In this document: piece after piece, positions 1-38,984 of the stretch
Layout of the letters: the number at the start of each line of letters is the position of its first letter
How positions within the stretch are numbered: the first letter of the stretch is position 1
Source: Bacteroidales bacterium
Lineage (GTDB): Bacteria > Bacteroidota > Bacteroidia > Bacteroidales > UBA12170
NCBI GenBank assembly: GCA_021158405.1
Contig: JAGGUP010000033.1
Coordinates: forward strand, 1-38,984
Length of the DNA stretch: 38,984 nucleotides
Reading direction: 5' to 3'
Program-made: the position numbers and the translations under genes
The notes under the pieces: generated by a model
Seen by the model: only the letters and a program-made list of their open reading frames with translations
Told to the model about the DNA's origin: nothing
Database searches by the model: none

Positions 1-4
1 AGTA

Positions 5-136
5 AATTATATTCTCGAAAAAAATTTCTCCTGTTTTAATCATTTCAAAATATAGAACAAAAGTGCGATTTTAATTTAATATAATTTAGATTAGCCCAAA
101 CCCTTTTAGAATATGTAGAAATTTTTCGAGATAATT
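5..136. repeat. Imperfect inverted repeat, arms about 20-25 bp
   Basis: The left arm (5-29) and right arm (117-136) are reverse complements apart from two small insertions (3 nt and 2 nt) in the left arm. Both share the core CTCGAAAAA / TTTTTCGAG. About 87 bp of AT-rich sequence without an ORF lies between them. The right arm touches the stop codon of the LacI-type gene. It could be an mRNA 3'-end structure, a worn mobile-element end, or chance in AT-rich DNA. Confidence 0.3.
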
Positions 137-1151
137 AAGACATCTTTTTGACAGAGTTTCGTATTTTTAAATCTGGTCTTAACATAACATGATCAGTAAT
201 TAATTCCAATTCATTATTTAGTTTAGAAAATAAATACTTTAAGCCAATCTTACATATGTGCTCAACCGGTTGAGCAATGCATGTTATTGGTGTTTCCAAA
301 AAATCAAGATACAGGTGATCGTCAAAAGTAATTATTGAAATATCATCTGGTACTTTTATATTTTCCTCTTTTAAAGCTTTTAAGCATCCCATTGTAATTG
401 TGTTGCTTAATGCAAAAATAGCAGTTGGTCGTTCTTTCCAACGTAATAAAAGTTTAGTTTCTTGATAACCGTTCTGTACACTAAAATCATCGCCAATTAC
501 ATGAATGTTTGTGAGGCCTTCCTCTTGCATTGCGTGTTTAAATCCTTTAATCCTCATTTTGTTGGGAGTTGATGATTTAACTCCTTGGATACATGCTATT
601 GAAGTGTGACCATGCTCGATCAAATACTTTGTTGCAGTAATTGCACCTTGGTAATTATCAGTAGAAATATAAGGAAGATTACTATTCTCAAAATAACGAT
701 CTAATAAAACCAAAGGTAAACCCTGGCTATATATTTGCTCAATATGTTCAAAATTTTCACCACTTGGAATTATTATAAAACCTTCTACATTCCGAGAAAC
801 AAGTTGTTGAATTTCCAAAATTTCGGTCTCAATATCTTCGTTGCTGTCAGAAATAATCAGAGTGTAACCTAGCTTTCTTACTTCATTATTGATTAAGCTG
901 GCAATATTCGCAAAAAAAGGATTGCCTAAAGTAGGAACAATAAGACTAATCGTATTGGTTTTCCCTGATTTCAGGGTTGCAGCAAAATGGTTGGGAATAT
1001 AATTTAATTCTTTTGCAACCTCTTCGATTATTTGTTGGGATCTTTTCCCTATTCTATACTGTTTTGCTTTCCCTGTCAAAACTCTTGAAACAGTAGTAGT
1101 TGACAAGCCTGTTCTCTCTGCAATATCTATAATTTTAATTTTGGAACTCAT
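135..1151 (-). CDS. LacI/GalR-family transcriptional regulator of the ribose/riboside locus
   Basis: This is a DNA-binding repressor that probably senses a sugar released by the locus. The N-terminus carries the LacI helix-turn-helix (about residues 5-27, with IIDIAERTGLSTTTVSRVL) and a hinge (about 45-62). A periplasmic-binding-protein-like effector domain runs from about residue 66 to the end. The length of 338 aa is normal for the family. It is divergent from susC, and the 225-bp gap between them contains a perfect 24-bp palindrome typical of LacI-family operators. Ribose or a nucleoside as effector is inferred from the neighbours only. A weaker half-match, GTTTGCGC at 1171-1178, lies just upstream of its own start and might serve autoregulation. 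The B. thetaiotaomicron rus locus is not, to my knowledge, controlled by a LacI protein, so the regulator differs even if the pathway is shared. Confidence 0.93.
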   Translation of the reverse strand: MSSKIKIIDIAERTGLSTTTVSRVLTGKAKQYRIGKRSQQIIEEVAKELNYIPNHFAATLKSGKTNTISLIVPTLGNPFFANIASLINNEVRKLGYTLIISDSNEDIETEILEIQQLVSRNVEGFIIIPSGENFEHIEQIYSQGLPLVLLDRYFENSNLPYISTDNYQGAITATKYLIEHGHTSIACIQGVKSSTPNKMRIKGFKHAMQEEGLTNIHVIGDDFSVQNGYQETKLLLRWKERPTAIFALSNTITMGCLKALKEENIKVPDDISIITFDDHLYLDFLETPITCIAQPVEHICKIGLKYLFSKLNNELELITDHVMLRPDLKIRNSVKKMS

Positions 1152-1300
1152 AAAATCATGTCAAATTAACGTTTGCGCAAAGTTAATAGAAATATTTGAT
1201 TTAAACTCATTTTTATAAAAAGAACTATCTATCATATTGTCAAGAAATTACGAAATACTATTTCCAGAGTGTGAAAATATTAATAAGAAAATATTAAAAT

Positions 1301-1324
1301 ATTTGAACAAACGTTTGTTCAAAT
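1301..1324. promoter_or_regulatory. Perfect 24-bp palindromic operator for the LacI-type regulator
   Basis: The half-site ATTTGAACAAAC (1301-1312) is followed at once by its exact reverse complement (1313-1324), giving a 24-bp palindrome centred on CG. LacI/GalR operators are palindromes with a central CG, and the cognate regulator gene lies next door. The right half contains the TTTG proposed as the -33 element of the susC promoter, so binding would block transcription directly. Confidence 0.85.
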
Positions 1325-1345
1325 GAAAATAAATTATTTTCTTTG
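1314..1345 (+). promoter_or_regulatory. Candidate Bacteroidota sigma-type promoter for susC
   Basis: A TTTG at 1314-1317 is followed after 20 bp by TTTCTTTG (1338-1345), close to the TTTG-N19-21-TAnnTTTG consensus of Bacteroidota primary promoters; the second element has TT in place of TA. The start codon lies 31 bp further on. The -33 element sits inside the palindrome. The assignment rests on motif matching only. Confidence 0.5.
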
Positions 1346-1376
1346 TACAGATGAATTAAATTAAAATCATAATAAT

Positions 1377-4300
1377 ATGAATCAAAAGCGACAACAAAAC
1401 AGTATGTTAACAAAGATTTTCGCGAATTCAACAGGTAGAATTTTGCGCAAAACATTGAACTTAAAAGGTTCTTTGTTTATCTTAGTCTTTGTTGTTTTTA
1501 ATTACTTTGCTTATGGCCAACAAAATTTTACAGTTTCCGGTAAAGTTTCTAACGAGACCGGCCAATCACTACCCGGAGTGACAATTGTGATTAAAGGAAC
1601 TACACAAGGTACAGTTACAAATTCTGATGGGAGCTATCAATTGCAAAATGTTACTGATGGAACCGTTTTGAATTTCTCCTTTATTGGAATGGAATCACAA
1701 GAGATTACTTTTGATGGTAACACTACTATTAATGTAATATTAAAAGATGCTTTTATTGGACTTGATGAGGTGATAGCTATTGGATATGGTATTTCTAAAA
1801 AAAGTGATATCACAGGTGCTGTTAATTCTGTTAAAGGTGAGAAATTAGATCAAGTAAGTTCGCAAAACGCCCTTATATCTCTTCAAGGGAAGGTTCCAGG
1901 AGTTAATATTACCAGCAACTCAGGTGCTCCAGGAGAAGGTGTGAAGGTTCGGATTAGAGGTGTTGGAACAATAAATAACAGTGATCCAATTTATGTTGTT
2001 GATGGTTTTATTACAAACAACATAGACTACTTGGCTACAAATGATATTAAATCGATAGAAGTATTAAAGGATGCTTCTGCTACAGCCATCTATGGTTCTC
2101 GCGGAGCAAATGGAGTAATATTGGTTACGACCAATAAAGCAACCAGTAATCAATTGGCATTTAATGTTGATTATAATATGGGCTTTCAGTCTACCAATAA
2201 AACAATTGATATGCTTAATGCTTGGCAATTTGCAACTTTATACCGTGAAGCTCAGACAAATTCAGGAGTGACGCTCACACCCTATGAAGATAAAATAACA
2301 CAATTCGTTATCGACAACAAATCTGAAGGTACTAATTGGCAAAAAGAAATATTAAAAGAAAACACTCCAATTCAAAATTTGTACGCCACTGTAACGGGGG
2401 GTAGTGATAAGAATAAATTTCTTTTTTCAACTAGCTACAATAGCACTGACGGCCTTGTGAAGTACAACGATTATACACGGTTGATCTTAAGATTGAACAA
2501 CAGCTACTACATAACTGATAAAATCACATGGGATATGGATGTTAATTATAGCACTTCAGACAATCATAGGGTTAACAATGGCATATTTACATCCATGCTT
2601 TACATGGATCCAATAGCCGTAGCTTGGGACAAAAACACAAATAATTATGGTGCTAAGACCTTTAATAATATCGAAGCTTCAAATCCTGCCTTAACGGTAG
2701 ATTATTCGAAAAATAATGGTTTGGCTAAATCAAACAGAATAATTGGAAGCTCAGCTCTACACGTTAAAGAGTTGTTTGTCAAAGAATTGTTTTTTGACGT
2801 GAATTTTGGTTATGATAGGAGCACTGTAAACGGGAAAGGTTTCTGGCCTGAGTATTTTGTAAGTACAAATAACTATAATACTGAAAGTAGTTTGTATCAA
2901 AACGAGCGCACAAATGTTTCGTATTTGTTATCAGGATATTTTACTTATAGAAAAGAGGTGGGAGCGCATAATTTTAAAGCCATGCTTGGTAGTGAATTCC
3001 AGAAGTTTGAGAACAGCTGGAATTTTGCTCAAGCATTCGATATTCCCAATGATCCCAACCAAATGTATTTTGATTTAGCTGGCAATCCGGAAAGAAAAAA
3101 CTTAGGTGGAAATTTTAATGAGTCCGCCTTGTTATCTTATTTTTCCAGAATTAATTATAGTCTTTTGGACCGCTATTATTTTACTGCTACTCTACGGGCC
3201 GACGGAAGCTCAAAGTTTATAGATAAAAATAGATGGGGATTATTTCCTTCAGCAGCATTAGCATGGAATGTTAAAAATGAAACCTTTTTACAAGATGTTG
3301 ATATCATTAGTGGGATGAAACTAAATGCCGGCTGGGGAATGGTGGGTAACCAAAACTCTCTGAATAATCCATATGCTTATGCCGCTACCATTTCCACAGA
3401 AAGCAACTCTTATGTGTTTAGCGATAATGTAGTTAATGGATATTATCCTGACAATCTAGCCAATAAGGAAATAAAGTGGGAAACTACAGAAACATTTAAT
3501 GTTGGCCTTGACCTCTATTTGTTAGATAATAGGATGAACTTTCAATTTAATGCGTATAAAAATACGACAAGAGACATGATTGCTACTCCATCGGTTCCAA
3601 TGTATGTAGGCTATGGAGCAGTACCTGCCAACATTGGTTCAATGGAAAACAAAGGACTTGAATTTCTTCTTGGATACAAACAAACCATAAACGACTTTAA
3701 CTTTAGAGTAGATCTTAATGTTGCTAAATTCAAAAACAAAGTTATAAGTTTAGGGACATCAACACCTATATGGAATGGATTTGTTGCCCGTCTTGACCCC
3801 ACAACACACACAGAGACAGGTGGTGAAATTGGCGCCTTCTACGGCTTAAAAACCAATGGTATTTTTACACAAGAAACACTTGATCAGTTACATGCAGAGT
3901 ATCCTCAATATCAGCCGACTGCAAAGCCGGGAGATGTTTATTTTGTCGACTTTGATGGTGACCATAAAATTGACAAATCTACTGACAGACAAGATCTGGG
4001 GAGTGCTATTCCTGATTTTACAGGAGGCATCAATCTCAATGCTACGTGGAGGGGCTTAGATTTTTCTTGTTTCTTATTAGGTTCGTATGGCAATAAAATA
4101 GTAAATGGGCAATACGTATATATCAAAGGGTCAAACATAAAAAGCAACTGGCATGCTGACATGTGGAACCGTTCTACCCCTGGAAATATAACTGATATAC
4201 CTCGACTTGATATAGCTGACGTTAATGGAAATACAAGTACTTTCTCCGACAGGTTTATTGAAGATGGCAGCTATTTAAGGCTAAAAACAATACAATTAGG

Positions 4301-4505
4301 ATACACTTTTCCTCTATATTTAACCAAAAAAGTAAATATAAATAAACTAAGAATTTACTTTTCAGGAGAAAATCTATTTACAATAACAAAATATTCTGGA
4401 TGGGATCCTGAGCCCGTATCTTACGGCACATTAAGCGGAGGTGTAGATTATGGTACATATCCTCTATCGAAAATATTTTCATGTGGAGTTAATTTAATAT
4501 TTTAA
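1377..4505 (+). CDS. SusC/RagA-family TonB-dependent outer-membrane transporter
   Basis: This is the outer-membrane import channel that works with the SusD-like lipoprotein encoded next. After a signal segment (hydrophobic about residues 31-45, cleavage near AYG-QQ) there is a carboxypeptidase-D regulatory-like domain (about 51-124). The SusC-type stretch LDEVIAIGYG (129-138) follows, then the plug domain (about 143-255, with QGKVPGVNIT and PIYVVDGF) and a large beta-barrel to the C-terminus. The length of 1042 aa is typical. It starts the operon and is followed 13 bp later by susD. A second in-frame Met at residue 10 would also leave a workable signal peptide. The substrate cannot be read from the protein. 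The downstream ribokinase, NH-like enzymes and sugar permease point to a riboside, nucleoside or ribose-bearing oligomer. Confidence 0.96.
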   Translation: MNQKRQQNSMLTKIFANSTGRILRKTLNLKGSLFILVFVVFNYFAYGQQNFTVSGKVSNETGQSLPGVTIVIKGTTQGTVTNSDGSYQLQNVTDGTVLNFSFIGMESQEITFDGNTTINVILKDAFIGLDEVIAIGYGISKKSDITGAVNSVKGEKLDQVSSQNALISLQGKVPGVNITSNSGAPGEGVKVRIRGVGTINNSDPIYVVDGFITNNIDYLATNDIKSIEVLKDASATAIYGSRGANGVILVTTNKATSNQLAFNVDYNMGFQSTNKTIDMLNAWQFATLYREAQTNSGVTLTPYEDKITQFVIDNKSEGTNWQKEILKENTPIQNLYATVTGGSDKNKFLFSTSYNSTDGLVKYNDYTRLILRLNNSYYITDKITWDMDVNYSTSDNHRVNNGIFTSMLYMDPIAVAWDKNTNNYGAKTFNNIEASNPALTVDYSKNNGLAKSNRIIGSSALHVKELFVKELFFDVNFGYDRSTVNGKGFWPEYFVSTNNYNTESSLYQNERTNVSYLLSGYFTYRKEVGAHNFKAMLGSEFQKFENSWNFAQAFDIPNDPNQMYFDLAGNPERKNLGGNFNESALLSYFSRINYSLLDRYYFTATLRADGSSKFIDKNRWGLFPSAALAWNVKNETFLQDVDIISGMKLNAGWGMVGNQNSLNNPYAYAATISTESNSYVFSDNVVNGYYPDNLANKEIKWETTETFNVGLDLYLLDNRMNFQFNAYKNTTRDMIATPSVPMYVGYGAVPANIGSMENKGLEFLLGYKQTINDFNFRVDLNVAKFKNKVISLGTSTPIWNGFVARLDPTTHTETGGEIGAFYGLKTNGIFTQETLDQLHAEYPQYQPTAKPGDVYFVDFDGDHKIDKSTDRQDLGSAIPDFTGGINLNATWRGLDFSCFLLGSYGNKIVNGQYVYIKGSNIKSNWHADMWNRSTPGNITDIPRLDIADVNGNTSTFSDRFIEDGSYLRLKTIQLGYTFPLYLTKKVNINKLRIYFSGENLFTITKYSGWDPEPVSYGTLSGGVDYGTYPLSKIFSCGVNLIF

Positions 4506-4518
4506 GAAAGGGTAAAAA

Positions 4519-6228
4519 ATGAAAAAATTTATAAACATACCAGTATTAATAGTTGGCATAATCGCATTGCTAACCTATTCGTGTACCGATCGATTGGATA
4601 TCGAACCAAGCTCTCTGCGAACCGGTGAAAATTTTGTTACTAGTGATGAAAATGCAATTATGGCAGTTAATGCTATTTACAATGAAATGGCCAAAAGTCA
4701 CCGTTGGGGAAATGGTCAATTGGAAAGCAATTATTTCGAAATTGGTGAAATGCTTGCCGATTTTTCTGAAATGGGATCCGTTAAAGGTGATTATGATGAT
4801 TTAGAGCGAATGATAGAATGGCGTCCATTTACCGATGAAATTATACTTAATGGGATTTGGAAACGGTGTTACAGAGGTATTTACAAAGCCAATTATGTAT
4901 TGACGAACCTACCTGAAGCGCCTATAAATGAATTGCTTAAGAAAAGACTTATGGCAGAAGCTCTATTTTTGAGGGGGAATTTCTTTTTGCGTTTGGTGAA
5001 AGTCTTCGGAAGTGTACCACTCCCTACCGATATCATTTATCCTGCTGATTATGGAAATGCAGTACAAGAAACTGTTCATGATGGTTATATGTTGGCTGCC
5101 AACGATTTTAGAAATGCAATATCCAATCTTCCAGAAAAAAGCGAATATGCCGTTGAGGACATGGGACGAGCTACCAAAGGAGCAGCTCAAGCTATGCTGG
5201 CACGCTTATATTTATTACAGGTTGGTATGGATAAGGAGGCAAATGAATCCTTATGGGATTCTGTATACAGTTATACCAATACTGTAATTACTTCTGGTGA
5301 ATATGATTTAGCATCTAATTATGCGAGTATATTTGAACCAGAAGGGGAAAATAATGTTGAATCGATATTTGAAGTTCAATATGGAGAATCTGCTTCATTA
5401 AATCAGGGGATTGGTGCAAGCAACTCTGCAATTGGAAATACTTTTCAAATCAGGTGCGGCATCAGGGGAGCTGATAACGAAGGCCTTCCTGGTGGTTGGG
5501 GCTATTTTCAACCCTCACAATTGCTCGTTGATGAATTTGAAGATGGGGATCCACGGTTAAGTTCAAGCGTCTATGGACCAAATTACAACGGTGGCATTGT
5601 TTATGGTATTCCACGAAATTTCGATCTTAGCCAAATGCAATCAGAATATTACAATCGAAAGATTGCTATTGATCCAGTACTAGAAGCAGACGCCCTCAGT
5701 CTGGCGCCATCAAATGGAGCCAGGAATGTTAGAGTAATAAGGTATGCTGATGTATTGTTAATGCATGCCGAGGCATCTTATCATTTAGGGAAAACTGGAG
5801 AAGCACTAATGGACCTTGAAAAAGTTAGGGACCGTGCAAGAAACAGTACTTATTGCAAAGGTTATTCTAATGGAAGCACTGGTTATGTGCCAACAGGGAA
5901 TTCGAATACATTACCGATAGTTAATGCGTCTGGAACTGATTTACTTGAGGCGATATGGCATGAAAGAGCAGTAGAGTTGTCCTTGGAAAGTCAACGTTAT
6001 TGGGATTTGGTACGTACTGGTCGGTACTTGGATCGTTTGGATGTGAAAAAGGCTAGTTCAAAAGACCCATTAGCTACCGAATTAAGGTTTGCAAATATGG
6101 ATATCCGAGCTAATTGCCAAGCTCGATGTATTGAAGGCCCTAGAGGAATAAAGGATATTCCAGTATTTCCTTTACCGGGAGTCGAAGCTATCCAATGGAA
6201 CTTAACACAGTTAATCGATGTATACTAA
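4519..6228 (+). CDS. SusD/RagB-family nutrient-binding outer-membrane lipoprotein
   Basis: This surface lipoprotein lids the SusC channel and captures substrate. The signal peptide ends in LLTYSC, with Cys22 as the lipidation site. The rest is SusD-like: an N-terminal RagB/SusD region with helical TPR-like segments (for example around KRLMAEALFLRGNFFLRLV and GRATKGAAQAMLARLYLL) and a C-terminal part with the family-typical IRYADVLLMHAEASYHLGK and ERAVELSLESQRYWDLVRTG motifs. The length of 569 aa is normal. It lies 13 bp after susC and 11 bp before the next lipoprotein, so co-transcription is likely. Ligand specificity is inferred only from neighbouring genes. Confidence 0.95.
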   Translation: MKKFINIPVLIVGIIALLTYSCTDRLDIEPSSLRTGENFVTSDENAIMAVNAIYNEMAKSHRWGNGQLESNYFEIGEMLADFSEMGSVKGDYDDLERMIEWRPFTDEIILNGIWKRCYRGIYKANYVLTNLPEAPINELLKKRLMAEALFLRGNFFLRLVKVFGSVPLPTDIIYPADYGNAVQETVHDGYMLAANDFRNAISNLPEKSEYAVEDMGRATKGAAQAMLARLYLLQVGMDKEANESLWDSVYSYTNTVITSGEYDLASNYASIFEPEGENNVESIFEVQYGESASLNQGIGASNSAIGNTFQIRCGIRGADNEGLPGGWGYFQPSQLLVDEFEDGDPRLSSSVYGPNYNGGIVYGIPRNFDLSQMQSEYYNRKIAIDPVLEADALSLAPSNGARNVRVIRYADVLLMHAEASYHLGKTGEALMDLEKVRDRARNSTYCKGYSNGSTGYVPTGNSNTLPIVNASGTDLLEAIWHERAVELSLESQRYWDLVRTGRYLDRLDVKKASSKDPLATELRFANMDIRANCQARCIEGPRGIKDIPVFPLPGVEAIQWNLTQLIDVY

Positions 6229-6239
6229 AAATTAATATC

Positions 6240-7835
6240 ATGAAAAATACGATTTATCTCATATTAACAGTTATAATTTCGCTTCTAGTAACAAGTTGCG
6301 ACAAAGAAAGGGAATGGTCAGAGGATTATGACATTCATCTACCAGTACCAGAAGTTACTTCTGCCTCTGCAACAAGAGTTAGTATAAATGACACAATTAT
6401 TGTTCAGGGGGTATTTAACTATATAACCAATGTAACCATTGGTGGGGGTAATGCCCAAATCAAGTCAATTTCTAGCGATAGTACAGAAATGGTTATTAAG
6501 GTTTTGGCCACTTGTAACTCAGGTTATTTAATTGTTGAAAACGTCTATAAGAAAAAAAGCCCCGAAGTAGTAAATATTATTGTTGAAGGTGGTGGTGAGA
6601 TTGAAATACCAGATGAAGTTGTAATAATTGATTTTGCAACAAAAGGAGCCTTACCCTCATGGACAGCCTCAACCTGGTCAGAAGTACGTACTGCTGAATC
6701 TGGTTATGACTTAAATGACAATATTCTTCCTCCTGAGGGCTATGAACATTATTATGCCTTGAACGACATCAATTGGGATCAAGCTGGCGGTGGAAATGCA
6801 CCCTATGGTTACTTTAATACCGATAATAATGGAGCTGGCTTCGATATTCAGTATTATAGCAGCCCTTATGTGTCAGTATTGATAAACACAGGCGATTATG
6901 TAGCTTATTTGAGTTACTCTGCTACAGCAGGTAATCAAATAGATTTTAATCCAGGACAAGCGCCAGGTGGAAACTTTGCTAATATGGAATCTGGAATGTT
7001 TTTGGAAACCCATGGAAAGTGGATGTGGTACTCTTTCAAACTTAGTGATGTGTTAGGTACTGAAGCACCAAAAAAACTTGAAAGTTCAGGATTGTTAATT
7101 AGAAACCCATGGGCAGGACCGGATCCTTATCCTGGTTTCCAAATAAACATTGCTAAAATGGTTGTCACTGAAGGACCTATTCAAAAACCATTGATTACCA
7201 TATTCGATTTTTCAACTGGTAATGATGCAGATATTCCTCAATGGACTCCCAATGATTGGGTAGAAGTTCAGACTTTTGAAGAGCAAGGATTTGATTTAAA
7301 TGTAGGTGCCGGTGTTTCTATACCAGGTGGGTATAGTCATTATTATTCCCTGAATGATCATTCAGTAAATAAGAACGTTGGCGGTGAAGATGTAATTAAT
7401 CCAGCTGGGGGCGGAAACGTACCTTACGGCTTCTTCACAACAACTAATGGAGGTGAAGGGTTTAGTGATGCTATTAAAGACTATGACAACCTGTATTTCA
7501 ACTATCTTATTAATACCGGAAGTTCTGTGGCCTATGCAGATTACGCTAAAGTTAATGATGATGGAACTATCGAGGGATGGGCAGATTTAAATCCTAGTCA
7601 GACAGCAAATGATGTAATGGCCAATGGTGAGGGTAATTTTAATAAGACTGATGGTAAATGGATGTGGTACTCATTCTCTGTTGCCAAGATTTATGGTGGT
7701 GTAGAAAATATTCCTGAAAATTTCAATGCAGTTGGAATGTTTATGCGAAATCCTTGGGCAGGACCAGATCCTTATCCAGGTTTTGAACTAAATATAGCTA
7801 AGGTGGTCTTTTCAAATGGTCCACTTCAAAACTAA
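6240..7835 (+). CDS. Surface lipoprotein with a tandemly duplicated domain, probable substrate-binding protein
   Basis: The position directly after susCD and the lipoprotein signal (LVTSC, Cys20 from the chosen start) fit a surface glycan-binding protein. An N-terminal segment (about residues 30-125) looks like an IPT/TIG-type immunoglobulin fold. Two homologous domains of about 180-210 residues follow. Each opens with a DFxTxxxxPxWTxxxWxEV-like pattern, contains GGGNxPYGxF, and closes with GKWMWYSF then RNPWAGPDPYPGF. The ATG at 6240 is preferred over an upstream in-frame ATG at 6195, because 6195 overlaps susD and would bury the signal peptide. No catalytic motif is evident. The conserved aromatic residues are compatible with sugar or base stacking, but that is inference. 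Confidence 0.8.
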   Translation: MKNTIYLILTVIISLLVTSCDKEREWSEDYDIHLPVPEVTSASATRVSINDTIIVQGVFNYITNVTIGGGNAQIKSISSDSTEMVIKVLATCNSGYLIVENVYKKKSPEVVNIIVEGGGEIEIPDEVVIIDFATKGALPSWTASTWSEVRTAESGYDLNDNILPPEGYEHYYALNDINWDQAGGGNAPYGYFNTDNNGAGFDIQYYSSPYVSVLINTGDYVAYLSYSATAGNQIDFNPGQAPGGNFANMESGMFLETHGKWMWYSFKLSDVLGTEAPKKLESSGLLIRNPWAGPDPYPGFQINIAKMVVTEGPIQKPLITIFDFSTGNDADIPQWTPNDWVEVQTFEEQGFDLNVGAGVSIPGGYSHYYSLNDHSVNKNVGGEDVINPAGGGNVPYGFFTTTNGGEGFSDAIKDYDNLYFNYLINTGSSVAYADYAKVNDDGTIEGWADLNPSQTANDVMANGEGNFNKTDGKWMWYSFSVAKIYGGVENIPENFNAVGMFMRNPWAGPDPYPGFELNIAKVVFSNGPLQN

Positions 7836-7848
7836 ATAGTTGTTAACT

Positions 7849-7886
7849 AGTTAGAAGTTGCCTTGCTTGAAAGGTAACTTCTAACT
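7849..7886 (+). terminator. 16-bp stem-loop between the binding-protein genes and the enzyme genes
   Basis: AGTTAGAAGTTGCCTT (7849-7864) pairs with 7871-7886 with a single G-U wobble and a 6-nt loop. The downstream sequence is T-rich (TAATATTTTGTTTTT). It lies 14 bp after the stop codon of the preceding gene. It could be a rho-independent terminator, a partial terminator, or an mRNA-stabilising 3' hairpin that sets susCD levels above those of the enzymes. Confidence 0.75.
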
Positions 7887-7958
7887 TAATATTTTGTTTT
7901 TCTCAATAGAAGATGATGATTTAGTATTCTAATAAGAAAGGTATAATTCAAAATATAT

Positions 7959-8921
7959 ATGAAAAAATCCATTATAAAAATATATCCATTTCTGATCTTA
8001 CTTTTCATCATTGCATTTGTGAATGCATGTAAAGATGATGGTGATGTTACTCCTGTTAAACCGGTTGTTGAAAATATAGCAAAAAAAATAATCTTTGAAA
8101 CCGATATGTGCTTTGATGTAGACGACGTGGGTGCATTGGCTATGTTACATTACTACGAAAAAAAAGGAAAGGCTGAAATATTAGCTGTATGTTTTAACGA
8201 GGTTCACAATAGTGGGGCTGCAGCCATTGATGCAATTAATACCTCGTATGGCCGTGGTGATATTCCCATTGGGATTTATAAAAAGCCACTTGACGGACCC
8301 GATAATTCAAGATATCTGGCCTATATTGCTAATAAATATCCCCACGATATTCCGGACAACAGAAGTGAAATTCCAAGTGCATTGGATGTATATCACGAAA
8401 CACTTTTGGCACAACCCGATACTTCGGTTACCATAATAAGCCTTGGCTTTCTTAATAATTTAGCAGATTTATTAAAACAGTATCCAGCACTTGTGGAATC
8501 AAAAGTGAAGGAACTGGTTATCATGGGTGGAATAAATAACGATGATTTCAATTTTGTCAGACACAATCTTGTTCTAGATTCGGAATATGTATTAAAAAAC
8601 TGGCCTTCGCAAATTGTGATTTCACAAGAAGGATATGATATTTATACAGGAGAGTCCTTAGAATCTGCACCGGATAGTCCGGTTCGTGATGCTTATTATA
8701 AATGGTTCAATAATAGCTTTGAGGGCAGGAGTAGTTGGGATCAGATTGCAACTTTATACGGTGTTATTGGAGAAGATTTTTTCGATCTAAGCGCCAGTGG
8801 TACTGGTTCATTATCCAACGGTTATACTTATCCAATGGTAGACGGAAAGCGGATGACTAATCACCTTATTATATCGCATAGAGATGCCGCAGTGCTTATT
8901 GAGCAGATGATGAAAGAATAG
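7959..8921 (+). CDS. Nucleoside-hydrolase-like lipoprotein (NH paralogue A)
   Basis: This belongs to the inosine/uridine nucleoside hydrolase superfamily, whose members cleave the N-glycosidic bond of ribonucleosides to ribose and base using a Ca2+-binding Asp cluster. The protein is a lipoprotein (Cys24 in FVNAC) and so acts outside the cytoplasm. The N-terminal metal motif is the variant ETDMCFDVDDVGAL (47-60), with two more residues between the first Asp and the Asp pair than classical DxDPGxDD enzymes. A later RHN (201-203) may replace the classical EFN ribose-contact motif. An Asp (261, in SSWDQ) sits where the last Ca2+ ligand is expected. At 320 aa it is of normal size. It is the first gene after the hairpin and lies 25 bp before paralogue B. 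The exact substrate is unknown. Confidence 0.85.
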   Translation: MKKSIIKIYPFLILLFIIAFVNACKDDGDVTPVKPVVENIAKKIIFETDMCFDVDDVGALAMLHYYEKKGKAEILAVCFNEVHNSGAAAIDAINTSYGRGDIPIGIYKKPLDGPDNSRYLAYIANKYPHDIPDNRSEIPSALDVYHETLLAQPDTSVTIISLGFLNNLADLLKQYPALVESKVKELVIMGGINNDDFNFVRHNLVLDSEYVLKNWPSQIVISQEGYDIYTGESLESAPDSPVRDAYYKWFNNSFEGRSSWDQIATLYGVIGEDFFDLSASGTGSLSNGYTYPMVDGKRMTNHLIISHRDAAVLIEQMMKE

Positions 8922-8946
8922 TGTTTAATAACATTAAGATATATTT

Positions 8947-10887
8947 ATGAAAAGTTACTTATGCAATAAAACATTGTTGCTTTTTTCATTGCTGCTATTT
9001 CTATGGACGCTTTCAGCCTCAGGTCAGAAAACAATTGAAGAGCAAAGTGAAAATGGAGTAAGGATTTGGATAGAAGCTGAAAATGGAAAGATAAATCCGC
9101 CAATGAAAATATGGGATGACAATGCTGCATCTTCCGGTTGTTTTATTGAGGTGGAAAGTGGTAACGGAAGCGAAGAAGAAGCTCCAAACAACGGACATGC
9201 AATTTATAAATTTGAGGTTTTAGAAACAGGGTTGTATAAAATTTGGGGACGAGTAATTGCCTCCATGGACGATGAGGATGCCTTTTGGGTAAAAGTGGAT
9301 AATGATGATTGGATTATGTGGAGAGATATTTCCATCTCTTGTCGGTGGCATTGGGATGAAGTACACGATAATACAAACAATAATAACCCGGTAACATTTA
9401 AGCTCGAAAAAGGAGAGCATACTTTTACTGTTGCTTATTTGCTTGATCAAACCCGTTTAGATAAAATTCTAATTACAAATGATATTGATTTTATCCCTTC
9501 AATGGAAGGACCAGAGGTGAAATCACAATTTGTATTTAGCCCGGATAAAAGCATTGCAAAAAAAGAATTACTTTTTGATGCATCAAAGAGCTTCAGCACC
9601 GAAGGAAAAATTGTGAGTTATAGCTGGAGTATTAGTGATGGGGACAAAAGCAACGAAAAAGCGTTTAAATATTCATTTGAAAAACCGGGAAAATATACTA
9701 TTAAACTTATAGTTAAAGATGAAAAAGGTACTATAGGAAAATCAAAACAGACCGTATTAGTATATCAGGATGAGCCTGTTATAAAATTACAAGCAACACC
9801 CGATCATATTAAAAGTGGTATGAAAGTAGAATTTGATGCTTCCGGTTCATTCGATCCAAATGGAGCTATTAAAACTTACAAGTGGAATTTTGGAGATGGA
9901 TGCCAAGGGGAAGGAGCAAAAACTCAGCACAAGTATTATACACAAGGTGAATACAACGCTATATTGACAGTAACAGACGAATCGGGGAAAGTTAAAACTA
10001 AAAAGAAGTTAATAACGGTAATAGCTGATAAACCAAAGAAAGTAATTTTCGAAACTGATATGTGCCTTGATGTAGATGACGTTGGTGCACTTGCATTACT
10101 GCATGCTCTTGCTGATAATAATGAAGCAGAAATTTTAGCGGTATGTTATAACGAAGCACATCATTATGCCGCATCTGCCATCGATGCCATAAACACCTGG
10201 TACGGCAGAGGGAAAATCCCAATTGGAATTTTCAAAGGTGAATTTGACGCTCCTGATTATTCGCAATATCTTGAAACTATTTCAAACTACCCCAATGATA
10301 TTAAAGAGAATGAAGTTCCTGAAGCAATTGAAGTATACAGGAATGCACTGAAAAACCAGCCGGATAAATCGGTTACCATTATAAGTGTTGGTTTTTTGAA
10401 TAACCTTAGTAAACTTTTGCGTGAAGAACCTGAGTTGATTGCAGCAAAGGTAAAGGAGTTGGTTTTAATGGGTGGTGTTTCTAATGATGGATTTAACTTT
10501 TCGCGTCACAACCTCAATGTAGAGTCAGAATATATTTTTAAAAACTGGCCAACACCTCTAGTTATAAGTCAGCAGGGTGGTAATATTATAACAGGTATCC
10601 CATTACAAAATGCACCTAATGAAAATCCTGTTAGGGCAGCTTATTTTCAATTTTTTCACAATTGTTACTGTGACCGTCCAAGTTGGGATCCGTTAACTGT
10701 GTTGTATGCTGTACGTGGTACTTCTGATTATTTTAAAATGATAGATAAAGGAACTGGTCGGCTAAGTAATGGCTATTCTTATAAGATGAAACAAAATTGG
10801 CGTAGCTATTTAGAAACGGTACTTCCCAATTCGGATTATGAAGATATTATAAACAGACTTATGCTAAAGCCGCCAAAAAACAATTAA
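8947..10887 (+). CDS. Exported CBM-like/PKD/PKD/nucleoside-hydrolase fusion (NH paralogue B)
   Basis: A signal peptide (about residues 1-26, ending in SASG-Q) is followed by a beta-sandwich resembling carbohydrate-binding modules of the CBM6/35 or malectin type (about 37-180, IWIEAENG at the start, FTVAYLLDQTRLDKILI near the end). Two PKD domains follow (about 190-273 and 277-360, the second with YKWNFGDG), then an NH-like catalytic domain (about 364-640) with ETDMCLDVDDVGAL, FSRHN and an SWD near the C-terminus. The 646 aa are about twice the usual NH length. CBM and PKD domains normally hold enzymes on polymers, so this form suggests a surface or secreted enzyme that removes ribose from something large. 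The domain calls are by eye; the catalytic domain is clearly paralogous to gene A. Confidence 0.85.
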   Translation: MKSYLCNKTLLLFSLLLFLWTLSASGQKTIEEQSENGVRIWIEAENGKINPPMKIWDDNAASSGCFIEVESGNGSEEEAPNNGHAIYKFEVLETGLYKIWGRVIASMDDEDAFWVKVDNDDWIMWRDISISCRWHWDEVHDNTNNNNPVTFKLEKGEHTFTVAYLLDQTRLDKILITNDIDFIPSMEGPEVKSQFVFSPDKSIAKKELLFDASKSFSTEGKIVSYSWSISDGDKSNEKAFKYSFEKPGKYTIKLIVKDEKGTIGKSKQTVLVYQDEPVIKLQATPDHIKSGMKVEFDASGSFDPNGAIKTYKWNFGDGCQGEGAKTQHKYYTQGEYNAILTVTDESGKVKTKKKLITVIADKPKKVIFETDMCLDVDDVGALALLHALADNNEAEILAVCYNEAHHYAASAIDAINTWYGRGKIPIGIFKGEFDAPDYSQYLETISNYPNDIKENEVPEAIEVYRNALKNQPDKSVTIISVGFLNNLSKLLREEPELIAAKVKELVLMGGVSNDGFNFSRHNLNVESEYIFKNWPTPLVISQQGGNIITGIPLQNAPNENPVRAAYFQFFHNCYCDRPSWDPLTVLYAVRGTSDYFKMIDKGTGRLSNGYSYKMKQNWRSYLETVLPNSDYEDIINRLMLKPPKNN

Positions 10888-10900
10888 TAAAACAAATATT

Positions 10901-11896
10901 ATGAAAAACCTACTTTTGGTTTGTTTGTTGATTTTTATACTTAGTAGCTGTATAAAAACAGAAAAGCGAATTCCAATAATTTTTGATACCGATACAAACA
11001 ACGAATTGGACGATCAGCATGCATTGGCTTATTTGCTCTTTAATGCTGATGTTTTTGACACAAAAGCAATTACAGTAAATGCAACAAGCAATGGAGGCGA
11101 TATTGATAAGCAATATGCAGAAGCTCAACGTATTATGCAATTGTGTAAAGCAAATGGCAAGGTGCCTTTGTTAAAAGGTGCGGATAAAAGTTTCAATGAA
11201 ATAAAAGATTCTATAAACCATGTAGTTTTTGATGGGGTTTCGGCGGTTGATTTTATTATCAAAGAAGCGTTAAACTATTCATCAGAAAACAAATTAGTTG
11301 TTGTGGCCGTAGGAAAACTCACCAATATTGCACTTGCTGTGGAAAAAGAACCACGAATTACAGATAAAATTAGGTTGGTATGGTTGGGTGCCAACTACCC
11401 CGACACTGGAGAATATAACCTGGTAAACGATATCCCTTCCATGAACTTCCTGCTTGATACCAACATCGAATTTGAAATGGTTACTGTTCGGTATGGCAAA
11501 GATTCAGGCACAGACCATGTCAAGGTTTTCAAAAAAAATGTTCTTGATAAAAAAATCATGAAAGGTTTAGGACCTAAAACAGATGTTCCTGTTATTGGCA
11601 GGCATGGAGGTGAATTCTATTGTTTCGGTGATTATTCACATAGCCTGTTTGAGCACTGTCAGTTTCATGGGGATAAGCAGTACCGTGCATTATTTGATAT
11701 GGCTGCCGTTGCGATTGTTAAAAATCCTGAGTGGGCAAAAACCACAATTATTCCTGCTCCCCTAATGGTTGACGAAAAATGGGTGGACCGTCCTGAAAAT
11801 AAACGAAAAATTATTCTTTGGGAATATTTCAATAGAGATGCAATCATAGAAGATCTTTTGGAAAGTTTGAGACATTATAGTTTGGTAAAAAGGTAA
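10901..11896 (+). CDS. Nucleoside-hydrolase-family lipoprotein closer to the classical type (NH paralogue C)
   Basis: The lipoprotein signal (ILSSC, Cys17) places it in the periplasm or on a membrane. The metal motif is IIFDTDTNNELDDQHALAY, and the protein keeps AVGKLTNIALAV, close to the GPLTNIALAL motif of classical nucleoside hydrolases. EYNLVNDIPS matches the position of the ribose-binding EFNxxxDP motif, and a late ALFDMAAVA supplies the final Asp. It is therefore the locus member most likely to be a true nucleoside hydrolase (331 aa, normal length). It is 13 bp after paralogue B and 22 bp before the ADP-ribosylglycohydrolase-like gene. An NH sits near the ribokinase in the B. thetaiotaomicron ribose-scavenging locus, which supports a ribose-releasing role. 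Confidence 0.88.
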   Translation: MKNLLLVCLLIFILSSCIKTEKRIPIIFDTDTNNELDDQHALAYLLFNADVFDTKAITVNATSNGGDIDKQYAEAQRIMQLCKANGKVPLLKGADKSFNEIKDSINHVVFDGVSAVDFIIKEALNYSSENKLVVVAVGKLTNIALAVEKEPRITDKIRLVWLGANYPDTGEYNLVNDIPSMNFLLDTNIEFEMVTVRYGKDSGTDHVKVFKKNVLDKKIMKGLGPKTDVPVIGRHGGEFYCFGDYSHSLFEHCQFHGDKQYRALFDMAAVAIVKNPEWAKTTIIPAPLMVDEKWVDRPENKRKIILWEYFNRDAIIEDLLESLRHYSLVKR

Positions 11897-11918
11897 TGTA
11901 ATGGTAAATATCTTTAAT

Positions 11919-13490
11919 ATGGAAACAAGAATGATAAAGTATATCCTGCCTGCATTGATTGCAATGACAATTTCATGTTCCAGGCAGACTCCAGAAAAGG
12001 AGCAGTTTTCGGACTCAACCACAGTGGCTATCAGTAAATCTGAACTTCAGGATAAAATCAAAGGCGGCTGGGCCGGACAGGTAATTGGTTGTACCTATGG
12101 TGGCCCAACTGAGTTTAGATGGAAAGGTACTCTAATTGGTGACCATGTGCCCATTCAGTGGGATGATTCCCGTATGTTTTGGTATTTTAAAAATGCACCG
12201 GGTTTATATGACGATTTGTATATGGATTTAACCTTTGTGGATGTATTTGAAAAGTACGGACTAGATGCACCCGATTCACTTCATGCACTGGCCTTTGCAA
12301 ATGCTGATTATCTCTTGTGGCATGCCAATCAGGCTGCCCGATATAATATCCTTAACGGGATTATGCCACCCGCTTCCGGTTACTGGAAAAACAATCCTCA
12401 CTCCGATGATATCGATTTTCAGATTGAGGCAGACTTCGCTGGATTAATGTCGCCGGGTATGGTTAACTCAGCAACTGATATAGGCTGGAGAATTGGCCAT
12501 ATCATGAATTACGGTGATGGAGTTTACGGCGGAATTTATGTGTCAGCTATGTATTCACTGGCTTTTGTCTACAATGATATTGACTTTATCGTAAACGAAG
12601 CTCTGACAACAATACCCCCTGAAAGTGAATTTCACCAATGCATTACCGATGTCATTCAATGGCACAAACAATTTCCCAACGACTGGAAAAGAACCTGGTT
12701 TGAAGTTCAAAAGAAATGGACTTACGTAAAAGGCTGTCCCGACGGAGTATTTACTCCCTTTAATATTGATGCCAAAGTAAATGCTGCTTATATGGTAATT
12801 GGCTTGCTTTATGGTAATGGTGATTATGGTGCAACGATTGATATCAGTACCCGTTGTGGTAACGATTCTGACTGCAATCCGGCAAGCACAGGCGGAATTT
12901 TGGGGACGATGATCGGGTATAGCAAAATTCCTGATTATTGGAAACAGGGAATCGACAAAGTGGTGGATATGAATTTTAGCTATACGGATATGTCACTTCA
13001 AAAATTATATAAAACCGGCTTCCGTCATGCCGTTGAAATGATTAAGCGAAACGGAGGAAAGGAAGAAAGCGATAAGGTGATAATTCAATACCAGAAACCT
13101 AAAAACGTACCGCTTGAAATTGCTTTCAACGGAATATTCCCTAAAGAGCGAAAGAAGATTGGCGGGAAGCTGACTTCAAACAAACCTGAAATTTCGTTTG
13201 ATATGAAGGGTTGCGGTTTTTTAATAACAGGATGGGCTGCTAAAGAAAATCAGTTGCCCGATATAACACTGAAAGTGGATGTTTTTGTGGATGGACAATT
13301 TCAGGAAACAGTTAAAATGCCCACTCAGTTCAGGACTCGTCGTCTCGATGTGACCAGGAATTACGATTTACCTGAAAGAGCACATACTGTTACTCTGAAA
13401 GCACTGTATATTCCCAAAGGTTATTGGATTGAAACAAATGATGCGCTATTGTATTCATCCAACAAACCAGAATCTCACATTCATTTTTAA
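11919..13490 (+). CDS. Exported ADP-ribosylglycohydrolase-family lipoprotein
   Basis: The catalytic core shows the ADP-ribosylglycohydrolase (DraG/ARH-like) pattern: KIKGGWAGQVIGCTYGG near the N-terminus, an acidic YDDLYMDLTFVDV where the family has a metal-binding DDT-type motif, and CGNDSDCNPASTGGILG near the C-terminal side of the core, equivalent to GGDSDTNA. The family removes ADP-ribose or ribose-linked groups with the help of two metal ions. An extra domain of about 130 residues with beta-rich composition follows the core. A lipoprotein signal (AMTISC) means it is exported, unlike most family members. The start is ambiguous: ATGs at 11901, 11919 and 11931 are in frame, and the last gives the tidiest signal peptide. 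An equivalent gene is present in the B. thetaiotaomicron rus locus. Whether its substrate is ADP-ribose, NAD or another riboside cannot be told. Confidence 0.85.
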   Translation: METRMIKYILPALIAMTISCSRQTPEKEQFSDSTTVAISKSELQDKIKGGWAGQVIGCTYGGPTEFRWKGTLIGDHVPIQWDDSRMFWYFKNAPGLYDDLYMDLTFVDVFEKYGLDAPDSLHALAFANADYLLWHANQAARYNILNGIMPPASGYWKNNPHSDDIDFQIEADFAGLMSPGMVNSATDIGWRIGHIMNYGDGVYGGIYVSAMYSLAFVYNDIDFIVNEALTTIPPESEFHQCITDVIQWHKQFPNDWKRTWFEVQKKWTYVKGCPDGVFTPFNIDAKVNAAYMVIGLLYGNGDYGATIDISTRCGNDSDCNPASTGGILGTMIGYSKIPDYWKQGIDKVVDMNFSYTDMSLQKLYKTGFRHAVEMIKRNGGKEESDKVIIQYQKPKNVPLEIAFNGIFPKERKKIGGKLTSNKPEISFDMKGCGFLITGWAAKENQLPDITLKVDVFVDGQFQETVKMPTQFRTRRLDVTRNYDLPERAHTVTLKALYIPKGYWIETNDALLYSSNKPESHIHF

Positions 13491-13519
13491 ATATTTACTA
13501 GCAAAAAAAATAAAGATAT

Positions 13520-14446
13520 ATGAGTAAAATATTAGTCATCGGGAGTTCAAATACCGACTTAATAGCAAAAGTGAAGAATTTTCCTAACTCAGGAGAAACC
13601 ATTGAAGGAATTGCATACATGCAAGCTATGGGAGGTAAAGGGGCCAATCAGGCAATTGCGGCTCACCGGTTAGGAGGAGGAGTAAGGTTTATCACCTGCC
13701 TGGGGAATGATGTCAATGGGAAAAATACGCTGCAATATTATCAAAATGAAGGGCTAGATGTTTCTTCTTCTTTAATTGTTGAGGAAATTTCATCGGGAAC
13801 CGCAATGATTTGGGTTGATGAAAAAGGCGAGAACTGTATTGTAATTACGCCGGGAGCAAATAACAAGTTGACGCCTGAATATATTTTGAAAATCGAAGAA
13901 AATATTGCCAACGCTGAAATTATTATGCTTCAGATGGAAATTCCTTATGAAACCGTTAAAACAGTTTGTTATTTGGCTAAAAAGCACAATAAGAAAGTCA
14001 TTCTGAATGTTGCCCCTGCAAGGGTATTAGATGAAGACATATTAAAAAATGTTGATATCCTGGTGGTGAATAAAACCGAAGCTGAAACTATTTCAGGGGA
14101 AAAGATTGAAGAGGTTGGAAAGATGACTGTGATTGAAAAGCTAATTTCCCTAGGAGTTTCAACTATTGTTCTTACCCTTGGAAAAGAGGGATGTTTGTTA
14201 AAAAATGAACAAACTGTAATAAATAAACAAGCTTTTGTCGTTGATACGATTGACACCACTGCCGCAGGCGATACTTTTTGTGGCGCCTTGGCTGCACGCC
14301 TTAGCAAAGGGGAAAATTGGGACGATGTACTAACATTTGCTTCAGCAGCTTCAGCTCTTTGTGTTACACGGATGGGAGCACAACCTTCCGTGCCAACTGA
14401 AAAAGAAGTGCTCGATTTTTTGAAGGAAAATGAAGTCAATTTTTAA
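13520..14446 (+). CDS. rbsK: Ribokinase (PfkB family)
   Basis: It phosphorylates ribose at C5 with ATP in the cytoplasm, feeding the pentose phosphate pathway. The N-terminal signature includes MGGKGANQAIAAHRLGG (37-53) and a substrate-binding ITCLGND. The C-terminal PfkB signature DTTAAGDTFCGALAARL has the catalytic-base Asp at about residue 251, and NKTEAE (185-190) is the usual ATP-site motif. The length of 308 aa is typical and there is no signal peptide. It is the strongest single clue that the locus handles ribose. It lies 29 bp after the glycohydrolase gene and 46 bp before a permease gene, so the three probably share a transcript. Confidence 0.93.
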   Translation: MSKILVIGSSNTDLIAKVKNFPNSGETIEGIAYMQAMGGKGANQAIAAHRLGGGVRFITCLGNDVNGKNTLQYYQNEGLDVSSSLIVEEISSGTAMIWVDEKGENCIVITPGANNKLTPEYILKIEENIANAEIIMLQMEIPYETVKTVCYLAKKHNKKVILNVAPARVLDEDILKNVDILVVNKTEAETISGEKIEEVGKMTVIEKLISLGVSTIVLTLGKEGCLLKNEQTVINKQAFVVDTIDTTAAGDTFCGALAARLSKGENWDDVLTFASAASALCVTRMGAQPSVPTEKEVLDFLKENEVNF

Positions 14447-14492
14447 TTATAAAATCAACTAAAATAGTATTAATCAACTTAAATCAATCAAT

Positions 14493-15494
14493 ATGTTTAT
14501 CATAAATAGTTACTCGTTGGCAATTATATTTTGTGTAATTACTATGCTTTGTTGGGGTTCGTGGGGAAACACCCAAAAATTGGCAGGAAAAACCTGGCGC
14601 TACGAATTGTTCTATTGGGACTATGTTCTTGGAGTCCTGATATTATCGCTTATATCAGCTTTTACCATTGGAAGTATAGGCGATGGCGGTCGTGGCTTTC
14701 TTAATGACCTAGCACAAGCAGATTTGAAAAACATTGGAAGTGCTTTTCTGGGTGGTGTTATTTTTAATGCAGCCAATATATTGCTGTCTACAGCAATAGC
14801 CATTGCAGGTATGGCGGTAGCTTTCCCTGTAGGCATTGGACTTGCTCTAGTTTTGGGTGTAATTATCAATTACATGGGCTCACAAAAGGGTGATCCTGTA
14901 TTTTTATTCTTTGGAGTTACACTTATTGCCGTAGCCATTATTCTGAATGCGATAGCTTATAAAAAAACATCCGGTGGCAATCAAAAAGTATCTTCAAAAG
15001 GAATATTTGTTTCAATACTTGCCGGTGTACTGATGTCGTTCTTTTACCGATTTGTTGCCGCATCCATGGACCTCGATAATTTTGTAAGTCCGGCTGCTGG
15101 TAAAATGACTCCATACACAGCAGTGGTAATTTTTGCTCTGGGAATTTTTATTAGTAATTTTTTGTTCAATACCATTTTAATGAAAAAACCAATTAGTGGT
15201 GAACCTACTAATTACAAGGCCTATTTTAGTGGAAATTTGAAAATACATATGGTGGGTGTTTTGGGTGGTATAATTTGGGGAATTGGTAATTCACTAAATC
15301 TAATTGCCGCAGGAAAAGCTGGTGCAGCCATTTCATATGGTCTTGGACAGGGCGCAACACTTGTTGCGGCACTATGGGGTGTATTTATCTGGAAAGAGTT
15401 TAGAGGCTCTTCGAGGAGTACAAATTCTTTGCTTGCAATTATGTTTATATTGTTTGTTGCAGGAATTATCTCGATTATTTATGCTGGTCAATAG
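14493..15494 (+). CDS. GRP/RhaT-like sugar permease, probable ribose importer
   Basis: This inner-membrane protein has about ten hydrophobic helices in two similar halves, as in the drug/metabolite-transporter-type sugar permeases (GRP family, which includes GlcU and RbsU, and RhaT). The N-terminus has the recognisable LCWGSWGNTQK in the first helix; a second-half GGIIWGIGNSLN and GLGQGATLVAALWGVFIWKEF fit the family. It has 333 aa. Directly following ribokinase, it is best read as the ribose uptake step, equivalent in position to the permease of the B. thetaiotaomicron ribose locus. A role for another pentose or a nucleoside remains possible. Confidence 0.88.
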   Translation: MFIINSYSLAIIFCVITMLCWGSWGNTQKLAGKTWRYELFYWDYVLGVLILSLISAFTIGSIGDGGRGFLNDLAQADLKNIGSAFLGGVIFNAANILLSTAIAIAGMAVAFPVGIGLALVLGVIINYMGSQKGDPVFLFFGVTLIAVAIILNAIAYKKTSGGNQKVSSKGIFVSILAGVLMSFFYRFVAASMDLDNFVSPAAGKMTPYTAVVIFALGIFISNFLFNTILMKKPISGEPTNYKAYFSGNLKIHMVGVLGGIIWGIGNSLNLIAAGKAGAAISYGLGQGATLVAALWGVFIWKEFRGSSRSTNSLLAIMFILFVAGIISIIYAGQ

Positions 15495-15646
15495 TAGTTC
15501 TGTTAATTAAATATTTGCTGGGAATTGTGTTTCAATATTAGTCATTTTATTGAAAATAATAGCAATTGGGGAACAACTTTAATAAAGTGAGGTATACGAA
15601 AAGACATACATCTTAGGGTTATTTATAACGAAAAAAATTGAAAAGA

Positions 15647-16591
15647 ATGGAAATCAGCAAAACTTTTTCTAAATGGAAATATTTGTTTCTTTTAATTGTC
15701 CTGCTGCCAACTCTATTGATTGCCCGGAATAATAAACCGGTTAAACTAATTTACGAAACAGACATGTGTGGGGCGGTGGATGATGTGGGTGCTTTGGCTA
15801 TGATTCACGGACTTCAGAACAGAGGGGAAACAGAACTACTGGCGGTATGTTTAAACGCAACAGGGGATTCTGATGGCGTAGCTGCTATTGATGCTATCAA
15901 CACATGGTATGGGCGTGGAGATATTCCCGTTGGAATCTGGAAGGGATCTTATCCGGAGCCGGACCCATCTAAATATCTGCATGCCCTAGCTAGGTTTCCT
16001 CACAACATTAATAATAAAACTGCCTTAAGTGCTCTGGAGATTTATCAAAAAGTTCTAAGAAAACAACCAGACAAATCTGTGACTATTGTAAGCACGGGTT
16101 TTCTTCAAAACCTAGATGAGTTATTGAGAAATGATCCGGAGCTGGTTGCCTCAAAAGTAAAAGAACTGGTAATCATGGGCGCCTACCAAAATGACGTTAT
16201 CCATTTTAATAGGCACAGTACAACAAAAGCAGCCCAAAATGTCATAGAAAACTGGCCAACTTCGATTGTTTTTCATCATCTGGGTGGTGGGGTCCAGACC
16301 GGTTCAGGATTAAAGGATACGCCTGCAGGGAACCCAGTGCGGATGGCTTACTACTTGCAACTCGACTCCAAATTCACTGACAACCCTAGCTATGATCAGA
16401 TGACAGTCCTTTATGGCGTGAGGGGAGCTTCGGGTTACTTTAAGCAAAACACCACCGGTACAGGAATGTTATTGAATGGATATAAATGGGATCTGAAGAA
16501 AAGAAATGATTCGTGGTTGGAATTGACTTTAACGGAAGCTTCTTATGCCAAGATTATCCAAGATCTTATGGTGGAGCTCCCTCTGAAGTAG
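15647..16591 (+). CDS. Exported nucleoside-hydrolase-like protein with altered motifs (NH paralogue D)
   Basis: A signal peptide (hydrophobic LFLLIVLLPTLLI, cleaved near ARN) leads into an NH-like domain of about 290 residues. Compared with paralogues A, B and E, two conserved spots differ: the metal loop reads ETDMCGAVDDVGAL where the others have xDVDD, and RHS replaces RHN at the likely ribose-contact site. The final Asp (SYDQMTVLYGVRG) and the Asp pair are kept. It may have a different substrate or be a binding protein rather than an enzyme. An ATG at 15647 is chosen; an in-frame TTG lies 9 bp upstream. A 152-bp gap separates it from the permease, so it may have its own promoter, though none is convincing. 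Confidence 0.83.
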   Translation: MEISKTFSKWKYLFLLIVLLPTLLIARNNKPVKLIYETDMCGAVDDVGALAMIHGLQNRGETELLAVCLNATGDSDGVAAIDAINTWYGRGDIPVGIWKGSYPEPDPSKYLHALARFPHNINNKTALSALEIYQKVLRKQPDKSVTIVSTGFLQNLDELLRNDPELVASKVKELVIMGAYQNDVIHFNRHSTTKAAQNVIENWPTSIVFHHLGGGVQTGSGLKDTPAGNPVRMAYYLQLDSKFTDNPSYDQMTVLYGVRGASGYFKQNTTGTGMLLNGYKWDLKKRNDSWLELTLTEASYAKIIQDLMVELPLK

Positions 16592-16735
16592 CTGAGGAAA
16601 GAATTGGAATTTAATTTTTAAACTGTAATCGTATTGATATTTTGCAGGTTGAAGTTTTGATAAATTACAAATGAGCGTTTCTATTACTCTTATGGTTTAA
16701 CCTATGTAAATGAATAAACTAATCCTAAGGAAAAA

Positions 16736-18052
16736 ATGAGAAGATTAATTTTTTTTACGATAGTAATTTATCTTATATCACCGGGGTGCGCAAATACGGG
16801 TCAGAAAAGCAAGACTAACCAATATTATATAAATAGTCAAGACGGTAATGACTCCAATAAAGTGAATTCTATAAAATCACCGTGGAAGAGTCTCAAGAAA
16901 TTAGAGGAGATAACTTTTCATCCCGGGGATAGTATTTTATTTGCAAAAAATTCGGCCTTTCATGGGGGGATTATGTTTAAATCTTCCGGAACTATTGAAC
17001 ATCCGATCGTGATAAGTAGTTATAGAGATGGGGCACTTCCCTCTTTTAGTAATCCCAGTCGAGATGAGGTAAATGGGAATGTATTTCAGGTAAGTGGCAG
17101 TTATCTTGTATTTGATCGTCTATCATTTTTGAAGTGTGCGAACTCAAATTCCCAAAAGAGCAAATCAGTTTTGGAAGTAGGGGCCATATTTACTCAAACC
17201 AATGCACACAATATTATCATTAAAAACTGCGAATTCACTGATTGTCCAATAGGTGTTAATATTACAGGACAACACAGTTTGATAACCGGCAATTCATTTA
17301 AAGACTGCAATCGATTTCTTTCAAATCCAGACTGGGGACCGATAGGAATAGTTATAGGTAATGCTTATGATGAAATCTCACATAACTCTTGCTCAAACTA
17401 TGTAAACATTGGCGGAAATTATGGAGCAGATGGAGGTTTTATTGAATTAGATGACCGATTCTTTGGCGTTAAAGTTCATGATATTAAAATTCATCACAAT
17501 AAATCATTTGGAAATATGGGTTTCCTGGAAGTTGAGAAAGAGGTAGAAGGAGATAATATTGATGTGTATTATAACTTAAGCGACGACTATCAGCAATTCA
17601 TTTTCTATTGGGGTGGAGACAACTCTAAGATAGAAAACAATACGATTATCCGCTCAAAGCCATCGCTCAATGGAGCTGTCAATACAGTGTTTACTATGAG
17701 AAATGGAAATTTTACTTTAAGAAATAACATTTTTGTTGTGGCAAATGGCATACAGGTGTTGTTAACAGCTCCATACGATGAAGGGAATTACAATCATGTG
17801 ACGCACGAGAATAATCTTTATTACTGTACTGACGGAAGTACTGATGATCCTTGCGGAAGACCACTTGAAACAGGAGAATTAATTGCAAACCCTTGCTTTG
17901 TCGACACCAATGCAGGCAATTATCATTTAAGCCCCAACAGCCCAGCGATTAATAGCGGCAAGAATATAGGCTATGGCTTGGATTTAGATAATTTACCTAT
18001 TAAAAAAAATACAGCCCCAAATATAGGAGCCTACCTAAACAGTGAGAAATAA
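16736..18052 (+). CDS. Right-handed parallel beta-helix lipoprotein
   Basis: The signal peptide ends at Cys18 (ISPGC), so it is a lipoprotein. The N-terminal cap, with QDGNDSNKV, SPWKSLKKLEEI and PGDSILFAKNSAFHGG, is typical of right-handed beta-helix proteins. It is followed by repeated strand patterns such as NIIIKNCEFTDCPIGVNITG, SLITGNSFKDC, NSKIENNTIIRS and FTLRNNIFVV, and by a C-terminal DLDNLPIKKNTAPNIGAY found in many such proteins. This fold is common in polysaccharide lyases and glycoside hydrolases, but no catalytic residues can be assigned. Lying between two NH genes, it may cut or bind the polymer that carries the ribosyl groups. It has 438 aa. Confidence 0.75.
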   Translation: MRRLIFFTIVIYLISPGCANTGQKSKTNQYYINSQDGNDSNKVNSIKSPWKSLKKLEEITFHPGDSILFAKNSAFHGGIMFKSSGTIEHPIVISSYRDGALPSFSNPSRDEVNGNVFQVSGSYLVFDRLSFLKCANSNSQKSKSVLEVGAIFTQTNAHNIIIKNCEFTDCPIGVNITGQHSLITGNSFKDCNRFLSNPDWGPIGIVIGNAYDEISHNSCSNYVNIGGNYGADGGFIELDDRFFGVKVHDIKIHHNKSFGNMGFLEVEKEVEGDNIDVYYNLSDDYQQFIFYWGGDNSKIENNTIIRSKPSLNGAVNTVFTMRNGNFTLRNNIFVVANGIQVLLTAPYDEGNYNHVTHENNLYYCTDGSTDDPCGRPLETGELIANPCFVDTNAGNYHLSPNSPAINSGKNIGYGLDLDNLPIKKNTAPNIGAYLNSEK

Positions 18053-18080
18053 ATATTAATTTTTATCAAGAAATATTAAC

Positions 18081-19031
18081 ATGAAAAAGAAATTTTCCCT
18101 TATCCTGCTTTTATTAATTTGCCTTCTGGGATTTTCAAGTTTCAAACTAATCGCTCAGCAGGCAGAAGTACCAGTTATTTTTGAAACAGACATGACTCTA
18201 GACGTGGATGATGTGGGTGCATTGGCTGTATTGCATGGATTGCAAACTGAGGGCAAAGTAAACATTCTTGGGGTTTGTTACAATGAAGTTAATTCATTGG
18301 CACCTGATGCGATCGATGCAATCAATACTTATTACAATCGCGGCACAATTCCAATTGGTATATACAGGAAAGATTTAGTTAATCCAGATCCGTCAGATTA
18401 CTTCACGAGTAAACGCGATTTTGATGTGGATAATATGAAGCATGATGCGTTTGATAATATTGTTGCCGATGCTGTGGCAGTGTATAAATATTTACTTAAA
18501 ACGCAGGCAGACAGTTCAGTTGTTATTATCAGCGTAGGCTTTCTGAATAACTTAAATGATCTTTTAAAAGATCCTGAGGGCTTCAAACTTGTAAAGAGAA
18601 AAGTAAAACTATTGGCAATAATGGGCGGGTTACATAATGACGGCTTTAACCTTTCACGACATAATCTTGTGGATCAATCTCAATATGTTATCGAAAACTG
18701 GCCAGGCATTTTGGTTATCACTGATGCAGGAGGAGATATAATAACTGGTGAAACCCTGAGCAGCACTACACCCACATTCAATCCGGTGAGGCGCGCATAT
18801 GAATTGGAATGGCATCAGGGCCCCAATATTGGTCGTTCCAGCTGGGATGAGGTTACATCATTATACGCCATTTTCAGTACCAAATATTTCAAGGAAGAAT
18901 GGGACGGTGACGGTAGTCTGACAAATGGATACAGCTGGAAATTAAAGAAAGGTTACAGAGGATATGCCGCACCCAAAAATGACAAACAGATTAAAGATGA
19001 AATAGAACGGTTGATGACTCTGGGAAATTAG
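18081..19031 (+). CDS. Exported nucleoside-hydrolase-like protein (NH paralogue E)
   Basis: After a signal peptide (about residues 1-26, ending in LIAQ-Q) comes an NH-like domain with ETDMTLDVDDVGALAVL, the mid-protein VVIISVGFLNNLNDLL, GFNLSRHNL and a late SSWDEVTSLYA. It is clearly a paralogue of A, B and D and keeps the motifs that D has lost. It has 316 aa. It lies 28 bp after the beta-helix gene and ends the island: an insertion-sequence remnant begins 19 bp past its stop. An extracytoplasmic riboside-cleaving role is inferred from the family; the substrate is unknown. Confidence 0.84.
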   Translation: MKKKFSLILLLLICLLGFSSFKLIAQQAEVPVIFETDMTLDVDDVGALAVLHGLQTEGKVNILGVCYNEVNSLAPDAIDAINTYYNRGTIPIGIYRKDLVNPDPSDYFTSKRDFDVDNMKHDAFDNIVADAVAVYKYLLKTQADSSVVIISVGFLNNLNDLLKDPEGFKLVKRKVKLLAIMGGLHNDGFNLSRHNLVDQSQYVIENWPGILVITDAGGDIITGETLSSTTPTFNPVRRAYELEWHQGPNIGRSSWDEVTSLYAIFSTKYFKEEWDGDGSLTNGYSWKLKKGYRGYAAPKNDKQIKDEIERLMTLGN

Positions 19032-19049
19032 TTGTTTTATCAAATCTAA

Positions 19050-19370
19050 TTAGTTAAACCTTAAAAAGTCAGTTTTTTTTGAGAGTATAAATTTCGAAAG
19101 AAATAGTTTCCAAAAAATTGAGATTTGAAATAGGTCAAAAAGAATTTGTTCTTTAATTCTATTGAGCATTTTCTTTAAATTAAACCCTGTTCCAGCTAAA
19201 AGCGTATTCAATTGATCGCCAATTATACCTTTAAGATAATTTTTTAACATTCTGTAGTCGTGTTTAATATATCCAATTACCGGCTCAATTCCCGCTCGAG
19301 CTCTAAAGCGTTTTCTTGCTTTTCGTTTTTCGTATTGAGAGCTTCCTTTTTTAGGCGCTGATGGAGATAA
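19050..19370 (-). mobile_element. 3' remnant of an IS5-type transposase gene
   Basis: On the minus strand, about 105 codons are open down to a stop at 19050, reading KKGSSQYEKRKARKRFRAR, then AGIEPVIGYIKHDYRMLKNY and further. They contain the DDE-transposase C-terminal signature R-x3-E-x6-K (RAGIE then K), which is typical of IS4/IS5-group enzymes. The N-terminal two thirds, with the first two catalytic Asp residues, is missing. The fragment merges directly with a truncated response-regulator gene at about 19360-19377. It is not functional. Terminal inverted repeats were not identified. Confidence 0.8.
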
Positions 19371-19852
19371 AAAAAAAGCAGTAATTCAAATTCTTTATGT
19401 GTTAAGCTTATCTCTTTATTATCGATAAAAGCGCGATGCTCATCAGGCATTACTTTTATTTCATTAAAAACGATCTCATTATTTCCACTGAAGTTAATCC
19501 TGCGGTTAATTGATTTGATGTGCGCATTTAATTCGGCCAGATGAAAGGGTTTGGTGAGGTAATGGTCGGCACCAATATTTAAACCTTCAATTCTGTTTTC
19601 CAGCGAAATACGTGCAGAAATAATGATAATACCTGATTTTAGATTCTTGGCTTTTACCGCTCTGATAATATCCAGACCATTTCCATCTGGTAAGTTGATA
19701 TCCACAATAAGGCAATCGTAATCGTAAAGAGCAATCTTTTCTGAAGCAGCATCATAGGTTTGCACCGATTCGCAAATATGACCTTCGTCTAAAAGGTAAT
19801 CCTAAATGGAATTTGCCAGACTAATTTCATCTTCAATGATCAGTAATTTCAT
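19371..19852 (-). pseudogene. Broken OmpR-type response-regulator gene
   Basis: The reading frame starts with MKLLIIEDEISLANSI at 19852 and meets an in-frame TAG at codon 17 (19802-19804). It then resumes as a good receiver domain: LIVDINLPDGNG holds the phospho-acceptor Asp, and LTKPFHLAEL the conserved Lys. The start of an OmpR/PhoB winged-helix domain follows (EISLTHKEFELLLFF). At this point the gene runs into the transposase remnant, so the DNA-binding helix is lost. With both a nonsense codon and a deleted C-terminus it is dead. The partner histidine kinase is absent from the window. Confidence 0.85.
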
Positions 19853-20093
19853 ATCATAAAAATTAATTTCAGATGCAAAACACCCGGATAATCAATATAT
19901 TAGTTAAGAAAGATTGATGCAGATCCATTTGGTATATCTGAGTCATTTTTCTATTGCTTAGGTCGGCAAAATTACAAAAAAGAAGAATGAACTTTTCTTA
20001 TTCTGAAAGGATGTTGATTTTAACAAACTTATAATGATTTTATTGGATTGTTTAACGGAATTGATTTCTTTTGCAGGAAATAAATATGAGTGT

Positions 20094-20396
20094 ATGCCTG
20101 AGTTTTATTTTTTAGGCCCCTTAATGGGTGCTCTTTCCTTTGTAACAATCGGTATTTTTCATCCTGTTGTTGCTAAACTGGAATATTATTATGGGAAGCA
20201 AAGTTGGTGGGTATTGTTTTTTCCCGGTTTGTTTTTTATCATCGTGTCCTTATTTCTATCCGATTTAGCTTCGATAGCTTTAGGTGTTTTAGGTTTTTCT
20301 ATGCTATGGAGCACTCACGAGCTTTTCAAACAACACAATCGTGTGCTGAAAGGTCGGGCCAAAAGAAATCCAAATAGAAAGTACCATAGCTTATGA
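20094..20396 (+). CDS. DUF4491-family small membrane protein
   Basis: It resembles the DUF4491 family of Bacteroidota: about 100 aa with three hydrophobic segments, a HPVVAKLEYYYGKQSWWVLF core, and a C-terminal LGVLGFSMLWSTHELFKQ followed by a basic tail. The ATG at 20094 gives the family length; an upstream in-frame ATG at 20034 would add 20 unlikely residues. Its last four bases overlap the start of the next gene (ATGA), and that gene encodes a homologue, so the two are coupled. No function is known for the family. Confidence 0.75.
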   Translation: MPEFYFLGPLMGALSFVTIGIFHPVVAKLEYYYGKQSWWVLFFPGLFFIIVSLFLSDLASIALGVLGFSMLWSTHELFKQHNRVLKGRAKRNPNRKYHSL

Positions 20397-20704
20397 ATGT
20401 AGATCTGTTTGAATATAGTTTAAATGTTAGTGGACTTCTTATTGGAGGACTGACTTTTATTTTGATCGTTTTTTCGCGCTGGCTATGTATTGCAGGCGAA
20501 TATTATTTCACTAAGAAATTCTGGATTGTTTTTCTCATCGTAGGATTGCTGGGAAGCATTTCCTCTTTTTTTATCGATCGTCTATTAATTTCAACATCGT
20601 TAGCCATTGTTGGTTTTATTTTTTTATGGGGAATTCAGGAAACTATTGAACAAGAAGAGCGCGTTAAGAAAGGTTGGTTTCCTAAGAATTTAAAAAGAAA
20701 ATAG
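20393..20704 (+). CDS. DUF4491-family small membrane protein (second copy)
   Basis: This is a 103-aa protein with three hydrophobic helices and the family pattern CIAGEYYFTKKFWIVFLIVG, a FLWGIQETIEQEERV motif and a KKGWFPKNLKRK tail. It is a diverged tandem paralogue of the gene just upstream, with which it overlaps by 4 bp. The overlap suggests translational coupling and perhaps a heteromeric membrane unit. Function unknown. Confidence 0.8.
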   Translation: MNVDLFEYSLNVSGLLIGGLTFILIVFSRWLCIAGEYYFTKKFWIVFLIVGLLGSISSFFIDRLLISTSLAIVGFIFLWGIQETIEQEERVKKGWFPKNLKRK

Positions 20705-20794
20705 TCGTTTTTTCAATGAAATTTTTCTTGGTTTTCATATGCTTGTTTACTTTGAATAAATTCAGTTATTTTGTAGAAACATATTCTTGTGGGA

Positions 20795-21247
20795 ATGGAA
20801 TCAGTTAATGCATATCAAATCATCTTATGGATGCACTATTTTGTTAGTGCCAGTTTTTTAATTATTGCTGTTTGGCTTCTGTTTCGTGCAACTTATGGAA
20901 TTAAGAATAATTTGCCCTATTTGCAATTTGATAAAATTCTGTCTCACGCATTTATTATCAATTTGTATCTCCAACTACTTTTTGGTTTGATATTATTTTC
21001 GAATTTAAGCTTTGCTCCAAACTATGATTATCAAAGTGCCGATGGAAGCATTGCAATGGTATCCAAACGTTTATGGCCTATTGAGCATATTGTTTTGATG
21101 CTTTTTGCCCTTTTTATTGCCAATTTGGGACTTATTTTTTCCAACAAAAGTAGTATTGATAAAATAAAACATCAAAAAATACTGCTGTATTATTCTGCAT
21201 CTATTGCATTGATAGCTATTTCTTTAGCTTCAATATATTGGTTCTAA
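20795..21247 (+). CDS. Four-helix integral membrane protein of unknown function
   Basis: The product has 150 aa and about four transmembrane helices, separated by short charged loops and one longer polar loop (SFAPNYDYQSADGSIAMVSKRL). Histidines in or next to helices (WMHYF, SHAFI, IEHIVL) are compatible with a heme- or metal-binding membrane protein, but that is only a possibility. The ATG at 20795 is preferred to the GTG two codons upstream. It is 90 bp after the DUF4491 pair on the same strand. I do not recognise the family. Confidence 0.65.
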   Translation: MESVNAYQIILWMHYFVSASFLIIAVWLLFRATYGIKNNLPYLQFDKILSHAFIINLYLQLLFGLILFSNLSFAPNYDYQSADGSIAMVSKRLWPIEHIVLMLFALFIANLGLIFSNKSSIDKIKHQKILLYYSASIALIAISLASIYWF

Positions 21248-21263
21248 TATTTCGGAAATTTTA

Positions 21264-22405
21264 TTATAAAAGTTTAGGTTTAAAAGTTAACCTTAACCAA
21301 GCCCATTGAGCAAAAGAAGCATTTGTATTTGATCCTAGTGCTGATAGAACCAAATCATCGTGAGGAAGCATAAAGGAGTATCCAATGTCTAGAGAGTGAT
21401 TGGCTGCAAATTTATGAGTAAGAACAAAATCAAATTCATTTCCAATTTTCTTGCTTAAGTCAGTACCCGTTTTTTTGGTATAGGATAGCGCATGGAAATA
21501 TGCTGTTAGCCTTGTTTTCTTCCCGTATTTAATATTGAAATTAATATCACTAATTCCCTGTTTTTTTTCGAAATTGTGGACCTTTATAAAAATCCATAAA
21601 ACCAAAATAGGAGTGAGGAATACTTTCCGTAATTTGTTGAAAATTGCGATCTGTGTTTGATGTATCGTCAAAATCTTTACCAGAATAATGGTCGTAACCC
21701 GCTTTAGCACTTATAAACTGATAGGTATAACTCAGGTTGGCGGTATAAATATGTGCTTGATGATTGTTTCCTGTTCCGTTTTTTCCGAATTGGAAATAGG
21801 CTGCACCGTCAAAAGTGAAGCCATGCAGTTTAGCAATAGGATTCACTCCAATGGTATTTAAGCTATAAGTAGTTAGAGTTCCTGTCTTTTGATAACCCGC
21901 CAGAAGGTTTACGAAATGAATTTTTATTATTCCTCCAATTCCCTTCTATTCCAATATCTCTTACGCCCAAAGTTCCATTCGGAATCAAAGTATTTATTGC
22001 TGAAAAACGTTCAGCAAATGCTAGACTATAATCGTGCTGAAAACGCTGAAGGCTATAGTGTGGAACAAATTGTCCGAAATTTAGTCTAAACTGCTTCCTT
22101 TTATAAAAACCTTCTACATCTTGTAAAATAAATTTTTCTGCCTTTGAACTGCTCAAAGTGGTTTGAACTTTAAACCCCCAATGTTTATCAAACGCCGGGT
22201 CTGACTTCAACCAAAACTTTAATCTTCTCAGGGCAAATGAATGAATATCCGATAAATTGGACGTAAGCCTTAACTGACTGTACCCATGCCATTCCACTTT
22301 TTTTCCTTGAATGGGATTCGCGGTCTTTTCTTCCAGAGGAATTAAGATGAGGAAACAAAGCCAAATGAAACTGATAGCTGTAAAAGATGGATATCTTGTT
22401 GTCAT
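21264..22405 (-). pseudogene. Mosaic porin pseudogene (phosphate-selective-porin-like 5' half joined to a different porin's 3' half)
   Basis: From 22405 the frame encodes a signal peptide and about 150 residues resembling the phosphate-selective porin O/P family (FKVQTTLSSSKAEKFILQDV, RLNFGQFVPHYSLQRFQHDY, GVRDIGIEGNW). At about 21928 the sequence switches, out of frame, to DNA that matches the 3' half of the porin gene at 36504-37739. A second frameshift lies in a run of eight T (21561-21568), where the other copy has seven. The final 97 bp (21264-21360) match the other gene only at about 75%, whereas 21361-21928 match at about 98%. The gene cannot make a full porin. Confidence 0.85.
21361..21928 (-). 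repeat. Near-identical direct repeat, copy 1 (partner 36601-37167)
   Basis: These 568 bp match 36601-37167 in the same orientation, with about 12 substitutions and a one-base homopolymer indel by eye. Identity drops sharply at both edges. Such a block points to recent gene conversion or a duplicative recombination between porin genes. Confidence 0.9.
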
Positions 22406-22450
22406 GTGGATTATACTTTGGTTAATGAACTCATGTAAATTTACAAGGGT

Positions 22451-23251
22451 TTACTGAAGAAATAAAAGTACTAATTTTACAAATGCAACTAATAATCCAA
22501 TACCAATAATAATTGTTGCCGGTTTTTTCCATTTGTCTTTAGTGAAGATCTCCGTTATTTTGGCAATGAAATGAATGATTGTCCACAGAGCCGCAGCCAT
22601 TAAGAAATAATTTTCGAAATTATAACTAAAGTCCTGTACTGAAAATAAAGTATTATGCCATACAAGAGCTAAACCTGAGCTAGCAAAAGCAGTAAATGCA
22701 TTTCCTAGATAAACTTGCCGGATATTGAGCTTCCCAACTTTTACAGCAAAAGGTATTTTTAAAGATTTTAATGAGGTCCCAATTAAGCCGAGAGAGAAAC
22801 CAGATACAATAGGGCCGAATAAGCCGCACATTTTTTGGAATTTGCTTGCTTGCACAGGATAGTTCATTTCTTTGGGTTTGAAATGGATAAATATCATTCT
22901 TAAGCCATATAAAAGGGTGATGGCAGCCAAAATGATTAATAAGGTTTTTTTGGACGAGATGGAATACAGATAAGCTCCTGCCAAGGTGGGAAGGAGAGCG
23001 AGCATAGGAATTATACCAAAGAGTTTTACTTTCATCTTTTTAGGAAGAGCTTGTATTTTCTCTTTATTTTCTGTAATGACCATTCCTGAACCAAAAAAGA
23101 TGGTCCACAATAAGATTTCAATTCCTTGAGAAATGTTATTGCCAAATAGAAAGATAATCAGTAATAAAATAAAAAAGCGGTCGTATTTAACACCTATAAA
23201 GCCGGTTACTATTCCTACAATGAATGTAAGAAGTATAAAGTTAGTGATCAT
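22451..23251 (-). CDS. TauE/SafE-like membrane permease (diverged)
   Basis: The 266-aa product has about eight hydrophobic helices in two halves. Its second half contains CGLFGPIVSGFSLGLIGTS, in the position of the Gly-rich GxxxGxxGxGGG motif of TauE/SafE exporters, though most of the glycines are lost. TauE/SafE proteins move sulfite, sulfoacetate or related organosulfur anions across the inner membrane. It lies 40 bp after a clear TauE/SafE gene on the same strand, so it may form a pair or heteromer with it. The family call is weaker than for the neighbour. Confidence 0.6.
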   Translation of the reverse strand: MITNFILLTFIVGIVTGFIGVKYDRFFILLLIIFLFGNNISQGIEILLWTIFFGSGMVITENKEKIQALPKKMKVKLFGIIPMLALLPTLAGAYLYSISSKKTLLIILAAITLLYGLRMIFIHFKPKEMNYPVQASKFQKMCGLFGPIVSGFSLGLIGTSLKSLKIPFAVKVGKLNIRQVYLGNAFTAFASSGLALVWHNTLFSVQDFSYNFENYFLMAAALWTIIHFIAKITEIFTKDKWKKPATIIIGIGLLVAFVKLVLLFLQ

Positions 23252-23291
23252 AATATTAATTATTGTTTTTCGTGAATTGCAGCTATAATTT

Positions 23292-24029
23292 TTATAAAAT
23301 ATTCCAGATGAGTTTTAGTGCCATAAGTAGTAAGATAATGGCTAATATGCGTTTTACTGCTTTGGGATTTAGTTTTTTTTGCATGAAAATAGTTCCTAGA
23401 GTGGCGCCTCCAATACCTGCCACTGAGGCAATGACTAATAATTTCCAATCAATGCTGCCCATACTCCAATAAGTTAGGAAACCCGAAAATGATGAGAAAG
23501 GCACAACAAAAGCTGTGATGGCAGTGATTTTTTTGGGATTAAAACCGAGCATCAACATCAGGGGAGAAATAATTCCACCTCCACCAATACCCAACATGCC
23601 CGATAATAACCCGGCAAAACTACCTATGGCCGTGAGTGCAAAATAGGGTGTGCCTTGGCGGTAAGTGCTTTGTTCTTTCTTTTTATGAAATAAAAACATC
23701 AAACCCGAAAAAAGAAGAAATCCAATAAAAAGGATTAGAATGATTTTTTTGGGGATATACTGCGAAACATAGGCTCCCATTATTGCAAACAGAAAAGAAG
23801 AAATGATTATGGGAATCCCGATTTTAAAATCGAGCCGCTTATTTTTTATATTGTTGATGCTGGCTCCAGTTAAACTTACGGTATTGTAAAATAAACCAAT
23901 TGGTTTTGCTATATTTATTGGGATTCCAAAAGATACTAATATAGGAATTAAAATGATTGCAGCACCCACTCCGCCTAATGAAAATAAGAATGCTGCTAAA
24001 AATGAAATGCCTCCAATTAAGTAGTCCAT
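23292..24029 (-). CDS. TauE/SafE-family anion permease
   Basis: It has 245 aa and about seven or eight transmembrane helices, with the two family repeats: FLFSLGGVGAAIILIPILVSFGIP near the N-terminus and AGLLSGMLGIGGGGIISPLM after a short basic cytoplasmic loop. Related proteins export or import sulfite and small organosulfur anions across the inner membrane. It lies third in a minus-strand run, 48 bp after a DUF4010-type gene and before a second TauE-like gene. The close spacing and a TetR gene at the head suggest a regulated stress or export operon. The transported compound is unknown. Confidence 0.88.
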   Translation of the reverse strand: MDYLIGGISFLAAFLFSLGGVGAAIILIPILVSFGIPINIAKPIGLFYNTVSLTGASINNIKNKRLDFKIGIPIIISSFLFAIMGAYVSQYIPKKIILILFIGFLLFSGLMFLFHKKKEQSTYRQGTPYFALTAIGSFAGLLSGMLGIGGGGIISPLMLMLGFNPKKITAITAFVVPFSSFSGFLTYWSMGSIDWKLLVIASVAGIGGATLGTIFMQKKLNPKAVKRILAIILLLMALKLIWNIL

Positions 24030-24077
24030 GAGCTTATATTAATTAGTTCGTAAAAACACGATTAATGCTTTATCTTA

Positions 24078-25340
24078 TCAGAAAATAATCAAAAAAACAC
24101 TTATGATAATTAAGCTTAAAAAACCAAGGAGTATTGGTTTTCTAATTTTAGCATGTCCTAAAGAGAGGGCATAAATGGTTTTTATAAAATTATTACTTGT
24201 AATAGCTATTAAGCTGGCTTGAGTAATGATTTCCATTCCAATTTGATATTTTCCTGTAAATAAAGCAATTAAAAAAGGATCAATATCGGTAACACCTACT
24301 ACAAGAGATAAAATATTCAAACCTTTAGCGCCGTAATATTCTAAAACATATTTTGTGATGAGAGCAAAGACAACGAATAAAATTGCAAATAAAACTGCTG
24401 TTTTGAATTCCAAAGGATTATTGTGAGGCAAATTATTGAGGTCTGTTTCTTTTCCTTTGGCAGAGAAGAAATACATGAGAGCCGCAATACTAAAACTGAA
24501 TAAGCTTAGTACAGTAAAAGGTATCCAGAAATGCAGAGCTAAAGCCGAATTGAAGATGTAAGCGATAATAAATATCCGGATAAACATCATGGCGGTTGCA
24601 ACAAAAATTGCAGTTGTAATTTGGTTAGTACCAATATTTCCCGCTTTACTTTTCTTTGCTAAGACAATGGTTGTTGCCGTACTGCTATATAATCCGCCTA
24701 GAAAACCGGTTAAAATAATTCCGCTTTTGGGAAAAAGAAATTTTTGCAGAAGGTAGCTGATGTATGAAATACCAGAAATAATGACAACGGCCAACCAAAT
24801 TTTAAAAGCCGAAATGGGAATGAAGCTACTGATATCGGTTCGAGGCAAAAGGGGTAATACAATTCCTGCAATCACTAAAAACTTAGCCAAAGTTGTAAAT
24901 TCGTTATTGTCTAAACGTTGGCTTAAAGCTCTAAATTGGGGTTTTAATTCAGTGAAAATCAAAACGGTAGTGACTAATAAAATGCTTAGCCATAAGGGCT
25001 TGGTATAGAGTAGTGGAGCAATGCTGTAGGTGATGAAGACAATAACAATAGAAGTGATTCCAAATTGATTTCTTAATTCAATTCTTTTCCAATAGAAGAT
25101 ACCTAACAAAACAGCTAATCCTAATCCTCCTGCCAGAAAAGCCGATAAATTATTGGGCGAAATGACATAGAGAATAAAACCTAAGACCCCAATAAAAGTA
25201 TAGGTTCTATCGGTTCCATAAAGGCTCTCCATTTTCTCGTTTAAATGATGACGCCTTTGTTCTAAACCAATCAATAGAGCAAAAATTGCAACTAATATAA
25301 AGTTGATGAAATCCTGAGGTATTTGTTCTAAAAAGTCCAT
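24078..25340 (-). CDS. MgtC/DUF4010-family integral membrane protein
   Basis: The N-terminal part (about residues 10-140) resembles MgtC-like membrane domains, with the early ALLIGLEQRRHH motif and a TDRTYTFIGVLGF segment. The C-terminal part (about 170-400) fits DUF4010, with ILTGFLGGLYSSTATTIVLA and TDIDPFLIAL. About a dozen transmembrane helices fill the 420 aa. The role of such fused proteins is not established; MgtC itself affects growth at low Mg2+ and membrane energetics. It starts 24 bp after a TetR regulator gene, which probably controls it. Confidence 0.83.
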   Translation of the reverse strand: MDFLEQIPQDFINFILVAIFALLIGLEQRRHHLNEKMESLYGTDRTYTFIGVLGFILYVISPNNLSAFLAGGLGLAVLLGIFYWKRIELRNQFGITSIVIVFITYSIAPLLYTKPLWLSILLVTTVLIFTELKPQFRALSQRLDNNEFTTLAKFLVIAGIVLPLLPRTDISSFIPISAFKIWLAVVIISGISYISYLLQKFLFPKSGIILTGFLGGLYSSTATTIVLAKKSKAGNIGTNQITTAIFVATAMMFIRIFIIAYIFNSALALHFWIPFTVLSLFSFSIAALMYFFSAKGKETDLNNLPHNNPLEFKTAVLFAILFVVFALITKYVLEYYGAKGLNILSLVVGVTDIDPFLIALFTGKYQIGMEIITQASLIAITSNNFIKTIYALSLGHAKIRKPILLGFLSLIIISVFLIIF

Positions 25341-25364
25341 AATTAAAGAGTTTTATAAAAAAAA

Positions 25365-25958
25365 CTAAGACTTTCTTAATATTCTCTCGATTAGAAACGT
25401 CATTTTTTTGCAAAAATCATCTTGATGAAAAACTCCTTTCGAGATGATTAGGTTAATGTTTAAAGTGATTGGGATACCCATATAAAGTAGTGTAACATCT
25501 TCTACAGAAATAGATTCTTCCCAAATTCCTTCCGCAATTCCATCCAAAATAATCTTACCGACTAATTTCCTTTGTGAGTTAAAGATATAATTCAACTTTT
25601 CCATCATCTCTGTATCATTGGAGTGAGAGGCTTCCGAAAATAACAACATGGTGATTCCATTATTTTCCGTGAGGTATCTGATGGTGCTGCAGATAAATTT
25701 GAAAAGTCTTTTTTCAGGATCAGACGAATCCAGTGCAATCTTCCTTAGTCGTCCCACTAAATCTATTGAGACATCATTAATAATGGAAAGGATAATTTCT
25801 CTTTTCGATTTAAAATGCCTGAAAATAGCCCCCTCACTAATTCCGGCATATTTTGCAAGATTTTTCGTAGAAACCGATTTTATCCCCTCTGTTCTTACAA
25901 TATCCAGTACGGCTTTCTTTATTTCTTCCTGCCTTATAATTGTGGGTTTACGTGTCAT
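25365..25958 (-). CDS. TetR/AcrR-family transcriptional regulator
   Basis: The N-terminus (about residues 8-57) holds the TetR-type helix-turn-helix with VSTKNLAKYAGISEGAIFRHF followed by KSKREIILSI. The rest is helical and ligand-binding, with little conservation. The length of 197 aa is normal. It heads the run TetR, DUF4010, TauE, TauE-like, and also lies near an RND efflux operon. Palindromes lie just upstream of its own start (25962-25975) and in the efflux divergon (33082-33093, 33249-33260), so it could control one or both. The inducer is unknown. Confidence 0.9.
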   Translation of the reverse strand: MTRKPTIIRQEEIKKAVLDIVRTEGIKSVSTKNLAKYAGISEGAIFRHFKSKREIILSIINDVSIDLVGRLRKIALDSSDPEKRLFKFICSTIRYLTENNGITMLLFSEASHSNDTEMMEKLNYIFNSQRKLVGKIILDGIAEGIWEESISVEDVTLLYMGIPITLNINLIISKGVFHQDDFCKKMTFLIERILRKS

Positions 25959-25961
25959 AAT

Positions 25962-25975
25962 GTAAAGTTTACTTT
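25962..25975. promoter_or_regulatory. Candidate autoregulatory operator upstream of the TetR gene
   Basis: Two overlapping perfect palindromes occur 4-17 bp upstream of the TetR start: GTAAAGTTTAC (25962-25972) and AAAGT-TT-ACTTT (25964-25975). They share the AAGT...ACTT arms with the paired sites in the efflux divergon, but with shorter spacing. The assignment rests on position and symmetry only. Confidence 0.35.
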
Positions 25976-26069
25976 TCTTAAATTAAATGTATATTACAAA
26001 TATCATTGAATTTTTTTAATTAGTTTTGTAATGTTTAACATTTTGTACTTTTTTGTACAAGATATTATG

Positions 26070-26097
26070 AAAGAGTAGCCCTTGCAGGCTGCTCTTT
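26070..26097 (-). terminator. 11-bp stem-loop downstream of the outer-membrane barrel gene
   Basis: AAAGAGTAGCC (26070-26080) pairs with 26087-26097 with one G-U wobble and a 6-nt loop. It lies about 75 bp past the end of the minus-strand gene at 26172. The minus-strand flank is TTTCATAATATC, so the T-run is modest. The surrounding stretch 25976-26171 contains no gene; it also holds the inverted repeat TTGTAC/GTACAA (26043-26060). Confidence 0.55.
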
Positions 26098-26171
26098 CTT
26101 TGTTATAAAAACTACTACTTTTGTTTCCTCAACAGTACTTTTTAATAAAAAGCCGATATTAAACAGATTCA

Positions 26172-26708
26172 TTAGAATTTGAACATTAAGCCTGCACGGG
26201 TATTCCAATAACTTAAATTATCCGTATTGTACTGGTATTTTGTTGAAAGATCAATAGAGAGTAACTTGCCCAAAGGAATCTCATAACCAGTTCCTATTGA
26301 ATAACCCCATTCAGTTGGGTTAGTATAATTTGCTGATCCTGTACTTGAGAAAAAGTGAAAACCGGTTTCAAGCATTCCATACCATCCGGCAACAAAGTGA
26401 AGTTTAGTTCCAATCATTAATGGAACAGCTGAAAAACTTTGTTGGTTTTTGTCGGCAAAAGAAAGGTAACCTGTTGTTATCATTCCGGCCCAGCCTCTTC
26501 CCATATTGAATTCATAGCGAGCCGTTGTCCCAGCCCAACTGGCTGCAGCTCCATTGTTTAAATTGCCCATTGGAAAGCTCACTTCGTAAGCTACATCAAA
26601 GGCGTTTCCATAATTATAATTGTTTGTGGCAGAAGTATTATTTACTTGGCCATAGGTTACTCCTGCTAAGAAGATAACCATTACTACTAATAAATTAAGC
26701 TTTTTCAT
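26172..26708 (-). CDS. Small outer-membrane beta-barrel protein
   Basis: A signal peptide (MKKLNLLVVMVIFLAGVTYG, cleaved before QVNN) is followed by about 155 residues of alternating polar/hydrophobic strands with many Gly, Tyr and Phe, ending in the barrel-like GLMFKF. This is typical of an eight-strand outer-membrane protein. It sits 128 bp after the unknown protein that follows the efflux pump and may be in the same transcript or have its own promoter. No specific function can be assigned. Confidence 0.75.
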   Translation of the reverse strand: MKKLNLLVVMVIFLAGVTYGQVNNTSATNNYNYGNAFDVAYEVSFPMGNLNNGAAASWAGTTARYEFNMGRGWAGMITTGYLSFADKNQQSFSAVPLMIGTKLHFVAGWYGMLETGFHFFSSTGSANYTNPTEWGYSIGTGYEIPLGKLLSIDLSTKYQYNTDNLSYWNTRAGLMFKF

Positions 26709-26836
26709 TTTTTTTTGAATTTTTTGTTTAACATTTTGAACTTTTGTGTGTGTTATTTCCTCATAATACCGGCTTTAATGATTATTAATTGGTAGGTTTT
26801 AGCTAAGTCATTGACTTAAAAAAAACCATAATATTT

Positions 26837-27532
26837 TTAGAGAGATTTTTTAAAGACTTTTGGAAAAGTAGCTGCAAATTCTTCAAAAGCTTTGAAAGCT
26901 TCCGGATAAGTTTTTGTGTTTACATTGTCTAACCAAGTATGATATAATGCATCAATAGCTACAAAATCTTGATTAAATGCAGCACTATTTTTCTTGTTTC
27001 TTAGTGCATTGACTTTTTGATAAAGCATCTCAACCATCTTTAAATGCATGTTAGCGCCTTTATAGTTTTCTACCTTTAGCATATTGGTAGTAAACATAAG
27101 TTGCATATTCCACGAGAACATCATGTCTGTTAAATCGAGCTGACCATTAATCATATGCATTTTGTTAAAAGTCATACAAATACGGGCACAATTCAAAGTT
27201 GCTCTTTTATAATCGTTTTTGGCAACACGAGCACTTAGAGCATCAATAACATCTTGAAATTCGACAAAATACATTCCAAAAGCAGCATCTTTTGCATAAG
27301 CTGAAGGAGGATTTTTGGCATATTTTGTTTGTGCAGAAGCATATTCTGCTTTTAAACCACTTAATACCTTAAGGATTTGATTCTGATTATGTTCCTTGGC
27401 TTTAATCAAGCCACAAGCATTGATAGAGTGGATATGAAGATTTGTCATATCCTTTTCAAAGTTAGTCTGGGCTTGAAGAGTCAGACTAGAAACTCCAAAA
27501 ACAAATAGAAAGGCAATTATTAATTTTTTCAT
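26837..27532 (-). CDS. Exported all-helical protein of unknown function linked to an RND pump
   Basis: The ATG at 27532 gives a clean signal peptide (MKKLIIAFLFVFGVSSLTLQAQ). An upstream in-frame start at 27571 would overlap the pump gene and bury it. The mature part of about 210 residues is predicted by composition to be helical, with an HIHS near the start, two Cys close together (LNCARICMTF) and several Met-rich helices (MMFSWNMQLMFTTNM, NMHLKMVEM). Met- and His-rich surfaces can bind metal ions such as copper, but no standard motif is present. It starts 25 bp after the RND gene, so it is probably an accessory periplasmic factor of that system. I do not recognise the family. Confidence 0.7.
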   Translation of the reverse strand: MKKLIIAFLFVFGVSSLTLQAQTNFEKDMTNLHIHSINACGLIKAKEHNQNQILKVLSGLKAEYASAQTKYAKNPPSAYAKDAAFGMYFVEFQDVIDALSARVAKNDYKRATLNCARICMTFNKMHMINGQLDLTDMMFSWNMQLMFTTNMLKVENYKGANMHLKMVEMLYQKVNALRNKKNSAAFNQDFVAIDALYHTWLDNVNTKTYPEAFKAFEEFAATFPKVFKKSL

Positions 27533-27557
27533 GATTTTTATTTTAGAATGAATAAAT

Positions 27558-30500
27558 TTATTTCTCAGCAATTGCTAATTTTTTCTTTTCCCCATCCGCT
27601 ATATAGGCAAACATTGGAATGAAAATTAATGTCAATAGTGTGCCAATCAATAATCCACCTGTGGCTACATCAGCAAGAGGACTTAATTTTTCAAGTCCCA
27701 CTGCTTGTTCTGCAGCAATAGGAATCATTCCAGCAATGGTTCCAAAGGCAGTCATCATGACCGGGCGGAATCGCACTCTTACACTTTCGATGGCGCTATT
27801 GAACGGTGTTTCCCCTTCCTCTCTGTATTTCTGATAGAAATCGACAAGTAGAACCGCATTTTTAATAATGATACCAAATAGCAATAGAATACCCAACATA
27901 CTAGGCAAACAACTTGGTTTCCCAAACATAATCATTCCCCAGGCTGCGCCAATTAGTGATAAGGGTAAAACCATAATCATGATTAATGACATCCGTACCG
28001 ATTTATAGATGGCAATTAGAGTGATGATCAGGACTAAAATACCCAATCCAATAGCTTTCATCATTCGCTTGAAACTATCATTGATAGAAGCTATATCGCC
28101 TTCTTGTGAGAAAATCACATCGCCGTTCTCGGCTTTAATCTTTGTCAAAGCGGCTTCTACATCATCAGTTAAGTGTGTGATAGGTCTTTTGGACCGATAT
28201 CCGCTAACGTCTAAGCTATAGAGCATCTTATCTCTCTCTATTTTAGCAAAAGTTAATTTTTTAGAAATTTTCGCAAACGTTTCTAAGGGTACATCACCCA
28301 TCTTTGTTTTGATAGGTAATAGTCTCAAAGTTTGTTCATTTTGACTAAATTTACCTTTCATATACAGCCTTACAACTTGTGTGTTAAGTGATTGTAAGTC
28401 GGCGTTTAATCCAATTTCCTGTCCCTTAACCGGGATTTGCATTGCTATTTGATAGGGCGTAATACCATAGCTTAGTGCCGTATTTTCGTTTATATCTAAA
28501 ACAATCTCGCTGAAGTCTTTGTCCCAACTTCGCGAAACAGAAGTCAAACCTTTTACTTGTTTTATGGCTTTTTCAACCGCATAAGATTTCTCAGCTAAGC
28601 CATCAACGACAGGTGATTTTAAACGAGCTACAACGGATGCTTTAATGGAGGATACAGCCGTTGCGCCAAAATCATAAACATCTATCTTTTTGGCGCCTTC
28701 TAGCTCTGCTAATTTTGCACGAATGGTATTTTCAATAGTCCAAACGTCAAGTTCCCGACTGAATCTGTCCACGCAATTGATGGTAATGGTCGCTTCTGCT
28801 GGTAAATTTCCACTGCCTAAGCTTAAAACACCCATCTCCGTACCAAAAGCTACTGAACTACGGGTTGCCCAATCTTGCTTGTGCAGCCATTGTAAAAATG
28901 GTTCAATTTTAACTTCAGCACTATTGACTGTTTCGTTGGAACTGAAGGCAATTTGTGCTTTTATAATCCCGGTGTCCATGGGTGGCATAGCATCTTTTCC
29001 AATAATGGGCATAACCACTTTCATACTAATCAAGAGTATGGCAACTACTCCAAAAGTTAGAATAGAACGACGAATCCATCTGCGTTTCCCATTGGAGTAT
29101 TTGATTACGCTAACATAAGGACCAACAAGTCTGCCAATCGAATTGTCGTAAATTTTGTCGAACCATTTTTCAACTTTGTTTTTACCGGTTCCTTTTTTAT
29201 AAAGCACTTCTAATAATTTTGGAATAAAAGTGATGGATAGGAAGAAAGAAATCAGCAAAGCAATAATCAATGTAAAGATTAAAGGTTTGAATATTTTTTC
29301 GGGGAAACCACCGATATACATCAATGGAAATACAATGGCAATAGTAGCAATAGTACCTGAAAATATGGGTCCAATGACTTCTTTGGTCCCTTTTTGAATG
29401 GCTGTTTGCAGGTCTTCATTCAAATCTTTAAGATGCCGTTCTATATTTTCGAGTACCACCACCGCATTATCGGTCAGTAGCCCCAGAGCTAAGATAATAG
29501 CGGTATAGATCACAATATTTAAACTTCCTCCGGTTAACCAGATAACGGCTAAAGTGGAGAAAAACACCATTGGAATAGTAATGGCTGCTGCGATAATCGC
29601 TTTGAAATTCCCTAAAAAGAACATAATCACAATCAGGGTGAAGAATATGGCATCGCGAAGCGCAACCAACATATTGTCGTTTGAGAGTTCAATCAAATCG
29701 CGTTGCGTATCCGAAATTTCAAAATTAATGTTTGGATAGCGGGTTTCAAGTTTTTGCATTTCGGCACGAGCCGCTTTGGAAACCTTCAAAACACTTCCAC
29801 TGGGCGAACGTTGAATAGAAAGGGCAATAGCAGGTTTCCCGTTTCCGATATAACCACTTGTACGTTTTATATGTCCCCAACTTACGTTAGCAACATCGCC
29901 GAGGTGTACATTGGGCATAACTGACAATTGCTTTAGTTTTTCCATTTCATCTTTTTCACCATAAAAAGTGATGGTGTAAAAGCTGTTTTCGCCTTTTACA
30001 AAGCCAATGGGCATATCTCTGTTTAGCGTTTTAAGCGCCATAGCAATCTTGTCAAAATCAATTCCATAACGTTTGGCTTTGAATGGATCGACTTCAATAT
30101 TGATGGAGCTTTGATAACCACCAAAGACTTCTACATTCCCAATTTCGGGATTGCTTAACAGATACGGTTTAATAAAACTATCGGCAATTTTTCGAATGTC
30201 ACCCAAATCAATATCTTTATTTTTAGGAGAAATGGAAATGACATCTACCGGCAAGGTAAAATCACCAGCAGTATAGATAGCCGGACTGGCCATTGAAGGT
30301 AATTTTCCTTTAGCAATAGAGAGTGCATTTGCCACATCAACAGCTGCCGCATTCAAACTTTTTTTGTAATCAAATTCAGCTTTTACGATAGAGAAATTGG
30401 CTACGTTGATGGAGCTGATGTCCGTTACCATACCTAATCGAGAAATCTCTTGTTCAATTGGTTTTGAGACCGTATTTGCAGCTACTTGAGCAGTTGCACC

Positions 30501-30650
30501 AGGTATTTTTGTAATGACAATAACCTGAGGAGGATTGGCATCTGGAAATAGATTTTTAGGTAAGGTCATCAAGGCAATAAGCCCAATGATGAAAAAACCA
30601 CCAATTAGTGAATACAGTAAATAGGATCTTTTGTAGAAATAATCAAACAT
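27558..30650 (-). CDS. RND-family efflux pump, inner-membrane component
   Basis: The 1030-aa length, the N-terminal helix, the large periplasmic loops and the two sets of helices match AcrB/MexB-type pumps. TM4 carries ALGLLTDNAVVVLENIERH with a single Asp (D394) where AcrB has two, and the C-terminal half has GILLLFGIIIKNAVLLVDF and RFRPVMMTAFGTIAGMIP. It exports hydrophobic toxic compounds or metals by proton exchange. The charged TM4 is neither the classical DD of drug pumps nor a clear heavy-metal DxxxE motif. The neighbours supply a TolC-type channel and adaptor (3 bp upstream), so the three form a full tripartite system. Confidence 0.95.
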   Translation of the reverse strand: MFDYFYKRSYLLYSLIGGFFIIGLIALMTLPKNLFPDANPPQVIVITKIPGATAQVAANTVSKPIEQEISRLGMVTDISSINVANFSIVKAEFDYKKSLNAAAVDVANALSIAKGKLPSMASPAIYTAGDFTLPVDVISISPKNKDIDLGDIRKIADSFIKPYLLSNPEIGNVEVFGGYQSSINIEVDPFKAKRYGIDFDKIAMALKTLNRDMPIGFVKGENSFYTITFYGEKDEMEKLKQLSVMPNVHLGDVANVSWGHIKRTSGYIGNGKPAIALSIQRSPSGSVLKVSKAARAEMQKLETRYPNINFEISDTQRDLIELSNDNMLVALRDAIFFTLIVIMFFLGNFKAIIAAAITIPMVFFSTLAVIWLTGGSLNIVIYTAIILALGLLTDNAVVVLENIERHLKDLNEDLQTAIQKGTKEVIGPIFSGTIATIAIVFPLMYIGGFPEKIFKPLIFTLIIALLISFFLSITFIPKLLEVLYKKGTGKNKVEKWFDKIYDNSIGRLVGPYVSVIKYSNGKRRWIRRSILTFGVVAILLISMKVVMPIIGKDAMPPMDTGIIKAQIAFSSNETVNSAEVKIEPFLQWLHKQDWATRSSVAFGTEMGVLSLGSGNLPAEATITINCVDRFSRELDVWTIENTIRAKLAELEGAKKIDVYDFGATAVSSIKASVVARLKSPVVDGLAEKSYAVEKAIKQVKGLTSVSRSWDKDFSEIVLDINENTALSYGITPYQIAMQIPVKGQEIGLNADLQSLNTQVVRLYMKGKFSQNEQTLRLLPIKTKMGDVPLETFAKISKKLTFAKIERDKMLYSLDVSGYRSKRPITHLTDDVEAALTKIKAENGDVIFSQEGDIASINDSFKRMMKAIGLGILVLIITLIAIYKSVRMSLIMIMVLPLSLIGAAWGMIMFGKPSCLPSMLGILLLFGIIIKNAVLLVDFYQKYREEGETPFNSAIESVRVRFRPVMMTAFGTIAGMIPIAAEQAVGLEKLSPLADVATGGLLIGTLLTLIFIPMFAYIADGEKKKLAIAEK

Positions 30651-30653
30651 AAT

Positions 30654-31703
30654 TTATTCCCCCTTAATTTTTAATGAAGCACCGCTTAAAAGTTTTAATA
30701 AAATATCTTGCTTGGCTACAACAATTTCTTTTCCGTCCAGTTCCAAATTACTAATGACTAGACCTTGTTCTCCGCTCTGGAGAATGTGAACTTCATAAGC
30801 CTTGGCTTGTTTATTATCTCTTAATAAAACAAAGCTTTTTCCATTTCTGTTTAAAACAGCATCAAAGGGAAGTTGAATTGCATTACCATTAAATATTTCA
30901 ACATCAGCCTCGATACGATCGCCTGAGACAAGATTACTTTCGTTTACATAAACTTTGTATTCTGCTAAACCATGGAAAGTGCTATTTAAAGCAAGGGCAT
31001 CGTAACGCTTATTTCTTAATTTAACTCCTGTAACATTTAAGTCAGTTGGAACGCGAAGCAAGAGGTAAAATCCATTTTTGGCTTTGAGTTGGGCAAGAGG
31101 ATGACCCGGCATAGCCATGTCGCCTGTGTTAGCCATGGTTTTCGATATTCTCCCATCAACAGGAGATTTAATTACGGCATAAGTCAACATATTATCCAGT
31201 TCGATATGCTTCTGAGCTAAGGCTATTTTCTTGGATTGTAACTCGGCAAGTTTGCTTTCTTCCATACTCGATTGTTCCACGGAAGCCCCTTTGACAGCAA
31301 GTAGTTCTAAAGTTCTTTTGTGCGTAGCTTGTAGATTTTTTAAAGCAGTCGCTATAGCGTCGCTTTGTGCTTCAACACTTTTAATATTACTTGAAATATT
31401 TGAAATATCAAGCTTGGCAATGATATCACCAATTTTCACTTTCGAGCTACTGGGTTTGATATACTCTATACGAGCCGCAATTTTAGAAGCTAGATTAACA
31501 TCTTTGTCGTTTTGAGTAATGGCCAAATAGGGAAGGCTTAGTTGTACATTGTCTTTTTGCAGTTGAAGACTGCTTACAACTACAGGATAAGAAACAGCTA
31601 GGGGAGCAGTTTCGTCTTTTTTCTGCGCCTTTTTAACGATTAAAATTGCACCTATCAAGATAACAGCTATGACAAGGATCCAGATGATTGTTTTTTTATT
31701 CAT
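30654..31703 (-). CDS. RND periplasmic adaptor (HlyD/AcrA-type membrane fusion protein)
   Basis: One N-terminal transmembrane anchor (IIWILVIAVILIGAILIV) is followed by a lipoyl-like half (ASKIAARIEYIKPSSSKVKIGDIIAKLD), a helical hairpin, the second lipoyl half (VIKSPVDGRISKTMANTGDM) and beta-barrel domains. This is the order seen in AcrA/MexA-type adaptors. At 349 aa it is normal. It bridges the pump encoded 3 bp downstream and the TolC-like channel encoded 67 bp upstream. Confidence 0.93.
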   Translation of the reverse strand: MNKKTIIWILVIAVILIGAILIVKKAQKKDETAPLAVSYPVVVSSLQLQKDNVQLSLPYLAITQNDKDVNLASKIAARIEYIKPSSSKVKIGDIIAKLDISNISSNIKSVEAQSDAIATALKNLQATHKRTLELLAVKGASVEQSSMEESKLAELQSKKIALAQKHIELDNMLTYAVIKSPVDGRISKTMANTGDMAMPGHPLAQLKAKNGFYLLLRVPTDLNVTGVKLRNKRYDALALNSTFHGLAEYKVYVNESNLVSGDRIEADVEIFNGNAIQLPFDAVLNRNGKSFVLLRDNKQAKAYEVHILQSGEQGLVISNLELDGKEIVVAKQDILLKLLSGASLKIKGE

Positions 31704-31770
31704 TGTTTTCGATTTTTGAATTTTATTTTTATTGAAAATAAGCCCAAACTAAGAGCCATTTTGAATTTCT

Positions 31771-33057
31771 TTATTTTACAATTGATTCTATATTATTTCC
31801 ATAAATTACAGCCAGCTTCATTAGCGTTTGCCATTTTGCTGCTTCAGCTTTGAATAATTTAGATTTTTCCATCACCAAATCATCTTCGTATTTTAGATAA
31901 TCTTCTATGGTTAAGCGATCGGATTTATAAGCTACTTTGGCTATTTTCAAAAGCTCTTCTTTATCTTTAATACTGTTTGCATAAAGACTTAAGCTGTGTT
32001 CTAAAATGTCGAGACTTTGTTTTAGTTGATGACTCTGACCGACCAATTCCATATTCATTTTGTCAAAATTGTTCTGAGTGGCATTCAATTCCACTTTGTT
32101 TAAACGAATTTTGGCATATTGATTCATACTGAAAATTGGAATTTTTAGAGCCAAACCAATTGCTGCAAAATCTTCTGAAATATTGAGATTGTTATTGTAG
32201 GCTTTAGCCATGCTGTGGTTGTAGTTTCCTTTCATGGCGATAAAGGGAAGAAGCTTTTCTTTTTCTGCTCTCCAACCCAATTTATCTGCTTCAATCTTCT
32301 TTTGCAAAGGATCTAAGGCTTTTATGGCTCCGGATTTGTAATTTCCAACGGATTCCATATCTACTGCTTTGTCCAATGTGATTCCTGTTAAAGCGTAGAT
32401 CTTCGAAATGATTTGAGTCCTGTTAAGAGCCAATTCATTCCGCATGAGGTCAATTTGATTCAGTCCATTATCAATTTTTAATAAGGCCGAACTGGGAGCA
32501 CGTTCGCTTTTTACTTTTACTTCAATGATTTCCTTCGTTTTTAGTATCGATTCTTTTTTCTTCTCCAGTGCATTCCCCAAAGCATCGACATAAGTCAGAT
32601 TAGCGTTTAAACCAACCAGCATAGCTTCATTCTTTAGCAAGTTGATGTTTTTCACTTCTTCAGCCGATTGATGCATTTTTTCTGCCTTGGCAGCCATTGT
32701 ATAAATCGATTTAACAAAAACAGGCATACTGAATTCACCGCCCAATCTAAAAATATTTTCGCTGAAAGGTTGCGCTACCGTTTGATCTTTGACCATGGCC
32801 AATAAATTATTAGGCGCTATTGGTAGCATACCGCTAGGTGTGTTAGCGTAAGAATAACTTCCGAATAAATCGATATTGGGATAAAGCATCCCTAAAGCCA
32901 TATTTTTGTTAGCTAAGGCTTTTTCCATATTCAATTCATCCCTTTTAGTAGTAGGATTTACTTTAAGTGAATCGAAAAGAGTCTTTAAGCTTGGAAGCTC
33001 TTGAGCCTGCATAATTGCTGGGATAAAGACAAATATTAGTAATAATTTTTTTAGCAT
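31771..33057 (-). CDS. TolC-family outer-membrane efflux channel
   Basis: The signal peptide (MLKKLLLIFVFIPAIMQAQ) is followed by long amphipathic helices in two similar halves, typical of OEP/TolC proteins, for example ASALLKIDNGLNQIDLMRNE and DRLTIEDYLKYEDDLVMEK. It has 428 aa. It is the first gene of the efflux operon and is divergent from an SGNH hydrolase gene. The 210-bp gap between them carries two similar palindromes. It probably forms the exit duct for the adjacent RND pump. Confidence 0.92.
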   Translation of the reverse strand: MLKKLLLIFVFIPAIMQAQELPSLKTLFDSLKVNPTTKRDELNMEKALANKNMALGMLYPNIDLFGSYSYANTPSGMLPIAPNNLLAMVKDQTVAQPFSENIFRLGGEFSMPVFVKSIYTMAAKAEKMHQSAEEVKNINLLKNEAMLVGLNANLTYVDALGNALEKKKESILKTKEIIEVKVKSERAPSSALLKIDNGLNQIDLMRNELALNRTQIISKIYALTGITLDKAVDMESVGNYKSGAIKALDPLQKKIEADKLGWRAEKEKLLPFIAMKGNYNHSMAKAYNNNLNISEDFAAIGLALKIPIFSMNQYAKIRLNKVELNATQNNFDKMNMELVGQSHQLKQSLDILEHSLSLYANSIKDKEELLKIAKVAYKSDRLTIEDYLKYEDDLVMEKSKLFKAEAAKWQTLMKLAVIYGNNIESIVK

Positions 33058-33081
33058 GTTACCTCCTAAATTTTATTATAT

Positions 33082-33093
33082 AAGTGAATACTT
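33082..33093. promoter_or_regulatory. Efflux divergon operator, site 1
   Basis: AAGTGAATACTT lies 25 bp upstream of the TolC-type gene. It is a near-palindrome (one mismatch) and matches site 2 in 11 of 12 positions. A TetR-type regulator is encoded 7 kb away. The site is inferred from symmetry and repetition. Confidence 0.5.
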
Positions 33094-33248
33094 GCTTGCA
33101 AAGATAATTCAAAAAATAATAAAGTCAAGTTTTTTATATAAAATTTTACTTAAAATAATTTATAGTATTGATAATAAGCCATATAAGATTGCAAGAAAAT
33201 TTTTTTTTAAAATTTCTTGCAATTACAAATTCTCTGAATTATATTTGC

Positions 33249-33260
33249 AAGTAAATACTT
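33249..33260. promoter_or_regulatory. Efflux divergon operator, site 2
   Basis: AAGTAAATACTT (arms AAGTA/TACTT around AA) ends 7 bp before the start codon of the SGNH hydrolase gene. It is the partner of site 1 at the other end of the 210-bp divergent intergenic region. The rest of that region is very AT-rich and holds no convincing gene. Confidence 0.5.
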
Positions 33261-33267
33261 ACATAAT

Positions 33268-34629
33268 ATGAAAAAGATCATTCTTATTCTGAGTTTAAAC
33301 TTCTGTCTTTTTGGCTTTATTGATGCGCAAGTTGTTGTAGATAAGGATCAAGGGCGGATTGAAGTAAATCGATTGATGGATTCTTTATGGATTAATCCGA
33401 GTAGTTTTATCAATTATAATGATCCTAATTGGATTCGATTAAAAGAACATCTAGTTAAAATCGACATATTGCAGCTTAATGAGTTGATACATAGTGTATT
33501 TTATGGACGTAATTCTTTTATTTTGAACAAATCGCATGCTGATGTAGGATTTGTGGGGGTTTTGAATCGAACGGCAACAGACCGAAAATTACGTAAATAT
33601 CATAAGAAAATCAGGAGGGGATTTCGTGATGTAAAGCTTAATCCCAATAATAAATTGGTACTTATTGAAGGCGATTCTTGGTTTGAGTATCCGGTATTTC
33701 TAAATGATATTACAGATTATTTGGAAAAGAAACCAGAGCTTGCCATATACAGTCTGGCCTCCGGATCAGATTGGGTATCCAATATGATTTCGAACTTAGA
33801 TTATGAATACACTTACGTTAAGATACTTCCCGATGTTTTTATTATTAGTGGGGGCGGTAATGATTTTGTTGGGGATTCTCGGTTATCAAGTTTTTTAAGG
33901 GATAAGCCAATAGATGTAAACAATGAGTTTCTCCAAGAGTTTAGAACTTATACGATATTACGAATGAATGATAAACCGGTTTCTATGTGTAGCATTAATT
34001 CTTGTGATGCAAATTATGGAATGTATTCCGATTCTTTAACACGTTTTACACAAAATGGGGATACAGCTCTAGTCAACCAAATAGTGACTGGCAGACGTTA
34101 TTTAAATAAAAATTTTTATCGTTGGATGGCTTCTGTAAAATTGGAATATAAAATGCTGTTTGAATCTCTAAGGTTGGTAAATCCCGACCGCTTTAAAAAA
34201 ATAAAAATTTTGACACAGGGTTATGATTATGCCATTCCAAGTTTTAAAAAGAGGTTTGGGTTTAGAATGTTAACCGATAATGGTGAATGGCTAAAAGAAC
34301 CACTCATGGTTAGAGGAATTATCGATCCTTACATTCAAAAATCTATAGTAGCCTCTATAATTTTTGAAATAAATGAAATGATGATAGAGTTGGGCAAGGA
34401 ATATAAAAATATTTACCATGTGGACTCAAGAGGGCTTACGGCTTATTTGGAAAAAAGGGATCATAAAAAAGAAGGCTTTTATTGGTATGATGAATTGCAC
34501 CCCAAAGCAAAGGTGTTTTCTGTCATTGCTAATACTTATGCTGATATTATCAATGGGAAGACAAACCCAAAAGAACATATTATTCGGGTCATAGATTATA
34601 TTTCTCAAAAGCAGAAATCAAAGAGATAA
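33268..34629 (+). CDS. Exported SGNH/GDSL-like hydrolase
   Basis: A signal peptide (MKKIILILSLNFCLFGFIDA) precedes a domain with the SGNH blocks: LIEGDSWFEYP (block I, catalytic Ser at about residue 137), SLASGSDW (possible block II Gly), ISGGGNDFVGD (block III, Asn198) and YDELHPKA (block V, Asp408 and His411). The family includes periplasmic esterases and deacetylases. The 453 aa exceed a minimal SGNH fold; about 120 N-terminal residues are extra. It is divergent from the efflux operon and may be co-regulated through the twin sites. The substrate is unknown. Confidence 0.82.
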   Translation: MKKIILILSLNFCLFGFIDAQVVVDKDQGRIEVNRLMDSLWINPSSFINYNDPNWIRLKEHLVKIDILQLNELIHSVFYGRNSFILNKSHADVGFVGVLNRTATDRKLRKYHKKIRRGFRDVKLNPNNKLVLIEGDSWFEYPVFLNDITDYLEKKPELAIYSLASGSDWVSNMISNLDYEYTYVKILPDVFIISGGGNDFVGDSRLSSFLRDKPIDVNNEFLQEFRTYTILRMNDKPVSMCSINSCDANYGMYSDSLTRFTQNGDTALVNQIVTGRRYLNKNFYRWMASVKLEYKMLFESLRLVNPDRFKKIKILTQGYDYAIPSFKKRFGFRMLTDNGEWLKEPLMVRGIIDPYIQKSIVASIIFEINEMMIELGKEYKNIYHVDSRGLTAYLEKRDHKKEGFYWYDELHPKAKVFSVIANTYADIINGKTNPKEHIIRVIDYISQKQKSKR

Positions 34630-34701
34630 TCATTAAGAGATACAACTTTATCTGATAATGCGAGACCTTGGACGAAAACTCCTGCTTCTTTGAATTGAAG
34701 T

Positions 34702-35613
34702 TTAATATTCCATAAACTCGATCAAAGCTTTGATAAAAGCATCGGAGCGTAGGTAACCAAAAGATTTATGCGGATTAGAAATACCATTCATTTTATAGGT
34801 ATTGTGAATCAAAACATCTTCTACTTTTACTCCACTACTATTCGCTTCAAAATCATCAGCTAAGCTATTATCCAAAGTGATATTATCTTTAATAGCCGCA
34901 ATATTATACCATTTCCTATAAACGGCCTCAGGAGTTTGTAGTTTGATATGTTCTTGGTTTTTTATTTTTGATGATGCTGCTATTCTGCTTATAACGAATG
35001 GAGCACCCAGAGGTGAGCCAATGGTAACTAAAGTGTTGATTTTAGTTTTGGTGGCGATAAAACTAAGCACGTCAAAAGCAATTATGGAACCCATGGAATG
35101 AGCCACTAAAAATATTTGATCGTGATGATGTTTTTCTAATAGTTTAGCCAAGCGCTGATTGATTGAGCGTTTCAAAACGCAATCGGGTTTGGGATTGTTC
35201 TCGCAATCTTCGGTAAAATAAACTTCAAGGTCACGGAAATTACTGTGAATAAAGTTTTTTGCCATAAAAGGATAGCGGAGTTTGTAATTTTTTTTAAGAA
35301 ATATTTTATAGATCAGTAATTTGAAAACTTTTATCAGATGAAGCCGTATAAAATGCGATTTAATATCCTGGTCTTTTGAATCTGGTGTATAAACCTCATC
35401 CAAAAAATAAGGACTCTTCTCGTCTTTTTCTTCCGGAGATAAAGGTTTGTCGTAAAGAATATCGGCCCAATAAGCCAATTCAATTTGAGGCAATTCTATG
35501 TTTGTCTTGGCGTTTTTCAAACCCTCCTCAATGGAAGTCTTTGCCCATTTTGCTAGTAATTCTTTTGGCGGTTTATTCCGTAAACCATGAATTGCAATGA
35601 TTACTTTAGCCAT
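34702..35613 (-). CDS. Alpha/beta-fold hydrolase (lipase/esterase-like)
   Basis: The N-terminal VIIAIHGLRNKP is the usual first strand plus oxyanion-hole segment. FLVAHSMGSIIAFDVL holds the nucleophile elbow A-H-S-M-G (Ser173), followed by TLVTIGSPLGAP. A late His (in NPHKSFGYL) is the probable catalytic His. No signal peptide is present, so it is cytoplasmic. It has 303 aa. It is convergent with the SGNH gene and about 20 bp from the next same-strand gene's 5' neighbour region. A lipase or acyl-ester hydrolase role is likely, but the substrate is not known. Confidence 0.85.
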   Translation of the reverse strand: MAKVIIAIHGLRNKPPKELLAKWAKTSIEEGLKNAKTNIELPQIELAYWADILYDKPLSPEEKDEKSPYFLDEVYTPDSKDQDIKSHFIRLHLIKVFKLLIYKIFLKKNYKLRYPFMAKNFIHSNFRDLEVYFTEDCENNPKPDCVLKRSINQRLAKLLEKHHHDQIFLVAHSMGSIIAFDVLSFIATKTKINTLVTIGSPLGAPFVISRIAASSKIKNQEHIKLQTPEAVYRKWYNIAAIKDNITLDNSLADDFEANSSGVKVEDVLIHNTYKMNGISNPHKSFGYLRSDAFIKALIEFMEY

Positions 35614-35662
35614 ACTTTTTCGTGTGAATACTTAACGAATTTAAGAAAAAATAAGGATATAA

Positions 35663-36137
35663 TTAAAGATCGTCGATTTCAATTTGAGTGCCCTCTTTTA
35701 TATTATCAGTTACCGGGCATCTTCTCTCTGTTTCTGCAAGCCATTCCTTGATGTTTTCCTTGCTATTTTCTTTGCTGAAAATAGGTTTTACCTTTACTAT
35801 AATACTCTGAAAACCCGCTCTTTCATCATCAGAACAACCCATAAAGGTACACGCATTCATTTCGCCATCAATTGTAATATTCATCTTTAAAAGTTCCAAA
35901 TCTCTTTTCTTTGGCAACTTGATGTCCGGTTACGTTTAAACAACCCGCCAAAGCCATGAGTAAAACTTGTACAGGAGAAGGTCCTTCGATAGAACCACCC
36001 ATATTTTCCGGTTCATCAATAATCATTTTGAATTTTCCCGCTCGCAAATTCATTTTTGTTGCACTCTCACTCTCGCCACCAATGTGGACTTTTACCTGCA
36101 TTTTGCAAGCCGTATCAATTTCATCGATCATTTTCAT
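35663..36137 (-). pseudogene. OsmC-family gene disrupted by a one-base frameshift
   Basis: The first part (from 36137) encodes MKMIDEIDTACKMQVKVH and, further on, GPSPVQVLLMALAGCLNVTGHQVAKE. The second part, in another frame, encodes KMNITIDGEMNACTFMGCSDDERAGFQSI and, at the C-terminus, ERRCPVTDNIKEGTQIEID. The two parts would be continuous as one OsmC protein if one A were removed from the short A-run at about 35905-35910. OsmC proteins reduce organic hydroperoxides using two Cys residues: AGC (first part) and RRC (second part) are both present but separated by the frameshift. It overlaps the upstream OsmC gene by 17 bp. A sequencing error cannot be excluded. Confidence 0.82.
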
Positions 36138-36507
36138 AGTCTATAATTTGTAGGGTTCCATCCAATTTGCATGTCTTAGCTAGTGTATTACTAATCGTTC
36201 CAAATTTTAGGATGTTTTTATGAAGTGTATTTATTTTTCTTTCAGTTTCATCGGTTGCAATGCGTAAATAATATTTAATTTCTATGATTTGTGGTGGTGA
36301 ATCTGTTCGTATGGCTTCAATCTCAATCTCAGCTTTGCGATACGAGATATGTAGAATTTCAGAATATCGCTCGATGTTTTTTAACAGACAGGCCGCTAAA
36401 GAAGTTAAGAGCAGTTCAGCCGGATTTGGCAAAATCGGGTCGCGACCCGAGCTGGCATTAAATTTTACGATTGATTTATTGGCTTTAGTAAGGCGTATTT
36501 TTGTTAT
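36121..36507 (-). CDS. OsmC-family protein with a degenerate start codon
   Basis: The frame reads ITKIRLTKANKSIVKFNASS, then ILPNPAELLLTSLAACLLKNIERY and an OsmC-like second half ending in YENDR. The Cys of LAAC is the probable first catalytic Cys; a second is seen in AKTCKLDG. No ATG, GTG or TTG precedes the conserved part. The only candidate is ATA at 36505-36507, at the point where the porin gene stops (CTATAA); a TTG at 36430-36432 would remove about 25 residues. If ATA was once ATG, porin and OsmC genes would have been joined by an ATGA overlap. It may now be untranslated or poorly translated. Confidence 0.7.
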   Translation of the reverse strand: MTKIRLTKANKSIVKFNASSGRDPILPNPAELLLTSLAACLLKNIERYSEILHISYRKAEIEIEAIRTDSPPQIIEIKYYLRIATDETERKINTLHKNILKFGTISNTLAKTCKLDGTLQIIDYENDR

Positions 36508-37739
36508 AGCAGTTTAGGTTTGAAAGTTAAACGCACCCAAGCCCATTGTGCAAATGCTGCATCTGTATTTGGTCCTAGGGCTGTTGTAATCAAATCGTCG
36601 TGAGGAAGCATAAAGGAGTATCCAATGTCTAGAGAGTGATTGGCTGCAAATTTATGAGTAAGAACAAAATCAAATTCATTTCCAATTTTCTTGCTTAAGT
36701 CAGTACCCGGTTTTTTGGTATAGGATAGCGCATGGAAATATGCTGTTAGCCTTGTTTTCTTCCCGTATTTAATATTGAAATTAATATCACTAATTCCCTG
36801 TTTTTTTCGAAATTGTGGTCCTTTATAAAAATCCATAAAACCAAAATAGCAGTGAGGAATAGTTTCCGTAATTTGTTTAAAATCGCGATCTGTGTTTGAT
36901 GTATCGTCAAAATCTTTACCAGAATAATGGTCGTAACCCGCTTTAGCACTTATAAACTGATAGGTATAACTTAGGTTGGCGGTATAAATATGTGCTTGAT
37001 GATTGTTTCCTGTTCCGTTTTTTCCGAATTGGAAATAGGCTGCACCGTCAAAAGTGAAGCCATGCAGTTTAGCAATAGGATTTACTCCAATGGTATTTAA
37101 GCCATAAGTAATTAGAGTTCCTGTTTTTTGATAACCCGCAAGAAGGTTTACGAAATGAATTTTTATTTTAGGACTAAAAGTTTTTGTAGCCCAAATCCAG
37201 CTCATTGATTTGTATTGATTTATACTGTATGAAGCTGCGGTTAATATCCCAGCAGAATTATTATTCATTGCCATACCAAAATCAATAGATAAACCATTTT
37301 TGTTGTACTTAAAGACGGCTGCATCGTGGGCAGAACCAACAATGCTCCAATTTCTATCGGAAAAAATCCTTGAGTCTCCATATTTTATGGACTGTCTACC
37401 AATCTTAATTCCAAGGACATTATTAAACTTATATTTTATCCACGCTTCGTGAAGGAGAATTGCTTTTGAGTTGTTGATAATAAATGTTTCGCCCCAAGCC
37501 CTTGCGTCTTGCGCGGAAAAGCGTAAATCGAACTTGTCGCTTTTATAATCTAAAATTAATCGACTCCTTTGTGATATTACAAAAGCAGGATCAGATGATT
37601 CCGCTATTAGTGCTTTATAACCTTGTCGGTATTCTGTTACTGTTCTAAAATCCCCTGAAACAGTTAATTCTGATTTTGTTTGAGCAATAAGGTTTGTTGT
37701 TAAATAAAACAGTACTCCCAATACTAGTGTCTTCCTCAT
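36504..37739 (-). CDS. Outer-membrane porin (alginate-export-like beta-barrel)
   Basis: A signal peptide (MRKTLVLGVLFYLTTNLIAQ) is followed by about 390 residues of beta-strands. Typical segments are LILDYKSDKFDLRFSAQDARAW, EAWIKYKFNNVLGIKIGRQS and DSRIFSDRNW, as in alginate-export-type porins. The chain ends in LRLTFKPKLL. It is intact (411 aa). The 3' half is duplicated almost exactly at 21361-21928. Downstream it runs directly into the damaged OsmC genes, so it may once have headed a three-gene operon. The solute that passes through is unknown. Confidence 0.82.
   Translation of the reverse strand: MRKTLVLGVLFYLTTNLIAQTKSELTVSGDFRTVTEYRQGYKALIAESSDPAFVISQRSRLILDYKSDKFDLRFSAQDARAWGETFIINNSKAILLHEAWIKYKFNNVLGIKIGRQSIKYGDSRIFSDRNWSIVGSAHDAAVFKYNKNGLSIDFGMAMNNNSAGILTAASYSINQYKSMSWIWATKTFSPKIKIHFVNLLAGYQKTGTLITYGLNTIGVNPIAKLHGFTFDGAAYFQFGKNGTGNNHQAHIYTANLSYTYQFISAKAGYDHYSGKDFDDTSNTDRDFKQITETIPHCYFGFMDFYKGPQFRKKQGISDINFNIKYGKKTRLTAYFHALSYTKKPGTDLSKKIGNEFDFVLTHKFAANHSLDIGYSFMLPHDDLITTALGPNTDAAFAQWAWVRLTFKPKLL
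36601..37167 (-). repeat. Near-identical direct repeat, copy 2 (partner 21361-21928)
   Basis: These 567 bp lie within the intact porin gene and are about 98% identical to the mosaic pseudogene segment 15.2 kb away, in the same orientation. Because this copy sits in an intact reading frame, it is likely the donor. Direct repeats of this size could recombine and delete the efflux, TetR and TauE genes between them. Confidence 0.9.
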
Positions 37740-37907
37740 ATTTGTTTAGTGTTAAATGCTTAACAAAATTAGTAATTATTGCTTATCAACAAACTAAAAT
37801 ATGCTCTCTAGATTAATACGTTTTATATTTAATACCAAAAATGCATCAAATGGAAACATAATTGAATTATAAATAAGTTTTGAAGTCTGGTATAATAAAA
37901 AATAGAA

Positions 37908-37938
37908 TGATTGATAGAGTTGGATTCTCTGTCAATCA
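37908..37938 (-). terminator. Rho-independent terminator of the DUF423 gene
   Basis: A 12-bp stem (37908-37919 with 37927-37938, one G-U wobble, 7-nt loop) lies 19 bp past the stop of the minus-strand gene at 37957. On that strand it is followed by TTCTATTTTTTATT, a good T-run. The rest of 37740-37956 upstream of the porin holds no gene. Confidence 0.75.
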
Positions 37939-37956
37939 CTCTAAAAGTATTTATAT

Positions 37957-38340
37957 TTATTTTTGTCCCTTATAAGCTGCCCAGGCTAAAAGAAACCATC
38001 CTAAGACAAATAAAGTACCACCTAAAGGAGTAACATAACCCATTGGAATTTTCGCAAAAACAATTATATAAAGGCTTCCCGAAAAAGTAAGAATTCCGCC
38101 AAGGAGACTATAACCAGCCCATTTTAGAACGTTCTTTTGATCTGGCCATTGCGCGTATGCTAAGCCAACAGCGAGCAACACTATTGCGTGATACATTTGG
38201 TAGCGAACTGCTTTTCCAAAAGTAATTGCAGATTCTGCATCCATATATTTTGCGCCAGCATGTGCTCCATAAGCTCCTGCGGCAACGGCTAATCCTCCAA
38301 GGATTGCGCCACTAATAAAAAATGTTTTTTGCATTGTCAT
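37957..38340 (-). CDS. DUF423 (YgdD-like) small inner-membrane protein
   Basis: This 127-aa protein has four transmembrane helices with the family motifs GAYGAHA, KAVRYQMYHAIVLLAVG, GGILTFSGSLYI and TPLGGTLFVLGWFLLAWAA. Function in the family is unknown. Met1 and Met3 are both possible starts. It lies 23 bp after the partial outer-membrane protein gene upstream and ends before a clear terminator, so it is probably the last gene of that unit. Confidence 0.9.
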   Translation of the reverse strand: MTMQKTFFISGAILGGLAVAAGAYGAHAGAKYMDAESAITFGKAVRYQMYHAIVLLAVGLAYAQWPDQKNVLKWAGYSLLGGILTFSGSLYIIVFAKIPMGYVTPLGGTLFVLGWFLLAWAAYKGQK

Positions 38341-38363
38341 GTTGTATGTATTTAAAGATGAAA

Positions 38364-38984
38364 TTAGTCAAGTATTATTGTTAAAGCTAAGCCAAAACCA
38401 GTGGTTTGGTATTCGTTTTTACCTAAAAGGTCAAAAGGGGCATTAAGTACTAAGATAAAGTTTTCGGCTTTCTCGATAGCGATACCTGTGTTTAATGTTA
38501 ATAAGTAGGAGTCGTCAAGGCTTGTGTTATATGTTTGATAGGCATAATTAAGACCAATAATAAAATTTACTTTTTCCATTAAATAATACCCTATGTCTGA
38601 ATTAACATTAAATCCTTGTGTATGCCCGTCTACAGTGGTTTTTTTATGTTTATGGTATTGTGCATCAAAGTCTATACTAAGTTTATCAGAAAATTCATAA
38701 GTCATAATAATTCCTCCAACATAAGCAGGTGTAGCTTTACAAATGGCATCGCGACATACAGATATTCTATTTCCAAGAACTTTATTATATCCGGCTAATA
38801 AGCCTATAGTTAGATTTCCTTCGAGAGGAAGTTTATATTTTGCGCCAAAGCTTACTTCGCTAACATCAATGGGAAGGGAAACACCTACTTCTAGGTTTTT
38901 CATCAAGCCATAGCTAAAACGAAAACCGGAACCGGCGAATTTCATAGTTGAATCTGATGTTAAGAATAAAGACTGAATATCTCC
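38364..38984 (-). CDS. Outer-membrane beta-barrel protein, cut by the window end
   Basis: The frame is open to the last base of the window and would continue beyond it, so the N-terminus is missing; a Met at 38945 lies within a continuous frame and is not the true start. The visible 200 or so residues alternate strands with Gly/Tyr/Phe (for example SGFRFSYGLMKNLEVGVSLP, KLSIDFDAQYHKHKK, NFILVLNAPFDLLGK), typical of an outer-membrane protein. Two Cys (SVCRDAICK) could form a loop disulfide. Function unknown. Confidence 0.7.
   Translation of the reverse strand, partial: GDIQSLFLTSDSTMKFAGSGFRFSYGLMKNLEVGVSLPIDVSEVSFGAKYKLPLEGNLTIGLLAGYNKVLGNRISVCRDAICKATPAYVGGIIMTYEFSDKLSIDFDAQYHKHKKTTVDGHTQGFNVNSDIGYYLMEKVNFIIGLNYAYQTYNTSLDDSYLLTLNTGIAIEKAENFILVLNAPFDLLGKNEYQTTGFGLALTIILD

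Follow-up and report, generated by a model that had tools for sequence, protein, structure and literature searches.

A ribose-scavenging locus, rus, was reportedly described in Bacteroides thetaiotaomicron by Glowacki et al. in 2020, and we take a rus-like locus to be defined by the joint presence of a ribokinase, a SusC/SusD pair, an exported nucleoside hydrolase (NH) and a permease. The common picture of exported NHs in ribose loci is that their substrates are soluble nucleosides. A known precedent for the combination of a CBM with an NH-like domain is Sde_0182 of Saccharophagus degradans, which, according to PMC8910321, carries CBMs, a beta-sandwich and an NH-like domain inactive on nucleosides. 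The same article describes XopQ as inactive on common nucleosides and gives the roles of the residue before the last Ca-binding Asp in the NH groups. A published NH having both PKD domains and a CBM was not found in a literature search with little reach into subscription journals.

The gene examined here, NH2 (positions 8947–10887, plus strand; an open reading frame of 646 residues with an ATG start), belongs to a locus of the window, which is the whole 38,984-nucleotide stretch of DNA that was analysed. By analogy with the rus locus of Bacteroides, which it resembles, this locus appears to serve ribose scavenging. A LacI-family regulator nearest to RbsR lies on the minus strand (135–1151; 237 bits, below the RbsR model cut-off of 382), and all the following genes are on the plus strand: a SusC-like TonB-dependent receptor (1377–4505) and a SusD-like lipoprotein (4519–6228; lipobox seen by eye), both assigned by profile matches, and a putative surface glycan-binding-type lipoprotein (6195–7835), which is a guess from position and lipobox for a protein with no Pfam match. 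NH2 is flanked by NH1 (7959–8921; PF01156, 43.4 bits; lipoprotein by eye, C-KDDG) and the more distant NH3 (10901–11896; 81.5 bits; lipoprotein by eye). Further downstream are an ADP-ribosylglycohydrolase-family protein (ARH; 11901–13490; PF03747, 128.9 bits; lipoprotein by eye), a ribokinase (13520–14446; TIGR02152, 330 bits for a cut-off of 299.65), a ureide-permease/RhaT-like transporter (14493–15494; PF07168, 90.8 bits, above the cut-off; RhaT model, 51 of 319.6), NH4 (15638–16591; PF01156, 48.8 bits), a beta-helix-type protein (16736–18052; DUF5123 below the cut-off; N-terminus like those of lacto-N-biosidases and alginate lyases) and NH5 (18081–19031; PF01156, 22.4 bits, below the cut-off; 311 bits with a family profile built in this analysis). 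The ribokinase, the SusC/SusD pair, a putatively exported NH (export judged by eye) and the permease occur together, as they do, with a RhaT-like permease, reportedly in the Bacteroides rus locus; in a Bacteroides faecis locus the order is RbsK-RbsK-SusC-SusD type (by eye)-DUF4978-NH-RhaT (L186). The window locus differs from rus in having five NHs, one of them with a CBM and PKD domains, the ARH-family protein, the protein of beta-helix type and a regulator of LacI type that is accompanied by a palindrome.

This perfect 22-bp palindrome, a candidate LacI-type operator, lies between the regulator and SusC (1302–1323), and for an 18-mer taken from it, allowing 3 mismatches at most, the expected number in the window is 0.02. 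Taken alone, the single genomic occurrence of the operator pattern is weak evidence, as a backward control pattern likewise had one genomic site. None of the other 200 loci, which include carriers of a similar LacI gene, contains the 16-mer of the palindrome, and Rfam gave no match at gathering scores. Related loci were gathered with the permease alignment on genome contigs, and within the stretch covered the best 80 of 585 permease loci had a ribokinase in 65 cases, an ARH in 35, SusC in 28 and an NH in 27, with the CBM in one. A scan of 115 of the 117 unlabelled neighbours in 41 related loci yielded 119 families, and the 25 commonest included neither a nuclease nor a NUDIX family; three neighbours were HAD-type hydrolases, a group that can include nucleotidases, and the carbohydrate families comprised esterases, GH97, sulfatases and GH109. 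Purine-synthesis and other families were also seen among these neighbours.

The NH2 protein starts with a putative signal peptide region (residues 1–27; 8947–9027), read by eye and having no visible lipobox. This is followed by a CBM35/CBM6-type beta-sandwich (residues 38–189; 9058–9513), assigned from alignment, model and structure matches, by PKD domain 1 (about residues 198–272, 9538–9762; profile match at 205–272, start set by eye) and PKD domain 2 (residues 275–354, 9769–10008; profile match), and by the NH domain (residues 359–644, 10021–10878; profile and model). The count of two PKD domains is assigned from the profile matches (Pfam: PF18911, E 3.5e-39 over two stretches; PF00801, E 8.4e-25). 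The initial annotation had read positions 8947–10887 as a CBM-like module, two PKD domains and an NH domain, and this reading is borne out by profiles, models and a counterpart in Cerina litoralis; its limits of residues 37–180 for the CBM and 190–360 for the PKDs agree with the boundaries found. The profile search that it proposed matched the PKD and NH families; the 10 families which it listed at E 0.01 for this protein included no Pfam CBM family. Structure prediction, also proposed there, gave a CBM-like sandwich for residues 24–189 (pLDDT 94.0, pTM 0.88, from an alignment with 15 homologous domains). Neither a lipoprotein anchor nor a sorting tail was seen in NH2 when its residues were read by eye, so a periplasmic location, in which a CBM would be harder to explain, is conceivable.

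The counterpart in Cerina litoralis F89 (Flavobacteriaceae; L116:5218-7167) has the same CBM-PKD-PKD-NH architecture and is 55% identical to NH2 over 618 residues. Between the two proteins, conservation of the CBM (62%, 95/152) matches that of the NH domain (61%, 170/278), and the PKDs are less conserved (34% and 45%, together 66/168; Fisher p 3.5e-5 for CBM versus PKD). The surrounding loci are also alike from SusD onward, since the Cerina stretch begins inside that gene: SusD is 71% identical (over 410 residues), the surface protein 72%, the permease 87%, the ribokinase 60%, ARH 52%, NH1 58%, NH3 57% and NH5 77%. In contrast to the window, NH4 and the beta-helix gene are absent within the 14.5-kb Cerina stretch, and NH3 precedes NH2. 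An assembly chimera is ruled out by this orthologue in an orthologous locus. In our surveys the full architecture was found in the window organism and Cerina only: outside the own genome it was absent among the matches listed for 295 genomes of the order, 395 of the phylum and 395 of the class (overlapping samples), and a whole-NH2 search of genome contigs gave no relative. An NH-domain match at E 1e-20 was present in 0/10 other genomes of the genus, one of which had a PKD match; NH2 was matched by 52 plasmid records and 12 phages, none covering 80% of it, and the five phage matches listed fall in the PKD region.

The explanation that we prefer, tentatively and with a little less than even confidence, is that NH2 is a hydrolase of a rus-like locus that is exported and releases ribose, held by its CBM on polysaccharide-rich material, and that the ribose is then imported and phosphorylated. 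The CBM35-type arm, spaced by the two PKDs, would hold NH2 on cell wall, algal or plant detritus or matrix; ribosides may collect on such polysaccharide-rich material, and the arm need not bind ribose. The NH domain would cleave the riboside glycosidic bond by the Ca2+-held ribose chemistry of NHs, the leaving group being probably of purine type and stacked on Trp580. SusC/SusD together with the RhaT-like permease would take up the released ribose or small ribosides, the ribokinase would phosphorylate the imported ribose, and the RbsR-like repressor would control the locus.

Concerning the catalytic domain, PF01156 matches residues 366–515 of NH2 with 49.4 bits (cut-off 34.2), and the model of residues 355–646 (pLDDT 94.0, pTM 0.93) fits solved NH folds at Z 22.6–28.1 over 258–272 residues (50 matches listed). 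The predicted Ca2+ ligands Asp371, Asp377, Asp378 and Asp581 are Asp in 84/84 family NH domains, 74 of which have Trp at position 580; this set consists of hits at E 1e-10 whose domain exceeds 230 residues, identical ones being counted once, and NH3 of the window falls outside it. Before the last Ca-binding Asp, NH2 has Trp580 and not the His of group I; this aromatic residue resembles NH group II (IAG) in the family alignment (W580-D581; 10684–10689, plus strand), with the roles given in PMC8910321. IAG nucleoside hydrolases share this Trp and the fold (Z about 25), whereas NH2 has a longer spacing in its first Asp motif and no acid in its E-x-N motif. The former motif, ETDMCLDVDD, is two residues longer than the DxDxxxDD fingerprint and has Glu first, as is the case in 12/84 domains, and its longer spacing, which occurs in 49/49 aligned NHs, appears to mark a subfamily. 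That alignment consists of 45 of the 51 NH rows of other loci and four window NHs (left out: L058, L060, L063, L103:10395, L040:10680, L042:627 and NH3 of the window).

The acid of the E-x-N motif, which we take to be Glu166 of IU-NH and to hold the ribose 5'-OH, is kept as Glu or Asp in 76/84 NH domains and is lost in all seven members of one clade, four of them from the window and three from Cerina; Arg520 is present in exactly these seven of the 84 domains. In NH2 the clade-specific motif N513-D514...N517-F-S-R520-H521-N522 (10483–10512, plus strand; family alignment) replaces the E/D-x-N of most other NHs, and Asn517 occupies the position of the acid in the ungapped family alignment. A single loss of the acid took place on the clade stem, and the Arg-His pair is identical in the seven members from two genera; this clade-wide acid loss and Arg gain is new here. 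Because the 5'-OH acid is missing, ordinary nucleosides may be poor substrates for NH2. An alternative alignment (6ba0) sets Arg520 on the acid position, and the helix start of the model fits Asn517; the acid is absent either way. One more domain lacking the acid, L046:9381-10487, lies outside the window/Cerina clade. Decay of the NH domain was set aside as a first choice, the altered motif being common to seven paralogues.

There is some chance, on the low side, that the locus represents a new ribohydrolase clade with a 5' pocket rebuilt for 5'-linked ribose (ADP-ribose, NAD, ribosylated polymers), one member of which is tethered to a polysaccharide surface; if true, this would be an anchored enzyme for a substrate class so far unassigned to nucleoside hydrolases. 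As to NH2 itself, we regard it as unlikely that its substrate is a 5'-substituted ribose, such as nucleotides, NAD+, ADP-ribose or ADP-ribosylated material. With the acid gone and Arg520-His521 gained, a 5'-phosphate would find both space and charge, and the protein of the ARH family, encoded two genes downstream of NH2 and in 35 of the best 80 permease loci, would work on the same pool. Structure points in the same direction, because the best solved matches of the NH model among those listed are XopQ with ADP-ribose (Z 28.1) and XOO4466 (27.6), the next NH scoring 25.5, and because XopQ is reported to hydrolyse 2',3'-cAMP in PMC9963460. However, a third structure, 7jlu, again of XopQ, scores 25.1, level with ordinary NHs, and the likeness, which comes from one NH model, may be conformation-dependent or family-wide. 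By sequence the best solved relatives of the NH2 domain are ordinary IU-NHs, with XopQ absent among the 21 listed, and the XopQ family model NF041355 gives 19.6 bits against a cut-off of 500. Moreover, NH2, unlike these effectors, stands in a scavenging locus, no phosphatase or NUDIX family was matched among the locus genes scanned with Pfam, and the 5'-OH role of the acid is assumed. Observations that count in turn against the scavenging role that we prefer include the missing 5'-OH acid, the neighbour survey with no nuclease or NUDIX among its 25 commonest families, and a closest listed NH structure, XopQ with ADP-ribose, from a protein reported inactive on common nucleosides.

The CBM model has as its top solved match the CBM35 domain 3zm8 (Z 16.2, rmsd 2.1, 126 residues), with 4qb2 (Z 14.2) and 2cdp (Z 13.8) as further matches, and its best solved matches are mostly CBM35/CBM6 domains or enzymes bearing such domains. 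Cry-toxin chains, which have the same kind of sandwich, also match (Z up to 13.7). GH115_C gives 18.9 bits on this part of NH2, under its cut-off of 24.1, and 25.2 bits on the Cerina protein; W114, W122, W125, W134 and W136 recur in Cerina and in 9 to 15 of the 15 other domains. The five CBM relatives found within the order form part of a GH30-like enzyme, two beta-helix (DUF1565) proteins, a SASA esterase and an alpha/beta hydrolase (the last assigned by eye), and a PKD domain adjoins the CBM in two of them. The closest phylum-level relative, 44% identical, lies in an apparent M56/BlaR1-type membrane protein (by eye). Judging from these relatives, the CBM of NH2 seems to be a general module carried by diverse, mostly polysaccharide-enzyme-type proteins, and the likeness to polymer-degrading enzymes drawn in the initial annotation therefore holds. 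That annotation went on to anchor the enzyme on a ribose-containing polymer or other large ligand; polymer anchoring through the predicted CBM is plausible, but ribose in the polymer does not follow, because catalytic domains of unrelated kinds carry the module. For the same reason a matrix glycan is more likely than the ribose substrate as the predicted ligand of the CBM.

A substrate in the form of a ribose-carrying polymer or large glycan, bound by the CBM and trimmed of ribofuranosyl groups by the NH domain, is in our view quite unlikely. It would suit a CBM and PKDs adjoining the catalytic domain as in polymer-degrading enzymes, the beta-helix-type protein of the locus, sister NHs fused to glycan-type modules and the carbohydrate families near related loci (where purine-synthesis families stand too), but no relative points to such a polymer, the CBM, which recurs on unrelated proteins, is a general module, NH2 still has the leaving-group Trp, and NH chemistry is known for N-ribosides. 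It is very doubtful that the NH domain is a furanose-binding module and not an enzyme, as proposed for Sde_0182, for although that protein joins CBMs to an inactive NH-like domain (PMC8910321) and the E-x-N motif is lost in NH2, the latter retains its four metal Asp and its leaving-group Trp, it matches PF01156 with PF07632 not among its 10 families listed at E 0.01, and a single acid loss on the clade stem with a uniform Arg-His in seven members is not scattered decay. The NH-like domain of Sde_0182 is, going by its name, a member of another family, PF07632; NH2, a PF01156 protein with its metal ligands kept, has one CBM and two PKDs where Sde_0182 is described as having CBMs plus a beta-sandwich domain.

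The conserved CBM-PKD-PKD-NH architecture, the fusions of other NHs and the change of the pocket suggest diversification towards surface-bound or unusual ribosides, an idea made testable by Cerina litoralis, which is an isolate. In Pfam scans of related-locus proteins, one of which took 10/12 proteins (L067 and the L036 ARH left out), other NHs of the family were fused to LamG_3, Apiosidase-like, heparinase-like (below the cut-off), Sde182, DUF3089 or BNR_2 domains, or to Big_7 with LamG_3 and a sorting tail.

The open reading frame at 8947-10887 on the forward strand, here called NH2 as one of the five nucleoside hydrolase (NH) genes, NH1-NH5, of the ribose locus in the window, encodes 646 aa, and an ORF check and Pfam profiles showed both the frame and the architecture described in the initial annotation to be genuine. 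A signal peptide recognized by eye is followed by a beta-sandwich (residues 38-189), two PKD domains (PF18911, E 3.5e-39 over two stretches) and the NH domain (PF01156, 49.4 bits against a cut-off of 34.2). The Pfam scan gave the sandwich no name, its sole related-looking match being GH115_C, under that family's cut-off. When the sandwich was modeled on an alignment with 15 homologous domains from relatives (pLDDT 94.0), the closest solved structure in the search was a CBM35 domain from the GH26 mannanase of Podospora (Z 16.2, rmsd 2.1, 126 residues); a Paenibacillus glucosyltransferase entry ranked next (Z 14.8), ahead of entries for CBM35 and CBM6 near Z 14, so that the earlier label, CBM6/35-like, is correct as to fold. 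Matches to this carbohydrate-binding-type module (CBM) at E 1e-8 were present in 5 of 290 other genomes of the order, joined to a GH30-like enzyme, two beta-helix (DUF1565) proteins, an alpha/beta hydrolase (by eye) and a SASA esterase, with PKD adjoining in two of the five; the nearest relative in the wider phylum (44% identical) belongs to a protein that by eye is M56/BlaR1-type membrane-like. Because its relatives are attached to such diverse proteins, the module is a general arm that tells nothing specific about ribose. Two loci from other genomes (L101:6452-8884, reverse strand; L106:8219-10447, forward strand) have this type of module, at up to 44% identity, at the end of M56/BlaR1-type membrane-like proteins, judged by eye; a third (L113:3-11315) encodes one very long protein with five copies.

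An orthologue with the same four domains, in which GH115_C scores above its cut-off, was found in Cerina litoralis F89 (Flavobacteriaceae; an isolate according to the record title), whose locus is ordered SusD (cut by the stretch end), surface protein, NH1, NH3, NH2, ADP-ribosylglycohydrolase (ARH), ribokinase, permease and NH5. Identities between the window and Cerina NH2 proteins are 95/152 for the CBM, 28/83 and 38/85 for the PKDs and 170/278 for the NH domain; conservation of the CBM is not below that of the catalytic domain (Fisher p 0.84) and exceeds that of the PKDs (Fisher p 3.5e-5), and this sequence comparison supports the view that the arm has a function under selection. None of the 10 further genomes of the window's genus gave an NH match at E 1e-20, and the window permease shares 87% identity with its counterpart in the flavobacterium, a combination that hints at a transferred ribose locus.

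Our best reading, held tentatively and at somewhat less than an even chance, is that NH2 is an exported ribohydrolase, which its CBM would keep on polysaccharide-rich matter and whose released ribose would enter the pathway of SusC/SusD, permease and ribokinase. The locus runs from SusC through SusD, a surface-type lipoprotein, NH1, NH2, NH3, an ARH-family protein, a ribokinase (above its equivalog cut-off), a RhaT/ureide-permease-like transporter, NH4 and a beta-helix-type protein (16736-18052; N-terminus similar to lacto-N-biosidases and alginate lyases) to NH5; all four PF01156 matches found by search in the genome lie within it, NH5 being too weak and missed there. Upstream of SusC lies a divergent RbsR-like LacI regulator, its best model below cut-off, and between the two a perfect 22-bp palindrome, TTTGAACAAACGTTTGTTCAAA, at 1302-1323. 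Its core matches a single genomic site when up to one mismatch is allowed and is absent from the other 200 loci; since the backward control pattern is equally single-site, the palindrome's position and perfect symmetry weigh more than how rare it is. Ahead of NH1, after the gene for the surface lipoprotein, a hairpin of 16 pairs followed by a T-rich stretch (7849-7886) could dampen expression of the enzyme genes compared with SusC/D; terminator-like sites in the scan as a whole were not above shuffles (8 vs 11.8). The window also carries a tandem of two DUF4491 genes (20034-20704) and two adjacent TauE/SafE-type genes (22451-24029), one under its cut-off.

We aligned 84 NH domains from the window, Cerina and other genomes. 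Trp precedes the last Ca-binding Asp in 74 of them, a group II (purine-type) arrangement according to PMC8910321. The acid position of the E-x-N motif is Glu or Asp in 76 domains; the acid is lost in window NH1, NH2, NH4 and NH5, three Cerina NHs and one domain of the related locus L046. In IU-NH, the Glu of this motif binds the ribose 5'-OH. A common pattern, ND..[NH]-[FL]-x-R-H, unites the seven window and Cerina proteins, which are also the sole carriers of Arg520 among the 84. A tree from a short search, with SH-aLRT support alone, groups these seven as a single clade (support 100) and requires the acid to change twice overall. Since the altered motif is fixed across the clade in two organisms, this looks like rebuilding rather than decay, with a putative effect on the substrate. 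Paralogues pair between window and Cerina for NH5 (support 100) and NH1 (80), the NH2 proteins being nearest with their pairing not resolved; the duplication setting NH5 apart, at least, thus predates the split of the two loci.

The altered pocket might accept ribose that is substituted at its 5' end, for example in ADP-ribose or nucleotides, which we consider unlikely. The modeled NH domain (residues 355-646, pLDDT 94.0) best matches XopQ with ADP-ribose (4p5f; Z 28.1, rmsd 2.7, 263 residues), then XOO4466 (Z 27.6), IAG-NH (25.5) and IU-NH (25.3); XopQ in another complex (7jlu) reaches only Z 25.1, by sequence, the solved relatives that rank best are ordinary IU-NHs (profile E 3.7e-10), with XopQ missing from the 21 listed in that profile search. 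Because one domain alone was modeled, the resemblance could belong to the family at large or reflect a single conformation. XopQ is described as inactive on common nucleosides (PMC8910321) and as hydrolyzing 2',3'-cAMP (PMC9963460). Among the neighbors of 41 related loci (115 of 117 unlabelled ones scanned), the 25 commonest of 119 families included no nuclease or NUDIX; they comprise esterases (8), HAD-type hydrolases (3), GH97, sulfatases and GH109 (2 each) and purine-synthesis enzymes, a make-up that leans slightly toward glycans. The initial annotation had NH2 anchored on a ribose-containing polymer or other large ligand; a substrate that is itself a ribose-bearing polymer is favored by the placing of CBM and PKDs beside the catalytic domain and disfavored by the occurrence of the module on unrelated proteins, and we regard it as rather improbable. 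That the acid-less NH domain is a non-catalytic furanose binder is quite doubtful; the Ca-binding Asp371, 377, 378 and 581 are invariant across all 84 domains.

CBM plus NH-like pairing (as in Sde_0182), loci like rus, the Bacteroides ribose-scavenging locus, and NH enzymes are each already known; new to us, with no mention found in the literature searched, are the CBM-PKD-PKD-PF01156 protein, the fact that both organisms conserve it, and the Arg-for-acid clade. Counts of co-occurring genes are lower bounds because many stretches are short: 44 loci around related NHs contain ribokinase in at least 11, permease in at least 10, ARH in at least 7 and all three in at least 7, and permease-found loci (best 80 of 585) contain ribokinase in at least 65, ARH in at least 35, NH in at least 27, NH with ARH in at least 10 and these two with ribokinase in at least 8. 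A Bacteroides faecis locus reads RbsK-RbsK-SusC-SusD type (by eye)-DUF4978-NH-RhaT, presumably the order of the B. thetaiotaomicron rus locus.

NH fusions in several other loci make the joining of NH to other, often glycan-type, modules a recurrent theme. NH is joined to LamG_3 (L045), to an Apiosidase-like domain (PF13204) with collagen_bind_2 (L046:10495-12792, adjoined by a second NH and SusC/SusD), to a heparinase-like domain (L053, below cut-off), to Sde182 and its C-terminal domain (L054), to DUF3089 (L062), to BNR_2 (L188), to Big_7, LamG_3 and a sorting tail (L175), and to PKD with a weak 3-keto-disaccharide-hydrolase match (L175, a gene read in two frames); permease and ribokinase are also present in L054, L175 and L188. 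A long ORF of L038 resembling an AMP-binding/NH fusion was set aside as probably having an over-long start, the AMP-binding fragment preceding an apparent NH signal peptide. The Neomarinimicrobiota locus (L175:4601-9956) additionally has an NH3-like protein beside its NH-Big_7-LamG_3 fusion and the two-frame NH/PKD gene.
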